NCBI RefSeq assembly: GCF_007747655.1
Contig: NZ_CP036274.1
Coordinates: 3,782,001-3,846,000 of the forward strand
Direction: 5' to 3'
From: Anatilimnocola aggregata
GTDB lineage: Bacteria > Planctomycetota > Planctomycetia > Pirellulales > Pirellulaceae
Length of the DNA: 64,000 nt
In this document: positions 1 to 64,000 of the stretch, piece after piece
Layout of the letters: every line of letters begins with the position of its first letter
How positions within the stretch are numbered: position 1 is the first letter of the stretch
Translations under genes and position numbers: made by a program
Notes under the pieces: generated by a model
Databases searched by the model: none
Told to the model about the DNA's origin: nothing
The model's input: only the letters and a program-made list of their open reading frames with translations

Positions 1-174
1 CGAATCGCAGAATTGCGTCTTTGGCGGCAATTGTGGAGGCCTTCCTAGCCCGTAAACGCTTACGACGGCAGATTGTGCCCCGTTTGGCAGACGTCGATTC
101 TAACGCTTTAGGCGCGATAAGCAACCATTAGATGGCCGCTAGTGGGGCGCGTTTTCCAGCCGCTGCGGGCGCGG
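1..174. other. Left-edge stretch without a supported gene
   Basis: This is the region downstream of the minus-strand DUF58 gene. A plus-strand frame is open from the window edge to a TAG at 129-131 (42 codons). It could be the tail of a gene entering from the left, but it has no recognisable motif, and an open frame of this length is expected by chance at this base composition. I see no hairpin followed by a T-tract that would serve as terminator for the operon. Confidence 0.3.
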
Positions 175-1083
175 CTATCGGCCGCGGTTCAGCAAGCTAC
201 GCTGATTGAGATAGTCGATAAAGAGTTCGGCCATCGATCGGCGGGTATCGACCAGAATCCGTTCGCAGCCATTGCGCTGGGCGAGGTCTTGAAATTCATC
301 GTTGAACTTTTTGAGAGCAGCCAGATAGCCGCGGCGCAGGTCTTCGGTCTGAGCCAGCAGTTCGTCTGGTGCTTCGAGCCCTACGAATTTCACCATGCCA
401 TCGAACTCAAACGTTGTCTCGTCGTGATGCAGCACTTGAAACAACACCACTTCATGCTTGTTATACCGCAGTCGCTGCAGGATCGGCTCGAGCGATTGCA
501 GATCGCCAAAGAAGTCGCTGAAGACCATGACGATTTCGCGGCGAGCCATTCGGCTGGCAACTTCGTTCAGGCAATTTGCCAGCGAGGTTTTTTCGACGGG
601 GTCGATCTTGTCCAAATGTTGCGTCATGCGAAACACTTGGCTCATCGAGTTGCTCGGCGGCACTACGCCGCGAATCTGGCTATCGAACGTCGTGAGAGAA
701 ACCTTGTCGCTTTGGCGAATGATCGAGTAACCGAGCATTGCTGCCATTTGCGATGCGTACAGCAGTTTCTGCTCGCCGCCGTCGCCATAGCGCATCGAGG
801 CGCTAACATCGAGCACTAAGTGGCAGACGAAGTTCGTTTCGAGCTCGTACTGCTTGACGAAATACTTCTCGCGCGTGAAATAGACGCGCCAATCGACGTG
901 CTTGGGATCGTCTCCCGGCACATACTCACGATGCCCGGCAAACTCCACCGCAAAACCAGCCAGCGGCGACTTGTGGGCGCCAGCGAGGTTGCCAATCACC
1001 AAGCCGCGCGGCTCGAAATGCCGGTCGGCGACGTGGCTGAGCACTTCGGGGTCGAGATAGCGGTTGAGGACGGAGTTGGACAT
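175..1083 (-). CDS. DUF58 domain protein (VWA-like), MoxR partner
   Basis: A 302-residue protein of the DUF58 family, the usual partner of MoxR AAA+ ATPases. Members carry a von Willebrand A-like fold and are thought to act with MoxR in assembling or activating envelope or metal-dependent complexes. Visible: the DUF58 core EFAGHREYVPGDDPKHVDWR (about residues 47-66) and a MIDAS-type D-x-S-x-S motif (LDVSASM, D92/S94/S96). No membrane segment is evident, so it is probably cytoplasmic or membrane-peripheral. The ATG at 1083 is the only early start before the conserved region. It is the last gene of the minus-strand operon, 105 nt downstream of the MoxR gene, and that gap is largely filled by a palindromic element. 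The family call is firm; the substrate is unknown. Confidence 0.93.
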   Translation of the reverse strand: MSNSVLNRYLDPEVLSHVADRHFEPRGLVIGNLAGAHKSPLAGFAVEFAGHREYVPGDDPKHVDWRVYFTREKYFVKQYELETNFVCHLVLDVSASMRYGDGGEQKLLYASQMAAMLGYSIIRQSDKVSLTTFDSQIRGVVPPSNSMSQVFRMTQHLDKIDPVEKTSLANCLNEVASRMARREIVMVFSDFFGDLQSLEPILQRLRYNKHEVVLFQVLHHDETTFEFDGMVKFVGLEAPDELLAQTEDLRRGYLAALKKFNDEFQDLAQRNGCERILVDTRRSMAELFIDYLNQRSLLNRGR

Positions 1084-1107
1084 GCGAATTGGTTATCGTA
1101 GCTTTTG

Positions 1108-1184
1108 GTAGCCCGACGCGTCAGCGACGGTGCAATGCCGATCTATATCGATTTCGAATCACCCTCGCTGACGCGTCGGGCTAC
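1108..1184. repeat. Dispersed palindromic element, 20-bp perfect arms
   Basis: The arms GTAGCCCGACGCGTCAGCGA (1108-1127) and its exact reverse complement (1165-1184) enclose a 37-nt loop. In RNA this would form a long stable hairpin inside the operon, between the MoxR stop (1189) and the DUF58 start (1083). There is no T-tract, so it is not a classic terminator. It resembles the short GTAGCCCGACGCGT-type palindromes I recall being scattered in planctomycete genomes, which makes a REP-like mobile repeat the best guess. It could also attenuate or stabilise the mRNA ahead of the DUF58 gene. Confidence 0.8.
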
Positions 1185-1188
1185 TTAC

Positions 1189-2220
1189 TCACGCAGCGGG
1201 TTTTTCGTACTTGCGGTCGGCCGGAATCGCTTGCAGCAGCATGTCGATCAGCTTTTCGCTGTTCAGGCCGTTCGCTTGGGCGGCATAATTGCCGGCCATG
1301 CGATGCCGGAGAGCCGGTTTAACGATGGCTTGTACGTCTTGCACGGTGGCATGATAGCGGCCGTAGAGGATCGCTCGTGCTTTGGCGGCCGTGACCAGGG
1401 TGAGGACACCGCGCGGGCCAGCGCCCCAGTTGACCCACTTGTTGACGAACTCAGGAGCTTCTTTGCTATTGGGACGGGTCGCTCGAACGAGTGCCCAGCA
1501 ATAGCCGAGTACCTGATCGCTAACCGGAACACGCGTGACGAGCTTCTGAAACTCGACGATCTCTTCGCCGGTGAGAACAGGCTGGATGTCGCCGAGTTGG
1601 CCGGAGGTAACGCGGCGGGCGACTTCCCATTCTTCCGCCGGGCTGGGGTAATCGACCTTCACGTACAGCAGGAAGCGGTCGAGCTGCGCTTCGGGCAGCG
1701 GGTACGTGCCTTCTTGCTCAAGTGGGTTTTGCGTGGCGAGCACGAAGAATGGAGCAGGGAGACCGTGGATCTTGCCGCCTGCCGAGACCTGCCGCTCTTG
1801 CATCGCTTCAAGCATGGCAGCTTGCGTCTTGGGCGGGGTACGGTTGATTTCGTCCGCGAGGAGCATGTTTGCAAAAATCGGCCCAGGCAAAAACTTGTAG
1901 CCGCGGTTGTGCGTTTCCGGATCTTCCTGAATCACCTCAGTGCCGGTGACGTCGCTCGGCATCAAGTCGGGAGTGAATTGAATTCGCTTGAACGACAAGT
2001 GGAGGGCTTTGGCGAGCGAACTAATGAGAAGCGTCTTGGCCAGACCAGGCACACCTTCCAGCAGCGCGTGACCCTTGGCAAACATCGAAATCAGCACTTG
2101 CTCGATCACGTCGCTTTGGCCAACGATCACTTTCGACAGTTCGTCGCGCAAGCGGTTGTAAGCCTTCTCGCACTTTTGCACGGCGGCGACATCGTTCTGT
2201 TGTTGCTGATCACTACTCAT
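1189..2220 (-). CDS. MoxR-family AAA+ ATPase
   Basis: A 343-residue MoxR-type AAA+ chaperone ATPase. The start is taken at ATG 2220 (MSSDQQQ...); the longer reading from 2229 would use a GTG three codons upstream. Visible: Walker A GVPGLAKT (residues 56-63), Walker B LLADEI (about 120-125) followed by the family signature NRTPPKTQAAMLEAMQE, and the sensor-1-like ATQNP. The length matches the family norm (about 320-350). MoxR proteins couple ATP hydrolysis to remodelling of VWA-domain partners; here the partners are plausibly the DUF58 protein downstream and the VWA membrane proteins upstream in the same operon. It lies 99 nt after the giant Ala/Lys/Glu-rich gene. Confidence 0.95.
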   Translation of the reverse strand: MSSDQQQQNDVAAVQKCEKAYNRLRDELSKVIVGQSDVIEQVLISMFAKGHALLEGVPGLAKTLLISSLAKALHLSFKRIQFTPDLMPSDVTGTEVIQEDPETHNRGYKFLPGPIFANMLLADEINRTPPKTQAAMLEAMQERQVSAGGKIHGLPAPFFVLATQNPLEQEGTYPLPEAQLDRFLLYVKVDYPSPAEEWEVARRVTSGQLGDIQPVLTGEEIVEFQKLVTRVPVSDQVLGYCWALVRATRPNSKEAPEFVNKWVNWGAGPRGVLTLVTAAKARAILYGRYHATVQDVQAIVKPALRHRMAGNYAAQANGLNSEKLIDMLLQAIPADRKYEKPAA

Positions 2221-2319
2221 ACGAATCACTCAACTATTAGGCGGGCGATAATCAGGAAAGGGATCTCTGTTCGGCTGCCGTTACTTGATTTCACAGCAGC
2301 CTCTATTTCACTCGAAAAA

Positions 2320-5300
2320 TTAGTCGATGCTTTCAAAGTAACGACGGAGCCGTTCTTCGTAGCCGCGTGGTGCTTTGCCACGAGCCTTGGCTTGAATCGC
2401 ACTTTGTAGGGCGGGAGGCAGCTTGGCGAACCAAGGTTCCTTTTCGAACTTCTGTGCCTTCGCGTCTGCATCTTGGTTGTTCTTCTCGCCGCGGCTGTCG
2501 CCCTGCTGGGTGGCTTCGTTTTGCAATTCGCCGGGCGCTTGATCGGGATTCTCCCCGGTCTCGCCACCCATGGGCGAACCACCCTTGGTGGCCTGGCTCG
2601 TTTGGCCGGGCATCGGCGGGCCTTGTCCCGGCATCGGTTGACCGGGCATTGGAGTCCCCTGCCCTGGTTGACCAGGCATCGGTGGGCCTTGTCCAGGCTG
2701 GCCGGGCATGGGTTGTCCTTGACCAGGTTGACCTTGGCCTGGCATTGGCTGGCCGTGACCGGGTTCGCCTTGAGCCAACTGACCCTGCAAAGCGGCTTCG
2801 GCAGCTGCTTCGATGGTAGCTTCGGCTTGGGCAAGTGCATCGGCACCGGCAATTTGCTGCGCGGTTGCTTCGGGATTGCTTGGCACCAGACCAGTACCCA
2901 AGTCAGTTGGCGCGGCTGGCGGCATGCCTGCAGCCGCTTGAGCCTGACCCATAGGTTTGGCTTGACCAGCAGGGGCCTGACCTGCGGGTGCTTGGCCCAT
3001 TGGTTTGCCTTGTGCCGCCTGACCCATTGGCTTGCCCGTAGCAGGTTGACCAGCGGGCGTTTGCGCAGCGGGTTGACCGGGTTGTGCTTCACCAGGTTTT
3101 CCTTCGGCTGGTGCGGCCTCTCCCATTGGCTGACCAGCTTCGCCCATGGGGGCTTCGCCGGCAGGCATTGGTTCGGCTAAGCGGGATGCAGCTTCCAGTG
3201 CTTCGCGAATTTCAGCCTTGGCCACTTCTTGTTGACTGGAGATTTCGGCAGCACCTACACCCGTCGCCTTTTGGGCTTCGGCAAACGACTCAGTTGCTCG
3301 TTGAAGAGCTTCGGCAGCGGCTAGCTGTTTGGCCGAGGGCTGCTTGGCGGCAGGCATCGGCTTGCCGGCTTGTCCCGCGGGCATGGGTTTACCGGCTTCG
3401 CCAGCCATCGGTTTGCCAGCTTCACCAGCCATTGGCTTACCGGCTTCGCCAGCGGGCATGGGTTCGCCGGCTTCTCCTGGCATGGGCTTCGCCGCTTCAC
3501 CAGCTGGAGAATCACCCTTGGCCAGCTGTTCGGCAGCTTGACCGATGGCATCACGGGCAGCCTGTTGGTCTTTAGCGAGTTCAGCGATGGCTTCAGCCAA
3601 ATCACGATCTCGACGAAGCTGTTGCTCGCGAGCGGCCAGATTCGCGGCGGCACGATCGAGACGCTGCGCAACTTCAGCGCGAGCTTCGGCCGCTTTAGCG
3701 GGATCAGCAGCTGCCGGTTTTCCTGCTTCGGGTTTGCCCGACTCCGGCTTGCCTGCCGGTTGTTCCCCCGGTTTCGCAGCGTCGTTAGCAGCCTTGGCTG
3801 CTTGTTGCAGGGCAGCCTGAGCACCGGCATCGACTTCACCGGCCTTTTCAGCGAGTTCACCGGCCGCTTTGCCTTCTTCGGCCAGTCCGGCTGCTTCTTG
3901 CTTGCCGAGTTCCTTTAGTGCTTCTTGAATCTTCTCACCGGCCTTGGCGAGTGCTTCACCGGCTTTCTTTTGAGCCTCGGCTGCACCAGCGGGCATACCC
4001 TTATCGAATTGCTCCTTGGCGGCGTCGGCTTGGGCAGCGGCGTCAGCAGCTGCTTTGCCAGCTTCCTGGGCAGCTTTCGCGGCCATGTCTCCCGGCTGAT
4101 CGCTGGCTTCGGCGGCGGCCTTCTCGGCCAGCGCTTCGGCTTCACCGGCTTTATCGCCAGCAGCTTTTTGGGCCATCGCGTCGGGCTTGCCGGCGGGTTG
4201 CTTGGCTGCTTCGGCTGCTTGAGCTTCGGCGGCTTCCATGGCTTTCGCGATTGCCTCGCGCGCTTCATTGCGGGCTGCTTCGGCCTTGGCAGGATCACCA
4301 CCGAGCGTTTCTTTGGCAGCTTCAGCAGCGGCAGCAGCAGCTTCCTTCAAAGCTTCAGCGACAGGGCCTTTGGTTTGCTTGGCGGCTTCGGCAGCTTTTT
4401 CGGCAGCCTCTTGTTGCTCGCCGGCAGCCTCGAGCGGAGTGTTAGCTTTGCCTTGAGCCAGATCGTTAGCTGCTTTGTCAGCCTGATTCTGTTCTTTCTT
4501 CACTTCCGCCACTTTTTCGGCCTGAGTCTTGGCTTCGGCAGCAGCCGCTTTGCCTTCGGCCTTAGCTTGTTCGGTTTGCGCTTCGCGAACTTTCTCTTTG
4601 GCTTTCTGGAGGCTGGCGATGGCTTCGGCCTTCGACGGCATCGGCTTCGCCGCGGCCTTTTCGACGGCCTCCAAAACCGCTTCGGTCTTTTCCAATTGTT
4701 CGCCGGCAATCTTGGCGAGTTCCTCGGCAGTTTTGCCAGCTTCCTTACGAAGTTCAGCAGCTGCCTGGGTTAGTTTTTCGGCAGCTTTCTCAGCGGCCTT
4801 GGCAGCATCCATAGCGGCCTGTTTGGCGGCGGGCTTGGCTGCTTCACCGGGCATTGGTTTGGCTTCGGCCAATTTCTTAGCGGCCTCTTCAGCAGGAGCC
4901 TTCGCTTCGGCTACTTTCTTGGAAGCTTCGGGTGCCGTGTTCTTCGTGCCTTCAGCAACCTTCTCGGTGACTTCTTTCACGTCGGCCTGTTTGGCTGCCA
5001 GCGCCTCAGCCTTTTCGGCCGTCAGTCCTTCTTCCTTCGCAGCAGCAGCGGCCTCTTTGGCGATTTCCTTCTCAGCAGCGGCAGCGCGTTCGAGTGCTTC
5101 GGCCGCCCGGGCCAGTTCGCCCACCTCGACGGCCTTCTCGCGGCGCATGGCATCGGCCAGCTGTTGTTCCACTTCGGCCTTGGCCTGAGCGATGGCTTCC
5201 TTAGCTTTTTCGGTAGCGTCCTGGCGAGCCTCGACTGCTTCGGGAGCCATTTTCTTATTGGCTTCGATTGCTTCTGCGACAGCCTCTTCAGCGGTTTGCA

Positions 5301-6675
5301 GTTTGTTCTCGACGGCGGAATTCAATTCAGCCTTCTCATCGGCCTTCTTCAAAATCTCGGCGACTTTCTCTTCTTGCTTCAGGGCTTCGGCAGGAGCTTT
5401 TTCCGCATGTTTGGTCGCTTCCTTCTGCTGCTCGGCGGCAGTTTCGAGGTCCTTCTTTAATTCTTGCAATTGCTTGACCTCAGCAGCCAGTTGATCGGCG
5501 CTCTTGTCGGCCTGTTCGAGGTCGAGTCCTTGTTCGATTTGCTTTTCGATCTGAGCCAGATCGCCGATGACTTTATTCTGTTCTTCCAGTGCTTCGGGCT
5601 TGTTGGTTTCGAACAAGTCGCGTCGAGCTTCCTGCGCAGCGGCCTTGGCGTCTTCGAGCAACGGTTGAGTGTTCGGGAAAGCACTTTGCAGAGCCTGCGC
5701 GAGCTTGCCGAGTTCCTTCTGCACTTCGAGTTGCTTGGCCGCGAGCTTATCGGCGGCTTGCGGATCGAGGGGCGACTTCTTAGTTTCTTCACGCAATTGT
5801 TCCTGCTTCTTCAGCATTTCGCGAACCATCTTTAGCGCCGCTTCGCGGTCGCTATCGATCAAACCTTGAGTTTCTTCGAGCTTATCGAGCAGCGCCTGCA
5901 AGCCGCGAATCACCACTTGTTGCGATTTGCCAGCGCCAGGAAAGTCCGCCTTGGCCAGTTGCATACTCGCGGCCTTCAATTCTTGATCGACCTGACCGGC
6001 GCGCAGGATTCGCAGACCAGCACTAGCTCCGGCACCAGCCTGGCCACCCCAAGTGCTGACGTCGTCGAGCGCGGCGACCAATTGGTAGTAGAGGCGTTGG
6101 ACATCGGCCTGATCTTCAATGGTCGAGAGTGCGAACTGATCGCGCTGCTGAGGTGGAAGGGCGGGAAGACCAACCGTCAGAGTCTGCGTTTTCACCTGCA
6201 TGTTGATTAACTCGCGGACTTGGGCCGAGAGCTTGGCGATTTGCATACGGCGGAAAAGCTTTTGCCGTTCAGCCATCAGCTGCACGACGACTTCGCGAAT
6301 GCGAGCGCGGGCTTTGTTGAAATTATCGAGCCGTTGCGCTTGTGTCCCTTCCTGGGCTTGTACTAGTAGCTGGACGATTTCTTCCATGTCGGCCTTCATC
6401 AGTTCATGGATGTTCCCCTTCATCGCTGCGATGTCTTTGTAAATCGGCAGCGCCTTGAGCCCGTTTTCGTCGAGCTGGCGAAGTTGAATGTCGAGCACAC
6501 CGGAGACGAGTTCTCCGGCCAGCGCCCGGGCTTTCTCCTGTGCTTGTTGCTTGTTGCGGAAGGAGTCTCCGTCGGCAGCGAGCGCGACAGTCCCCAGCAA
6601 TAGCGCGACAAGTCCGCCGGATGGCAGCCAGCTACGCAAACCACGAGCGACTTTCTCAGCAGCGATTCCTGTCAT
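2320..6675 (-). CDS. Giant exported Ala/Lys/Glu-rich coiled-coil protein
   Basis: A 1451-residue protein with no catalytic family that I recognise. Residues 1-34 form a signal peptide or single N-terminal anchor (hydrophobic GGLVALLLGTVALAA). Residues about 35-230 are a more ordinary helical domain. From about 230 to 1050 it is almost entirely Ala/Lys/Glu/Gln, typical of long coiled coil. The last third has Gly/Pro/Met/Gln repeats: GKPMAGEA-type copies near 1058-1108, GKPMGQA-type near 1208-1248 and PMPGQ-type near 1302-1372. It ends in a compact folded-looking tail (PWFAKLPPALQ...GYEERLRRYFES) that resembles the C-termini of other planctomycete MoxR-operon proteins. ATG 6675 overlaps the upstream stop by 4 nt (ATGA), so translation is coupled. 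It probably spans the periplasm as a scaffold for the operon's VWA membrane proteins; that role is inference. Confidence 0.9.
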   Translation of the reverse strand: MTGIAAEKVARGLRSWLPSGGLVALLLGTVALAADGDSFRNKQQAQEKARALAGELVSGVLDIQLRQLDENGLKALPIYKDIAAMKGNIHELMKADMEEIVQLLVQAQEGTQAQRLDNFNKARARIREVVVQLMAERQKLFRRMQIAKLSAQVRELINMQVKTQTLTVGLPALPPQQRDQFALSTIEDQADVQRLYYQLVAALDDVSTWGGQAGAGASAGLRILRAGQVDQELKAASMQLAKADFPGAGKSQQVVIRGLQALLDKLEETQGLIDSDREAALKMVREMLKKQEQLREETKKSPLDPQAADKLAAKQLEVQKELGKLAQALQSAFPNTQPLLEDAKAAAQEARRDLFETNKPEALEEQNKVIGDLAQIEKQIEQGLDLEQADKSADQLAAEVKQLQELKKDLETAAEQQKEATKHAEKAPAEALKQEEKVAEILKKADEKAELNSAVENKLQTAEEAVAEAIEANKKMAPEAVEARQDATEKAKEAIAQAKAEVEQQLADAMRREKAVEVGELARAAEALERAAAAEKEIAKEAAAAAKEEGLTAEKAEALAAKQADVKEVTEKVAEGTKNTAPEASKKVAEAKAPAEEAAKKLAEAKPMPGEAAKPAAKQAAMDAAKAAEKAAEKLTQAAAELRKEAGKTAEELAKIAGEQLEKTEAVLEAVEKAAAKPMPSKAEAIASLQKAKEKVREAQTEQAKAEGKAAAAEAKTQAEKVAEVKKEQNQADKAANDLAQGKANTPLEAAGEQQEAAEKAAEAAKQTKGPVAEALKEAAAAAAEAAKETLGGDPAKAEAARNEAREAIAKAMEAAEAQAAEAAKQPAGKPDAMAQKAAGDKAGEAEALAEKAAAEASDQPGDMAAKAAQEAGKAAADAAAQADAAKEQFDKGMPAGAAEAQKKAGEALAKAGEKIQEALKELGKQEAAGLAEEGKAAGELAEKAGEVDAGAQAALQQAAKAANDAAKPGEQPAGKPESGKPEAGKPAAADPAKAAEARAEVAQRLDRAAANLAAREQQLRRDRDLAEAIAELAKDQQAARDAIGQAAEQLAKGDSPAGEAAKPMPGEAGEPMPAGEAGKPMAGEAGKPMAGEAGKPMPAGQAGKPMPAAKQPSAKQLAAAEALQRATESFAEAQKATGVGAAEISSQQEVAKAEIREALEAASRLAEPMPAGEAPMGEAGQPMGEAAPAEGKPGEAQPGQPAAQTPAGQPATGKPMGQAAQGKPMGQAPAGQAPAGQAKPMGQAQAAAGMPPAAPTDLGTGLVPSNPEATAQQIAGADALAQAEATIEAAAEAALQGQLAQGEPGHGQPMPGQGQPGQGQPMPGQPGQGPPMPGQPGQGTPMPGQPMPGQGPPMPGQTSQATKGGSPMGGETGENPDQAPGELQNEATQQGDSRGEKNNQDADAKAQKFEKEPWFAKLPPALQSAIQAKARGKAPRGYEERLRRYFESID

Positions 6676-8684
6676 GGAGATTCTCCAATCCCGAGTTGAC
6701 GTTTGATAATGTCCGTAAGACGTTGTTCTGAGCGCTGGTCGGCCTCTGAAATGGCCGCCAGTACACCACTCTCATCCGAGATTTCGAGCACCAGCGGATC
6801 CGACTGATACCGTTCACCCGCAGGCTGGCCGGCTTCATTGTCACCGCGATAATCGACTACTTCCAACGTTATTTTGACCCGGTCCCCTTTGTTGAGCGCC
6901 AGAGACGATAGCGGCAAGGCGAAACTGGCATCCAGCGGCAACTTGCCCGCCCGGAGCGGTTCGCTGGTTGTCAGCAAAGGGAATTCTTTCTTTTCGACGG
7001 CCGTGGTCGCTTCGGCAGTTCCTGTCGTCTGCGCACTTTCTTCAGGCGCGGCAGCGGCTACGTTGTCGTCGGTACGTCGTTCGACTTCCGCGATCAGCTT
7101 GAGGGAAGCGATGCCGTAGTCATCGGCGGCACGATAGTGAACCACGGGCTCCGCAGTTGGCAGGACCACTTTGTGAACTACATCGGCTGCCGCAGTGGGA
7201 GGACGGTCGGGCTTGATGCGGACTGAACCGCGAATCGGCATCTCCAAGCTGAGGCCGTCTTCGTCGATCACTTGCAACTCGTAGCGGAACTCTTCCCGAA
7301 TGTTCTTCAGTGGCGTGTGGCCTTGCAGGTCGACCAGAGCCCACTTCGTACCGTGCCTATCCTGAACGGCCAGGTCGAGCCGCTCCGTTGTTTCGCGCTG
7401 ACGAAGGTTGATCCAGGCCGATTGCAGGCGTTTGCCGTTCGTGCAATCGAGCGCTATCTCCAGGGACGAACCGGAGAGCAAGGCAACTTGTCGTTGGCCC
7501 GCATCGGGCACTGCTTCCTGCTGGGCATATGCGGGAGGTACGATCTTGAGGGAAGGTTCGACCGCGGGAAGCGGAATCATGCTGATGGTGGCCGGGTCGG
7601 TCCAGGCATCACCAGCCACGAGCGAATAGCGAACACTTTCGAGCAGTCGAGGTTGCTGCACCAAAAAAAGCGACTTGTGCTCTTGGATGGCACCATCACT
7701 CTTGAGCTGCGCAGCGACTTGCGACGCCAACTCAGCGAGTGAGCTGCGCTGTTCAGTTTTTAGCACTTGAGCTGAATGCTCATCGGCATCAAAAGCTAGC
7801 AGCAGGGCTACCTGTTCGCGCCACGGCTGCGAAATATCAATCTCGTCATTCTTCGCCGCGGCTTCCATCATTTCGGCCGCGCGGCGCAGGCGATTGAGGC
7901 GCTCTTCGCGCGTAGCGGGTTTGAGGTCGAGCTGGGTGCGGGTGCGCGTGACGCCGGTGGCCGTCAGCGTGAGTGCAGCGGCCTCGGGTTTGTGGCCGCG
8001 GGTGAATACGGCAAACTCAAGCGGTCTTCCCTGAGCGGCCTTCATACTTTGCGGAGCACAACCTTCCACGTTCTCTTCCAGCACCTTTTTCTGATTGATG
8101 ACGATGCGCTCGATGGTGGTGGCCGTGGGATAATGCCGGCCGCCGAGCAGGAGACGATTGAAGAATGCGCCGGCATAGTGGGGATAGACAATGGCTGCAG
8201 CAATGAGCACCACGCCGGTGACCGCAAGCAACGCGGCGCGGCGAATCATCTGCGTGCGCGAAAAGCCTTCGAACACGTTCAACTGATTGCCGACATGGGC
8301 GACGTAGTCGATGACCGCGCCTTCCAGTTGCTGCGAACCCCAAGTACCCGCTTGAGTCGATTCGAACTGCAGGGCGGCAATCAGGTCGCTATCGATTTTT
8401 TGCTGCCGCTCGACGAGCAGGGCCATATCTTCAACTGACTCATGTTGTTGCAATAAGGGCCAGGTGAACTTGATGGCAGCCCACACGACCGCACCGATGG
8501 CAATTGCCATAACGACCAAACGTTGCGGCGCGGGAAGTTCGAACAACAAATCGAGCACCAGGACCGCGACCAACGCCCAGAGCGCGGCGATGACAAGCGC
8601 CGCACCCGCGGTGGCCACGCGCACGAGTGAACGGGCCCGCCTGAGCGAGGAAAGTTGTGTGCGTAATGTCGACAGACGCGTCAT
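6672..8684 (-). CDS. DUF4175-like transmembrane protein
   Basis: A 670-residue membrane protein. ATG 8684 (MTRLSTLRTQL...) is chosen because it overlaps the upstream stop as ATGA; an in-frame ATG at 8714 would add ten residues and a 34-nt overlap. There are two hydrophobic helices near the N-terminus (AALVIAALWALVAVLVLDLL and VVMAIAIGAVVWAAI) and a third around residue 150 (AALLAVTGVVLIAAAIVY). A long, probably extracytoplasmic region follows, with helical and beta-rich parts and no catalytic motif that I see. The arrangement matches DUF4175-type proteins found beside MoxR/VWA genes, but the match is by architecture, so the family name is tentative. It is co-translated with the giant coiled-coil protein downstream. 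Confidence 0.85.
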   Translation of the reverse strand: MTRLSTLRTQLSSLRRARSLVRVATAGAALVIAALWALVAVLVLDLLFELPAPQRLVVMAIAIGAVVWAAIKFTWPLLQQHESVEDMALLVERQQKIDSDLIAALQFESTQAGTWGSQQLEGAVIDYVAHVGNQLNVFEGFSRTQMIRRAALLAVTGVVLIAAAIVYPHYAGAFFNRLLLGGRHYPTATTIERIVINQKKVLEENVEGCAPQSMKAAQGRPLEFAVFTRGHKPEAAALTLTATGVTRTRTQLDLKPATREERLNRLRRAAEMMEAAAKNDEIDISQPWREQVALLLAFDADEHSAQVLKTEQRSSLAELASQVAAQLKSDGAIQEHKSLFLVQQPRLLESVRYSLVAGDAWTDPATISMIPLPAVEPSLKIVPPAYAQQEAVPDAGQRQVALLSGSSLEIALDCTNGKRLQSAWINLRQRETTERLDLAVQDRHGTKWALVDLQGHTPLKNIREEFRYELQVIDEDGLSLEMPIRGSVRIKPDRPPTAAADVVHKVVLPTAEPVVHYRAADDYGIASLKLIAEVERRTDDNVAAAAPEESAQTTGTAEATTAVEKKEFPLLTTSEPLRAGKLPLDASFALPLSSLALNKGDRVKITLEVVDYRGDNEAGQPAGERYQSDPLVLEISDESGVLAAISEADQRSEQRLTDIIKRQLGIGESP

Positions 8685-11179
8685 GAAAGTTTCAGCAGTT
8701 TGCGGAACAGCCATTCGCCTAGCATCAAGCCGACGACCAGCGTGAACCAGAGAGGCGTCGACCAGAGAGGTTGATTGCGAGTCAGTTTTTCGACGGTTGG
8801 CTCCGCGCGCAGATCGTTCACCAGGTTGTGCACGGTGGTCAGGTCGTAGGCTTTGCCGCCCGATTGCGCGGCGATTTCATTCTGCAGTTTTTCGTCGCGC
8901 ACTGCGCGGCGACGTTCAGCAGAGAGCGGCGTTACTTCGAACCGCTGTTCGTCGAACTTGCCAGTGACCGGGTCCTTTACACGCAGGCTGTATTCACCCA
9001 CGGCGAGCACCGGAATGCGAGCTTCGAAGACGCCCTTGCGAAGCATGGGGACGCGAATCGGACGAACTTCACCACCGCCGGGACCAGGAATCACCAACTC
9101 GGCTTCAAGCGTGCGGTCGGTCACATTTTCTTCATCGAGCGGTTCGAAGTTGACGTCGTAGGCTTCGACAGTGAGCGTGACTTTATCTTCCGCTCGATAC
9201 TGAGGCTGATCGAGTCGAGCGACGAACCGCTTATCGCTGCCAAGCGCGTGGCTCATGCCCAGGCGATAGATCAACTGCGACCAGAACTGCCGATAGTATT
9301 TCTCGCCATACTTCTTCCGCAGACGCCAAGTCTCGTTGAAGCTGAGGAAGACAACCTCGCCTTTGCCGTACTGACGCACGGAGATGAGAGGCTGAGGCGT
9401 TTTGCCATCGCGGCATTTGTCGGTGGGATGTTCGGCCAGAGCGAACGCTTGTTCGTGCAAGGCAGCGACCGGTTGATACCAAGGGAGCTTGCCCAGATTA
9501 TCCCAAGCCTTGGTGTTCTCGATTTCAGTGGCACCCAATTGCATGAATGGATAACGAGCGGCATGTGGCGTGAGGCGGGCACGAAACTCGGGGAACTCCG
9601 GAGCATCGCGGCGGTCGGCTTGCGGGTCGACAATCACGGGCAATAAATCGGCCAGTGGAGTTTGCTGAATCTCTTTGGGGCCGAAACGCGGGCCTGTAAT
9701 TACGACCAGACCACCACCGAGATTGCCGACAAACTCTTTCACCATTTCGCAGAAGCGATCGTTGAGTGCCGAACGGGGCATATCGTCAAGAAACAGCACG
9801 TCGTTGGCGAAGAATTCGCTTCGCTTGGGTGTCAACGTGGGCAGGAACAGCACGTTTGCATCGCGAACCCGTGGATCGGAGGAGGCAAGGAAGGTGCGAA
9901 AGCCGTCCATGCCGACGAGTTTATCGCGATGGAATACTTCTTTGATGAATCGCCATTCCCAGGTGGGTTCATAAGCGACATACATCAGGCGAAGATAGTC
10001 ATCGATGATGTTGACTTGCCGCAGTGCATGGTTGTTCTGGTCGACAATTTCACCTTCGAGCGGTTCGACGGTCGCCGTGAATTCGAAGCGGCCCGATTCC
10101 TCGGGAGTAAAGGGAATCTCGAGCGTTTCGACGCCACTTTGCAGGGCAACGGTTCGCTGACCAACTTGAAACTCGGGTAAAAGCGCGGCCGAGTCTCCGC
10201 CAACCTTGCGACCACTGACGCGAACCGTGACGTTCTGTCCTTGCAGTCCGCTTTGACGCAACTTTACGAGGACACTGCTCCGCTCGGCTTTCTTCATCTT
10301 GGGGTCGGTTTGCAAATCGACCGCTAGATCAACTGCCTCAGTCGCACCAACACCCACGGCGTAGACTGGTACGCCCAACTTGGCGAGAGGGGTATTATCG
10401 CCAATGCCCACGGGGGCAGCGCCCGCGTTATGGGCAAAGTCGCTCACGAAGACGACGCCTGCCAAACGACCTGAACCGAATTGTTGACTAGTCTCTTGTA
10501 GCACAGCTCCGAGCGCCGTGACCTGACCCTTGGTCGTCAGTTGCTCAGCGAGCCAGGCACCCGAAAGCTTCTTTTCGGATTGATTGCCAACTTCGCTTAG
10601 TTTGCGAAGTTGGCTCGTGGTGTTGCCATCGAAGACGAAAGCTTCGAGTTGCACGTTGTGCTTGTCCTGCAACTGCTGCAAGGTGTTTTCGTTCTCTTTG
10701 CTCAACCAAGACTGCACGTATTGCATGCGAGTCGGGGTTGTGAAGCTATTGGCGGCGACCGGAGTTTCGCCCGGGGCAGCAGCGGGAGCCTCTTTTAGGC
10801 CCGTTGAAGTGGCCAATGCGGTGCGCTGCGATTCGGGGAGTTGATCGCCGATGGCCATGCTGTCGGTGCCATCGAATACGACATAAACCTGTGGCTGATG
10901 TTTACGCGTGACATGCATCTGTAGCACAGGGTCGGCCAGAGTCAGAAGCAGAATTGCCAGGAGTAAGCCGCGGCAAATGGCGAGCACCCAGCGAGTTGGT
11001 GCCTTCGGACCATTCTGCAGGCGGAGATAGAAGAACATCGAGAGGACAATGAGCCCAGCTGCGGCGAGAAAGACCCAGAACGGACCGTCCTGCGCCCAAG
11101 GCGCAGCGAGAGCGATGCCGATCTCGTCGATCGACGTCACCCCATCCAATCCCAGAAACCAGCCCCACCAGCGATTCAT
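8681..11179 (-). CDS. VWA/glutamine-amidotransferase-like membrane protein
   Basis: An 832-residue membrane protein. Two helices lie near the N-terminus (FWVFLAAAGLIVLSMFFYL, about 34-52, and VLAICRGLLLAILLLTLADP, about 67-87), and a last helix is at the extreme C-terminus (TLVVGLMLGEWLFRKLL). After the second helix comes a VWA-like start (VVFDGTDSM), where the MIDAS D-x-S-x-S reads D-G-T-D-S; the Ser-to-Thr change may preserve metal binding. A class I glutamine amidotransferase-like region (GNLGGGLVVITGP...) in the middle lacks an obvious catalytic Cys, so it is probably a non-enzymatic fold. A beta-sandwich segment follows before the final helix. This layout is common in planctomycete MoxR operons. 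It is 46 nt from the upstream BatA/VWA gene. Confidence 0.87.
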   Translation of the reverse strand: MNRWWGWFLGLDGVTSIDEIGIALAAPWAQDGPFWVFLAAAGLIVLSMFFYLRLQNGPKAPTRWVLAICRGLLLAILLLTLADPVLQMHVTRKHQPQVYVVFDGTDSMAIGDQLPESQRTALATSTGLKEAPAAAPGETPVAANSFTTPTRMQYVQSWLSKENENTLQQLQDKHNVQLEAFVFDGNTTSQLRKLSEVGNQSEKKLSGAWLAEQLTTKGQVTALGAVLQETSQQFGSGRLAGVVFVSDFAHNAGAAPVGIGDNTPLAKLGVPVYAVGVGATEAVDLAVDLQTDPKMKKAERSSVLVKLRQSGLQGQNVTVRVSGRKVGGDSAALLPEFQVGQRTVALQSGVETLEIPFTPEESGRFEFTATVEPLEGEIVDQNNHALRQVNIIDDYLRLMYVAYEPTWEWRFIKEVFHRDKLVGMDGFRTFLASSDPRVRDANVLFLPTLTPKRSEFFANDVLFLDDMPRSALNDRFCEMVKEFVGNLGGGLVVITGPRFGPKEIQQTPLADLLPVIVDPQADRRDAPEFPEFRARLTPHAARYPFMQLGATEIENTKAWDNLGKLPWYQPVAALHEQAFALAEHPTDKCRDGKTPQPLISVRQYGKGEVVFLSFNETWRLRKKYGEKYYRQFWSQLIYRLGMSHALGSDKRFVARLDQPQYRAEDKVTLTVEAYDVNFEPLDEENVTDRTLEAELVIPGPGGGEVRPIRVPMLRKGVFEARIPVLAVGEYSLRVKDPVTGKFDEQRFEVTPLSAERRRAVRDEKLQNEIAAQSGGKAYDLTTVHNLVNDLRAEPTVEKLTRNQPLWSTPLWFTLVVGLMLGEWLFRKLLKLS

Positions 11180-11225
11180 CGAGTTATAATTTTCCCTGCA
11201 AGTGCAGCAACAGACTCAAACAAAA

Positions 11226-13799
11226 CTAAACGGCCACCTGCGGCCGCAACGCAGGCCACGACAAGACGACCATCTCGGCAAGCAACAGCAGCAACACCGC
11301 GAGCGCCAGATACCACCAACTTGTTTGGCCGCGAATCGCGGCTCCAGCCAAGCTAATGTCCTCGCCTGGTTCAACCCACCGAAGCGAACTTCCCGCGGTC
11401 AGTTCTTCGAACTTCTCGCGCGTAATCGGCTGCAGTTCCGATTCATCGGCTTCACCATTGACCACGATGGGAATATCCCAGACGGGTTTGGCGTCCGTGG
11501 GTTGTGGGCCTTCAGCATTCGGATCGTGACGATAACCGGCGACGCGATACACGCCTCGTTGATACAGGCCGTGCAACGTGATGCCGCGCAAGTCACCGCT
11601 GATAAAACCGATATCGAGCGATTCCGGGTCGAGTTGACGCGGACGAGTGAGCGTGACTGCCAAATCGTGCTCGTTCGAGGGAACGGGCAATGTGAGTTGT
11701 TCGAGTGGTTGATAGTTCCGCCGCGTGAGTGTCGATCGCGTCATGTTACGCAGCAAACGGTCGAACATCAGAATCGCGTTCGTCTTGGGCAAGGTATTCC
11801 ACGAGGACAGTAATCCAGTGCCCACGAACAGAATCTCACCTTGGCCCCGTTTGCCCGCAACCAGGAAAGGTGTTTGTGCGGGATCATCGAAGCGAGCCAG
11901 GATTCGCGGCAATTGCTGCTGCAGCAAACTGTCGACTCGTTGTGCGCGCAAAGCGGGATCATCGGGAAGAGCTTCGTCGCCCCCGGTACTAACGGAATTC
12001 CCCGTGGCCCAGGTGAGCCAGCGCGGCTGGAGTTCGGCCAACTTAGCTTCGTCTTGTTCCTGCGACTCTTGATCGGCCGAGGTGATCTCGCCCGCGGCTT
12101 GCTTGGTCGTGAATTCCTCGCGACGCTTGGCAGCGGCCTGCACGAAAGTCAATTCTTCTTCCAGGTTTTTGCGAGCGGCAGCGGCCAATTGAGCGGTCGT
12201 ATCGGCCGACGTATCGCTGCCAACTGCTTTGAAGAAGAACGGTTCGGAATAGAGATCGCGCAGTTCCGTTTCGCTAATCGACGACAATTGAAACAGCTCA
12301 TCGCCCGAGAGGCTTTCGAACGAAATGAAGAACGGACGCGTATTCGCGCCAGCAACTTCCGGTACTTCGCCCACCGTTTCGAGCAATGGCAGCGGCAAGA
12401 TTCCGTCGCCACCTTGCCAGGCCAATTCTTGCCAGCGCGCCGGATCAAAATCGGCTCCAGCAGCAATCACCAGCCGGCCACCTTGGCGAACGTAATCGCG
12501 CAGGAGGGAAACAACTTCCTCCGACTGTGGCTCTTTCAAACCGGCGAGCACAACCAAGCGAGCGTCTTTGAGCACTTCTTGATCGAGCTCGTTCTGAGTC
12601 AGGTGGCGAACCTTCACTAATTGCCGCGGGGCATCGCTACGCGAGGTCTTCGGTGCCAGCAGTTTTCGCAAATGCCGAGTCTCGCCCAATTGATTGCGTC
12701 CCGGATCTTCTGCCGAACCGAATTGATCGACAAAGACCACCGGCAGGCCAGCAACGATTGGCAGGGCGAGAAAACGCTCGTTGTCGGCAGCGAGGGCGTC
12801 GTTGGCTTGAATCTCGGCCTTAAGGGCCACAAAAATCGGCCGATCAGGCTCAGGAACTTCGGTAAGTGTATTGAAGACGTACTCGAACTCAACCTCTTTG
12901 CTGCCCGAACCGGGTTCGATGGCTACTGTCCGCTCGCCAATCACGGTATCGCCGTACGACAGCTTGACTTGAATGTCTTGCCGGGCGACGCCGCCCTGAT
13001 GTTGCAGCACCACTTGGATCGTCGTGGGCGTCTCGATATCGGCAAGGCCATCTTGCACCCGCAAATCGGCAATCCAAGTATTCTCCCAATCAGCTGCGGT
13101 GCCAGCCGGTGCTACAGCAACAAGTTGCCAGTCTTGTAGTTTCTTCAAAGTTTCGGCCGAGCGAAGATCGCGCCAATTTGTGCCTTGCTGATCGCTGAAG
13201 ACGACGACTCGTTTGGCAAGTTCGGGTGACGACTCACTTGCCCGTTGCACGTCGTTCACTGCGCGGAGCATGCTCGCGCTGCGATCGACGAGTTCAAGTT
13301 TGCCGATGGCTTCGAGAGCGGCGTCCTTGGTGTCGTAAGGATCAGGACTATAACCCTCGCGCGAGCCGCACGCCGGCAGGACCGAGATCTTGCTACCGGT
13401 GGGGAGTTGATCGATGAGCCGGCGAGCACGGTCTTTGGCTTTATCAAGCAAGGTGCCGTCGAGCCCTTCGTAGCCCATGCTCAGGCTGTTATCGACCACG
13501 AGAATCGCATGCAGTGGTTGGCGCTCATCGACCCCGCTGTTGCCACCCCGGGCGAAAAAAGGACGAGCAAGCACTAGACCGAAGAGAAAGACAGCAATGG
13601 TACGCATCACCAGCAGGATGATGTCGCGCAGCTGCAACATTTTGCGGTTTCGTTGCATGGCTTCCTTGAGGAAGTCCATAGCCGCCCATTGCACCACACG
13701 ATAGCGCCGCCGATTGAGCAAGTGAATGATCACCGGCCCCGTGGCAAAGAGTGCACCGGCAGCTGCAAATTGCCAGGCGGTTAACGACAAAAACGACAT
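11226..13799 (-). CDS. BatA-type VWA membrane protein
   Basis: An 857-residue protein with the BatA N-terminal module: helix one (FAAAGALFATGPVIIHLL), the conserved LNRRR turn, then FLKEAMQRNRKMLQLRD and helix two (IILLVMRTIAVFLFGLVLARPF). A VWA domain follows directly with an intact MIDAS (VVDNSLSMG, D-x-S-x-S). The central region contains a GATase-like segment (RDYVRQGGRLVIAAGADFDP), and the C-terminus ends in a membrane helix (WYLALAVLLLLLAEMVVL). BatA proteins are Bacteroides-aerotolerance-type envelope proteins that work with MoxR; in Planctomycetes the function is undetermined. ATG 13799 lies 1 nt after the stop of the prenyltransferase-repeat gene, which indicates one transcript. Confidence 0.92.
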   Translation of the reverse strand: MSFLSLTAWQFAAAGALFATGPVIIHLLNRRRYRVVQWAAMDFLKEAMQRNRKMLQLRDIILLVMRTIAVFLFGLVLARPFFARGGNSGVDERQPLHAILVVDNSLSMGYEGLDGTLLDKAKDRARRLIDQLPTGSKISVLPACGSREGYSPDPYDTKDAALEAIGKLELVDRSASMLRAVNDVQRASESSPELAKRVVVFSDQQGTNWRDLRSAETLKKLQDWQLVAVAPAGTAADWENTWIADLRVQDGLADIETPTTIQVVLQHQGGVARQDIQVKLSYGDTVIGERTVAIEPGSGSKEVEFEYVFNTLTEVPEPDRPIFVALKAEIQANDALAADNERFLALPIVAGLPVVFVDQFGSAEDPGRNQLGETRHLRKLLAPKTSRSDAPRQLVKVRHLTQNELDQEVLKDARLVVLAGLKEPQSEEVVSLLRDYVRQGGRLVIAAGADFDPARWQELAWQGGDGILPLPLLETVGEVPEVAGANTRPFFISFESLSGDELFQLSSISETELRDLYSEPFFFKAVGSDTSADTTAQLAAAARKNLEEELTFVQAAAKRREEFTTKQAAGEITSADQESQEQDEAKLAELQPRWLTWATGNSVSTGGDEALPDDPALRAQRVDSLLQQQLPRILARFDDPAQTPFLVAGKRGQGEILFVGTGLLSSWNTLPKTNAILMFDRLLRNMTRSTLTRRNYQPLEQLTLPVPSNEHDLAVTLTRPRQLDPESLDIGFISGDLRGITLHGLYQRGVYRVAGYRHDPNAEGPQPTDAKPVWDIPIVVNGEADESELQPITREKFEELTAGSSLRWVEPGEDISLAGAAIRGQTSWWYLALAVLLLLLAEMVVLSWPALRPQVAV

Positions 13800-13800
13800 G

Positions 13801-14961
13801 CTACTGGCCCGCCTTTGCCTTTTGGCGGAAGCTCTCGATCTTCCCTTCCTGCAAAATGGGAAGGTAGCGATTCGGAATAGCCAGAATGAAGCAGCCCACG
13901 CTAGTCGCGTATAGCTGGCCCTCGCGGCCGCCTACGTGGCCGTTGGTTTTCGCGCCGTGATCGTGCCATGCTCCGTGATTGGCTGCATTCTTGTCGTCCA
14001 TCACCTGCGCGGTGACGAGATACTCGCGCAGCAGCGGATAACATTCTTTCCACGGATCGCCATTCACTTGATACAAAGCCTGGCCGACGTAATACAGCGT
14101 GTAGGCATCGAAGGGCATGCTGCCGTTTCGTTCGCGGGCTTTGGGAACTTCCTTCACCGCAGCCGCGATGACGTCCATATTCTTGCCGATTCGCCAGTCG
14201 TCGTACTGTCCGAACTCCTGCATGCAAACCACGCCGGCTGCAGCCATGGCAATGGTGCCACCACCACCACCGCGGCTATACGTGAATTGGCCGGGCATTT
14301 TCATTTGCTCAGCTTCTGATGCGCGGCGATCACCCTTTGCCGCGTAATGATCGCGGACGCTCTTGATCGCCTGATCGATGACTTCGGGTGGAACTTCCAG
14401 TCCGCTATCGACGGCCGAACGAAGCGCTTTCGCCTGCATCACGGCGAGACTCAGATCGTGACCATTCTTTTGGCGATGAGCTTTGTAATCCCAACCACCG
14501 TCGTCGCACTGGACGTTGGCGATGAGTTTCAAAGCGCCATCCAGAACGCGATTAAGCCGGCGATCGCGACTAGCTGTCATGCCATGAGCCTGGCCGAGCA
14601 CAAAGGTCGCCAAACCGTGGTTGTACATATCTCGCTGGGCGTCAGAAACGTTCAGCAAGCCCGAAGGCTTGGCATGGCTGACTACGTATTCCAATGCCCG
14701 ATCGACTTCGCGGCCATATTTGCCACGACCGGGAGCATGACCGGCGGCCAGGAACGCCAAGGCCCCCATGCTAACAAGCCCCAGGTCGTTCGAACCCCAG
14801 TTTCCTTCGGCACCCTGATTCCGGGCTAACCATTCGAGCCCCCGGTCGAGAGCAGCTTCACTCAGCGGGGTGATTTCATCGTCTTGCCCCCACGCGCGAG
14901 CGAGTGGAGCAAAGAGCATTGCCAGCGAGAGAATGGCCAAAGCCAGCTGACGTCGCAACAT
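13801..14961 (-). CDS. Exported prenyltransferase/squalene-oxidase repeat protein
   Basis: A 386-residue protein with a clear signal peptide (MLRRQLALAILSLAMLFAPLARA). ATG 14961 is preferred over the upstream in-frame start at 15027 because it begins the signal peptide and has GAGAGG about 8 nt upstream. The mature part has alpha/alpha-barrel repeats of the squalene-cyclase/prenyltransferase type: ALDRGLEWLARNQGAEGNWG, ANVQCDDGGWDYK and a GQALYQVNG...W segment. The DxDD cyclase motif is absent, so it is unlikely to be a terpene cyclase; such exported repeat proteins are frequent in planctomycetes and are of unknown function. It is the first gene of the seven-gene operon, so the promoter should lie in 14962-15146. 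Confidence 0.88.
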   Translation of the reverse strand: MLRRQLALAILSLAMLFAPLARAWGQDDEITPLSEAALDRGLEWLARNQGAEGNWGSNDLGLVSMGALAFLAAGHAPGRGKYGREVDRALEYVVSHAKPSGLLNVSDAQRDMYNHGLATFVLGQAHGMTASRDRRLNRVLDGALKLIANVQCDDGGWDYKAHRQKNGHDLSLAVMQAKALRSAVDSGLEVPPEVIDQAIKSVRDHYAAKGDRRASEAEQMKMPGQFTYSRGGGGGTIAMAAAGVVCMQEFGQYDDWRIGKNMDVIAAAVKEVPKARERNGSMPFDAYTLYYVGQALYQVNGDPWKECYPLLREYLVTAQVMDDKNAANHGAWHDHGAKTNGHVGGREGQLYATSVGCFILAIPNRYLPILQEGKIESFRQKAKAGQ

Positions 14962-15146
14962 GCAGTTGCCTCTCGATGGGAGGGAGTAGGGGCGAACGGT
15001 GGGGAACAGGCTATTGTCATTAGCCAACGGTTACTTTGCTATGGCTGAAGGGCGAATTTCGTTACACGCCTGCCGAAAAAACCGACAAGAACCGGCGATT
15101 GCCAATCGTGAACGTAAGAATCGACCGGGAAGTGACTTGAGGTGCG

Positions 15147-18100
15147 TTATTTCGCTGTGGGGATCAACTCCACAACGTCGCGATTTGGATCATGTTGCCC
15201 GCGGCCAAAGAACGTGAAAAGCCGGTCCTTATAAGGCACCAGCGGGCCAAGTCTCGGCAATGAATCTTTCAGTTCCGAGAGTGTGGCGCTTGTCCGTTCA
15301 CTTCCGTCCGCCGGGTCCAACCAAACGAGTTGAAGGGCTGGCTTGTCTTTCTGAGCGACACGCTGGACTATGAGAATGGCCGAATCATCGGCCAGGCCAT
15401 ATGGCTGCAACTCCACGACCGGCTTGAACCACCGACGCTCGCCCGTCTTGGCATCGAGCGCCTGCAGTCCTAATTCCGTTTGCACCAGAATGTTGCCGAG
15501 TGAGACGCCAAAAACGCCGATCACGTCGGGGAGCAACGTCTCCCACAACTGCAGTCCGGTCGTCGGCTCAACACACACCACGGTTCGGGTGCCAGGCTGG
15601 CTGATTACCACATGGCCATCGACCAGTAGCGGGCGCTGATAGTTTTGCAGCACCCAGCGAGGATCTTCTTCACTGGGAACGACGACATGCTTCCGCAGCC
15701 AGGCAATCTGCCCGCGACCGTCCAGCGCGAGTGTCACGCCGCCCAAGGTGACAATTAGCTGATGGTCGAGCGGCAGCACTTCACAACAAGCACGTGCGCC
15801 CCAGGTATTACGCAGCCGAACTAGATCTCGTTGTTGCTGCAACTCGCCTGTGGCGGGATCGATTACATTCCAGCGCAACAGGCCCTCTTGCTGTTCCTGA
15901 GCGACGATGCTGAGAGCCACGATCTGGCCGTGAAGGTAGACCGGATCCGAACAGAAGAATTCGCGCTCACCGCGATCGGTGGTCCAGATCAGTTTGCCGT
16001 TGGATTTGTCGAGACAAACAATCTGCTGGCTGCGACTGTAAAGTTGGCGCGCAAGAATCTGATCGCGGAGAACGAGCGGTCGCATGGCAATCAGCGCAAA
16101 ATCTTGCGCCTTCTGCATGCTTCCGGACGGTGCCTGGCTTTGCCACCTGCGCTGCCCATTGTTCAGGTCGTAAGCCGCCACTTGAAAGCGGTTCGACACG
16201 AACAGGGTATCACCTTCGACAGTCGCAGCCAGTTGTTTATCGGGCCAAGGGACCGCGTACTGATTTGTTTTGCGGCCCACTTCTTCCTGTGGGCGTTCGC
16301 CGGATGGTCCGTCGAGGCGACTCCGATTGTGAACAGTGAATTGCCCGGGCTGTGGCACCGTCAGCAGGCTTCCCGGCATCACATGCGTGGCAGAACCGAC
16401 GGCGGAACTGGTGCCACGCGCACGCATTTCGGTGACAAGTGCTTCGAACGCAGGCGCGTCGAGTTTCAGATTGTTGAACTGCACGACCGCTGTGGCGGGG
16501 CTGCCTAAATCGCGACCGAGCATAGCGGCTGCCAATCGAATGCGCGGCGATAACTCGGCGGCGATGGAGGGATGACGTACTATCGCCTGTTGGTAATGGG
16601 CAATGGCTTCCTCAAACCAACCATTCGAAAGTGCTCGATCGCCCAGCCAGCGAAGCGCATCGGCCGATTCGGCAGTGGCACCGAATTGCACGGTCGCAAG
16701 TTCCACGGCGCTCGCATCCGCCGCGGCGATGGCCTGACCAATTCGCAACTTGGCAAGTGGACCGTAACGCTCGCCTAACGCAACGCGCAGCTGTGGAAAG
16801 TCACTAAGCAGCAGTTGCACAGCGACCGGCAGCGAGGTCAACAGCTGGCGATCCTTCACATACGGCGCGACGCCCGGCGCTGCTTCATGGTCGACTGAGG
16901 TGATGATTCGTGCGGCATCTTCCCAGGCTTCGCTTTCGAGCACCGCCTGCAATTCGCTCGTCAAGTTGTAAGTTTCTTTGCTGAGTTCTTCGACTAGCAG
17001 CGGCCGCCAGCCATCTCGCATGAGCGTTGTATTGGCGGTGGCTGTGGCCCTACTCGAACTTTCGCGCCGCGCGTGGGCTTCGGCCCAGGCAATTATCGGC
17101 ATTGTTTCATCGACGTGGAAAAAGCGAAGTTGATCACAAATGGCCAGCAGTTCTGCCGGCTGCTGCTGATAGGCTCGCTGCAGCAGTTCGGTGCGAATGA
17201 GCGGTTCCAGTGGAACAAGAGGCGGACCATAGGGCCGGTTGGGTGTATGAATCGGAGTACTCATGTAGGTCCGGCGAACGGTCGACCAGGGCGGCAATTG
17301 TTGGTCTTCAAAGGCGTTCAGGCCGACTTTGGCAATCCGCTGCAGCAAGTTAATTCGCACCGCATCGCCGTCTTTCATGGAACCGACAAGTTGCATGGCA
17401 TCGACGTGAACAGCAAGTTGTTCAGCGACAGGTAACTTCCGCAGTGCTGGCTCATCGAGCAGCATTTCCAGCAGCGGATATCCCAGATCTCGACCGGGGC
17501 AAGCGGCCAGTGTGCTGACAGCGCAGGCGATCCGCCACTCGACTTCGTTCTCTTCTGCAGGTTTTTGCTTCGCAATTTCCGCTTGCCAAGTCGCCAGATT
17601 AGCAGCCTGCGGCACCGCTACTGCCGTGGCTCTTTTTTCTTCCGTAGCAAGATTAGACAGTGCCGAAAGTTCGCGCAGTTCTACGCGTTGAATTGTCCCT
17701 TGGACACCGGGTCGCTTGCTGACGAGCAGCAGCCCGAAGGAGTCGATCCCGCCTTGCTGAGCTTCTTTGACAAATTCAGGCTGCCCCCAATTCTTCCCGT
17801 CGGACGACACCCACCACCTTAGCGAACCGCAGCCAAAACCGAACTTAATCCAAACCGACGTTGGATCGACGCAGGCTTCGACTTGATCGGAATAAGGAGG
17901 AGAAGCAAGTTCATGATCGCTGTCGACATAGCGACCGCGGGCCATGATGCGGTTCGTAGTCGTGTTGCGAACAAAACGGACGCAGTCATCCGGATTTCCC
18001 TGCTTTCGGCCGAGGTAAACAGCGAATCCAGGCGTGACGTCCTTTAAATGCAGAACAAGTTGATGTAGCCCTTGCTTGGGCAGAGGTGTCCAGCACCGGA

Positions 18101-19379
18101 TATTCTTTTCAGTATTGTTGGCAGTGAACGACAGAGAACCGTCTGCATTAGCTTTGGGCTGCGAAATCTCTGGCGAGGACGAGGTCCAGTTGAGTTCCGC
18201 CGGACGATCGGTTTCGAACACAACCTTGTGGGGTGGATCGCTAATGATCGCGTCGATCGAGCGTAGCAACTGCAAACCGTAAAAGGTTGCACGGCCGTCG
18301 AAATAGACGTCGTCAGGTGGTCCGGGCAGTGGCGCGGTAACAAGCACAATATCACCGCGAGTGAGAATCACCTGCCCTTCGTGAAAGCGCAGATCGAGCG
18401 GGCCACCAAAACGAATTTCGGTGCGGAAGCAGCGCAGATCATCCGTTCCGGTGAGCGATAAAGTATTGGGTCGCGAAGTTTTTGGCTTGCGCGTAGTGGT
18501 ATAAGCGGCCCAGCGCGAACTTTGGTCCTGATGATAAACGAGCGTGACGCCGGTATTGCCGTGATACAGATGAATTTGGAGCTTGTTGTAGTTCTCCAAA
18601 GACATACGCAGAAACGAGTCATTGAGCCAAGGGGACCTCAGTCTGGCGCGTCCTTCGAGCGAAGCACACTTGCCAAACTGCGTGTCGACTTCGTGCAGCC
18701 GATAACTGGCGTCGGGTGCTGCTTCGAACCAAGGCTGCAGCTGATCGCGGCGGAGAATCGCTTTCGTCAGATCAAATCGCCCGAAGGCCACCTCCTGAAA
18801 CTTGGGCGGCTCAACGGTGGAATCGACAATGGCTTGCCATGGCAATGGCAAGGGTGCTGCCGGTTTCACCGGACTCTTCGTGGGGCCTTTGTCTGGAGTG
18901 CCTTCTCTCGAGCCTTGGACAGCTGGATGCGCGGGATCGATAGTCCCTGCGGCGGTTGCTCGATTGTCCAAAGCGTTGGCTGGTTGCTGTGGTTTCGTTA
19001 GGTCGTCGGTCTTGGTTTCGTCCGCAGCCTTGTCATTGGTCTGTGGATTCTCAGCCACTTCCGGCGTGCTGAACATCGACAAACCCACCATGCCCAGCAC
19101 CGCAATCGTTGGCACAACGATCAGCAAAGTCAGCATGAGCAGGCTCAGGCCGGATCGCTGCGGTTGTTGCTGACGAGCGCGGGCAGCAATGTCTGCGGGA
19201 GTGAGCTTGAGCCGCGCGAGGGCCGTTTGCAGATAACTTTCGAGGTGAACATGGCTGGCGAGCGCTTCTCGCAAAGCTGGAGATTCTGCGATTCGCCGCT
19301 GCAGCAGTTCAATTTCCTCTAGCGTCAACTCCTCCGGCATTTTGTCGTCGAGTAGCCGCAACAATTCTTGATCGGTCAT
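15147..19379 (-). CDS. Anti-sigma-like membrane protein with PQQ-like propeller
   Basis: A 1410-residue protein. Residues 1-70 form a helical cytoplasmic domain typical of planctomycete anti-sigma proteins (LTLEEIELLQRRIAESPALREAL), without a zinc-finger HxxxCxxC. One membrane helix follows (LLMLTLLIVVPTIAVLGMVGLSMF, about 79-102), then a Pro/Thr-rich linker. Next is a region starting LTKAILRRDQLQPWFEAAP that resembles the DUF1583-type domains I recall from Rhodopirellula, a helical TPR-like part (WFEEAIAHYQQAIVRHP), and a C-terminal PQQ-like beta-propeller (for example VCLDKSNGKLIW and VCVEPTTGLQLWE). It overlaps the ECF sigma gene by 4 nt (ATGA at 19376-19379). It probably senses an extracytoplasmic signal and controls that sigma factor; the ligand is unknown. 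Confidence 0.88.
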   Translation of the reverse strand: MTDQELLRLLDDKMPEELTLEEIELLQRRIAESPALREALASHVHLESYLQTALARLKLTPADIAARARQQQPQRSGLSLLMLTLLIVVPTIAVLGMVGLSMFSTPEVAENPQTNDKAADETKTDDLTKPQQPANALDNRATAAGTIDPAHPAVQGSREGTPDKGPTKSPVKPAAPLPLPWQAIVDSTVEPPKFQEVAFGRFDLTKAILRRDQLQPWFEAAPDASYRLHEVDTQFGKCASLEGRARLRSPWLNDSFLRMSLENYNKLQIHLYHGNTGVTLVYHQDQSSRWAAYTTTRKPKTSRPNTLSLTGTDDLRCFRTEIRFGGPLDLRFHEGQVILTRGDIVLVTAPLPGPPDDVYFDGRATFYGLQLLRSIDAIISDPPHKVVFETDRPAELNWTSSSPEISQPKANADGSLSFTANNTEKNIRCWTPLPKQGLHQLVLHLKDVTPGFAVYLGRKQGNPDDCVRFVRNTTTNRIMARGRYVDSDHELASPPYSDQVEACVDPTSVWIKFGFGCGSLRWWVSSDGKNWGQPEFVKEAQQGGIDSFGLLLVSKRPGVQGTIQRVELRELSALSNLATEEKRATAVAVPQAANLATWQAEIAKQKPAEENEVEWRIACAVSTLAACPGRDLGYPLLEMLLDEPALRKLPVAEQLAVHVDAMQLVGSMKDGDAVRINLLQRIAKVGLNAFEDQQLPPWSTVRRTYMSTPIHTPNRPYGPPLVPLEPLIRTELLQRAYQQQPAELLAICDQLRFFHVDETMPIIAWAEAHARRESSSRATATANTTLMRDGWRPLLVEELSKETYNLTSELQAVLESEAWEDAARIITSVDHEAAPGVAPYVKDRQLLTSLPVAVQLLLSDFPQLRVALGERYGPLAKLRIGQAIAAADASAVELATVQFGATAESADALRWLGDRALSNGWFEEAIAHYQQAIVRHPSIAAELSPRIRLAAAMLGRDLGSPATAVVQFNNLKLDAPAFEALVTEMRARGTSSAVGSATHVMPGSLLTVPQPGQFTVHNRSRLDGPSGERPQEEVGRKTNQYAVPWPDKQLAATVEGDTLFVSNRFQVAAYDLNNGQRRWQSQAPSGSMQKAQDFALIAMRPLVLRDQILARQLYSRSQQIVCLDKSNGKLIWTTDRGEREFFCSDPVYLHGQIVALSIVAQEQQEGLLRWNVIDPATGELQQQRDLVRLRNTWGARACCEVLPLDHQLIVTLGGVTLALDGRGQIAWLRKHVVVPSEEDPRWVLQNYQRPLLVDGHVVISQPGTRTVVCVEPTTGLQLWETLLPDVIGVFGVSLGNILVQTELGLQALDAKTGERRWFKPVVELQPYGLADDSAILIVQRVAQKDKPALQLVWLDPADGSERTSATLSELKDSLPRLGPLVPYKDRLFTFFGRGQHDPNRDVVELIPTAK

Positions 19380-20044
19380 TCGCTACCCTTTAGCCTGTTA
19401 TCGAGACACTGCTTGAGCGCGAGTCGGGCGCGATGAACCAGAAGCCGGACGGCACCTTCGCTGCGTCGCAGCGTATTGGCGATTTCGGCCATCTTTAATT
19501 GAGCACGATAGCGGAGGTCGATCGCTTGCCGCGCACTAGGTCCGAGCGATTCCATGCAAATCGGCAAGCCTTGCAACACATCGCTGCTGCTTTCGACCCG
19601 CTCTTGCACCATCTGATCGAGTTCCAGGCACAATTCCGTCCAGGCCACTTCGCGCCGCCGAGTAATGCGCTTGACATGCTCGCGGAGCAGATTCCGCGCG
19701 ATTCCAATTAGCCACGGGCCCACCTGCGTAGCCCGCGAGAGTTTCTCTCGCCCCTGGTAGCAGCGGAGGAATGTCTCCTGGCAAAGGTCTTCTGCATCGG
19801 TCGAATCGAACAAGCGAGCCCGCAGATAGCCAAAGACGGTTTGCTGATAAAATTCGACGAGCGCAGTGAAGGCCTTTTGGTCACCTCGCTGCGCCGCCAT
19901 TACCAGCCCGTGATGTGGCTCAACTCCAGCCGCACACACCGAATCGCTCGGTGACTCATTACCACCTTCTCGCCCATGCGCAGCAGTCCCTAGCACCAGA
20001 GCGGCTGACTCCATACTTCGCGCGGGTGGCTGAGACGATTCCAT
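19376..20044 (-). CDS. ECF RNA polymerase sigma factor
   Basis: A 222-residue ECF sigma-70 factor. It has a 45-residue N-terminal extension, then sigma region 2 (about 60-125, including DAEDLCQETFLRCYQG and WLIGIARNLLREHVKR) and region 4 (about 165-215, LGPSARQAIDLRYRAQLKMAEIA and a helix-turn-helix ending VRLLVHRARLAL). The unusually long spacer between the two regions is typical of planctomycete ECF groups. Its stop overlaps the start of the large anti-sigma-like gene downstream, so the pair is co-translated and very likely works as sensor and regulator. The targets are not visible; the pair may regulate itself from a promoter in 20045-20244. The start at ATG 20044 is the first in frame. 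Confidence 0.95.
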   Translation of the reverse strand: MESSQPPARSMESAALVLGTAAHGREGGNESPSDSVCAAGVEPHHGLVMAAQRGDQKAFTALVEFYQQTVFGYLRARLFDSTDAEDLCQETFLRCYQGREKLSRATQVGPWLIGIARNLLREHVKRITRRREVAWTELCLELDQMVQERVESSSDVLQGLPICMESLGPSARQAIDLRYRAQLKMAEIANTLRRSEGAVRLLVHRARLALKQCLDNRLKGSE

Positions 20045-20244
20045 GAATGGGCGTACGAATCCAGATGCGTGTCGAAACAGATAGGGTGGGAACGGACAGG
20101 CAGGTGGGCAGCAGCGGATTGGCCCTGACCACGCTCCGCCTGACGCTTTTCCATCTTAGTCCGCAACTCCCCACCCTCGCAATCAACTGGTCGTCCATTC
20201 GGAAGTTGTTACGCGGCAAGCTTCAGCAGCGAACAAGTAATGGC

Positions 20245-21441
20245 CTAATTTGCCCTTGGTTTCGTTCGTTCCAAGAATGCATGAATCGAACGCCCCAGTG
20301 CGCGGCCATAGGCCTGATACCCTTCCTGAGTACTGTGCGGTGTGTTGTAGCTCGTTTCGAGTGTGACGGAGACTGCTGGCCGCTTGGTATTTACGGTAAC
20401 CCAATTCTTGCTGATTTCGCGCCAAAGCGGGTGATATCCCGGGCCACTCTCCTTATGTTTCGGTGCCAGACTAAGTTTCTCCTGGCTGAGAAAAAGAGTC
20501 GCCGTATCGATCCATTCCTGTTGTCGGGCGGCCCTTTCTTTCGAGAGCAGCATCGCCGGACTGACGAAGAAAAACGGCTTCAAATCGTTTGGCGCTGGAT
20601 TATGCAAATCGATGAACAAGTCAAACTCCTCCGCCTCGTCCATTTCTTGGATAAGCAACTGAGCGGCGCGAACCGCAGAGAAGACAGGTTCATTGCTCCA
20701 GTCGCGATTGTGGTCGTGAGGTTTCTGGTCTTTGCCCCCGGCCCCTAACTCGACATTGTCGATGTCCATGATGGGTATATAAACAATACGCGTGGTTGCA
20801 CGCAGAGATTTAGCCTCCGCTTCATCCGAAATAAGCCAGTCGACAAATCCCGCACCGACCCAACGCGCTCCTGATTCCCAGGCGTGTTGTCCCGCTTGCA
20901 ACCAGATGCCGCGGCGTTTGTTGCCATCTCTCGCCGGTGGATCCCAGCGCAAGGCGGGAATCTCGCTTCCTCCCTTGGTGGTCGCTAGTGTGAACTCCTT
21001 CGCACCGGTATCACGCTTGCTCGTACGCGCGATCAACTCTTTCGCGTGACTCAATTGAAACGGCGGTCCCCAGGCAAGCCAAACCCCTGGTTGCTCAAAT
21101 TGCAGATCGTAAGTGATCTGATCTTTTTCGGAATTTCCCGGCGCGGTGTGCTGCCAGGTGCGACCATCGAGACTAAAGCTAGCACGGATGGGTCGGGCGA
21201 AGTTCATTCCTTTAACGATCAGCTGAATTCGCTCGCCGGGATGGATACCATTGAGTTTGAAACTCCACCAGCACTGCCATCCGGCGTCCTTGTGCGGTGC
21301 GGGACGAATGACAATGCGCCGCGCCGCTTGATCGAGAGAGTCAACCTGAGCTGAGCCGCCAGGGAACCGGCTATCGATACTCAATTCGGCAGTGGTGGTA
21401 AGTGAGACACAAATGGCGGCAGCGGCGAGAAATGTACTCAT
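20245..21441 (-). CDS. M14-type zinc carboxypeptidase with N-terminal beta domain
   Basis: A 398-residue protein, probably secreted (short hydrophobic N-terminus FLAAAAICVSLTTTA). Residues about 20-135 form a beta-sandwich domain like that preceding the catalytic domain in cytosolic-carboxypeptidase-like (M14B-type) enzymes. The catalytic domain carries the zinc motif H-x-x-E (HAWE, H186/E189), the third ligand in LFIDLH (H280), an Asn-Arg pair (HNRDW, R246) and the general-base Glu in VTLETSYN (E362). All expected active-site residues are therefore present. The usual HPGE is replaced by HAWE. It is monocistronic, with 200 nt separating it from the sigma gene. The substrate is unknown; peptide or peptidoglycan-peptide C-termini are possible. 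Confidence 0.85.
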   Translation of the reverse strand: MSTFLAAAAICVSLTTTAELSIDSRFPGGSAQVDSLDQAARRIVIRPAPHKDAGWQCWWSFKLNGIHPGERIQLIVKGMNFARPIRASFSLDGRTWQHTAPGNSEKDQITYDLQFEQPGVWLAWGPPFQLSHAKELIARTSKRDTGAKEFTLATTKGGSEIPALRWDPPARDGNKRRGIWLQAGQHAWESGARWVGAGFVDWLISDEAEAKSLRATTRIVYIPIMDIDNVELGAGGKDQKPHDHNRDWSNEPVFSAVRAAQLLIQEMDEAEEFDLFIDLHNPAPNDLKPFFFVSPAMLLSKERAARQQEWIDTATLFLSQEKLSLAPKHKESGPGYHPLWREISKNWVTVNTKRPAVSVTLETSYNTPHSTQEGYQAYGRALGRSIHAFLERTKPRAN

Positions 21442-21654
21442 AAGTTTGTCCGGAGAGGATTGGTAAGAGGCGCTTATGACACCAATGTCAAAGTTTAACG
21501 ATAAATTTGGTCATTGCGCAAGCAATTCCTTTGAGGGGGCCAGCATACCAAGACAGTCGTTGTATTTGTTAGAGACCGGACAAATGGTACGCCGATGGTA
21601 GGGGTGAGAAACTAACACCGTGGGTAACGGCATCCATTGTTGTCACCCATTTGA

Positions 21655-22827
21655 ATGCCCTGGAACACTGCGATGCGACTTCACAGGCAATCAATTTTAG
21701 CGTTCCTGACGCTAATCCTCACCGGGCAACTCAGCACGATTTTTGGAGCGACGCCGCGGCGCATTGAACCATCGTGCGAAGTCGTTTCGCCGAACTGCGC
21801 CGCACCTCATAATTGCGCTCCTCCTCCCACCTGCGAAGCACCTCCGCCGAAGCGCTGCAAACCTTGTCAGCCGCCGCCCGCGGTCTACATGCAGCAGCCG
21901 ACGGGAGTGTTCGTGCAACCGCAAGGTGCAGGTCCGGTGCGCGGTCCTGTGGATCAAACTGGTATCGAGGGCGCGACAATTACATTTCCCGAATTGAGTC
22001 TCCGGATGCCGTCGTTTCGGTTTCCGGCAATCTCACGATATCGATCGAACGCTCAAATGGAACTGGCTCCGAATGTAGCCCCATTTGTCGAAAACGCGGT
22101 TCAAGGCTTTCCCGCTGCAGCCCCACTGGCAGCCGCTCCTATGGCGGCGATGCCGATGGCCGCTCCCGCGATAGCACCATCTCAGTTTGCCACAGTCCAG
22201 ATGTCGGCAGTGCCTCAATCCACTCCCACGCAAATGATGCAAGTTCAGGCCGTGCCGATGCAGTCGCAAATGATGGCAGTTCCTTCGATGGCTGCGCCCC
22301 AAATGATGCTGGTCCCGATCAGCCCTTCGTTGGTTCCTCAACAGGCACAACCATCACAGGTCGATCCGAACTCACAGCCCAATCAAGCTCCGCCACCGCC
22401 CTACCATTCGGTGCCGCAGTCTCGGCCACCAATGTGCGATGGTAACGCTGCTGTCTTTCTCGATCCGCTCGAAGAAAAACTTCGGCGCATCGAAGCTGCC
22501 GAACGTCGCTTGCAGGCCCAGGTGGCTGAACTGCAGCAAGTGATGAAGCAGTTGCCCAATCCAACGGCTGTCGTTCCGCGCGGCGAGCAGCGCTCGATTC
22601 CGCTACACCCCCTTGGTCCGAGCAGCATTCGTCCCACCGAAGCTCGTGAGCCGCTCGCGCCTCCTCAACCACCACCCGATCTTGGTCAGCGTCACGCGGT
22701 GCCCACAGTTAAATACTCGGCTCGGCCGGCCGGCTATTACTTGGAACAACCCCAACCACCACCAGTCAGCCAGGTGATCCGCGAACCCGGTGCACCCCGA
22801 GCGTTAATCACCGGCTTGAATCGTTAA
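21655..22827 (+). CDS. Exported Pro/Met/Gln-rich hypothetical protein
   Basis: A 390-residue protein that I do not recognise. It has a signal peptide (MRLHRQSILAFLTLILTG...). ATG 21655 is the first start, and ATG 21673 gives a tidier signal peptide. The mature protein opens with a Cys/Pro-rich stretch (CEVVSPNCAAPHNCAPP...), followed by Ala/Met/Pro repeats (AAPMAAMPMAAP) and Gln/Met-rich sequence. A short coiled coil (LEEKLRRIEAAERRLQAQVAELQ) precedes a Pro-rich tail. The eight or so cysteines near the N-terminus suggest disulphides in the periplasm or at the surface. It is transcribed away from the carboxypeptidase gene, so their promoters share the 213-nt gap, and it is followed closely by the tRNA gene. 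Confidence 0.75.
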   Translation: MPWNTAMRLHRQSILAFLTLILTGQLSTIFGATPRRIEPSCEVVSPNCAAPHNCAPPPTCEAPPPKRCKPCQPPPAVYMQQPTGVFVQPQGAGPVRGPVDQTGIEGATITFPELSLRMPSFRFPAISRYRSNAQMELAPNVAPFVENAVQGFPAAAPLAAAPMAAMPMAAPAIAPSQFATVQMSAVPQSTPTQMMQVQAVPMQSQMMAVPSMAAPQMMLVPISPSLVPQQAQPSQVDPNSQPNQAPPPPYHSVPQSRPPMCDGNAAVFLDPLEEKLRRIEAAERRLQAQVAELQQVMKQLPNPTAVVPRGEQRSIPLHPLGPSSIRPTEAREPLAPPQPPPDLGQRHAVPTVKYSARPAGYYLEQPQPPPVSQVIREPGAPRALITGLNR

Positions 22828-22899
22828 GTGATCCCGTTGAGCTTCGGCGACCCGGAATTGCCAACTCGCCAAAATAGTGTACACTTGGAGGACCTCTTC

Positions 22900-22973
22900 G
22901 GGCGGCTAGCTCAGTTGGTTAGAGCACCATGCTCACACCGTGGGGGTCGCTGGTTCGAGTCCAGTGCCGCCCA
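22900..22973 (+). tRNA. tRNA-Val (CAC anticodon)
   Basis: A complete 74-nt cloverleaf. The acceptor stem GGGCGGC pairs with GCCGCCC; the D-arm is GCTC...GAGC; the anticodon stem CCATG/CGTGG has loop CTCACAC, putting CAC at 22934-22936, which reads GUG (Val). The T-arm GCTGG-TTCGAGT-CCAGT has one G-U pair. The discriminator is A, and CCA is not encoded. The gene is followed 13 nt later by a strong terminator hairpin. Confidence 0.97.
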
Positions 22974-22986
22974 TTCTTTACTTTCG

Positions 22987-23022
22987 AAAAATCCCGGGAA
23001 TTTAAGCATTCCCGGGATTTTT
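22987..23022 (+). terminator. Strong intrinsic terminator after tRNA-Val
   Basis: A perfect 14-bp stem (left arm 22987-23000, right arm 23009-23022), GC-rich in the middle (ATCCCGGGAA), with an 8-nt loop. The 3' side ends in a run of T and the 5' side begins with a run of A, so it can work in both directions. It separates the tRNA transcript from the next gene. Confidence 0.85.
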
Positions 23023-23141
23023 CGTTAGTATCTCCGCGCAGTGGATGTTGACTGTTCTCGCAGTCCCACCTGGTTTTCTTTGCGAGCGCTCCGAATGTTT
23101 TTCGCTGGTTATTTCCTGTTTCTTTTCGCAACAGGGAAAAT

Positions 23142-23149
23142 GCTAAACT
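23142..23149 (+). promoter_or_regulatory. Possible extended -10 promoter
   Basis: TGCTAAACT has the form TGn plus a 4/6 match to TATAAT, located 45 nt upstream of the start at 23194. No convincing -35 box sits 16-18 nt before it. It is placed sensibly between the tRNA terminator and the coding region, but the assignment is weak. Confidence 0.25.
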
Positions 23150-23193
23150 CAGCGACCACTTTCCTAAGGTTCTCTAACTCATCCGGAGTTGCG

Positions 23194-24030
23194 ATGGCAC
23201 TCTTCTCTCGCCAAGAAATTTTGAACCGCCTGCGTGCCAAGATTGCCGCTGGTCAGCCGATTGTTGGTGGCGGCGCTGGGACAGGAATCAGCGCGAAAAT
23301 GTCCGAAGCGGGTGGCGTGGACTTGCTCGTGATTTACAACAGTGGTCGATTTCGCATGGCTGGACGCGGATCGCTATCGGGAATGATGCCCTATGGCGAT
23401 GCCAATGCCATCGTCATGGAGATGGCGCGCGAGGTGCTACCTGTCGTGAGCATCACTCCAGTACTGGCTGGCGTGTGTGGGACCGATCCCTTTCGCATCA
23501 TGAAGCTGTTTCTCAAACAGGTGGACGAAGCTGGCTTTTCGGGCGTGCAGAATTTTCCCACGGTTGGCCTATTTGATGGTACGTTTCGGCAAGGGCTCGA
23601 AGAGACCGGAATGGGCTACGGACAAGAAGTCGACATGATTCGCCAAGCCCATGAAATGAACATGCTCACAACCCCCTACTGCTTTGACGTCGACGAGAGT
23701 AAGGCGATGGCCGCTGCCGGGGCCGACATTATCATCGCGCACATGGGCCTCACTACCAAGGGAACCATCGGGGCCACCAGTTCCGTCACGCTCGCGGATT
23801 CCGTTACGCGAGTGCAGGCCATTCACGATGCTGCCAAACGCGTGCGCAGCGATGTGATTATTCTCTGCCATGGAGGGCCGATCGCTGAACCGGCGGACGC
23901 GCAGTATATTCTCGATCACACCACAGGGGTGACGGGCTTTTATGGCGCAAGTAGCATGGAGCGTCTTCCCGTCGAGCCAGCCATTCGTGATCGTGTTGCC
24001 GAGTTCGCAAAATTGAAAGTCAAATGCTAG
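23194..24030 (+). CDS. Phosphoenolpyruvate hydrolase-type TIM-barrel protein
   Basis: A 278-residue protein of the PEP-hydrolase/TIM-barrel signal-transduction family (Pfam PF09370 type). ATG 23194 is chosen over in-frame starts up to 23041 because it has GGAG 6 nt upstream and gives the family-typical N-terminus [20 protein letters not shown]. Conserved-looking stretches: [69 protein letters not shown] and a C-terminal [14 protein letters not shown]. Its length matches the family (about 270-280). In other bacteria and fungi such domains occur next to Tm-1-like (UPF0261) proteins; here it stands alone. The exact reaction in this organism is uncertain. Confidence 0.9.
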
Positions 24031-24128
24031 GATCTTCTCTGATGATCCGACTTCTCTTACTTGCACTAACTGCGATATTTTTCACAGCCCACTATGCTCG
24101 TGGTGAGACTCACTCGAACATCCGCTAG
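24024..24128 (+). pseudogene. Orphan signal-peptide remnant
   Basis: A 34-codon frame starts at ATG 24024, overlapping the previous gene's last codons; an inner ATG at 24042 reads MIRLLLLALTAIFFTAHYARG, a textbook signal peptide with an A-x-G-like cleavage site. It then stops after ETHSNIR at TAG 24126-24128. This looks like the surviving 5' end of an exported-protein gene whose body was lost, or a tiny secreted peptide. No continuation in the other frames is evident before the DUF1990 gene on the opposite strand. Confidence 0.35.
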
Positions 24129-24228
24129 ATCAGCAGCGACGATTGCACCAGTAGTGACAAACCGCGGATTTGCCGGATTGACTATCGCGAAAGTCCCGTT
24201 GATTGAAACGGCAACTTAATCGATGTTC

Positions 24229-24822
24229 TCAATTTGCAATGCGAGAGACAAAGTCGACCATCGCAACCACCGATTCGCGGCCGAATCGGCGCTGAATGTG
24301 GCGAACCCATGGGTTGAACAATCGCGCAAGTGGGTTTCGTGGTCTCGAAAAAGCAGCCAGGTCGTACCACACTTGGCCCATTTCATCCTGTTCAATTAAG
24401 AAACGCTCTTCACCAGATTCTGCATGGTCGTTCAGCGTGCCGTAGCCGAACCCGCAGCGGCGGACAGGCTGAATCTCATCAATCTCATACAATACGCGGC
24501 AGGGATTGAGCCACCAGCAGCCGCCGATTCGAACCAGCATCCCGACGACATTTCCGACTCTCGGTGCACCAATTGGTGCATACAACTCGGTCCAACCGTT
24601 GCCGAACATCACCCACGACTCAATTGCCGCTCGCGCAGCGTGCCAAGCGGCATCGCCAGTGCCGATTACGACACGCCGATGGTCGAAAACAAATCCTGCA
24701 GGCGTTTCAACATTAGGAATGTCGCGCGTTACGCCGCAGAAATTGTACGAACAAGGTTCGCGCTGCTGAGCGGCAAGATAGGCGTGAACGCGATCAGGAG
24801 CAGGCTTGCGGAGCAGTATCAT
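24229..24822 (-). CDS. DUF1990 family protein
   Basis: A 197-residue protein of the DUF1990 family. ATG 24822 is preferred to the GTG at 24852 because family members begin with this kind of LLRKP...YLAAQQ sequence. Family-like features: PCSYNFCGVTRD, VVIGTGDAAWHAARAAIESWVMF, YAPIGAPRVGNVVGMLVRIGG and FGYGTLNDHAESGEERFLIE, which together suggest a START/SRPBCC-like ligand-binding fold. No catalytic residue is known for the family. It is convergent with the PEP-hydrolase-type gene and 43 nt downstream of the UVR-motif gene on the same strand, so the two may be co-transcribed. The function is unknown. Confidence 0.88.
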   Translation of the reverse strand: MILLRKPAPDRVHAYLAAQQREPCSYNFCGVTRDIPNVETPAGFVFDHRRVVIGTGDAAWHAARAAIESWVMFGNGWTELYAPIGAPRVGNVVGMLVRIGGCWWLNPCRVLYEIDEIQPVRRCGFGYGTLNDHAESGEERFLIEQDEMGQVWYDLAAFSRPRNPLARLFNPWVRHIQRRFGRESVVAMVDFVSRIAN

Positions 24823-24865
24823 AGTGCTTGAACCGCACGAACACTGACTCACTTAACTTCCGGCG

Positions 24866-25606
24866 TTAACGGGCGTTCGTTCGCTTGGCCAGTTGATCGC
24901 GGATTTCTGCTGCCAGTTCATATTTTTCCGAAGCCACCGCCTCCTCGAGTCGTTCTTGCAACGTTTGGCCCACGCCGAAATGCTGACGCAACGATTCACG
25001 GAGTTCGATCAACCGGGTCACCAGTTCATCCTCGTCGTACTCTTCTTCAGCTTCGTAGTCGGCAAAGACTTTCCGAATCTGATCCAGCCCCTGGTTCAAC
25101 GCTTCGACCGCTACCTCTGCGCCTCCTTCGCCAAGTGCAGCCAGCGCGGCCGCCTGCGTGCGGTGAAAGAGGACAAAAGGGCGGTATTGCTCGTGCGACA
25201 GAGTCCATTGATCATCGGGCGAAAACTCGCGGCAGAAGTCCATTAACGCGAGCGTGTGGTCGGCATCGGCCACGGCACTTTCGAACTCTCGCAGCGCCAG
25301 CCAACAGACTCGCCGATGATAATACTGCACAAATTCACGATCAGCTTCTTCGCACTCTTCTTCGGACATTTGAAATGTTTCGCCTTCAGCATCGGCTTTC
25401 TTTTTCAAATGTTCGTAGAAAGTGTCTTGCCCTTCGGGATGCGTGCCATCGGGACGACCTTGGACTTCGAGTTGCAACAGGCCGAGGTCGAGACGCATTT
25501 GCAGCACTTCACGACCGTCGTCCCCCTTCTTTTTGCGGACGCTGATCCCTTGCGGATCATACGGCCAATCTCGCAGTAGTCGATCGATGTTCTCTTTGCG
25601 TGCCAT
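24866..25606 (-). CDS. UVR-motif (UvrB/UvrC-like motif) protein
   Basis: A 246-residue protein that is acidic throughout. It starts at ATG 25606 (MARKENIDRLLRDWPYDPQG). In-frame upstream codons reach 25678 but add only unconserved sequence. The C-terminus carries a UVR motif (LEEAVASEKYELAAEIRDQL), the short helical hairpin that UvrB and UvrC use to interact and that also occurs in McsA. The rest (helical, with EEECEEADREFVQYYHRR) is not recognised and has no nuclease or helicase motif. Similar stand-alone UVR proteins are found in planctomycetes. It may be a binding partner in repair or protein quality control; that is inference. Confidence 0.82.
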   Translation of the reverse strand: MARKENIDRLLRDWPYDPQGISVRKKKGDDGREVLQMRLDLGLLQLEVQGRPDGTHPEGQDTFYEHLKKKADAEGETFQMSEEECEEADREFVQYYHRRVCWLALREFESAVADADHTLALMDFCREFSPDDQWTLSHEQYRPFVLFHRTQAAALAALGEGGAEVAVEALNQGLDQIRKVFADYEAEEEYDEDELVTRLIELRESLRQHFGVGQTLQERLEEAVASEKYELAAEIRDQLAKRTNAR

Positions 25607-25845
25607 AGGTTGACCGGTTCTATTGGCGGAGGCCGCGACGGTCATCATCCGCCGCTCCCAGTCTCCGACACCAGCCAATTATACCAACGAGCCAACGCTT
25701 GGGGCAGCGGCACCCGCGGTTCTAATTTGGCCGTTTGGGGTAGGGGTACATGCGGGTAAATCGATTACGCCAGCGGTAGCGGCGATCGCTGCGAGCATGT
25801 GTTGCCGTCAGTCAGAGCTAGACAGTTTGTTATTCTCCATAAATC

Positions 25846-28800
25846 TTAGATCAGTCGGACGTCAGGTCCTGTGGCTGGGTTGTTGAAGTCGTTGGGGCCG
25901 GGGGCGGTGAGGGATTCGTCGGCCATGTCGGCGGCGTCCCAGCTGAAGAGGTCGCTGCCGTTGCCGCCCCAGGCGTCGTCGTCCGAGCCGTCGGGCGCGA
26001 TGATGGGGAGCAGGGCAAGCACTTCGGGCGGTGGTGCAGCGGCGTTGGAGTTCCCCTGCCAGGCCGTCAGGAGTGCGAGCAGGGCTGCGTCGTTATCCAT
26101 TGGGTCGCTGTAGGTGTTCGCCGCATAGGTCATCGTGTTGGGAGCCGAAGTCCAGGTGCTGTTCTCTTCACCACCCAGCCCACCGGTGATCAGCAGGTCG
26201 TTGCCGTCCCCACCCGAGAGCGTGTCGCTCCCCGTGCCACCGATTAGCACGTTGTTCCCCGAGTGACCCAGCAGCCAATCGTTACCGTCGCCGCCCGACA
26301 GCAGGTCGTTGCCGCTGTTGCCTTGCAGCGTATCGTTGCCGCTGTAGCCATACACCCGGTCGTCTCCGGCCCCGGCATCGACGCTGTCGTTACCAGCCCC
26401 GGCATGGATGTAGTCGTTGCCCCCACCGGAGTTCACCACGTCGTGGCCACCACCGGCATAGATCACGTCGGCTCCGTTGCCCGAACTGATCGAGTCGTTA
26501 CCGTCGTTCGGGCCTTGGAAGTCCTGCGGAGTCGGGTCGCCCGGATTCGTCGGCGCGTTATCCCCCCAGATCACGTTCTGGCCTTCGCCACCTGTGATCT
26601 GATCGTTCCCGTCGCCACCCACCAGCCAGTCGTTGTTCGAGCCCCCCGCCAGCGAATCGTTGCCCGCTTCGCCATAGAACACGGCCGGGATCTTGGCCGT
26701 GGTCTGCGACATCGTGTCGACTCCGTTGCCGCCGTACAGCACGGCCTTGCCCGGCACGTTGTAGTTCATGATCGCGCCGCCGATGCGCACCCGCACCTGA
26801 TGCGGAAGCGCGGCCGTGGCATTGGCCGAGATCTGCATCAGGTCGTTCCCCGTGGTCCCGCGGCCGAACACGTCGCCGATCTGCACGCCCGTCAACTTGC
26901 CGTTGTCGACCAGGTTGAGGTCTTCGATGCTGACCCAACTGAAGGGAGCCGTGTTGGCGCTGAGGACGTTCCCCGACGAACCGGCTCCCACGATCATCGC
27001 CGTGTTCTTCGGCACGTCCGTGACATCCAGGTTCAGCACATCGCCCACCGTATCGCCGGCCTGATTGAGCGCCGGCACCGGATCGCCACCGTCGATGAAG
27101 ATGGTGCTTCCCCCCGCAGTCGCGGCCGTGGTCGGACGAATCAGCCGCGTCGTGGCGGGGACGGCTAGGCCCACGTGCATGGCTCCCGTGTTCCCGATGA
27201 CCGGGGCCGGAGTTTCGCCGAAGATATCTTCACCATCGTTGCCGTACAGACTGATCGTCCCCACGCCGCTGGCCACGCGGGTGAACGGTAGCTCCGTCAC
27301 CGGGGTGACCCCGCCCCATTGGTTCGACGTGAAGAGGAGGAACTGATCGTCGCCGTCGAAACCACGCAGGGCCACCGTGTTCAGGTCGTGCGGCACATTG
27401 GTCGGGGTGAACCGGCCGTCGATCGTGTCGCCCCCTTGCGTGCCCGTGTAATCGAAGCTGTCGATGTTGCGGAACGTCACCCCGCTGGCGTTGATTCCCG
27501 TCACCGCATAGTCCGCATTCATCCCGCCGGCTGCAGCAATCAGCACGTTCGGGTCAGCGGTCGTGTCGCCACTGTCGTCGATGAACAACTGATCGTTATT
27601 GCCCGCCAGGTTGTTGTCTTCCCCGTCGACCACCACCGGGCCGGCAATGTCGTCGACCGTCAGGCCCGGACCCGCGAGGAAGAACTGATCGCTGCCCAGA
27701 CCACCCAGCAGCGTGACCAGTCCGGTGTTCGAACTGGTGCTGAGGACGCGGAGCGTGTCGGCGAGGCCGTCGTCCGTTGGACCACCGAAGCCGGTCGGAT
27801 TGCTGCCGTCGAGCACGATGGTCGGGTTATTCGTCTGACCGCTGCCGAAGCTGGTCAGCGTCAGCGTGTCGCTGCCCCGCAGGCCGTAGACTTCGAAGCT
27901 GCTGAAGTTATCGCCGCTGAAGTCGAACGGCGTGTAACCGGTCGGCTGGACGCGGGTCTCACCACCACCGTTATCGGTCGTGTTGATCGTGTTGCCTGAC
28001 AGGTCGCCCAAGATCTGCAGCCCACCGGCCGTGGCATTGAAGCCCGCCCGATTCACTTCGCTGACGCTGGTGAAGTAGGTGATCAGCGTGTTCGCCGGAT
28101 TGGTCGTGCTGATCTCGCCGTCGTTCGCAGCAGTTCCCGAGCCACTGCCGATGCCGTACACCTGGGCGGTGCTGGCCAATCCCAGGTTGAACGTCAGCAC
28201 ATCGGTGCCTGCACCGCCGGTGAACAAGAACTCCGGCGTCCCCACCACGTTTGGATTATTCGTTACCCCAGGCACCGTGCCGACGAAGTCGGGCAGGCCC
28301 GTGCCGGTGTCGAACACTTCGACCGAGTCGTTCTGCCCGCCGCCGCGAATCTCCAGCGAGTTGATCGTGGCCAGGGTGCCGGTGTAGAAGTTGCCGGTGA
28401 CCGGGCCCGTCCCCAGGCGATTGATCACCAGGTCGGCTCCGACCCGCTGCATCGTGAGTTGATTGTTGACCCCGTTATAGACCGGCGTGAGATCAATCAG
28501 CAGGTTCAGCGGACCGCCGGTCACGTCCTGCTCTTCGATGCTGACGTAGGTCACCGGGTCGAGCGCCGGATTGGCGGTCGGCGCGAACGAGAAGCCGCCG
28601 CTCCCCACGTCGCTGACCGTTTGCACGGTGAGTGCCGGGACCGTGATCACCAGGCGATCGCCGTCGGCCGTGCCGTGCGGCGCGTTGCCGTTCACACTGA
28701 ACGAGGTCGTTGTCTGCGGATCGAAGTCGAACGTGTCATAGTCGTCGCCGCCGTTTAAGAACGTCGTGCCAGCGCCGCCGTTGACGGTGATCACACCATT

Positions 28801-31734
28801 GATCGTCACCGTCCCACCGCTTCCCGGCGCAACTTCTCCGACTCCATTCGACTCCCCATCGCCCGCATCCACATTCACGGTCACCTGCGTCAACGCGTTC
28901 ACATCTCCATCCAACAACGCATCGTCACCCGCATTGAGCGTCACACTGCCACCGGAGGAGGTGAGGGCAGCGCCGAGCGGCAGGGTAATGTTCTCCCCGG
29001 TGGCTCCCGTATCGAGGCTGGTTAGCACGATCGAACCGGTCGCGGAACTGCTACCGAACAGATCGAGCGCGGAGTTCTCATGGATCGTCGTGCCGCCGGC
29101 CGTGGCCGTGAATGTGAGCGAGCCTAAGTTTAGCGCATTCCCCGCCGCTTCGCCGAGCGTGATGCTCGAAGCCGAGAAGGCTGCACTTCCGCTCACGCTG
29201 ATCGCGGCAGTTGCGTCATCGGTTAGCGCGCCACCTGCAGTAATCGTGGCATTGCCATCAAACGCTGACAGCCCGAGCAAGTTGAGCGCATCGAGTTCGG
29301 TAATCGCAACGCTGCCAGTCATGCTGCTGAGCGTGGCATCGACCACGGCCGTTTCGATCGCATCACCGCTGCCGATGCCGGTGGCCGCTTGCAGGAAGAT
29401 GTTCGGGCCTGTGACGTTGTTGTCGAGATCGCCATCGATGATCGCACCTTGCGCGACAAGCCGGCCGCCACTCGCCGTGGTCACATTCGCGATCGTCGCA
29501 TCGCCCAGCGTCGTCAACTGATTCGCGCCGAGCGCCAACAAACCATCCACTTCATTCGCAGGGTCATCAATTCCCACAAACGACGACACCGTCTCGTCCG
29601 TCAACAATTGCAGTTCCGCGCCGGGCTGCACCGTCACCGTGCCCGCCATATCAGAAATCGTCGTTCCACCCTGCAATTGCAACGTGCCCGCGTTGACACT
29701 CGTGGTGCCCAGATAGCTATTCGTGCCAGTAAATGCTTGTACGCCATTTCCCGCCTTGATGACGCTACCAGTCCCACTGATGCCACCGCCAAAACTTGGC
29801 ATGGCTTCGTTGTTGCCACCAACCGTGAGAGAATTAGTGCCGAGGATCACGTTACCCGATCCGAACAAGCCATCAATGGTATCGCTGGCCCCGACGTTGT
29901 AGGTGGCACCTAGCGCTACACTCACGTCGGTCGAATTAGAGAGCGACCCGGTGACCGATAGCGTTCCCGCAGAGATGGTAGTGGTGCCCTCGTAGGTGTT
30001 GGTACCGGTCAGTGCCAACGTGCCGAGGCCAGTCTTGGTAAGACTACCATTGCTGATGGCTGCACTAATGGTGAAATCGATGGCGGGAGTTGCCTGGCCG
30101 ATATTGAATGTGCGTGTACCGCCCCCCAAGTCGAGGTTGCCAGAAATCAGCCCTCCAGTGCCCGTGTATGCGGTATTGATGTTGTAACTTAGGTTGCCAT
30201 TGAGTGTGAGGGTGCCTGTTCCGGTACTAATGGTTGGCACCAGGGACGTCGCGCTGGCGTAAGAAATGGTGACGTCGGTCGTGGTTTGATTGAACCCGTT
30301 GAGATCGAGCCGCGTGGTCAGATTCGAACCTTCCCCGAGAGTAAGCGTTCCCGTCGGTGGCAGTACGTTATCGGCACCCAATCGCAGAACCTGGCTCGCG
30401 ACGACTGTGTTGTTCCAACTGTAGGTCTTGCCGGCCGCACCGATGAACCAGGTGCCCGCGCCGGTTTTTGATAAGTTACCTCCCGTGAAATTAACGCTGC
30501 CCAGCAAACGGTTTGAGAGGCTGGTCGACGCTCCGCGAATAAAGAAAGTAGTACTGGTGAGCGCACCTGTGATGTCGCCAGTGACGGTCAGCGAACCTGA
30601 GCCTTCTGAGTAGATTTGAGCAACGCTGCCGGTGCTCGTAATATCGATGGGGCCTGAGAAAGTATTGTTGAGCGTTAAGTTCTGCAGCGCCACGCGGTTG
30701 GCGGAAAGGCCACTCAAGTGCAACGATTCTGGAACATCAATCGCCGTGGACTGTGGATTCAAGTTGAGCGCCGTGCCAATGCTGCCAGCAGCACCAGACT
30801 TGACAGTTGTGGCGTTTCCAGCACCGGAGGCACCCAGGGCGTTGCTATGTCGCAAATTGATGCTGGGTTTGTTGGTAATTGTGTTGCCAAAGTAAGTATT
30901 GTTGCCAGTCAGCGTCACCGATCCCGGCGTAGCCGAGGTTGAGGTCGAGATGAGCGTCAGGCTATCGACACCAGTGGTCCCGCCACTAATGATGCCGTCA
31001 ATCGTAATTGCGAGCGCATTCGCATCGATCGTGCTAGTGCTTGATCCATTGAGCATGACGCCACGTGCTGCTGGAGAAACGATGTTGCCCGTCGCGAGCA
31101 GTGTGCCACCATTCAAGATCAGCGTGTTCGTAGAGGTCTCATTGCCGAGCGCAGCGCTCGTATTTGCAGATAAGATTCCGCCGCTGATGGTGGTGCTGCC
31201 TGAATAGGTATTGGTTCCGCTCAATGTAAGACGTCCGGCCCCGACCTTCACCAAATCGCCGGAACCCGAAATGGTTCCGCCGACTGTCACAATTCCAGCC
31301 CCGATATTGAACGTGCTGCCAGGCGCTAGTGCCAACGGCAAGTTGAGTTGATTGGTTCCCGACGAGGACACAATATCGTCTCCAGAATTGTTGAGAGCGA
31401 TGCTGTTGCCGGTGAGCACATATCCGCCCGATGAGTACTGTAGCGTGTAACTGTTGCCGGCTGTGGTGTTGTTGACTTGTGTCAAATTGGAACCGCTGAT
31501 ATCGAACACCAAAGTGTCACCATCCGCTGGGAGAGAGTTCCCAGACCAGTTAGTGTTCCCTCCGCTATTGGTCGCCCAGTTGCTATCGACGTCACCCACC
31601 CACGTCAACGTAGCGGCTAGGACTGCGCGATCCTCCAGTTGTTCGAAAAGGGTACGACGCGCGCGGAGTGCAGCAGCGTATCGATTTCGCAAGCGGCGAA
31701 GTGCGAGGCGGGAAACAGTCGCGAAGCGTGTCAT
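25846..31734 (-). CDS. Giant surface protein with PATR and RTX repeats
   Basis: A 1962-residue secreted protein. The N-terminus has a basic region followed by FEQLEDRAVLA, a variant of the LExR-type motif that marks planctomycete giant surface proteins. Residues about 40-800 contain autotransporter-associated beta-strand repeats (for example VKVGAGRLTLSGTNTYSG and LTKTGLGTLALTGTNTYEG). The middle is beta-rich with repeated GGxGxD-like turns. Residues about 1700-1860 are RTX calcium-binding repeats (GGDGNDQITGG, GAGNDSVDAGAGDDRV). There is no C-terminal outer-membrane beta-barrel, so it is not a classical type V autotransporter; type I or planctomycete-specific export is more likely. It is probably a calcium-stabilised adhesin or matrix protein. 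Base composition is visibly richer in G+C in the 3' half than in the PATR half. Confidence 0.9.
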   Translation of the reverse strand: MTRFATVSRLALRRLRNRYAAALRARRTLFEQLEDRAVLAATLTWVGDVDSNWATNSGGNTNWSGNSLPADGDTLVFDISGSNLTQVNNTTAGNSYTLQYSSGGYVLTGNSIALNNSGDDIVSSSGTNQLNLPLALAPGSTFNIGAGIVTVGGTISGSGDLVKVGAGRLTLSGTNTYSGSTTISGGILSANTSAALGNETSTNTLILNGGTLLATGNIVSPAARGVMLNGSSTSTIDANALAITIDGIISGGTTGVDSLTLISTSTSATPGSVTLTGNNTYFGNTITNKPSINLRHSNALGASGAGNATTVKSGAAGSIGTALNLNPQSTAIDVPESLHLSGLSANRVALQNLTLNNTFSGPIDITSTGSVAQIYSEGSGSLTVTGDITGALTSTTFFIRGASTSLSNRLLGSVNFTGGNLSKTGAGTWFIGAAGKTYSWNNTVVASQVLRLGADNVLPPTGTLTLGEGSNLTTRLDLNGFNQTTTDVTISYASATSLVPTISTGTGTLTLNGNLSYNINTAYTGTGGLISGNLDLGGGTRTFNIGQATPAIDFTISAAISNGSLTKTGLGTLALTGTNTYEGTTTISAGTLSVTGSLSNSTDVSVALGATYNVGASDTIDGLFGSGNVILGTNSLTVGGNNEAMPSFGGGISGTGSVIKAGNGVQAFTGTNSYLGTTSVNAGTLQLQGGTTISDMAGTVTVQPGAELQLLTDETVSSFVGIDDPANEVDGLLALGANQLTTLGDATIANVTTASGGRLVAQGAIIDGDLDNNVTGPNIFLQAATGIGSGDAIETAVVDATLSSMTGSVAITELDALNLLGLSAFDGNATITAGGALTDDATAAISVSGSAAFSASSITLGEAAGNALNLGSLTFTATAGGTTIHENSALDLFGSSSATGSIVLTSLDTGATGENITLPLGAALTSSGGSVTLNAGDDALLDGDVNALTQVTVNVDAGDGESNGVGEVAPGSGGTVTINGVITVNGGAGTTFLNGGDDYDTFDFDPQTTTSFSVNGNAPHGTADGDRLVITVPALTVQTVSDVGSGGFSFAPTANPALDPVTYVSIEEQDVTGGPLNLLIDLTPVYNGVNNQLTMQRVGADLVINRLGTGPVTGNFYTGTLATINSLEIRGGGQNDSVEVFDTGTGLPDFVGTVPGVTNNPNVVGTPEFLFTGGAGTDVLTFNLGLASTAQVYGIGSGSGTAANDGEISTTNPANTLITYFTSVSEVNRAGFNATAGGLQILGDLSGNTINTTDNGGGETRVQPTGYTPFDFSGDNFSSFEVYGLRGSDTLTLTSFGSGQTNNPTIVLDGSNPTGFGGPTDDGLADTLRVLSTSSNTGLVTLLGGLGSDQFFLAGPGLTVDDIAGPVVVDGEDNNLAGNNDQLFIDDSGDTTADPNVLIAAAGGMNADYAVTGINASGVTFRNIDSFDYTGTQGGDTIDGRFTPTNVPHDLNTVALRGFDGDDQFLLFTSNQWGGVTPVTELPFTRVASGVGTISLYGNDGEDIFGETPAPVIGNTGAMHVGLAVPATTRLIRPTTAATAGGSTIFIDGGDPVPALNQAGDTVGDVLNLDVTDVPKNTAMIVGAGSSGNVLSANTAPFSWVSIEDLNLVDNGKLTGVQIGDVFGRGTTGNDLMQISANATAALPHQVRVRIGGAIMNYNVPGKAVLYGGNGVDTMSQTTAKIPAVFYGEAGNDSLAGGSNNDWLVGGDGNDQITGGEGQNVIWGDNAPTNPGDPTPQDFQGPNDGNDSISSGNGADVIYAGGGHDVVNSGGGNDYIHAGAGNDSVDAGAGDDRVYGYSGNDTLQGNSGNDLLSGGDGNDWLLGHSGNNVLIGGTGSDTLSGGDGNDLLITGGLGGEENSTWTSAPNTMTYAANTYSDPMDNDAALLALLTAWQGNSNAAAPPPEVLALLPIIAPDGSDDDAWGGNGSDLFSWDAADMADESLTAPGPNDFNNPATGPDVRLI

Positions 31735-32318
31735 GAGGGTTAGCTTCCGGTGAAGTAAGGACGATCGGCGCGTAGCATTCCCATACGCAGTCCAAAGACA
31801 ACGAAAAACGGGATAGCCGAGCAGTTAGCCAAGCGGGCAAGCACGGCTCAGCAAGTGGGCATGAGTTGGCGGGAAAGTGCGACTGCCGCACGGGAGTTGA
31901 AGTGGCCGTAACGCGAGCGCGACGGACGATTCAGCAAATGCTGCGATGTCGATTCGCCGCTCCAACGGAGGCTGTGAGAGTCAACTCCGGTTGCGAATCT
32001 ACTCGCAGAATCCCTGCACGTAAGTAGCAGGACGACGAATGGGAAAGAGGATTTCGCCGTCGGAACTAAACCTAGTTGCTAACTGTGAGTTTGACAACGG
32101 TTGTATAGCTGTCTTCAAGAGACTGTGTGGTGTTTACCCGCAACTCATTGTTTTAAGTTGCGTTGATATCGAAAAGATGTGGAGTCATTTAGCTGGATTC
32201 CAGTCCATCGAAGCAATGGCTGACGGCTTCTGAAAGAGGGGGTGGCGATGATGCTCCGTCAAGTTGCCAATCAATTTGCTGCGGGATGCCGCATTCCTGA
32301 CTTCATGCCCCGTTAGTT
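31735..32318. other. 584-nt intergenic stretch
   Basis: It lies between the start of the PATR/RTX gene (minus) and the end of the esterase gene (minus), so it should hold the giant gene's promoter. A short plus-strand frame at 32039-32233 has no recognisable motif or ribosome-binding site and is not called. I find no convincing -35/-10 pair, hairpin with T-tract, or RNA gene. The composition is lower in G+C around 32080-32200 than in the flanks. Confidence 0.5.
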
Positions 32319-33353
32319 CTACTTATTTGCACTTTCGCGTAGTTGCAGAGCAGCCTCTCCGAAAGCGTGACCAATGCCCAGCATCGTTTTCGGACTGCCT
32401 AAATAGTGAAAGGGAAAGTCGCTGCCGACCTTGTTCCACTCAGCAACATGTTCTTTCCATCCCTTTTTGAAAACGGCGGCTGCGTCCTGGTCCCAATAGA
32501 CGTCGGTCTTTACAAGCGCGGCGTTCGACTTAAATTCTGGCGAATCGAGCACCTTTGCCTGGGCAGCTTTGAACTTCTGAACGCCAACGCTCGGATTCAC
32601 GCCATCGACTCCCATTTGTCCAATCACAAACGGTAGTTGGGGAACGTTCAGGTCCTTGCGCACGTCGCGAATGAAGTGTTGCAGATTGGTGGAGTATTCG
32701 GCCGTGTATTCAGCGTTAATCATATCGTTCCAGCCTTGAAACCAGATGAAGCCAGCCACTTCGTAACCTTGCTTTGCGTCCGCTGGGAAATGTGCCGGCA
32801 AATCTGCCAGCGTTTGCTTCACTTCCGCGAGCATGGCGCGATACGAGTTGCCGAACGATATTTTGATTTCGGCGAGTGTGGCGGCGGGCGTCTTTTTTTG
32901 CTGTTGCGCGAGTATCTTTTGCAGCACTTCATCTGTTGGCAGCCCTGCACTGGGAGAGCGAAAGTCGCGATAAAGACTTCGGCCGCCCCAGGCCGTTTTG
33001 ATGAGGAGCACTGGTTCCGAGAAGTGGTTGCCGACGACAGTGCCAAACTCCAATTCGGGCCCGATGCACTTGGGCGAACCATAGCCCACGGTCAGCGGTC
33101 CGGCGCGGTCGAAGAACTTGATGCGGACGTCGTCACGCTCAAGCCACTTGCCGTCGCGTCGCCAATGTTGAAATAACTCGCGCGTGGCTGGTTGTTCGAT
33201 TTGATAGTCGAGGAGCGAGACTTTGGCCTTCCCTTCCATATTCGACTGACCGGCGAGTATGTAAACCTTGATGGGGCCTAGCTCCTCGGACCCCAGCACC
33301 GGGGCAATGGCAAAAGCGAACAACGACAGGGCGAACATACGAAGGTAGTTCAT
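32319..33353 (-). CDS. Exported SASA-type carbohydrate esterase (sialate O-acetylesterase-like)
   Basis: A 344-residue secreted SGNH-type esterase. ATG 33353 begins a signal peptide (MNYLRMFALSLFAFAIAPVLG); the longer in-frame reading to 33434 starts at a GTG and runs through the upstream terminator, so it is rejected. Visible: the nucleophile block YILAGQSNMEG (Ser37), FIWFQGWNDM (block III-like), and near the C-terminus a D...H segment (DFPFHYLGSPKTMLGIGHAFG) supplying the catalytic Asp/His. These fit the SASA domain family, which removes acetyl groups from sugars or xylan-type polymers. A neighbouring surface-protein cluster and glycosidase genes nearby fit polysaccharide processing, but the substrate is not determined. 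Confidence 0.9.
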   Translation of the reverse strand: MNYLRMFALSLFAFAIAPVLGSEELGPIKVYILAGQSNMEGKAKVSLLDYQIEQPATRELFQHWRRDGKWLERDDVRIKFFDRAGPLTVGYGSPKCIGPELEFGTVVGNHFSEPVLLIKTAWGGRSLYRDFRSPSAGLPTDEVLQKILAQQQKKTPAATLAEIKISFGNSYRAMLAEVKQTLADLPAHFPADAKQGYEVAGFIWFQGWNDMINAEYTAEYSTNLQHFIRDVRKDLNVPQLPFVIGQMGVDGVNPSVGVQKFKAAQAKVLDSPEFKSNAALVKTDVYWDQDAAAVFKKGWKEHVAEWNKVGSDFPFHYLGSPKTMLGIGHAFGEAALQLRESANK

Positions 33354-33435
33354 GGCAGGATCTCGGCAAGAGGAAGGGAGAAGCAATGAATTGCAGCGGA
33401 TGCCATGATAGCGAACTGCTGATGCCACCGACACG

Positions 33436-33465
33436 AAAAAAGCTCTGCCGAGTCGGCAGAGCTTT
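33436..33465 (-). terminator. Intrinsic terminator of the 2235-residue surface-protein gene
   Basis: A perfect 12-bp stem (33439-33450 with 33454-33465, core AGCTCTGCCG/CGGCAGAGCT) with a 3-nt loop. On the minus strand it is followed by a run of U (A-run 33436-33441 on the plus strand). It sits 40 nt after the giant gene's stop and before the esterase start, so the esterase should have its own promoter between 33354 and 33435. Confidence 0.85.
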
Positions 33466-33505
33466 CGTTGGTCAGCGAGTTGACCGAGAATTACTTCTTG
33501 CAGAG

Positions 33506-36500
33506 TTATTCCGCGTCGTTGTCATCCAGCTCTGCGGCCAGCAGGGCTAGGAGCGCTTCGTCGGTCACACTGTTCGCCTGGCTCTGGCTGGCGGTGAACT
33601 GTTCGGCGAACTGCTGATTCTGGACAGCTTCTGCATTGTCGATTAGCGAGTAGTCGTTCAGATAGGCTGGCATCTCGTAGGTCGTCTCACTGCGATTCAG
33701 CTTGTTGATGATGATGAGGGCGTCCATGGCGGTGAGCATCATATCGCCGTTGACGTCGAGGAGATTAATCGGCTGAGTGCCGTCGACATTATCGCCGCTG
33801 AATTCGCCGCCGGGCGTAGTATCGATCGCGCGAGTTCCCTTGCGATTCAACTCGTTGATGATGGCCAGTGCATCGAAGGCAGTGATGCGACCGTCAAAGT
33901 TCACATCCGAGGGTTCGATCGGATTGGTCATCATTACTGAATAATACTCTTCTTCCACAGCTTCGCCACCGTTCAAAAGTGGCGAATCAGGGGGCAAAGT
34001 ACCTGAAGGCAAGGCCTTGCCCAATGGTTGGTATGTCGGGCTGGTGACCACTGTCGGGTTAGCGGGGTTGGCAATCGTCGCTGGGCCAGGCTCGCGGATA
34101 AAGTCGCGGATCGCTTTATTGATTGGTGCGTACATCTTGGCAATGGCCAGCGGCGTGACTGCCAGTGGCAATTGTGCTTGGAGCCACTCGATGACCGTGA
34201 GGCTGGAAGCTTGCGGATCGCCAATGAGTGCGAACTTGCCCTTGATCCAATTATCGAGGCGGGCGAGAACCTGGTTTCGCTTGGAGATGCCGGCATGCGT
34301 GGTCGAGTACTTGTCGCCAGCTTGGGCATAGGTGTTCGGCGCAGGGAGGCCTGTATTAACCACTTGAATGCGGCTAGTCTGCGTCCCGCTGCCGAACACG
34401 TAAGGGACCGTGTTGTTGACAAAGAAGTCGCCCACGAGGAAGGTCGTACCAGTTGCCGACGAATTTGTCGTATGCAAAAAGTCGATGCCGTCGTTGCCGA
34501 GTAGCACCGGACTATAAATGATTGCTCCTATTTGTTTACTTTGAGCGTCGGAACTGATGACGTCGTTCTGATTGCCAGCTTGAACCATGGCATTCGCTTT
34601 GGTTTGATCTCCGTCAAGCAAGCCGGGCACGCTGGAACGATTGTGAATGACATCGGCACCTTGAGCACCTTCGACCCACAAACGAGTGACATTCGTCAAC
34701 TCAAACTGCGAACGATTCAACTCGTTGGTTTCTAGATTGCCGACTGTGATTTTATCGTCTGCAACAGTCCCAATAATGTGAACGCGGTTATCAACACTCG
34801 CTGGAGCACCGCCGCCATCCACTGAAACAACCGTGGGAAGATCGGGTGCTGCGGATGGCATGTTGATGGTGACGTCAGTGATTTTCTGATTGGCCGTAAC
34901 ATTCAACAACTCGATATTCGAGTAAGCGAATGTCTTGGCAGTAGGTGATGTCCGCGCAACCTGAATACTTGTGATTGTGTACTTCGCGACTGGATCCGTG
35001 GAATTTCCGAAGTCACTCAGGCTCAGGGTGTCACCTTGGGCTTCCACGCTGGACTTCGCATTGAACTTGATATCGTCCGGTGTGCTGCCGCCTTTGAACA
35101 CCGTGCGAGTGGGCACAGCGGGATTGTTACCACCGTTAACCGTCAAGCCAGCGGCGTAGTTGTCGAATTTGCTAAGAGCCGCCGTTGTGTCAGCCAGGGT
35201 AATCGTGTCATTGCCATCTTCGCCATTGATGACCGTGGCGTGATTCGTAGCCCGGACGGTAATGGAGTCGTTGCCGAGGTGAGCGTTGACTGTTGTTGGC
35301 GCTGGAGTGGCGAGAGTACCGACCTTGGCAATCGTGATCGTGTCGTTCCCTTCGCCGGCGTTCAGCTTGTACGACGAGAGCAACGTGGCTTTGTAGTTGA
35401 CGGTGAGCGACTGCGTGGGAATGGTGCGAGTCGTCCTTTCGCCATCGATGGCCCACGTATTGGCGGCCGTATCGCCGGTGTCGTTGATTGTGAGTGCCGT
35501 TGACTTGCCGTTGACGGCATGGCTGAGCGTGATTATTGCAGCTTCGGTGCTGGTGCCGTTAAAATCTCCGAAGTTTCCGTCGACGACCTCAATCGTATTG
35601 GTGCCGTTGCTGGCCTGAAGCTTGATCGACTCGATATTGAAGGAAGTGCCGCCCGACGGCGTGATCGACTGGCCTTCGAAGTCGATGGAAGTTGGCGACA
35701 ACTTGTAGTTTTTGTCGGCGTTCTGCGACGAATCCAGCAGTGTGAGTTCGTCGAGGTCGGCAGCATTGATGCCGCCGTTGAGCTTCAGCGATTCGATGCC
35801 GGCCAGCACATTGGTGCCGTCCGCGATCAAAAACGAATCATTTCCGGCGTTGCCGTTCAGCGAGAACGTCTCGCCATTATTTACCTGCACCTTAAAGGTG
35901 TCCTTGCCCGCACCACCGTTGAGTACTTCGAACTCGACGATTGGCACCGTCTTTGTTGCGGTTGAAGTCTGCTTATAGGTGCTGCCTGTCGTTGTGTTGA
36001 TGATCCACTCGCTGTCACCAGCCAGGCCGTTGAACGTGTCGTCGGTGGCTGCAGTGCTGCCTTTGAAGTTTTCGATGGCAGAGAACGATAGGAAATCGGA
36101 AGCCGCCACATTGGACACCGAGACTTTGCCGGTCGCCCCCCCCACCACTGCCGCAGCGGCAGCGATGCTGGTCAACGCTACATTGGCTCCCTTGTCGGCA
36201 CCTAAGACCTTGAAGTTGGTGAAATCGAGCGTGTCGTTGCCGGTGCCAGCGGTGATTATGGTTTGACCAGCGGTCGGCTTTTCCAGCACGATGAACTTGT
36301 TGCTGCCATTGCCGGCATTCAAATTGAGCGTTGAGATCGACGCATAGCTGATGGGGTTGCCATCGCGCCCGACCTGGCCGCCGTTCAACTTGTAATCGAT
36401 GTTGGTGTTATCGCCCTGATCGTTCAGCGTGAGCGTGGCCGAGGCGGTTTCGCCATCCACACTGATTGGATAGGTGATGCCATCGAGCTTGTTCGCGTTG

Positions 36501-39500
36501 CCGAAATTGAACGCGTCGAGGCTGGCTCCGCCCTTGAGCGAGAACGTCGCCGTCGTGCTATTGTTGAGCACGTTGAAGGTGTCGACGAACGAACGGCCTT
36601 GGAGCGTATCGAAGCCTGCGAACCGCAATGGACGTGCGGGGCTCGCGTTGTTGACGTACTTGCTCGTGTTACCAGCGGATTCGTCGATCGTCCAGGTGCT
36701 GGCGACATCCATGCCCACTAATTCATCGCCGGCAGCCGCGGCTGCGGTGATGGCTTCCACACCGGTGAAGTCGAGCGACTTCATGCTGCTTTCCACTGTG
36801 CCATTAAAGCCGGTCGTGGACGGCACACCAGTCAACGCGGTGAGCGTCACCTTGGCGGGATTGATGCCCGCGACTTCGAGCGTGTCGTCGCCAGTTCCGC
36901 CGTTCAACTTGACGGTTCCCGTCACGGTCGGCATGCCGGTTAGCGTGATCTTGTTGGCGCCGTTGCTGGCGTTCAGCGTCAAATTGTTGATGGCGTCGTG
37001 AGTAATCTCTCCCAGCAGCACATTGGCAGCATCACGCCGAGCCAGCGTCGTGGTGGTCAAGGAGTAATTTCGATTCGCATTTGTCGACGTGTCATCGAGT
37101 GTCAAGTTCGCGGTATCGGCCTCACCGAAGACCGAAACATTCTTGCCGCTTGTTAGCAACGAATTCACACCGAAGTTGAACGCATCGAGCCCCGCACCAC
37201 CCTTGAGCGTGTAGAGCGCTGTCGTATTGTTATTTACGACATTGAACGCATCGAGCCCCGCACCACCCTGCAAGCTGTTAAATCCGGAGATATTCGCAGT
37301 GCGGGCTGCAGTTGCGTAGGTGCTCGTGCCGCCGTCGTTGATCGTCCAAGTTGAGTCGGCGTCATCGCCCGTAAAGCTGCTCCCCGTGGTACCCACGAAC
37401 GAGTCGATGCTGGTGAAGTCCACGCCGGCAAAATTGCCGTCAAAGCCGGCGCTGACATTGTTGTTCGTGATCGTGACCGCCGTCACTCCAGCGCCGGTGA
37501 GATCGAGGGTGTCAGCACCCGAACCGCCGTTCAAGGTCTTGATGCCGGAAGCCGTGGGAGCAGCAGTCACGCTGATAGTGTTCGTGCCGTTGGTAGCATT
37601 GAGCGTCAAGTTTGTGATGTCGTCGAACGTGACCGTGCCGCCCATTCGACCAATGGTCGTCGCGCTGATTGAGTAATTGACATTGGAATTAGTTCCCTGA
37701 TCGTTGAGCGTCAGCGTGGCACCATCTGTTTCACCATCAACGCTGATTGGATTATTGATCTTCGTCAGGTTGTTGGCATCGCCAAAGTTGAAGGCATCGA
37801 TACCATCGCCACCCTTGAGCGAGTAGGTTGCGATCGCGCCATTATCCACGACGTTGAACGTGTCCTTGGCGGAACCACCCTGCAAGTTGTTGAACCCGGC
37901 GATGTTCGCCGTGCGGGCAGCGGTGGCATAAGTGCTTGGGACGCCGTCGTTGATCGTCCAGGTCGAATCGGCATCGTCACCGATCAGCGTGCTTCCGGCG
38001 GCACCCTTGAAGGAATCGATGCTAGTGAAGTTGGATGCGCCGAATGTGCCATCGAAACCAGCGGGGACTCCGTCGTTCGTGATGGTGACGGTCGTCGCGC
38101 CAGCGCCGGAAACATCGAGTGTGTTCGCTCCCGATCCGCCCGCCAAGGTGAAGGCGACTGCGGCTGGGTTAATCACCGCGAAACTATCAGCAGCCGAGCC
38201 GCCGTTTAGGTTCTCGAGATTGGAAAAGTTCAGCGTGCCCGTCGAAACATACTTGCTGCTGGCGGGCTCATCGATGGTCCAAGTCGATACGGCATTGAGA
38301 CCCGTGAGCGAGTCCGTCGTGGTGTTGCTGTTGCCGCTCACGGCATCGATTTCGGTAAACGACGTGATCGTGGGCGCGCCGACCTTGACGTTGCCGCTGA
38401 ATCCATTCGCCGCGGTGGCGGTCAGATTCACATCCACCGCACTATCGACGGCCGCGACCTGATAGGCGGCATAGTCGAGGGTGTCGCTGCCAATGCCACC
38501 ATTGACGGTAATCGTCCCAGGGGCGGCAATGGATGCTTCGAAGACAAACGTGTCGGCACCAGCCCCGCCGTTGATGGTGAGAGCTTTGTTGAAGGTCGAC
38601 ATCGAAGCATCAATTCGAATGATGTCGTCGCCAGCTCGGGCATTGACCGTGACGGTCGTGAAGGCCGCGAGCGCGATGTTATCGAGCTCATGCGCGGCGA
38701 CTAGGCTCGTCACCGTCAGGATGGTCCCACCACCGGTGAGGCTCAATTCGGTGTCGTCCGGCGTGCCGGCGACATCGGGCAGATTGATGACGAGATTGGT
38801 GATCGTCGTGCCGGTGATGTCGACCGGTTCCAAGCCGGTGTAATTGATCGTACTCGCGCCGAGAACCACGCTGCCGTCGGTAGCATTGGTGTGATTCAGT
38901 GTACCGGTCGAATGGCTTCCGCCGGTGACCACGAGCTTGTCGCCAGGGGCAATTGTCGGATCGCCACCGTTGAAGGTCAGGATTTTTCCCAAGGCAGTCG
39001 CAACGTTGGCGGTCAGCGTGTCGTTCCCGTCCATGCCGTTGATGATTACCTCCATGCCGGTGATCGAGCCAATCGGGACCGTCAGAGTTTTGCCGCCGTT
39101 GCTGAGCGCAGCCCCGGCGATGCCGCCCGTACCGGCGAAGGTTTCAGTAGCATCCGTAATGACAATCGCGGCACCGTTGTTGGAGATCGTCAGGCTGTTG
39201 TTCTTGCCCGTCGCATCGGAATCCGTGATGACCAGATTCCCGCCGGTGAGGGTGGGCACCAGTGTGCCGGCCAGAGCTGGCACGGTGTCGAGAACGGAAT
39301 CAAGGCTGGTGCCAGCCGGTAGGGTCGCAAACGGAGTCGCAGCAGCAAAACTGCCGCCCGAAGAAATATCATAGATGTCTGGAGTGTTATCGTTTGTCGC
39401 CAGGAAGCGTCCGGCGCCGTCAAACGTCAGGCCCACGAAGAAACGTCCCGTTGCAAACGGGGTTGCTGCGGAAAAATCCCCACCAGCCGTGATATTGAAG

Positions 39501-40213
39501 ACTTTTTGACCAGAACGATCACTCGCGTAGATCGCGCCGCTGCTGGACTGCACGATGTCGGAAGCATTTCCCATACCGAAGGCGAACGGAGTGGCTGCTG
39601 ACAAATCTCCGCCAACGCCAAGGTCGGTTACCTGGCCGGTGCTATCTTCTCCCACCAGGATTCTGCCGTCTGCCAGTTGCACCATGTTCCGGGGAAGACC
39701 TAATCCCGTTGCATAGGCTGTCACGCCAGTAAAGTCGCCGCCACTAGTGATGTTCGTGATCTCTCCAGAGCTGTATTCCGACACGAGCAGACGGTCGTCG
39801 CTGGTTAGGATTATCCCAGCGGGACTCGTCAGACCAGTGGCAAAGGTGTTGACGATGCCGGTGGAATCTACGGTTAACACAGCGCCGGAGTCGAACAGCG
39901 CGATGTAGGCTGTGCTCAGATCGCGCGACCAGGTAATCTGCCCGAAAGTCCGGTCCCCCAAGCTCGCAACGGGAGTTGCCGCTGAGAGATCTCCGCCGCC
40001 GGTGACGTCGTACAAAGCTTGCGGAGCCAGGACAGTGCTTGCAAACACATCCCCCGGTGTGAACGCCATCATGCTGCGGGTTTCTAAGGACTCAAAAAAG
40101 ACCTTGCGGGCTGTTGCCCGGCGTGGCTTGTACTTCGCGGCATCGTTGGCGACTTGCTTGCGATTGCGGCCGAGGCTCGACGAATGGGACGGCTTGTTTT
40201 TCGATACAGGCAT
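33506..40213 (-). CDS. Giant surface protein with W-x-I repeats and dockerin
   Basis: A 2235-residue protein. The N-terminus is basic, followed by FFESLETRSMMAF, an LExR-type planctomycete surface-protein motif. Residues about 60-320 form a beta-propeller-like region with repeated GGDFSAATPFATG units. From about 330 to 2000 come long repeats marked by W-x-I segments (WTIDEPASSKY near 644, WTINDGVPSTY near 753, WTINDGGTSTY near 956, WTIDESAGNTSKY near 1174, WIINTTTGSTY near 1403), each followed by LQGG...DxFNV and LKGG...DAFNFG. The C-terminal part has two dockerin type I calcium loops (DVNFDGRITAFDALAIINEL and DVNGDMMLTAMDALIIINKL, about 2100-2175). A GAGGAAG ribosome-binding site precedes ATG 40213. 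It is probably exported and held in a surface complex through the dockerin; no cohesin is seen here. Confidence 0.92.
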   Translation of the reverse strand: MPVSKNKPSHSSSLGRNRKQVANDAAKYKPRRATARKVFFESLETRSMMAFTPGDVFASTVLAPQALYDVTGGGDLSAATPVASLGDRTFGQITWSRDLSTAYIALFDSGAVLTVDSTGIVNTFATGLTSPAGIILTSDDRLLVSEYSSGEITNITSGGDFTGVTAYATGLGLPRNMVQLADGRILVGEDSTGQVTDLGVGGDLSAATPFAFGMGNASDIVQSSSGAIYASDRSGQKVFNITAGGDFSAATPFATGRFFVGLTFDGAGRFLATNDNTPDIYDISSGGSFAAATPFATLPAGTSLDSVLDTVPALAGTLVPTLTGGNLVITDSDATGKNNSLTISNNGAAIVITDATETFAGTGGIAGAALSNGGKTLTVPIGSITGMEVIINGMDGNDTLTANVATALGKILTFNGGDPTIAPGDKLVVTGGSHSTGTLNHTNATDGSVVLGASTINYTGLEPVDITGTTITNLVINLPDVAGTPDDTELSLTGGGTILTVTSLVAAHELDNIALAAFTTVTVNARAGDDIIRIDASMSTFNKALTINGGAGADTFVFEASIAAPGTITVNGGIGSDTLDYAAYQVAAVDSAVDVNLTATAANGFSGNVKVGAPTITSFTEIDAVSGNSNTTTDSLTGLNAVSTWTIDEPASSKYVSTGTLNFSNLENLNGGSAADSFAVINPAAVAFTLAGGSGANTLDVSGAGATTVTITNDGVPAGFDGTFGASNFTSIDSFKGAAGSTLIGDDADSTWTINDGVPSTYATAARTANIAGFNNLQGGSAKDTFNVVDNGAIATYSLKGGDGIDAFNFGDANNLTKINNPISVDGETDGATLTLNDQGTNSNVNYSISATTIGRMGGTVTFDDITNLTLNATNGTNTISVTAAPTASGIKTLNGGSGADTLDLTGAGVTAVTITNNNVSAGFDGNFAGVDFTSIDSFVGTTGSSFTGDDADSTWTINDGGTSTYATAARTANISGFNSLQGGAGLDAFNVVNNNTTALYTLKGGAGLDAFNFGVNSLLTSGKNVSVFGEADTANLTLDDTSTNANRNYSLTTTTLARRDAANVLLGEITHDAINNLTLNASNGANKITLTGMPTVTGTVKLNGGTGDDTLEVAGINPAKVTLTALTGVPSTTGFNGTVESSMKSLDFTGVEAITAAAAAGDELVGMDVASTWTIDESAGNTSKYVNNASPARPLRFAGFDTLQGRSFVDTFNVLNNSTTATFSLKGGASLDAFNFGNANKLDGITYPISVDGETASATLTLNDQGDNTNIDYKLNGGQVGRDGNPISYASISTLNLNAGNGSNKFIVLEKPTAGQTIITAGTGNDTLDFTNFKVLGADKGANVALTSIAAAAAVVGGATGKVSVSNVAASDFLSFSAIENFKGSTAATDDTFNGLAGDSEWIINTTTGSTYKQTSTATKTVPIVEFEVLNGGAGKDTFKVQVNNGETFSLNGNAGNDSFLIADGTNVLAGIESLKLNGGINAADLDELTLLDSSQNADKNYKLSPTSIDFEGQSITPSGGTSFNIESIKLQASNGTNTIEVVDGNFGDFNGTSTEAAIITLSHAVNGKSTALTINDTGDTAANTWAIDGERTTRTIPTQSLTVNYKATLLSSYKLNAGEGNDTITIAKVGTLATPAPTTVNAHLGNDSITVRATNHATVINGEDGNDTITLADTTAALSKFDNYAAGLTVNGGNNPAVPTRTVFKGGSTPDDIKFNAKSSVEAQGDTLSLSDFGNSTDPVAKYTITSIQVARTSPTAKTFAYSNIELLNVTANQKITDVTINMPSAAPDLPTVVSVDGGGAPASVDNRVHIIGTVADDKITVGNLETNELNRSQFELTNVTRLWVEGAQGADVIHNRSSVPGLLDGDQTKANAMVQAGNQNDVISSDAQSKQIGAIIYSPVLLGNDGIDFLHTTNSSATGTTFLVGDFFVNNTVPYVFGSGTQTSRIQVVNTGLPAPNTYAQAGDKYSTTHAGISKRNQVLARLDNWIKGKFALIGDPQASSLTVIEWLQAQLPLAVTPLAIAKMYAPINKAIRDFIREPGPATIANPANPTVVTSPTYQPLGKALPSGTLPPDSPLLNGGEAVEEEYYSVMMTNPIEPSDVNFDGRITAFDALAIINELNRKGTRAIDTTPGGEFSGDNVDGTQPINLLDVNGDMMLTAMDALIIINKLNRSETTYEMPAYLNDYSLIDNAEAVQNQQFAEQFTASQSQANSVTDEALLALLAAELDDNDAE

Positions 40214-40622
40214 CTCAGAACTTCCTCGGAAAACGCGGCGAGCGAATCAGCGTGAAGAATCCCCTGCTTCAAGGGGAGGATTTGAGCGGGTACCAATCCA
40301 TGGTAATTACCCACTCGGCAGGTACAAGAAGTCGTTATCTCTTCCCTTAACGGCAAGGTCAACCGTTTGGCAGTGCTGGCCGGAATAATCCAACCAACTG
40401 CTGCGTAATTACCGCTGGAAAGAGCAGCGGAGGACCTATTCGCAAAAAGGAACCGCATTTCCACCCCCGACGGGCAGGGCGAAAATGGGGGCAGGTGACG
40501 AAAATTGGCTCTGCAGGGAGTTTTCAGCTGGCAGTTGCCTGCCAGCTGTGAGCCTTGGCAATCCGCTGGCCGGCAGATAGCCAGCGGAGAATGGTATTCT
40601 TATCAAATCCTTAACGGCGGAA
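40214..40622. other. 409-nt intergenic stretch
   Basis: It lies upstream of the dockerin-bearing giant gene and downstream of the propeller gene, both on the minus strand. It contains the ribosome-binding site of the giant gene (GAGGAAG near 40220) and two hairpins described separately. No gene is supported, and I find no convincing promoter boxes. Confidence 0.5.
40525..40587 (-). terminator. Double hairpin after the propeller gene
   Basis: There are two stem-loops in a row: 40525-40534 with 40539-40548 (10-bp perfect stem CAGCTGGCAG, 4-nt loop) and 40563-40570 with 40580-40587 (8-bp stem CCGCTGGC). They lie 36-98 nt downstream of the stop of the minus-strand gene ending at 40623. Neither has a long T-tract, so this is only a probable transcription or mRNA 3'-end element. 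Confidence 0.45.
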
Positions 40623-42104
40623 TCATTCCCGTTCGCTGGCGGGAATCTTGATCGAAGTCAAAGCCACTGTATCCCACCCCTTGGTACCGCGGGCGGCATT
40701 CCAACAGATGAAGACCTGACTTCCATCGGGAGTGACCGATACTGCATAGGTGCCATGAACGGCCACACCGTACTTCGCTTGATAGAAAGGATGGAGGAAC
40801 GCAATGACCTTGCGCTTGCCGGTGTGAGTGTTGAATTGCACGACGGGCGAGCCATCGCGATAGCCGCCACCGTGAGCGCCAGGAGCATAATAGATGTACT
40901 TGCCAGTGGCCTCGGCCGAGAGTGCGGCAACGTAATGCTCGGTGCCGACAGAAGCCAATCCCAGCGAGCGGATCTTTTCGGTTTTGGTGTCGAACTCATA
41001 CAGTTCGCACCCGCCGACCGATGAGCCCGCTTGCGAAGCGCAATAGATCTTCCCTTGTGGGGTTTCGTCGCTGGCAGCGCGAATGCCGAGCGAGCCTTCG
41101 ATTTTCTCGGGAGCCTTGCCCGACTTGGGATTGAAGCGCATCAGCGGTTCGTTGCCGGCACCTGGAACGAAATACACATTGCCAGTCGACTTCGAGACCA
41201 TCATCGCGCGAGCTGGGCCATCGGGACCCGAGTAGATCATCTTGCGATTGGCCAGGTCATAGGCCCAGAACTGAATGCCGCGTGTATCCGTTTTGCTGCC
41301 CGGGGCACTGCCTCCGTAGATAATGAGTCGGTCAGGGTCGAGGTGAGCACAGGGCAAGCAATGCTTTTCAACCGGAGCGGCCTGGACAACTTCTTGCACC
41401 CCGGTGGCGGGGTTAGCGCGGATGATCCAGTCACCCTTGTAATGGTATTGATCGGTGGTGATGGTGGTCGAACCGCGGTGCGTGGTGCAGTAGAGCCAGC
41501 CATCTTTGCCGACGCCGAGACGGCTATGAATTTTGCCGGGAGCGTAGTGCCCTTCCGGCATGTTCAACAGCTTCTTCGTATTGATGAGTGTGCGGAATTT
41601 CTTGGTGGAGGGGTCGTATTCAACGACGAACCCATTTCCTTGCGGAGCCAGGTGGTCGCCGTAACCGCAGTAATACTTGCCATCGTGCACCACGCTTTCG
41701 CCCCAATTCGACCAAGGGCGAGCGGCATAAGTTTGCTCTGGCAGATACGCAAAATCGATCGTCGGCGGCGTCTTGGCAATCTCTACGCCTTCCGGCAGTT
41801 CTTTCAAGGGTTTCAGGAATTCTGGGGAAGTGTCGGTGACAATTTCCTGGCCGCCGGGCAGTTTGGGGGGATATTCGAGTTCAACCTTGAGCTCAGCTTT
41901 CGGCTTGGGTTTAGGTTCGGCTTTCTTCTTCCTTTCGGTTTTGGCCTCCGCCTTTGCTTCGCCCTTCTTCTTATTTTTGGGAGCGTCCTCTTGGGACCAG
42001 ACTGGCGAATTGATTAGGAGGGCGGTTGTGAAAGCGAGCATCGCTAGTGGGGCGAGCCAACTGAGCGAGCGAACGAGGTATGAACACATCGACAATCGAC
42101 GCAT
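40623..42104 (-). CDS. Exported beta-propeller hypothetical protein
   Basis: A 493-residue protein. It has a signal peptide (WLAPLAMLAFTTALLINSPVWS), then a highly charged Lys/Ala/Glu/Pro linker (about 40-75), then a single propeller-like domain with repeated short blades ending in Y/F-x-x-G turns (for example GGSAPGSKTDTRGIQFWAYD and LYEFDTKTEKIRSLG). No active-site motif is recognised. YncE/SMP-30-like or PQQ-like propellers are the closest shape. ATG 42104 has GGAG about 9 nt upstream. It is divergent from the histone-deacetylase gene across 278 nt. The two His/Cys-containing segments (TTHRGSTTITTDQYHY and VEKHCLPCAHLD) might bind metal, but this is speculative. Confidence 0.8.
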   Translation of the reverse strand: MRRLSMCSYLVRSLSWLAPLAMLAFTTALLINSPVWSQEDAPKNKKKGEAKAEAKTERKKKAEPKPKPKAELKVELEYPPKLPGGQEIVTDTSPEFLKPLKELPEGVEIAKTPPTIDFAYLPEQTYAARPWSNWGESVVHDGKYYCGYGDHLAPQGNGFVVEYDPSTKKFRTLINTKKLLNMPEGHYAPGKIHSRLGVGKDGWLYCTTHRGSTTITTDQYHYKGDWIIRANPATGVQEVVQAAPVEKHCLPCAHLDPDRLIIYGGSAPGSKTDTRGIQFWAYDLANRKMIYSGPDGPARAMMVSKSTGNVYFVPGAGNEPLMRFNPKSGKAPEKIEGSLGIRAASDETPQGKIYCASQAGSSVGGCELYEFDTKTEKIRSLGLASVGTEHYVAALSAEATGKYIYYAPGAHGGGYRDGSPVVQFNTHTGKRKVIAFLHPFYQAKYGVAVHGTYAVSVTPDGSQVFICWNAARGTKGWDTVALTSIKIPASERE

Positions 42105-42382
42105 CGAAACGTCTCCAGGCTGGAAGGGATAGGGTGGGAGCGTTTAGCATAACAATGTCGCCGTCTAAAAGCCAAATTTGCGATTGAAAAATAAGTGGCG
42201 GGAGGCGCGGGACGAAGTGCGCGAGAGAACCAAAGAAGGTTAAGACATGAGATACGAATGTCGCCCGATAAAATCGAATGACGATCCTGTCTGCCTGATT
42301 CTCGTCCCCCACCCATCTCCTTACATCTCCCGCATCTAATTGAATCCGCCTCATCACGCATCTCCCGACTTCAGGAGCCACG

Positions 42383-43318
42383 ATGACCCTCCTTTACCAC
42401 AGCCCGCTGTTTCAAACGCATAAGACGGGAGCACATCCGGAGAAACCCGAACGACTGGCGACGATCGACCGGCATTTCAAGCAAGTCGGCATGTACGAAC
42501 GGTGCAAGACTGCAGAATGGAAGCCCGCGACTGCCGAACAGATCGAGCGGATTCATACCAAGGCGTATGTCGCGGAGTTGGAAAAGTTCGCGGCTAGCGG
42601 CGGAGGGCGAATCGAAGCCGACACCGTCATGAGCCCTGAGAGCTTTTCGGTCGCCCATCAGGCTGCCGGGGCCGTTTGTGCAGCCGTAAAAGCTGTCGTG
42701 AAAGGGGAAGACAAGTCGGCTATGTGTCTGGTGAGGCCGCCCGGTCATCATGCGCTGGAAAAAAGTGCGATGGGGTTTTGCCTGCTGAATAACATTGCCG
42801 TCGCGGCCAAGTGCGCCATTGCCGAGCACGAACTGGACCGCGTGCTGATCGTCGATTGGGACGTGCATCACGGCAACGGTACGCAAGACGTGTTCTACAC
42901 CGATGAGCAGGTTTCGTTCTTCTCGATGCATCGCTGGCCGTTCTATCCCGGCACAGGTGACAAGGACGAAACGGGCAGCGGACGCGGACTGGGGCATACC
43001 AAAAATGTGCCCGTCGCTTTTGGTACGCCGCGTGAAAAGATCCTCAGCCAGTTCGCGAAGGAACTGGAATCATTTGCCGAGAAGACCAAGCCGCAGTTGG
43101 TGCTGATTAGCGCTGGCTTCGATGCTCACGTGCGCGATCCGATAGGTTCGCTAGAACTGGAAACCGAGGATTTTCGTGAGCTGACGAAGATCGTCCAGCG
43201 CGTGGCCGATGCACATGCCAAGGGGAGAATTGTGAGCGCGCTCGAAGGGGGCTATCAGCCGCAGCGTTTGGCCGAGTCGTTGGAAGTCCATCTCGATGAG
43301 TTGCTAAAGAAGAGTTAG
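42383..43318 (+). CDS. Histone deacetylase family (AcuC/HdaH-like) hydrolase
   Basis: A 311-residue zinc-dependent deacetylase of the arginase/deacetylase superfamily. Visible: RPPGHHA with the His dyad (H122/H123), the zinc motif VDWDVHHG (D160, H162) and the third ligand in ISAGFDAH (D247), followed by GSLELETEDF and EGGYQ near the C-terminus. The length fits bacterial members such as acetylpolyamine amidohydrolases and AcuC. AGGAG lies 6 nt before ATG 42383. In bacteria the substrates are acetyl-lysine proteins, acetylpolyamines or acetoin-pathway acetyl groups; nothing here decides between them. It converges with the Gfo/Idh gene with only 26 nt between the stops. Confidence 0.94.
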   Translation: MTLLYHSPLFQTHKTGAHPEKPERLATIDRHFKQVGMYERCKTAEWKPATAEQIERIHTKAYVAELEKFAASGGGRIEADTVMSPESFSVAHQAAGAVCAAVKAVVKGEDKSAMCLVRPPGHHALEKSAMGFCLLNNIAVAAKCAIAEHELDRVLIVDWDVHHGNGTQDVFYTDEQVSFFSMHRWPFYPGTGDKDETGSGRGLGHTKNVPVAFGTPREKILSQFAKELESFAEKTKPQLVLISAGFDAHVRDPIGSLELETEDFRELTKIVQRVADAHAKGRIVSALEGGYQPQRLAESLEVHLDELLKKS

Positions 43319-43344
43319 GGGTCGAAAAAACTCCCGCCTCGTAC

Positions 43345-44460
43345 TTAGGACGCCCTGCCTCGCAGAATTTCCTTCATAGTCACCGCCCGGTGCTCCTTGG
43401 CGGATAGATAACACGCATCGACGAGCGCCATCGTCTTGAGATTGTCCTGCCCGCTGATTTCTGGTTCAGCTTTGTCTTCTAGTGCGCAGAGCAACTGGGC
43501 CATGGTGCCGGCAAACGCGTCGGGAAACCAGACTTCCTTCCAGCGCGGTTGCAGCCAATAGCCGGGCTGATGGGTGGTGGTGTAGTCGAGCGTGCTGGGC
43601 GTTGGATGTGGGTAGTCAGGCCAACCGATCGTGCCGCGGGCCAGCCCTTCGGTTCCTTCGACTCGCCAGCGAATCCCAATGTCTTTCTCGGCCCCTTCGA
43701 GCGCCGGCCCAGCCCAGACATCGTCGCAGGCCATCGCCCGCAGGCCGTTGGCATACTCAAGAATGTAGAGACAGATGCCGTCGGTATGGGCAAACTTCTT
43801 TGCCGTGCGGGGATCGGGGCGCGTGCTGCAGAAGACACGTTCGGGATCGCCGAAAAGCATCCGAAACGAATCGAGATGATGGATCGACATGATCCGCAAC
43901 GTGACCCAACCTTGCCGTTGTTGCCAAGGCATCCAGTGGGGAATCGCCCGCATGTCGATCGTTGCCAGTACCGGTTCGCCAAGCGTGCCGCGCTCCAATA
44001 GGCACTTAAGGGCCCGCATGGAATGGTCGTAGCGCATGTTCTGATTCACCGCCAACGTGATTCCCGCGCGGCGGCACATCTGCACAATCTCTTTCGCTTC
44101 CGCCAGGCTGCCGCCCAGCGGCTTCTGCGCGAGTATCCCCCGCACATGCTTCTTAAACTTGCAGACGTTGCGGATCACATCGATTTGCGTATCGGGCGGC
44201 ACCGCGATATCGACCACTTCCACCTTGCCGCTGGCGAGCATCTCTTGATACGTATCGAACGCGGTGAGCGAATGCCGCTCGGCGACTCGTTGAGCGTGGG
44301 CCGGTGTGCGCGAAGCTATCGCTACCGGATTGAAGCCCGATTTGCGATAGGCCACCAGATGACAGTCCGCCATGATGAACCCGCTGCCGATGCAGCCAAT
44401 CGGCGCATCGCGATGCTTGGGCAACCTCGGCAGATAATCGAGCGGCAGGAGAGTGGTCAT
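43345..44460 (-). CDS. Gfo/Idh/MocA family oxidoreductase
   Basis: A 371-residue NAD(P)-dependent sugar-type oxidoreductase. ATG 44460 is chosen: the frame continues to 44520, but that extension is encoded by a palindromic element. Visible: the Rossmann loop [15 protein letters not shown] (about 21-35) and the family's catalytic Lys segment, here QKPLGG, with Gln where the family usually has Glu (EKP); then [14 protein letters not shown] and a C-terminal domain with a GTEG-type strand. The substrate is not known; many planctomycete paralogues exist. It is a single gene or loosely coupled to the thioredoxin-like gene. The palindrome sits 6 nt upstream of the start codon, so the native promoter and ribosome-binding site may have been displaced. 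Confidence 0.92.
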
Positions 44461-44466
44461 AAATTT

Positions 44467-44551
44467 GTAGGTTACATCCGCTGGATGTAACCTTGATGTT
44501 CGCAACGCGTTGATTCGCAAATCAAGGTCACATCCAGCGGATGTGACCTAC
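44467..44551. repeat. Dispersed double-palindrome element
   Basis: Two 31-bp arms (44467-44497 and 44521-44551) are reverse complements with two differences. Each arm is itself a hairpin (GGTTACATCC-GCT-GGATGTAACC in the left arm; GGTCACATCC-AGC-type in the right). The loop between them is 23 nt. The unit sits between the start of the Gfo/Idh gene and the end of the thioredoxin-like gene, so it can fold either as one long hairpin or as two small ones. The two differences keep the small hairpins intact (compensated changes), which suggests selection on folding. It is probably a REP-like mobile repeat. Confidence 0.8.
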
Positions 44552-44555
44552 ACGA

Positions 44556-45152
44556 CTACATCTTCACTCCCGCTGGATCGAAGTAAGCCGGTTCGTTCCC
44601 TTCTTTCCATTTGATGTTGCAGCCGAGACTCGGGATTTGTTTCTCCGGCGCGGGTTTGCCGGCGAGCAGAGCGTCCATGGCAGCGCGGAGGTCGCGACCG
44701 TCGGGAACATCACCAGCCTTGGGGCGGGAGGGATCGAGTTGGCCGCGATAATAGAGCTTTTGCTCGCCATCGAATAGGAAGAAATCCGGCGTACACGCCG
44801 CGTGATAAGCCTGCGCGGCGGTTTGATCTTCGTCGAACAAATAGGGGAACACATAGCCGCGCTGTTCGGCTTCGTGAACCATCTGCTCGGGTGAGTCTTC
44901 GGGATGCTTCGAAGTGTCGTTCGAATTGATGCCGACGACCGCGATCCCGCGCGGCATGTAGTCCATGGCCAGGCGTGCCAGTTCGGGAGCAACATGCTTC
45001 ACGAACGGACAATGGTTGCACATGAAGATCACGAGCAATCCAGGCTGACCTTTGAAATCGCTGAGCGAAACAGTTCGTCCGTCGACATTAAGCAGCGAGA
45101 AGTCCGGCGCGGGCGTGCCCAGTTGTCGCATCGTGCTGGCGGTTTTGACCAT
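44556..45152 (-). CDS. Thioredoxin-fold (AhpC/TSA-type) family protein
   Basis: A 198-residue thioredoxin-fold protein of the thiol-specific-antioxidant/redoxin type. Visible: APDFSLLNVDGRTVSLSDF at the N-terminus and the active-site CNHC (C45/C48) in FMCNHCPFVKH, followed by GINSNDTSKHPEDSPEQM and the cis-Pro region ACTPDFFLF. The sequence matches a group of small bacterial redoxins that keep the CxxC and have no signal peptide, so it is cytoplasmic. GGAG lies 8 nt before ATG 45152. It probably reduces disulphides or peroxides, though no partner gene is adjacent. It is bracketed by two different palindromic elements. Confidence 0.92.
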   Translation of the reverse strand: MVKTASTMRQLGTPAPDFSLLNVDGRTVSLSDFKGQPGLLVIFMCNHCPFVKHVAPELARLAMDYMPRGIAVVGINSNDTSKHPEDSPEQMVHEAEQRGYVFPYLFDEDQTAAQAYHAACTPDFFLFDGEQKLYYRGQLDPSRPKAGDVPDGRDLRAAMDALLAGKPAPEKQIPSLGCNIKWKEGNEPAYFDPAGVKM

Positions 45153-45193
45153 GGTGTATCTCCTTCGAAAAGCTTCCTGATGTTAACTTGGCC

Positions 45194-45266
45194 GGGGTCG
45201 GGAGTCTTTGGCGAATGAAGACGTTCTACTTGGCTGAATCGATCTTCGCCAAAGACTCCCGCCCCC
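45194..45266. repeat. Dispersed palindromic element
   Basis: The arms 45194-45214 and 45246-45266 are reverse complements over 21 bp with a single mismatch; the inner 16 bp are perfect (CGGGAGTCTTTGGCGA). The loop is 31 nt. It lies between the end of the GH5 gene (45283) and the start of the thioredoxin-like gene (45152), in the leader of the latter. It has no T-tract. Its sequence differs from the other two palindromes in this window, so it belongs to another repeat family. Confidence 0.78.
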
Positions 45267-45282
45267 AGACGGATCGTGATCC

Positions 45283-47505
45283 CTACCGCTGCTTCTTCAA
45301 TTCAAACTGCTTGCCCGACAGTGCGTCCTTTGCGAACTTGCCCCAGAACGGTGTAGGGGTGAAATTCCAATCGCTGATGAGGATGGGTGTCGCCTTGGGA
45401 TGGAACGAGAAGCCGGTCCAGTTCAGCTTGTGCTTTTGAATCAGGCCGAGCATGTCGGGAACCCAGGTGTAAGGGTCTTCCTGGGCTTCGGCGGGAATGA
45501 ACGACATCTTGTTGATGTCGGCACCGACCTCGCCAATGAAAATTGGATGCTTGGCAGCGACTTTCATCACCTTGTTTTCCCAGTCCCGTTTCCAGGGATA
45601 GATGTGCGTCGAGTAGACGATGCCATTGCCGCTGGTGTCGGAAAGTTCGTGGCCGTTGGCGATGCCCGACAGGTCGTAGGCCCAGTCGAGCCCTCCGCAG
45701 ATGACAATATTGCGGGCACCGGTCGCGCGCACGGTATCGATCAGCTTTTGCATGCCGGGCGATTCAAAACCGTTTTTGGCTTTGGCTTTTTCTTCGGGCG
45801 TGAGGAAGTTGTCTTCATCGGCGGGCTTCTTCTTTTCTTCGACAAAGCCGCCCTTCTGCCAGACTTCCCACGAGATGCCGTGAGGCTCGTTGAACAGATC
45901 GAATAGCACGGCGGGATGATTCTTATAAACGGTCGCTGCGTCCTTCCAGAATTCCACGTGCAGATCGTTCGGAGCGCGGAAGCGATGCAGATCGAGCGCG
46001 ACATACGCGCCGCGATTGGCCACGAGTGTGATTACCTGGTCAACCAATTCACGATACGACTTGCCACCGTCTTTTTGCCCTGCAGCGCGGCCGTACCAGT
46101 ATTCCTCTTTCACGGGCAGGCGGATGCAATTCGATTTCCACTCGTCGACCGCGACGAGGGCCGACTTCATGACCTTCTCGCCCTTGATCGAAAACTCCAA
46201 GCTGACGACGTTCACGCCCTGCAGCCAAACGTGCTTCCCTTGGGAATCGACGATCTTGTTCCCTTCGACGTGAGTCTCCAGCGGCCACTTGGCTTTGTTG
46301 GGTTCTTCGGCGGGAACTTGCGCAGCTTTCTCCATGGCCGCAGCGGCTGCGGCCGCCGCAAGGAGTTCGGCCGCAGGGACGGGCTTCATTTTCAGGTCGT
46401 CAAGATCGTAGGTTCCGCGTTCGACTTGGAAGAGCGAGGGCATGAATTCCAGCGACAGGGCCGCGGGGGGAACTAGGAACTGCACTTTCTTTTCGACCCA
46501 GCCTTCGGTGTTGCTGCGGGCATAAGGAGGCGAAGGCTTGCCGATCTTCTTGCCGGCGGCATCTTTGAATTCCATCATGATCCGGGCATCGAAGTACGAT
46601 TCTTTGCCGGGCTTGAGGTCGGTAATGCGTTGACGCCAGGTGAATTCGATCGCCTCGACACCGGCGGGGATGTCGATCTCGCGATACAGCATCACAGTTT
46701 TGCCTTTTTCCAACGACTTCAGCCGGAGAAAGCGGTTACTGTTTTCTACTTCCCAATCGCCGCCCGGCTTTCCTTTGCCCCATTGATCGGGAACCCCGCC
46801 CACTTTGGCGTCCGTCTGAAAGCTGCCGTTGGCAATGATGGAACCTTCTTTTTCCAGCACGGCCGCTGCCTTGGCGCGGCGGCCGGCAGCGTTCTTCTCT
46901 TGCTTTTCCTTCGCGGCGGCTGCGGCAGCCTTGGCAGCTTCTTGGAGCGGAGCGGGATCGGCAGCAACGAGGGTTACGTCATCCAAATCGAGCATGCCGG
47001 CCTCGACTTGAAACAACGAAGGCATGAATTCCAGCAAGTGAGCCCCTTCCGGCACCAGAAAGCTGGTGCTGCGATCGACCCAGCCGTCAGTGTTCTTGCG
47101 GGCATAGGGAGCACTGGGGCTGCCAGCGAGTTTATTCCCTTCGGCATCTTTGAACTCGAGCAGTAGGCGGGCATCGAACCAGGGCTGCTTGCCCGGCTTG
47201 AGATTGCTGATCCGTTGTTTCCAGGAGAGAGTCACTGCGCGAACGTCGGCCGGCAAGCGAACCTGGTGATAGACCATCACCATTTCGCCCGGTTTGGACG
47301 AAACCAGTCGCAAGAAATGATTCTCCCCTTCCTGCTCCCAGGTAACGCCCTGTTTCTGCTTGGTCCACTGATCGGGCCACTTGTCTCCGTCGGCGTCAAC
47401 TTCGAAGCCGCTATTGGCCACCAGCGGCTTGGCGGGCGAATCCGCGGCGTAAGTGCTGGCCGCCAGAAGAGTAAATAGAAAAGTAATGAGGAGAGAGGTA
47501 CGCAC
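45283..47505 (-). CDS. Secreted GH5-type glycosidase with duplicated N-terminal modules
   Basis: A 740-residue exported protein. A GTG start at 47505 is chosen: it has AAGGA 8 nt upstream and begins a signal peptide (RTSLLITFLFTLLAASTYAA); the longer frame to 47544 starts only with TTG. Two near-identical beta-sandwich modules (about 25-185 and 220-385; each has LKPGK...FDAR...FKDA, APYAR/PPYAR and LEFMPSLFQVE) are joined by an Ala/Lys/Glu helix. The C-terminal TIM barrel is a GH5-type cellulase/mannanase domain: LQGVNVVSLEF, LHRF, acid/base E540 in FDLFNEPHG and nucleophile E659 in FIGEVG. The modules probably bind a polysaccharide such as beta-glucan or mannan. It is divergent from aconitase. 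Confidence 0.9.
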   Translation of the reverse strand: MRTSLLITFLFTLLAASTYAADSPAKPLVANSGFEVDADGDKWPDQWTKQKQGVTWEQEGENHFLRLVSSKPGEMVMVYHQVRLPADVRAVTLSWKQRISNLKPGKQPWFDARLLLEFKDAEGNKLAGSPSAPYARKNTDGWVDRSTSFLVPEGAHLLEFMPSLFQVEAGMLDLDDVTLVAADPAPLQEAAKAAAAAAKEKQEKNAAGRRAKAAAVLEKEGSIIANGSFQTDAKVGGVPDQWGKGKPGGDWEVENSNRFLRLKSLEKGKTVMLYREIDIPAGVEAIEFTWRQRITDLKPGKESYFDARIMMEFKDAAGKKIGKPSPPYARSNTEGWVEKKVQFLVPPAALSLEFMPSLFQVERGTYDLDDLKMKPVPAAELLAAAAAAAAMEKAAQVPAEEPNKAKWPLETHVEGNKIVDSQGKHVWLQGVNVVSLEFSIKGEKVMKSALVAVDEWKSNCIRLPVKEEYWYGRAAGQKDGGKSYRELVDQVITLVANRGAYVALDLHRFRAPNDLHVEFWKDAATVYKNHPAVLFDLFNEPHGISWEVWQKGGFVEEKKKPADEDNFLTPEEKAKAKNGFESPGMQKLIDTVRATGARNIVICGGLDWAYDLSGIANGHELSDTSGNGIVYSTHIYPWKRDWENKVMKVAAKHPIFIGEVGADINKMSFIPAEAQEDPYTWVPDMLGLIQKHKLNWTGFSFHPKATPILISDWNFTPTPFWGKFAKDALSGKQFELKKQR

Positions 47506-47847
47506 GGTTGAATTCCTTGGAGTCCGGGCATTTCGTCCCGCCAAACTGGCTTGTCAGGCTGGCCAGGGGCGAAATGACGCTAGGGTCTTTTTATACCACG
47601 ATTCGCCGGATTGTCGTGAGCCAAACGCTTTTGCAGCTAGAACTGGGTGTCAGTTCAGATTGATTGCTGAACCACCGCGGCACAACCGAACAGTGGCAAA
47701 TTCGGTACGTGTTGTCCACGTTACAAGCCGTAAGCGAATTGCTACAATCGCGGCAGCAACATGCGGGGCGATACCGCGTTACTGCGATCGTGATTTTGCG
47801 ATCTGGGCAGTATTCCATCCGGCAGGCTTCCACCCACCAGCAAGGCC
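47506..47847. other. 342-nt divergent intergenic region
   Basis: It separates the GH5 gene (minus) from aconitase (plus) and should carry both promoters. On the plus strand TACAAT (47743-47748) is preceded at 16 nt by TTACAA (47721-47726); this is a weak -35/-10 candidate for acnA. No operator palindrome, riboswitch or small gene is supported. Confidence 0.35.
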
Positions 47848-50601
<2,754 letters not shown>

Positions 50602-50609
50602 GAACTCAA

Positions 50610-50683
50610 CCGAAATCTAGTTATCGCGATGAGAAAGTTAGTTAGAGGCTCCGAAATGTGTAGCCTCTATCAGTAGATTTCGG
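50610..50683. terminator. Nested hairpin between convergent genes
   Basis: There is an outer 10-bp stem (CCGAAATCTA at 50610-50619 with 50674-50683) and an inner 8-bp stem (TAGAGGCT at 50643-50650 with 50662-50669). It occupies the 101-nt gap between the end of acnA and the end of the convergent PPC-domain gene. Both strands would fold, so it may stop or protect both transcripts. No long T-tract is present, so it is not a standard intrinsic terminator. Confidence 0.5.
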
Positions 50684-50702
50684 CCGTTTAACATGCGAGC
50701 AA

Positions 50703-53081
50703 TTACTTCGGCGCTTCTTCTACATAAATCCCCACCGTCGTCTCGCTGATCGCAGGCCACTTACCGTCTTGCAGCGCAGTGGCGCGGATGACGGCGTGAT
50801 GAACGCCAAGCTTGGCATCCGGAGCAATCTTGACCTTCAGCGTGCATTGATCCTCGCTGGGAGCCAGGTGCAATCCATCCGCGGTTAGGGGAGCGTTCTT
50901 TTCGCCGCTTCCCATGAGCAGAACATCAGCTGATGTGGGCAATTTCACTGTGCGCGAAACTTTGAGCGGAATGTCGATCGAGCCGCCGGGCGACGCGACG
51001 TACTCGAGCGGCTCGTGAGTGATCTTGAGCAGTGCCCCTTCCAGCGACATCACAATGAAGCCATCCATGATGCCGGTCACTTGACGAATGTTACCTTTAC
51101 CATCGGCCACGGGTGTAACACCGATCACGTTCATGCGGGCGGTAAGACTCGTCTCCAGCCATTCCGGCATGAAGATCGGGTACTGCACCTGCTCGACACC
51201 AGCGGGAACTGTTAGCGAACCGCCGCGAATCCCCCGGCGCTGTCGCTGCTGGGTTGCAGCCATTTGCAGTGTCACCGGCCCTTCGTAACCATCGAGCCGC
51301 TCGACGATGACATCGGCCGGGTAAGTGGTGCCGCGATTCACGATACGGCCGCCGTCTTGCACGGTCGATTTCACTTTGACGCGTGTCTTGATGATGCTCG
51401 TCACCAATACTGGCGAACTGCGTTTTTCGATTGTCTTGTCACCAACCGTTGCGGTGGCAACCACGGTGACATACCCAGCCGTCGCCGGAGCAGTCTCGGC
51501 GACGTTAAGCGTAATGTTCAGCGCTGGCTTATCAGCTGGAATGGTGTTCGCTACTGCTGGTGCCATTACTTCGGAAGGGACGACACCTTCGGGCAGACCT
51601 TCCAACTTGAGAGTCACCGGGGCTTTCCAGGTGCCGCGACGGTCTACCTTCACGACCAGGTCAGCTTTGCCGGCTAGGGGGATATCGAGTTTTTCCGGCA
51701 GCGTTAGGTCAAAATCAAACAACGTTTCGACGTCGGCAACCGTCAGGCGATAAACGCTGGCGATGCTCGGTTCGTTTCCACTGACATCGCCGACGACGAG
51801 CTCGTAAATGCCGTCGGTAGCCACTTTGAAGTCGAGCAGAGCGTCGTTCGAACCGGGTAGGTCGTCGTTTCGCAGCAGTTCTTTTCCGTCTGCATTCAGG
51901 ATGACTAAGGCCGGATCTACAGTCGACTGAAAACGATCAACCTCTGCGATGATGCGAATCAATTGCCCCATTTTGCCTTCAAACCGATAGCGGTCGACCG
52001 GCATACCGCTCACACCGTCAATCTTGTCGAACGACGCCGAAATAGCACTCGGAATTGTCAGACTTCGCTGAGCAACGTCATTGCTAACCGGCTCAAGGAG
52101 GTCCGTCGCATCACCCCCATAAACTTTGGCGTCAGTGCTACCCAGCGGCGACTTGATGCTAACAACCTGCTCCGTCTTGGTCGGATCGTTGCCAATCGCG
52201 ATTTCTTGCGACATCGTCTCGAGTTGACTCGGCTTGGTCAGTCCCCAGCCGATCACCTTGACCGCGTGCGTTTCACCTCGTTTGAGTACCAAAGGCATGG
52301 TCGTGATGACTTCGGGCGCCGAGCGAATGGAGAGGCGATAAACATATCCCCGATCGCCAGCGAACTCTGCATCGCGCACAGCAGCGGTGTAGGTCATGCC
52401 CGCTTGCGAAACAAATCGCAAAGTCACGCCGGTGCCCACCGTGTCGGCACCGTCAGCCACAATTTGGCCATTTGAGTCTTTAATCGTCAGCACGCCCGAG
52501 AAGGGCTGGCCGAGTCGATCATTCAACTGGCAAGTGAGCTGAATCGCTGAGGGTGTAGTAAAGCGATATTCGTCGATCTCGGTAATGCGCGACACTCGCC
52601 CTGATACGGCTGCGGGGAGCGCAGGTAATTCAATGAACTTCTCGCGCTGCTCGGGCTCGAAGATTTCATTGACGTCGCTGATCACGAATTTGCCTGTGTT
52701 GGATCCTCCGTTGGCATTTGCCACACGCCAAGCAATCTCGCCCGGGGGTAATCCAGCAGGCAGTGTGATCTTTGCGGGTACTTCTCGCGCCAATGGCGGT
52801 TGAGCCTGTCCGGCCTTATTGCCGAACCAATAAGGAGGAGGAGTAAGGAACGGTTCGCTAGCCGGGCCAGTAACTTCGATTTTCACGCGCGGATCGAGCG
52901 GCAAGATCTGCATGTCGGTCGTCCAGTCGTAGGTCCCGAGTTGAACCTCGATTGTTGTCCCCGCTTTGCCCGCCGTGGGATAGACGTAGCCGATTTGGGG
53001 GCGAATGTTCGCTGCCGCAACCTGGCCGACGGCGGAAAGCATGAGGAGCAAGGTGATCATTCGACTCTCCAGTGTGGTCAT
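50703..53081 (-). CDS. Exported pre-peptidase C-terminal domain (PPC) protein
   Basis: A 792-residue exported protein of the set that accompanies DUF1501 and DUF1549/1553 genes in planctomycetes. The signal peptide reads MTTLESRMITLLLMLSAVGQVAAA from ATG 53081; a start at 53060 (GGAG upstream) is also possible but would lose the Arg. The mature part begins with an Ig/IPT-like segment (GYVYPTAGKAGTTIEVQLG) and contains two PPC-like beta domains (one near DEYRFTTPSAIQLTCQ, the other VDRYRFEGKMGQLIRIIAEV), followed by further beta-sandwich repeats. No enzyme motif is seen. It is likely a surface or secreted binding protein. It is the last gene of the run, 107 nt from the DUF1501 gene. Confidence 0.85.
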   Translation of the reverse strand: MTTLESRMITLLLMLSAVGQVAAANIRPQIGYVYPTAGKAGTTIEVQLGTYDWTTDMQILPLDPRVKIEVTGPASEPFLTPPPYWFGNKAGQAQPPLAREVPAKITLPAGLPPGEIAWRVANANGGSNTGKFVISDVNEIFEPEQREKFIELPALPAAVSGRVSRITEIDEYRFTTPSAIQLTCQLNDRLGQPFSGVLTIKDSNGQIVADGADTVGTGVTLRFVSQAGMTYTAAVRDAEFAGDRGYVYRLSIRSAPEVITTMPLVLKRGETHAVKVIGWGLTKPSQLETMSQEIAIGNDPTKTEQVVSIKSPLGSTDAKVYGGDATDLLEPVSNDVAQRSLTIPSAISASFDKIDGVSGMPVDRYRFEGKMGQLIRIIAEVDRFQSTVDPALVILNADGKELLRNDDLPGSNDALLDFKVATDGIYELVVGDVSGNEPSIASVYRLTVADVETLFDFDLTLPEKLDIPLAGKADLVVKVDRRGTWKAPVTLKLEGLPEGVVPSEVMAPAVANTIPADKPALNITLNVAETAPATAGYVTVVATATVGDKTIEKRSSPVLVTSIIKTRVKVKSTVQDGGRIVNRGTTYPADVIVERLDGYEGPVTLQMAATQQRQRRGIRGGSLTVPAGVEQVQYPIFMPEWLETSLTARMNVIGVTPVADGKGNIRQVTGIMDGFIVMSLEGALLKITHEPLEYVASPGGSIDIPLKVSRTVKLPTSADVLLMGSGEKNAPLTADGLHLAPSEDQCTLKVKIAPDAKLGVHHAVIRATALQDGKWPAISETTVGIYVEEAPK

Positions 53082-53188
53082 CTCGCTCCGCGAGATTACA
53101 AGCGTTCGGCTATCAAGTGCCCGTCAGGTTTTCTGAGTAGTTCTCTACCTGGTTTTTCATCATGCGGAGCATGATGACTACTGAGAGA

Positions 53189-54511
53189 CTAGACCAAACC
53201 AGGAATGACACGACCACCATTCACAATGGGGACTGGCCGGCCGAGGGGTGTATAATAGGTCTTGTTCGTGTCGATCCCCATCTGGTGGAAGAGCGTGCAG
53301 ATGACATCTTCGACGCCGTAGGGTTCGGTCGTGGGATAGGCGCACCGGTTATCGGTCGCGCCGATCACTTGTCCTTGCTTCACGCCACCGCCGGCCCACA
53401 AAATGGCTTGCGTCATCGACCAGTGATCGCGTCCGGCGCGGGCGTTAATCTGAGGTGTGCGTCCCATTTCGCCCATCATGACCACCAGCGTGCTTTCCAG
53501 CATGCCGCGCTCGTCCAGGTCCGTAACCAGCGCGCTGAAGGCGCGATCGGCCGAGGGAATGAGGTCTTCCTTCAAGCTGGGGAACTGCGAAAAATGGGTA
53601 TCCCAACTGCCGTTATCGACGCCGACGAACCGCGAACCCGCTTCGACCAGGCGGCGGGCGAGCAACGCGCATTGGCCGAGCGATGTATAGCCATAGCGTT
53701 CGCGTGTTTTGTCGCTTTCAGCCGAAATATCAAAGGCCTTGCGCGCGTCGGGCGCGGTGATCATTGAATAGGCCTTCTCATAATACGTGCTCATCACATT
53801 CGTCCGACCGCTCTGCTGAGCCTTGTTCTGCTGCTCGACCGCGGCCAACATTTTCCGACGGCGCTCCATCCGGCCTTCGGACACGCCCGGCGGCAGACGC
53901 AAATCACGCACTTCAAAGTCGGGCTGTACGGGGTCGGTCTCGAGCACGAAGGGAGCGTGAGCAGGACCATAAAACCCAGGTCCGCCTGCTTCCATGGGAT
54001 CGGGCAGGTTCACGTATGTTGGAATATTGCCACGTGGACCCAATTCGCGCGAGACAATCGACCCTAGGGACGGAAAGAGAAGATTGTTCGGGGTACCGCC
54101 GGCCTGACCGTCGGCAAAGGCCGCTTTGTAGCCCGTCATGCAATAGTGATAGCCGGTGCTGTGGCCATTGTCCTTGTGGCTGTGCGACCGAACGATCGTG
54201 AACTTATCGGCAATGGCCGCCGAGAGCGGGCAATGTTCGCCCACGAATGTGCCCGGCACTTTCGTGGAAATAGGCTGATAAGGGCCACGAATCTCCGCCG
54301 GCCCTTCGGGCTTGAGATCCCACATGTCGATGGTGCTAGGCCCCCCCTCGAGAAACAGGAAGATCACCGACTTTGCCTTAGCTTCTTTGCCATTGCCGGC
54401 AGTCGCTTCGAGTTCGAGCAGACGGGGCAACGTCAAACCGCCGATCAGACCGACCGACCCGAGTCTTAACGCTTGTCGCCGAGAAACTCGATCGCAATAT
54501 GAGCGAGACAT
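53189..54511 (-). CDS. DUF1501 family exported protein
   Basis: A 440-residue protein of the DUF1501 family (alkaline-phosphatase-like/sulfatase-like fold). The N-terminus has a twin-arginine-type signal (VSRRQALRLGSVGLIGGLTLP), so Tat export is likely. Visible motifs: FLFLEGGPSTIDMWDLKPEG (family start), VRSHSHKDNGHSTGYHYCMTGY, SVGSIVSREL-like SLGSIVSRELG, FVGVDNGSWDTH and VVMMGEMGRTPQINARAGRDHW. The GGAAGGTGA sequence upstream of ATG 54511 is a strong ribosome-binding site. The gene is 47 nt downstream of the DUF1549/1553 gene, its constant partner in planctomycetes, and is thought to act with it at the cell surface; the reaction is unknown. Confidence 0.95.
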   Translation of the reverse strand: MSRSYCDRVSRRQALRLGSVGLIGGLTLPRLLELEATAGNGKEAKAKSVIFLFLEGGPSTIDMWDLKPEGPAEIRGPYQPISTKVPGTFVGEHCPLSAAIADKFTIVRSHSHKDNGHSTGYHYCMTGYKAAFADGQAGGTPNNLLFPSLGSIVSRELGPRGNIPTYVNLPDPMEAGGPGFYGPAHAPFVLETDPVQPDFEVRDLRLPPGVSEGRMERRRKMLAAVEQQNKAQQSGRTNVMSTYYEKAYSMITAPDARKAFDISAESDKTRERYGYTSLGQCALLARRLVEAGSRFVGVDNGSWDTHFSQFPSLKEDLIPSADRAFSALVTDLDERGMLESTLVVMMGEMGRTPQINARAGRDHWSMTQAILWAGGGVKQGQVIGATDNRCAYPTTEPYGVEDVICTLFHQMGIDTNKTYYTPLGRPVPIVNGGRVIPGLV

Positions 54512-54558
54512 CAGTCACCTTCCTTCGTGATACTGGTTGGCTTGAGCTATGTGCAGTG

Positions 54559-57123
54559 TTAGTGGTTAAACAAGAATTCTTTGCTGTTGAGCAATACCCA
54601 CACGATGTCTTCGCAGGCTTCGCGCCTCGCCGGCCCTTCGTCGGGGCTCTCCACAAGGATCGGCAGCAGTTGCTCTTTCTCGCCCGGCTTAGGATAGCGG
54701 GCGAGTACGGTGAGATAGAGTTGGTCGAGCGTGTCGGCGGCAGACAGCGGTTGCTTTGCGACTGTCGCCGCATTGCCCGAACGGTTGCGAATCTTCGTCA
54801 TGATCTCGGGCGAATTCATCAGGTGCAGTGCCTGCGAAATGCTCGGCTCGTTACTTCGCTCACATTCGCAAACCGTGGCTCGCACGGGACGACCAAAAAT
54901 GCGAAAAAAGTACGAGGGCAACTTGTTGTCCCAAATCTGCACCGCTCGATGACCTTCCGGCCAGCCGTTGAAGACTTCCGGTGTTCCGGTGGCCTGACCG
55001 ATGGCATCCAGCAGAACTTCAGCCGGCAATGCCTTGTGCGCGGCATGCGAGAAGTTTTGCTCATCTGTCGCATTGCTGGGGGTTGTCGTGGTTGCCAATT
55101 GATACAGCCGACTGTTGAGCAGTGTCCGCGTAAAAGCCTTCAGGTCGTACTTGCAGTCGCGCAAATGTTTAGACAACTCCAGCAACAGCGGTTCGTTGGA
55201 AGCCGGGTTGGTGATCCGTAAGTCGTCGATAGGCTCCACCAGGCCGCGGCCAAAGTAATGGGCCCAGAGGCGATTGGCCATCATCGTAGAGAAGTACTGA
55301 TTGTCCGGCGCAGTCATCCAGTCCACGAGTTCTACGCGTGGATCGGCCGCTTCGTTAACTGCCGTATCCGGTACGAATCCCTTTTTGGGCTTCGGTGCGG
55401 GCCTGGCCTTGCCTTTGACGACGACTGGTTCTGGCACCGGTTCAGGTTCGGGTGCTTTCCGCGGCTTTGGCGTGACACCTAAGGGACGCGCTTGCACGAA
55501 CTCGTTGGTCCGCGGATGCTTTAAGTCCTTAGCGACAATCGGCACGATGGCTTCACCGCCATCGGGTGTCTTCTTGCGACTTACGCCGCTAAACATGCCC
55601 GCCATCGCAAAGTAATCTTCCTGCCCCCAGCGATCAGAAGGATGATGGTGGCACTGAGCACATTCGAGGCGAATTCCTAAAAATACCTGACTCACATTCC
55701 GTGCTGCGATCTCCGGTGTATCGAGCGCTTTGTAGAACGCGGCGGGGCCTTCGGCTTTGACGTTTCCTTTAGCAGTGATCAGTTCACGAACGAATTGATC
55801 GTAAGGGCGATTCTCGACGAATTGCCGCTGTAGCCAGCGAGTAATCGCGACCGCTCCCTGAGGCGTAATTTTCGACTGATCGACACGCAGCAGGTCGCTA
55901 AAACGCATCGTCCAGTAATCTGCATATTCGGGTCGATCAAGTAGCCGATCAACCAGTAGCGAGCGTTTGTTTGGGGCTGGATCAGCCAGAAATGCTTTTG
56001 CTTCGGCAGCAGTGGGAAGCACGCCGATGACGTCGAGAAATGCTCGCCGCAGAAACGTCGCATCGTCACACATTTCGCTCGGCTCGATACCGAGGCGTTG
56101 CAACTTGTCCCAGGCCAGCCGATCGATGAAGTTGTTTTCGGGCGGGCGAGTGAACGTTACCCCGGGCTGGGGAATCGTGATGCGGCAAACAGTGACTTGC
56201 CCCAAATAGCGGGCCAGAATCGCCGCTTCACCAGCCAATTCAGAGGCCTGAACAAACCCACGGCCATCGACACCGGCAATCACCCCTGCATTCGACTCGT
56301 ATTCCGCCTCGGTCGTGACGCAACGACGCGAACCATCGCTATCGATGGCCCACACCCGCAGTTGTTGCGTCCCTTTGGCATGCAGCACCTGCTCAGTCGG
56401 TTCGACTTCGATCCTCACCAAGGTCGGTGCTTCTTCGCTGCCGTAAGTGGCTCCTTCGCTGATCCAGCGGGCCAACCGGCGATGACGGATGCTTCCTTCC
56501 TCAAACCGTTGACCGCCACCATGTGGCTCATTCGCCAGCGCCTTGCGCAGTAGCAAACTGTGTTCGGGCGAAGCCAGCGAAATCCGCCGTCCGCGACCTT
56601 CTTTGGTGATGGCGTCGTGATCGGCCTTTGGGTCGAACCCAAACACCGTCAACTTGAAACCGTTCTGACCTTCAGCCTTGCCGTGGCAGCCGCCCATATT
56701 GCAAGTGGCTTTGGTAAGAATCGGGATGATGTCCCGAGGAAACGAAAGGTGCGTCGGATCCTTAATTCCCTTGATCGTCACCGGGACTTTCGTCGTACCG
56801 TCTGGATGTTCCACGATCACATTTGTCTGCCCGTCTGTCACCGGAGTGATTAGCCCCAACTCATCCACGCGGGCGATCTTCTCATCTTCGCTGCGATACT
56901 TCGCCACGCGCGTTAGGTCGATGATTCGCTTGTCGGCAGTTGGCTGACTCACGAGCAACTGCAGGCTCGCCTCGGGCTGATCGAGTTCAGCGGTCGCGGG
57001 GGTAACTGTTATTTTTTCAGCTGCGGCCAGATGCTGGCACAAGCCAGCCGTCACGGCAAAAAACGCGAGGGCTGGTGCGGTCATCCGCAGCCAACTTCGC
57101 AGGTTAGGCAAGGCTAAACGCAT
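54559..57123 (-). CDS. DUF1549/DUF1553 cytochrome-like surface protein
   Basis: An 854-residue exported protein of the planctomycete PSD1-like families. It has a signal peptide (LRMTAPALAFFAVTAGLCQHLAAA), then a Big_2/Ig-like domain (ITVTPATAELDQPEASLQLLV). Next is a haem-binding-like motif with CX4CH spacing (CNMGGCHGKAEGQNGFKL, C141/C146/H147) typical of this family, then a DUF1549 region (NFIDRLAWDKLQRLGIEP...FLRRAFLDVIGVLP) and a standard CxxCH motif (LECAQCHHHPSDRWGQEDY). The C-terminal DUF1553 region contains MANRLWAHYFGRGLVEP and MNSPEI. Covalent haem is inferred from the motifs. It probably acts as an exported electron-transfer or substrate-binding protein with the DUF1501 protein downstream. 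ATG 57123 is the only early start. Confidence 0.95.
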   Translation of the reverse strand: MRLALPNLRSWLRMTAPALAFFAVTAGLCQHLAAAEKITVTPATAELDQPEASLQLLVSQPTADKRIIDLTRVAKYRSEDEKIARVDELGLITPVTDGQTNVIVEHPDGTTKVPVTIKGIKDPTHLSFPRDIIPILTKATCNMGGCHGKAEGQNGFKLTVFGFDPKADHDAITKEGRGRRISLASPEHSLLLRKALANEPHGGGQRFEEGSIRHRRLARWISEGATYGSEEAPTLVRIEVEPTEQVLHAKGTQQLRVWAIDSDGSRRCVTTEAEYESNAGVIAGVDGRGFVQASELAGEAAILARYLGQVTVCRITIPQPGVTFTRPPENNFIDRLAWDKLQRLGIEPSEMCDDATFLRRAFLDVIGVLPTAAEAKAFLADPAPNKRSLLVDRLLDRPEYADYWTMRFSDLLRVDQSKITPQGAVAITRWLQRQFVENRPYDQFVRELITAKGNVKAEGPAAFYKALDTPEIAARNVSQVFLGIRLECAQCHHHPSDRWGQEDYFAMAGMFSGVSRKKTPDGGEAIVPIVAKDLKHPRTNEFVQARPLGVTPKPRKAPEPEPVPEPVVVKGKARPAPKPKKGFVPDTAVNEAADPRVELVDWMTAPDNQYFSTMMANRLWAHYFGRGLVEPIDDLRITNPASNEPLLLELSKHLRDCKYDLKAFTRTLLNSRLYQLATTTTPSNATDEQNFSHAAHKALPAEVLLDAIGQATGTPEVFNGWPEGHRAVQIWDNKLPSYFFRIFGRPVRATVCECERSNEPSISQALHLMNSPEIMTKIRNRSGNAATVAKQPLSAADTLDQLYLTVLARYPKPGEKEQLLPILVESPDEGPARREACEDIVWVLLNSKEFLFNH

Positions 57124-57300
57124 GAAACGGTTCGTCCTGGTGGGCTATGGGGGGACGAAGAGGCGGGTTTTGGTCTCCAAACCAAAGCATCAACTTAGCA
57201 CGATGGATCGAACGACTCAAGAAATATCGGCCCCAAAACGGCGGGTAATGTGGAATTCGGCTGTTGCAAGGCGAACTGGGCAAAACAACCGCCAACGAAG

Positions 57301-59400
57301 CTATGCCGGTGCTGTCTGCACCGCCCCACGCGGTTCGATCTGCTTCAGTTGTTTCAGTTCCAGTACGCGGTAGACCTCGGGCAAATCGAACTTGCCAAGC
57401 ACGCCCGGAATGAACGACGAAACGGGCCAGTCATAACCTTCGCTAATTGCAATCGCTTCGTACGACGTGAGATTGTTCTTCAGGGTGACTCGCTTCACAT
57501 GCTTCGAAAGAAAGCCAGCGAGTGCGGCGGGAATGCTGCCCCAGCCTAAACCCGCCAGGTGGATGTCGGTGTAGCCGTTATCTGCCAGCCAATCGAGAAC
57601 CGAGAGGACATCGTGTGTCTTCTGCCCGACGTACGGCCGGTCGAGCATAAAAGAATGGCTCGCATAAAAGTAATCGCTGCCGTAGGGACGCAGGAATTGA
57701 TCGGCACCCGCCGTGTTCGGACGCGATTCGCCGATGCCCCGCACGTCGCAGGCAAAGAAGGGGACGTTGGGCTCGGCTTTGATTAATTCTTGAATCAGCG
57801 GTTCATTGCGAAGTTCGGCATCGGATGAATGATGTGCGACGTAAAGGATCGCTGGGCCCTTTCCTTTCGGCGGTCGAGAGTAATGGCTTTGCTCGCTCAG
57901 CTTCGTGACAAGCGCGAAGACGCCGGGCTCCGATTCAATGGCATAACTGGTCGACGCTGCGGTCGGGTACTCGCGCTTCGCCACCGGCCGCAGAATGCGA
58001 TAGTCCGGCGCACCCGTTCGCGTTGGCAACTTGAGTGTGCTGGTTATCGCCTCAGCTAATGCGCTGACATCGCGTTTTTTATGTTGCTTGCCAAGTTCAA
58101 TCGCCTTGTCCTGCGTAAAGTTGAAGACGCTGCGGGAGCGAATGCCGGCCACTTGTCCGTGCGGAGTACAACGAAGCGTGTCGTCCTTTTCAATCGTCAG
58201 CTTCGGTTCGGTTTGGCCCTCGGCGATGCCTGTGGCGCGATTGAACCAGCCATACATGGCCTCGCGATTCTCGATCGAGTAGCCGTGCTCGGTCGGGCCA
58301 ACGAAGAACGAAATGTTCTCGGGTTTGCCCAGCAGCGTGTAGAGGTTCTTCAGTCGCTCGTAGGCAACTTTGGCTCCACGCACGTCAAAGTAATCTCGTT
58401 CCTTCGCCAGAATAATGACCGGCTTCGGAGCCATCGCGGCGAGAAAGTCAGCATGATCCAAACCAAGCGCAATCGCTCTGGGAGGGCATTGCTCGGTATC
58501 CGCCGGCAGTTCATTCTCGAGATTGCGACGAAACGTAGTGACGAAGCAACTAGGCGCCGCCATGGTCCAGCGATCTTCGACGCCGCATAACCATGTCGTC
58601 ATCGTGCCGCCACCCGAGTTTCCCGTAATTCCTACGTGTTTCGGGTCGACCTCTTCGCGCGTCAGCAAATAGTCGAGCGCGCGAATGCCATCCCAGGCCC
58701 GCCAGGCGCCAAAAAAATCACCGACAAGAAACTGCTGATTCCCCGCATACAAGTGCTCACTCACACTCACGCCGCGGCGGGGCTTCAGGTTTTCGTCGAC
58801 GTACTGCAAGCGTTCCCCCTGGCCAATCGGATCGAACAATAGCACTACATAACCTTGCCGCGCGAGTCCCTGGGCAAAGCTCTGGTAGGCATCGATTGCC
58901 TTTCCATTCGCCGAGTGTCCACACGATCCGACCACGCCCGGCAGTGGAAACTTGCGATTCTTCGGTACATACAAATTCGCCGTGACAAAGAAATTCGGCC
59001 GGCTCTCAAAGATCACATTCTCGATGCGGTACGTATCGCGCTCGACGGTACTCGTTGTTTTGGCATTGAGCGGTGTCTTCTCTGGCCAGGGGCCAAACAC
59101 CTGCTGAATCTTCGCTCGGATGCCTTTCACATACCTTTCGGCATCTTCCTTTGTCTTCAGCGCGGCTCGCGCGGCATCGCCCTGCGCTTCCATGGTCCGC
59201 ACTTGATCGACAAAAAATTCCTGCACCATGCGCGGAAAGCGATTGAGCGGTGGAAGGTCAGTGGTGTCCCCTTCAGCGCTCCAGAGTTGGTCTGGCAACG
59301 AAGCCGAAAGAACGGAGGCGCTCGCGGCAAGACCAGATGCAGTGAGCCAATCGCGCCGGTTGAACGAGGTTGAACCGCGGTCGGGAAAAGAGTCAGTCAT
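57301..59400 (-). CDS. Tat-exported tandem alpha/beta-hydrolase
   Basis: A 699-residue protein with a twin-arginine signal (FNRRDWLTASGLAASASVLSASLP). Residues about 90-400 are an acetylxylan-esterase-like alpha/beta-hydrolase with an intact triad: nucleophile S262 in GITGNSGGGTM, acid D336 or D339 in KERDYFDV, and H372 in PTEHGYS. Residues about 480-690 form a second domain of the same fold (AILYVAHHSSDAE, FFACDVRGIGESRP), but its nucleophile elbow reads GLGWGS (near 613-621), so the expected Ser is missing and the domain is probably non-catalytic. It is the upstream neighbour of the DUF1549/1553 gene (177-nt gap, same strand). The likely role is deacetylation of plant-type polysaccharides in the periplasm or outside. 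Confidence 0.9.
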   Translation of the reverse strand: MTDSFPDRGSTSFNRRDWLTASGLAASASVLSASLPDQLWSAEGDTTDLPPLNRFPRMVQEFFVDQVRTMEAQGDAARAALKTKEDAERYVKGIRAKIQQVFGPWPEKTPLNAKTTSTVERDTYRIENVIFESRPNFFVTANLYVPKNRKFPLPGVVGSCGHSANGKAIDAYQSFAQGLARQGYVVLLFDPIGQGERLQYVDENLKPRRGVSVSEHLYAGNQQFLVGDFFGAWRAWDGIRALDYLLTREEVDPKHVGITGNSGGGTMTTWLCGVEDRWTMAAPSCFVTTFRRNLENELPADTEQCPPRAIALGLDHADFLAAMAPKPVIILAKERDYFDVRGAKVAYERLKNLYTLLGKPENISFFVGPTEHGYSIENREAMYGWFNRATGIAEGQTEPKLTIEKDDTLRCTPHGQVAGIRSRSVFNFTQDKAIELGKQHKKRDVSALAEAITSTLKLPTRTGAPDYRILRPVAKREYPTAASTSYAIESEPGVFALVTKLSEQSHYSRPPKGKGPAILYVAHHSSDAELRNEPLIQELIKAEPNVPFFACDVRGIGESRPNTAGADQFLRPYGSDYFYASHSFMLDRPYVGQKTHDVLSVLDWLADNGYTDIHLAGLGWGSIPAALAGFLSKHVKRVTLKNNLTSYEAIAISEGYDWPVSSFIPGVLGKFDLPEVYRVLELKQLKQIEPRGAVQTAPA

Positions 59401-59768
59401 GGCAGCAACCTGGGAGAGTTAAGGAGGGGCGTTGGATCTTTCGAACCGTTTCCGATTCGTTTTCGATTTCAGGGGACCGCTAGTATATGGTCGTGAGAAC
59501 CGGCAGTGAAAAGCAATTTTGGCGAGCGACGACGAGAACTTTCGTGCCGCTTGACACACTGTCTTCGCCGGCTATGCTTTTGGCTACTGAGACTGACTCT
59601 CATTTGATCGCCAGCAGTTGCCAGCTTCTCAATCGCCTGTTTCTCTCGGCAGGCTTGATTGTCAGACTTCCCCAAGTCGCTTATGGTCGACATGCAGGCG
59701 TCCGCGCACCGGGCGTTTGTCAATTCGCGGCTTCCTTTCGTGGCTCGCATAACTGCTAGGAAGATTCC
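59401..59768. other. 368-nt divergent intergenic region
   Basis: It separates the tandem hydrolase gene (minus) from the Kelch/EF-hand gene (plus). A promoter candidate for the plus strand is listed separately. Short frames inside carry no recognisable motif. AGGAAG at 59758-59763 is the ribosome-binding site of the Kelch gene. Confidence 0.5.
59551..59578 (+). promoter_or_regulatory. Sigma-70-like promoter candidate
   Basis: A perfect -35 box TTGACA (59551-59556), a 16-nt spacer and TATGCT (59573-59578, 4/6 match to TATAAT). It faces the Kelch/EF-hand gene, whose start is about 190 nt further on, leaving a long leader. The planctomycete housekeeping sigma factor is expected to recognise similar boxes. 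Confidence 0.4.
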
Positions 59769-61976
59769 ATGCTCTCGCGCTCGCTTGGCCTTCTGCTGGG
59801 GCTCGTTGCCGCCATACCCGCTATTGCGGCTGATGCCTGGGTAAATCCCATGCCCTATCCGCCGCTGCCAGAGGCCATCTCCAGCTTCGGGGCCACTGTA
59901 AGTGGCGACCACATCTATGTCTTTAGTGGTCACATGGGGCGAGTGCCAGGCAATTCGACGGACGGGCTTTCTCCGCACTTCAGCCGCCTGAATCTGCGCG
60001 AGCCGAATGCCAAATGGGAAGAACTCGCCCTGCTGCAACCGTCGCAAAGTCCAGGTCTGGTCGCCTGGAAGGGCGCGGTCTATCGCGTGGGCGGCTTGAG
60101 CTTTACGAACAAGGCCGGCGAAGAGACCTCGTTCAATTCGCTTCCCATCTTTGCCAAGTACGATCCGGCCTCGAACACCTGGAAAGAACTGGCCGCGCTG
60201 CCAGAGCCGCGCTCGTCGCTCGATGCTGCCGTGGTCGGCGACAAATTGTATGTGGTTGGTGGCTGGAACTTGCAGGGTGCCAGTTCGATGGATGCACCAT
60301 GGCACGAAGAGGCTTACAGCTTTGACCTGACCAAGGAAAATGGGCAATGGCAAGCTATCGCCAAGCCGCCGTTTCAAACCCGGGCCCTCGCAGCTGCTGC
60401 TCATCAGGGAAAACTGTGGGTGCTTGGTGGTATGCACAGCACCAACAAAATTACACGCGACGTTCACATCTACGATCCGCAAACCAACACCTGGACCGCT
60501 GGTCCCGAATTGCCGGGGGGCGATCAGTTGGCTGGCTTCGCCATCTCGGCGTTCGCCACGGGTGGCAAGCTGTTTTACAACGGCTCGGAAGGAATTGTCT
60601 ACACGCTGAAAGCTGATGGCAGCGGTTGGGAAGCCGTCGAACGGTTGATGTTCCCGCGTAGTTTTCATCGGCTGGTTCCTGCGAACGACACCACGCTGGT
60701 CGCGATCGCAGGTGTGGCTCGCGGCGGTGGCTACTTGTCGAACGTCGAGGCAATTCGCGTTAACACCGGTAACAAGCCGCAGCCCAAGTTGGCGCAGTGG
60801 TTGGTCCCGTTTGCCGGCACAGCCAAGCACAGCCAAATCCTCCTGTTGAGTGGTTCGTCGCTCTATACCTTTGGCGGCAATAAGAGCCGCAGCCCGCATA
60901 ACTTCTCCAAGGAAATGTTCAGCAACGAAGTCTTCCGCTTCGACCTTGCCGCTCGCAGTGTGGAACAGCTGCCTCACTTGCCCCAAGGTTTGCAAAGTGG
61001 AGCGGCCTTTCTCTCGGGGAGTCGCGTCGATCAATCGATCTACATTTTGGGCGGTCTTGGCTTTGTCGGCAATGAGCACAAATCGCTCGACACTATCTAT
61101 CAATATCGGCTGCGTAGCAAAGCCTGGGCAGAAGAAGTGCAACACCTGCCCGGTACTCGCGCCATGTTCAACACGGCAGCCCACAACGGCACGCTGTGGA
61201 TTTTCGGTGGCGCGGAAGTCAACACTGGCAAGGGACTCGTCAGCGATACGCTCAAGTGGAAACCAACAGCTGAAGAGCCTGCGGAAGTAGTCGCCGCTGC
61301 TGCAATTCCGACACCTCGTCGCTCGTTCGGCGGCGCTACGATTGGCGATAAGTACTACGTCGTCGGCGGCCTGGGTGAGAAGGGGAGCATCGTTGGGAAC
61401 GCTGCCGTGTTTGATCTGCAGGAAAGCAAGTGGGCTGATATCGCCTCGCCCAAGATTGCCCGCGTCTTCCCCAACCTGATTGTCGTCGCTGGCAAACTCT
61501 ATCTGGCTGGTGGTTTTACCAAGGTCGATGGTCACTTCATGGCCGTTACCGAAGTGGAAATCTACGACCCTGCGGCCAACGCTTGGGAAACGATGAAAGG
61601 CGAATTGCCGCTGAAAGGCAAACAGTTGATCGAATATCAGGGGCGACTCCTCTTCTTCGGTGTTGATGAGGAAAAGGAAGGGATCGCCCATTTCGCGCTG
61701 CTTGATCTGAGTCCCGAATCGACCTTTGTCGCGTCCCCGCTGAACTTCGGTGGCGGCGAAGGGGAGTCGACTGCGGAACTGCTGACGCGGCTCCTCAAGC
61801 TTGATAAGAACAAAGACGGCAAGATCACCAAAGACGAAGTCGGCCCGCGGTTCTTGCCCATTATCGAAAAGGTCGATGCCGACAAAGACGGCGTGGCCAC
61901 AAAGGAAGAAGTAGAAGCCTACATTCGCAAGCAGACGTCAGCTGCCGGTGCTTCGCCACGAGCGAATCGCAACTAA
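59769..61976 (+). CDS. Exported Kelch-repeat protein with EF-hands
   Basis: A 735-residue secreted protein. It has a signal peptide (MLSRSLGLLLGLVAAIPAIAA), then about twelve Kelch blades forming two propellers (for example YVVGGWNLQGASSMD, LWVLGGMHSTNKITRDVHIYD, YILGGLGFVGNEHKSLD, YYVVGGLGEKGSIVGNAAVFD), and a C-terminal EF-hand pair (LDKNKDGKITKDEVGPRF and VDADKDGVATKEEVEAY) that should bind calcium. AGGAAG precedes ATG 59769 by 5 nt. No catalytic residue is seen; it probably binds a sugar or protein at the surface. A 740-codon frame on the opposite strand (59469-61691) is its shadow and is not a gene. It lies 60 nt from the ApbE gene downstream, so they may be co-transcribed. Confidence 0.92.
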   Translation: MLSRSLGLLLGLVAAIPAIAADAWVNPMPYPPLPEAISSFGATVSGDHIYVFSGHMGRVPGNSTDGLSPHFSRLNLREPNAKWEELALLQPSQSPGLVAWKGAVYRVGGLSFTNKAGEETSFNSLPIFAKYDPASNTWKELAALPEPRSSLDAAVVGDKLYVVGGWNLQGASSMDAPWHEEAYSFDLTKENGQWQAIAKPPFQTRALAAAAHQGKLWVLGGMHSTNKITRDVHIYDPQTNTWTAGPELPGGDQLAGFAISAFATGGKLFYNGSEGIVYTLKADGSGWEAVERLMFPRSFHRLVPANDTTLVAIAGVARGGGYLSNVEAIRVNTGNKPQPKLAQWLVPFAGTAKHSQILLLSGSSLYTFGGNKSRSPHNFSKEMFSNEVFRFDLAARSVEQLPHLPQGLQSGAAFLSGSRVDQSIYILGGLGFVGNEHKSLDTIYQYRLRSKAWAEEVQHLPGTRAMFNTAAHNGTLWIFGGAEVNTGKGLVSDTLKWKPTAEEPAEVVAAAAIPTPRRSFGGATIGDKYYVVGGLGEKGSIVGNAAVFDLQESKWADIASPKIARVFPNLIVVAGKLYLAGGFTKVDGHFMAVTEVEIYDPAANAWETMKGELPLKGKQLIEYQGRLLFFGVDEEKEGIAHFALLDLSPESTFVASPLNFGGGEGESTAELLTRLLKLDKNKDGKITKDEVGPRFLPIIEKVDADKDGVATKEEVEAYIRKQTSAAGASPRANRN

Positions 61977-62036
61977 GTCTGTGGTTCGCGCCCGTTGTCC
62001 CCTCACTGAATGAGATCGCTTCGCCGGGAGTTTCGC

Positions 62037-63662
62037 ATGTCTGTCCGCTGGTCTGCTGGTCGCTGGTCTGCTAGTGGCTTTGTTTCGCTGTTTGCGCTTG
62101 GTTTGCTCCTGCTGAGTAGTGGCACGGGTCGCGCTGAGAATTTCGTCTTTCATCACGAACACGTTCTCGGCACTTCGCTCGAGATTCAACTGCAGGCGGC
62201 CTCTGCCACGGCTGCGAATGAGGCCGAAGCGCGCATCCTTCGCGAGATCGACCGCCAGGCGAAAGTCTTTAGCACCTACGACGCGACTAGCGAACTGACT
62301 CAGTGGCAAGCGACAAAGGATGAAGCTCACCCAGTTTCGCGCGAGCTTTTCGCCATCATGCAAGCCTCGGACAACTGGACGAAGCTCAGCGGCGGCGCGT
62401 TCAATCCCGCGGTCGAAAGTGTGACAAAAGTCTGGCAGCAAGCTGCGGAAAAGAAGCAACTTCCCAGCGACCAAGACGTTTCTGCGGCGGTCAAGTTGGC
62501 CGCTACTCAACCTTGGAAACTTGATACGAACAAGCAAACTGCCACTCGGTTGACCACCGCGCCCCTTACGTTCAACGCCATTGCCAAGGGAGCCATCGTC
62601 GATGCCGCTTGCCGCGCGGCAGCTCACAAACATCCCGAGATTCATGGTGTACTGATCAACATCGGTGGCGATCTGCGGGTCGCTGGTGACACGTTCGAGC
62701 GCGTGGCGATTGCCGATCCATTTCACGATGCGGTAAATGCCGAGCCCATCACCACGATTTTTGTTCGCAATCGAGCAGTCGCCACCAGTGGCAACTATCG
62801 CCGCGGTGTGCAAATCGGCGACAAGTGGTACTCGCATATCATCGATCCTCGCAGCGGCCAACCCGTCGATCACGTCGTCAGCGCCACCGTGGTTGCCCAC
62901 AGTTCGATCGATGCCGATGCGCTCGCCACGATTTGCAGTGTACTTACTCCCAATGAAAGTCTGGCTCTTGTTGAATCGCACGGCGCTGCTTGTCTCCTCA
63001 TCACGCGCGACGGCAAGCGACTCGCCAGCGCGGGCTGGACCGACTTCGAACAGCCTCAGCTTTTTCGCCTGGCCACTGCCTTTGAAAAATCGGCCTTTGA
63101 AAAACCCGCCCAACAAGCGCAGCCTCAAAAGCAAGTGACAGAGCAAGTCGCCTTGGTCGAAGACGCCAAGGGTGAATTGTTGGAACTGGCCGTGAACATC
63201 GAACTCTCGCGTCCTGCGGGGGCGCAGTATCGTCGGCCTTATGCGGCCGTTTGGCTGGAGGATGCCGACGAGTTCCCCGTTCGCACCGGTCTCTTGTTTA
63301 TGATGACCAAGGGGAATGGATCTCGTTGGCATCGCGATCTCCTTCGCTGGTACCGGCAGGACAATGTTCGCAAATTGGCAGACGATACTTCCCTGATCGA
63401 TACCATCTCGTCGGCCACGCGCGGTCCTGGCGAGTACAAAGCGGTCTTCGATGGCAAGGACGATGCCGGCAAGCCCCTCAAGCCCGGCAAGTACACGCTC
63501 TTCATCGAAGTCGCCCGCGAGCACGGCACCTATCAAATCATTCGTCAGCCCCTGGAACTGGGCACCAAGCCCATTGAAAAAACTAACCTGAAGAGCAATG
63601 TCGAAATTAAGTCCGCCACCTACGAGTATCGAAAGCCCGTCGCGCGCGCTGCCGGCCAGTAA
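62037..63662 (+). CDS. apbE: ApbE-type FAD:protein FMN transferase fused to DUF2271
   Basis: A 541-residue exported protein. ATG 62037 has GGGAG 6 nt upstream; ATG 62010 has none. It has a signal peptide or anchor (FVSLFALGLLLLSSGTGRA), then an ApbE domain (about 35-330): FHHEHVLGTSLEIQL, TFNAIAKGAIVDAACR, INIGGDLRV, VATSGNYRRG and the metal/FAD-site segment HIIDPRSGQPVDH with DADALAT. The C-terminal 150 residues form a DUF2271 beta domain (RPYAAVWLEDADEFPVRTG...GKYTLFIEVAREHG). ApbE attaches FMN to a Thr or Ser of partner proteins; DUF2271 proteins occur with such systems, so the fusion suggests an extracytoplasmic flavin electron-transfer module. The partner carrying the FMN is not in the window. 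Confidence 0.93.
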   Translation: MSVRWSAGRWSASGFVSLFALGLLLLSSGTGRAENFVFHHEHVLGTSLEIQLQAASATAANEAEARILREIDRQAKVFSTYDATSELTQWQATKDEAHPVSRELFAIMQASDNWTKLSGGAFNPAVESVTKVWQQAAEKKQLPSDQDVSAAVKLAATQPWKLDTNKQTATRLTTAPLTFNAIAKGAIVDAACRAAAHKHPEIHGVLINIGGDLRVAGDTFERVAIADPFHDAVNAEPITTIFVRNRAVATSGNYRRGVQIGDKWYSHIIDPRSGQPVDHVVSATVVAHSSIDADALATICSVLTPNESLALVESHGAACLLITRDGKRLASAGWTDFEQPQLFRLATAFEKSAFEKPAQQAQPQKQVTEQVALVEDAKGELLELAVNIELSRPAGAQYRRPYAAVWLEDADEFPVRTGLLFMMTKGNGSRWHRDLLRWYRQDNVRKLADDTSLIDTISSATRGPGEYKAVFDGKDDAGKPLKPGKYTLFIEVAREHGTYQIIRQPLELGTKPIEKTNLKSNVEIKSATYEYRKPVARAAGQ

Positions 63663-64000
63663 AGGCCGCAGCCAGCCGCAAACGCCCAGCGCACCCAAGG
63701 CCAAAACTTGGAACACGCAGTTTGCCGCTGCGGTTCGCTGGCTGCACATCTACGTTTCGCTGCTCGGCTTCACGTCGCTCCTTTTCTTCGCCGTCACTGG
63801 TGTCACGCTCAACCATCCCACCTGGTTTGGCGTCGACGGCGAGCGCGTCACGCAGCATACCGGTAAGGTCAATATCGAGTGGCTCAACCGTTCCCTGCCC
63901 GCCGGCCTCACCCAACCTGCTGACGGCGAGGAGGTCGACTACAGCTTGCAAGTCGCCAAGCTCGAGGTGGTCGAGCATCTCCGCAACAATCACAAAATTC
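63598..64000 (+). CDS. PepSY-type membrane protein (partial, right edge)
   Basis: The first 134 codons of a gene cut by the window edge. The start at ATG 63598 lies inside the end of the ApbE gene (65-nt overlap, other frame) with GAAGAG upstream; no better start follows. The N-terminus is Ser/Pro/Lys-rich, then WLHIYVSLLGFTSLLFFAVTG forms a membrane helix followed by VTLNHPTWFG, the pattern of PepSY-associated TM proteins (helix one ending in TGxxLNH). A soluble segment follows. Such proteins often sit beside ApbE and DUF2271 genes and are thought to move electrons across the membrane to flavinylated partners. The end and any FMN-binding site are unseen. Confidence 0.85.
   Translation, partial: MSKLSPPPTSIESPSRALPASKGRSQPQTPSAPKAKTWNTQFAAAVRWLHIYVSLLGFTSLLFFAVTGVTLNHPTWFGVDGERVTQHTGKVNIEWLNRSLPAGLTQPADGEEVDYSLQVAKLEVVEHLRNNHKI

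What the first reader, a model, noticed from the sequence alone, without database searches (positions are those of the whole stretch)
175..14961. Seven-gene MoxR/DUF58/VWA operon with three VWA paralogues and a 1451-residue scaffold-like protein
Seven same-strand genes with overlapping or 1-nt junctions at several points join a prenyltransferase-repeat protein, BatA/VWA protein, VWA/GATase protein, DUF4175-like protein, a giant Ala/Lys/Glu coiled coil, MoxR and DUF58. The MoxR/DUF58 core is known; the giant low-complexity partner and the first gene are not explained. The set reads as one membrane machine with a cytoplasmic ATPase and a long periplasmic rod.
Basis: partly seen in the sequence, partly recalled or inferred. 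Interest (0 to 1): 0.7.

Follow-up and report, generated by a model that had tools for sequence, protein, structure and literature searches.

The report
Planctomycete MoxR operon, split periplasmic partner
Seven neighbouring genes in a planctomycete probably build one cell-envelope machine, and its huge, puzzling protein looks like the detached second half of a membrane protein that relatives make in one piece.

Summary
The seven genes are real and keep order and strand in most planctomycete relatives found. Ten genomes whose locus lacks neighbours all encode a giant elsewhere; in seven of the ten it sits beside the gene-4 protein.

The giant has a signal-peptide-like start, a conserved helical domain, a variable low-complexity middle and a conserved 40-residue tail (W..LP..Y..Y). 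A related tail ends one-piece DUF4175-like proteins, or small exported proteins beside such genes, across the phylum. Membrane protein, arm and tail thus look like one functional chain cut at different points; this genome shows three cuts. The first gene encodes an alpha/alpha toroid that often neighbours DUF4175-like genes (38 of 62 genomes, chance about 0.7).

Best reading: a planctomycete variant of the MoxR/DUF58/BatA envelope machine, with a cytoplasmic MoxR-DUF58 motor acting on a periplasmic assembly. Anatomy well supported; mechanism inferred. New variant of a known kind.

The parts
13801..14961 (-). Gene 1: exported-looking alpha/alpha-toroid protein (squalene-cyclase/prenyltransferase-like fold); TTG alternative start at 15027
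   Evidence: AlphaFold2 pLDDT 91.5; Foldseek to squalene-hopene cyclase E 1.9e-5, TMq 0.49; orthologue in 40 of 42 loci with room
11226..13799 (-). Gene 2: BatA-type double-anchor membrane protein with VWA domain
   Evidence: PF07584 43.5 bits, TIGR02226 57.5 bits, VWA_2 33.9 bits; DxSxS within the first 260 residues in 43 of 48 rows
8681..11179 (-). Gene 3: membrane protein, paralogue of gene 2, with degenerate VWA and conserved central region
   Evidence: HMM-HMM match to gene 2, 96.7%, E 4.7e-10; 187 columns at least 85% conserved over 62 rows
6672..8714 (-). Gene 4: DUF4175-like protein, three N-terminal membrane helices and tandem beta-sandwich domains; likely true start at the internal ATG at 8684
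   Evidence: AlphaFold2 pLDDT 90.5; Foldseek E down to 7.5e-8 to Ig-like/macroglobulin arrays, but TMq only 0.11-0.20; KD segments 40-58, 66-84, 160-178
2320..6675 (-). Gene 5: the giant: signal-peptide-like start, conserved helical domain (about residues 35-330), variable Ala/Lys/Glu and Gly/Pro/Gln middle, conserved C-terminal tail
   Evidence: 4-nt overlap with gene 4 in 34 of 40 orthologous pairs
2323..2445 (-). C-terminal tail module of the giant (W...LP..Y..YF..D)
   Evidence: 31 of 31 complete giants; 28 of 31 end in D/E; profile match to tails of fused and small exported proteins
1189..2229 (-). Gene 6: MoxR AAA+ ATPase
   Evidence: PF07726 206.6 bits, PF17863 lid 52 bits
175..1083 (-). 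Gene 7: DUF58 protein with VWA, no membrane segment
   Evidence: PF01882 138.8 bits, VWA_2 43.6 bits; DxSxS in 19 of 19 rows; following genes not conserved in the stretches held
15147..19379 (-). Occasional upstream neighbour: membrane-anchored TPR/PQQ beta-propeller protein, anti-sigma-like N terminus (the last recalled, no call)
   Evidence: PQQ_2 74 bits; directly upstream of gene 1 in 10 of 35 loci with room, by my count
19376..20044 (-). Occasional upstream neighbour: ECF sigma factor of the Rhodopirellula/Verrucomicrobium type
   Evidence: TIGR02989 116 bits, just under its cut-off of 124.55; 8 of 30 loci with room

Best explanation
This is a planctomycete variant of the MoxR-DUF58-BatA envelope machine. 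Shown here: seven co-conserved genes; the giant carries a tail related to the one that ends one-piece DUF4175-like proteins, or sits on small exported proteins beside them, so genes 4 and 5 look like one functional chain (membrane anchor, beta-sandwich domains, helical arm, tail) cut in two; gene 1 is a toroid protein that travels with this chain. Inferred: MoxR hexamers in the cytoplasm work with the soluble VWA protein DUF58. They remodel or set the state of an inner-membrane complex of gene 2, gene 3 and gene 4. That complex displays the long arm of gene 5 in the periplasm, where the arm's tail docks on a partner (the toroid, a metal-site VWA domain of gene 2, peptidoglycan or the outer membrane). 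The biological role is most likely assembly or maintenance of the cell envelope.
For: Order conserved over 62 loci. Gene 4-giant overlap of exactly 4 nt in 34 of 40 pairs. In ten genomes where the locus is incomplete or broken up, all encode a giant; gene 4 and giant are side by side in 7 of 10 (five with the 4-nt overlap; two more). In 149 genomes the strong matches to gene 4 (E <= 1e-37), giant domain (E <= 1e-90) and toroid (E <= 1e-120) fall in the same six. Tail: 50 of 2677 ORFs, 0 in shuffled tails; 37 giants, 5 fusions with gene 4, 7 beside a gene-4-like gene, 1 two genes away. Non-giant against giant tail profiles 97.4%, E 1.3e-11; six control C-termini at most 0.7%. Leaving out the 15 genomes that have a row in the tail alignment or hold the operon, 25 of 75 tail matches lie within 10 kb of a gene-4-like match, 0.5 expected. 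Own genome: three loci, three cuts. Envelope role: RL3499 of Rhizobium, an MRP-subfamily MoxR, is reported as important for membrane integrity and cell morphology (passage in PMC3893208; title of the original paper seen as a reference).
Against: No transcription, localisation or interaction data. The regex for the tail was written after seeing both tail types, and the rows in the profile comparison were chosen with it. Some genomes left share a genus with alignment rows. 50 of its 75 tail matches have no gene-4-like match near. Outside the six genomes, matches to the giant's N-terminal domain are weak (E 5.5e-7 to 9.3e-4) and could be compositional. In 3 of 10 exception genomes gene 4 and giant lie apart, on different contigs. 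Deleting bat genes gave no detected phenotype in Leptospira biflexa (PMC3557215, abstract and passages). Pfam does not call gene 4 DUF4175.
Confidence: 0.6

Rival explanations
1. The giant is an independent scaffold or periplasmic rod recruited to a MoxR operon, with no descent from a DUF4175-like chain; tail similarity is convergence on a common docking peptide.
For: Its N-terminal domain has no convincing match in the one-piece proteins: best weak hits E 5.5e-7, E 2e-7 in L132. Small tail proteins exist as separate exported-looking genes, so the giant could be a grown tail protein rather than a split half. Gene 4 and giant lie apart in 3 of 10 exception genomes.
Against: Gene 4-giant coupling is the tightest in the operon and the pair stays together in 7 of 10 exception genomes; cut points vary along one domain order, even within one genome.
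Confidence: 0.25
2. MoxR and DUF58 serve as a chaperone pair that inserts a metal or matures another membrane enzyme (as NorQ/NorD or CoxD/CoxE do), and the periplasmic genes are the substrate or bystanders.
For: Well-studied MoxR-VWA pairs do this (NorQ/NorD passages, PMC9976466). The DxSxS part of the VWA metal site is present in DUF58 (19 of 19) and BatA (43 of 48).
Against: No enzyme with a known cofactor domain is among the conserved genes; genes after DUF58 are not conserved in the stretches held. An MRP-type MoxR is the one linked to membrane integrity.
Confidence: 0.15
3. A MoxR-VWA conflict (defence) system of the bpMoxR type.
For: MoxR also passes the PF20030 bpMoxR cut-off (46.7 against 27 bits); a PQQ beta-propeller gene lies upstream.
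Against: AAA_3 fits far better (206.6 bits); no VWA-propeller fusion; no effector domain found in the seven genes; stable content with 70-93% identity in MoxR and 39-66% in gene 3, unlike the hypervariable effectors described for such systems (PMC7159879 abstract and passages).
Confidence: 0.03

Closest known systems
Rhizobium leguminosarum RL3499-RL3502 operon (MRP-subfamily MoxR)
   Same: MoxR operon linked in print to membrane integrity and cell morphology (passage in PMC3893208; the original paper is not held). That it holds DUF58 and BatA-like proteins is recalled.
   Different: No giant tail protein or toroid gene that I know of; sequences not compared here.
Bacteroides aerotolerance (Bat) operon
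   Same: MoxR, DUF58 and BatA-type VWA membrane proteins (passages in PMC11834572 and PMC5700661).
   Different: No TPR or SH3 Bat protein in the seven genes; MoxR is sixth, not first; toroid, DUF4175-like protein and giant added.
DUF4175 family (PF13779)
   Same: One-piece relative L116 (with tail) matches at E 4.4e-5. AdvA of Acinetobacter, a division protein with this domain and two predicted membrane helices, is in the one paper found (PMC7481262 passages).
   Different: Gene 4 itself gives no match up to E 0.1; L116 is below the cut-off (22.1 against 27.3 bits).
Squalene-hopene cyclase / prenyltransferase / complement TED toroids
   Same: Alpha/alpha-toroid fold.
   Different: No conserved DxDD (pattern in 3 of 44 rows) and no CxEQ thioester (0 of 44).
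TolA/TonB-type periplasmic force transducers
   Same: Low-complexity helical or Pro-rich arm ending in a conserved C-terminal part; TolA domain II composition varies likewise between clades (PMC12204202 passages).
   Different: Giant has only an N-terminal hydrophobic stretch resembling a signal peptide; no homology test to TolA was made; the motor would be an AAA+ ATPase, not a proton channel.

Membership tests
MoxR AAA+, MRP subfamily | AAA_3 core and lid over Pfam cut-off | tested here: met
   206.6 and 52 bits
MoxR AAA+, MRP subfamily | DUF58 and VWA genes beside it | tested here: met
   conserved in relatives
MoxR AAA+, MRP subfamily | Sequence falls in the MRP clade of the MoxR tree | not tested
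   no tree with reference subfamilies was built
Bat operon | BatA-type double-anchor VWA protein | tested here: met
   PF07584 and TIGR02226 over cut-off
Bat operon | TPR/SH3 proteins (BatC-BatE) in the operon | tested here: not met
   no such domain in the seven genes; the upstream PQQ protein has one TPR below cut-off
Bat operon | MoxR first in the operon | tested here: not met
   MoxR is gene 6 of 7; it leads in paralogous loci such as L103 and L107
RL3499-RL3502 type operon | Orthology of all four genes | not tested
   Rhizobium genes were not fetched; paper not held
DUF4175 (PF13779) | Match over cut-off in gene 4 | tested here: not met
   no match to E 0.1; none over cut-off in the whole genome
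DUF4175 (PF13779) | Match in a one-piece relative | tested here: inconclusive
   L116: E 4.4e-5, 22.1 bits, cut-off 27.3; L117: no match
Terpene cyclase/prenyltransferase | Alpha/alpha-toroid fold | tested here: met
Terpene cyclase/prenyltransferase | Catalytic DxDD (cyclase) | tested here: not met
   pattern in 3 of 44 rows, not conserved
Alpha-2-macroglobulin TED | CxEQ thioester | tested here: not met
   0 of 44 rows
bpMoxR ternary conflict system | VWA fused to a beta-propeller | tested here: not met
   propeller is on a separate upstream gene without a VWA match

The most novel reading that the evidence does not exclude
Planctomycetes carry a phylum-wide, undescribed periplasmic arm-and-tail device: a DUF4175-like membrane protein whose helical arm ends in a fixed docking tail, cut into one, two or three proteins in different loci. 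The MoxR-DUF58 motor loads or releases the acidic end of the tail on the metal site of a periplasmic VWA domain (gene 2), making an ATP-powered trans-envelope tether that does a Tol-Pal-like job.
Probability: 0.15. Interest if true: 0.8.

Novelty: new variant of a known kind. Interest (0 to 1): 0.5.

Why it matters
MoxR/DUF58/BatA operons are widespread and, as far as I know, have no agreed mechanism. Planctomycetes offer a natural dissection: the same chain is cut at different points, so the pieces that must work together are named, and a 40-residue tail is pinpointed as the constant end of an otherwise free-running arm. That gives small, direct tests (does the tail bind gene 1, gene 2's VWA domain or the wall?) in a phylum known for unusual envelopes. 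It also turns a 1451-residue 'giant' and a 'prenyltransferase' annotation, both likely to mislead, into parts of one system.

Tried and rejected
Coiled-coil rod: hydrophobic periodicity in residues 331-1000 peaks at 3.6-3.7, not 3.5; length varies more than twofold; not adopted as shown. Enzyme reading of gene 1: no conserved cyclase or thioester motif. An eighth downstream gene: no gene after DUF58 is conserved in the few kb held. The sigma/PQQ pair as core: PQQ directly upstream in 10 of 35 loci (my count; one search says 12 of 35, which includes L095, where it lies 4.5 kb upstream, and L066, where it lies behind DUF58), sigma in 8 of 30, so an occasional neighbour. Promoter scan: 3 sites against 5.2 expected, uninformative. 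Plasmids: no match to gene 4. Tail and chain outside Planctomycetota: not searched. Literature: ten searches listed no paper on this planctomycete operon or on the tail; in the P. limnophila essential-gene paper the words MoxR, von Willebrand, DUF58 and prenyltransferase do not occur in the main text; its tables could not be read here.

Weak points of my own tests: the tail regex came after inspection; a first version (W, two residues, LP) missed all 31 complete giants, which have three residues there, and was widened. Match lists are or may be cut at the best places, so counts from them are lower bounds; of the four own-genome tail matches counted only three were listed. Chance figures assume 5-Mb genomes. 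In one search, five of the 38 adjacent genomes hold the operon itself. In 'within 300 nt' counts negative distances and is not used.
Full report
WHAT IS THERE. Seven genes run on the minus strand from 14961 (or 15027) down to 175. In transcription order they are: an exported-looking toroid protein (G1), a BatA-type VWA membrane protein (G2), its paralogue with a degenerate VWA (G3), a DUF4175-like membrane protein (G4), the 1451-residue giant (G5), MoxR (G6) and DUF58 (G7). Junctions are tight from G1 to G5 (1 nt, 46 nt, a 34-nt or 4-nt overlap, a 4-nt overlap) and loose for the last two (90 and 105 nt). The 105-nt gap between MoxR and DUF58 holds an inverted repeat that spans 77 nt and belongs to a family with 129 near-copies in the genome. 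Upstream lie a PQQ/TPR protein and an ECF sigma factor overlapping by ATGA.

CONSERVATION. A scan of public genomes with G3 gave 62 loci; record titles name planctomycetes except for four that are unnamed bacteria or probably mislabelled bins (L043, L054, L061, L071). Profile annotation shows the same order and strand, G1-G2-G3-G4-G5-G6-G7, in the loci that hold the genes. Counting only loci with room: G1 40 of 42, G2 43 of 48, G4 45 of 52, giant 36 of 42, MoxR 19 of 26, DUF58 16 of 25. Some misses are genomes in which G3 stands alone (L040, L063, L065, L084); in L059 and L086 MoxR does not follow the giant, and in L073 and L074 DUF58 does not follow MoxR in the stretch held. I searched for the giant in the ten genomes whose locus lacks G2, G4 or the giant, and in three others: all 13 encode it, with one strong match each (E 1.2e-97 or better). 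In the ten exceptions, G4 and giant are side by side in seven: five with the 4-nt overlap (L150-L153, L155), two by neighbouring matches on one contig (genomes of L050 and L082). In three they lie on different contigs (genomes of L041, L078, L081); in the last of these MoxR is near the giant. Among 149 genomes drawn from the phylum, strong matches to G4, giant and G1 fall in the same six genomes.

THE GIANT. A3 aligns 27 N-termini: a hydrophobic stretch like a signal peptide, then about 290 conserved residues. A hydrophobic stretch before residue 75 is present in 34 of 37 long rows; 5 of 37 have another such stretch after residue 120. The middle is 31% Ala, 16% Glu, 13% Lys (331-1000), then an Ala/Gly/Pro/Gln linker (1001-1380). 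Complete orthologues in the 62 loci run from 649 to 1527 aa. The last 40 residues are the constant part: 31 of 31 complete giants have W...LP..Y..Y, and 28 of 31 end in Asp or Glu (exceptions L066, L068, L087).

WHY IT LOOKS LIKE A SPLIT CHAIN. The single-sequence search with G4 hit open frames of 1200-1500 aa in other planctomycetes. Reading two of them (L116, 1427 aa; L117, 1411 aa) showed a G4-like start, a long low-complexity middle, and a C terminus resembling the giant's. A pattern search over 2677 ORFs of at least 150 aa in the loci then examined found 50 tails and none in shuffled tails: 37 in giants, 5 in one-piece G4 proteins, 7 in separate proteins with signal-like starts within 600 nt of a G4-like gene (178 to 1117 aa), and one two genes away from a G4-like gene. 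Not every long G4-like protein has the tail: in L124, L127, L129, L131, L132 and L133 the long protein lacks it and the small neighbour has it; others (L125, L126, L130, L134-L137) showed no match to the pattern in the stretch fetched. Profile comparison of the 13 non-giant tails with the giants' tails gives 97.4%, E 1.3e-11; C-termini of six other genes of the operon give at most 0.7%. Spacing is fixed in the alignment of 21 tails: LP-18-Y-6-Y. A tail profile finds matches in 115 of 149 genomes at E <= 0.01. Leaving out the 15 genomes used to build it or holding the operon, 25 of 75 listed matches lie within 10 kb of a G4-like match, in 24 of 49 genomes, with 0.5 expected; some of these genomes share a genus with an alignment row. 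Two thirds of these tail matches are not near a detected G4-like gene; G4 diverges fast, so the single-sequence search may miss partners, but some tails may serve other systems. The window's genome itself shows three cuts: G4 plus giant (this operon); a 1198-aa G4-like protein plus a 227-aa tail protein next to a toroid gene (L159; tail read); and an 829-aa G4-like protein, a 620-aa protein and a 363-aa tail protein behind a MoxR-DUF58-BatA-G3 set (L107, L172).

THE TOROID. G1 folds with high confidence into an alpha/alpha toroid (pLDDT 91.5), about equally near to squalene-hopene cyclase, RabGGTase beta, GH76 mannanase and complement C3 (TM-score by query length 0.45-0.57). It keeps no cyclase or thioester motif. 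Its family is in 128 of 149 genomes at E <= 1e-40, and in 38 of 62 genomes with both matches listed it lies within 9 kb of a G4-like match, against 0.7 expected (five of the 38 hold this operon). So the toroid travels with the chain well beyond this operon. It may be a binding protein rather than an enzyme (inference).

PARALOGUES. The genome has 14 AAA_3 matches, 12 of them strong. I fetched the surroundings of the other 13. Several are MoxR-DUF58-BatA loci with MoxR in front and a G3-like gene further on (L101 with L114, L103, L104, L107); none carries a match to the giant's N-terminal domain or to the toroid profile in the stretch fetched. The window's operon is the rearranged one, with MoxR and DUF58 at the end.

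TOPOLOGY. Hydropathy gives no membrane segment in MoxR or DUF58, two near the start of G3, and three in G4. With positive-inside reading (inference), the VWA parts of G2 and G3, the beta domains of G4, the giant and the toroid are periplasmic, and only MoxR and DUF58 are cytoplasmic. A split between G4 and giant keeps topology only if the second half has its own export signal, and it appears to have one.

MECHANISM. Shown: the parts, their coupling, the constant tail. Inferred: MoxR with DUF58 drives a change in the membrane complex, and the arm and tail pass it to a periplasmic dock. In NorQ/NorD the VWA metal site is thought to bind acidic residues of the target (passages of PMC9976466). The giant's nearly constant acidic end and the DxSxS of BatA (43 of 48 rows) make gene 2 one candidate dock; this is a guess with a precedent, not a result. 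Envelope maintenance is favoured because an MRP-type MoxR has that phenotype in Rhizobium (passage in PMC3893208), although reports on Bacteroides, Riemerella and Francisella stress oxidative, heat and other stress tolerance (passages of PMC11834572), and deletion of bat genes in Leptospira biflexa showed no phenotype (PMC3557215, abstract and passages).

VERDICT. It is a variant of a known kind of operon, with a new and testable description of its puzzling parts. Ten library searches listed no paper on the tail motif or its variable cutting; subscription papers are mostly not in that library.

Noticed in passing
window 1108-1184: A 25-nt inverted repeat (96% complementary) between MoxR and DUF58 belongs to a REP-like family: 129 matches with up to 2 mismatches in the genome, many in facing pairs by eye, 0 for the reversed pattern.
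   Followed up: partly
L159 10119-15552 (own genome 8,896,119-8,901,552): A second DUF4175-like + small tail protein + toroid locus; no MoxR match in the fetched stretch.
   Followed up: partly
own genome, 12 strong MoxR places: Twelve strong MoxR ATPases in one genome, several leading paralogous DUF58-BatA-G3 loci.
   Followed up: partly
window 15147-20044: ECF sigma factor and a membrane-anchored TPR/PQQ protein overlapping by ATGA; in L066 the PQQ gene lies behind DUF58 instead.
   Followed up: partly
window 25846-31734 and 33506-40213: Two very large repetitive surface-protein-like ORFs (1962 and 2235 aa), the second with dockerin-like repeats near its end (by eye).
   Followed up: no
tail matches without a nearby G4-like match: 50 of 75 tail matches in the genomes kept for one search have no detected G4-like neighbour; they may mark diverged partners or other uses of the tail.
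   Followed up: no
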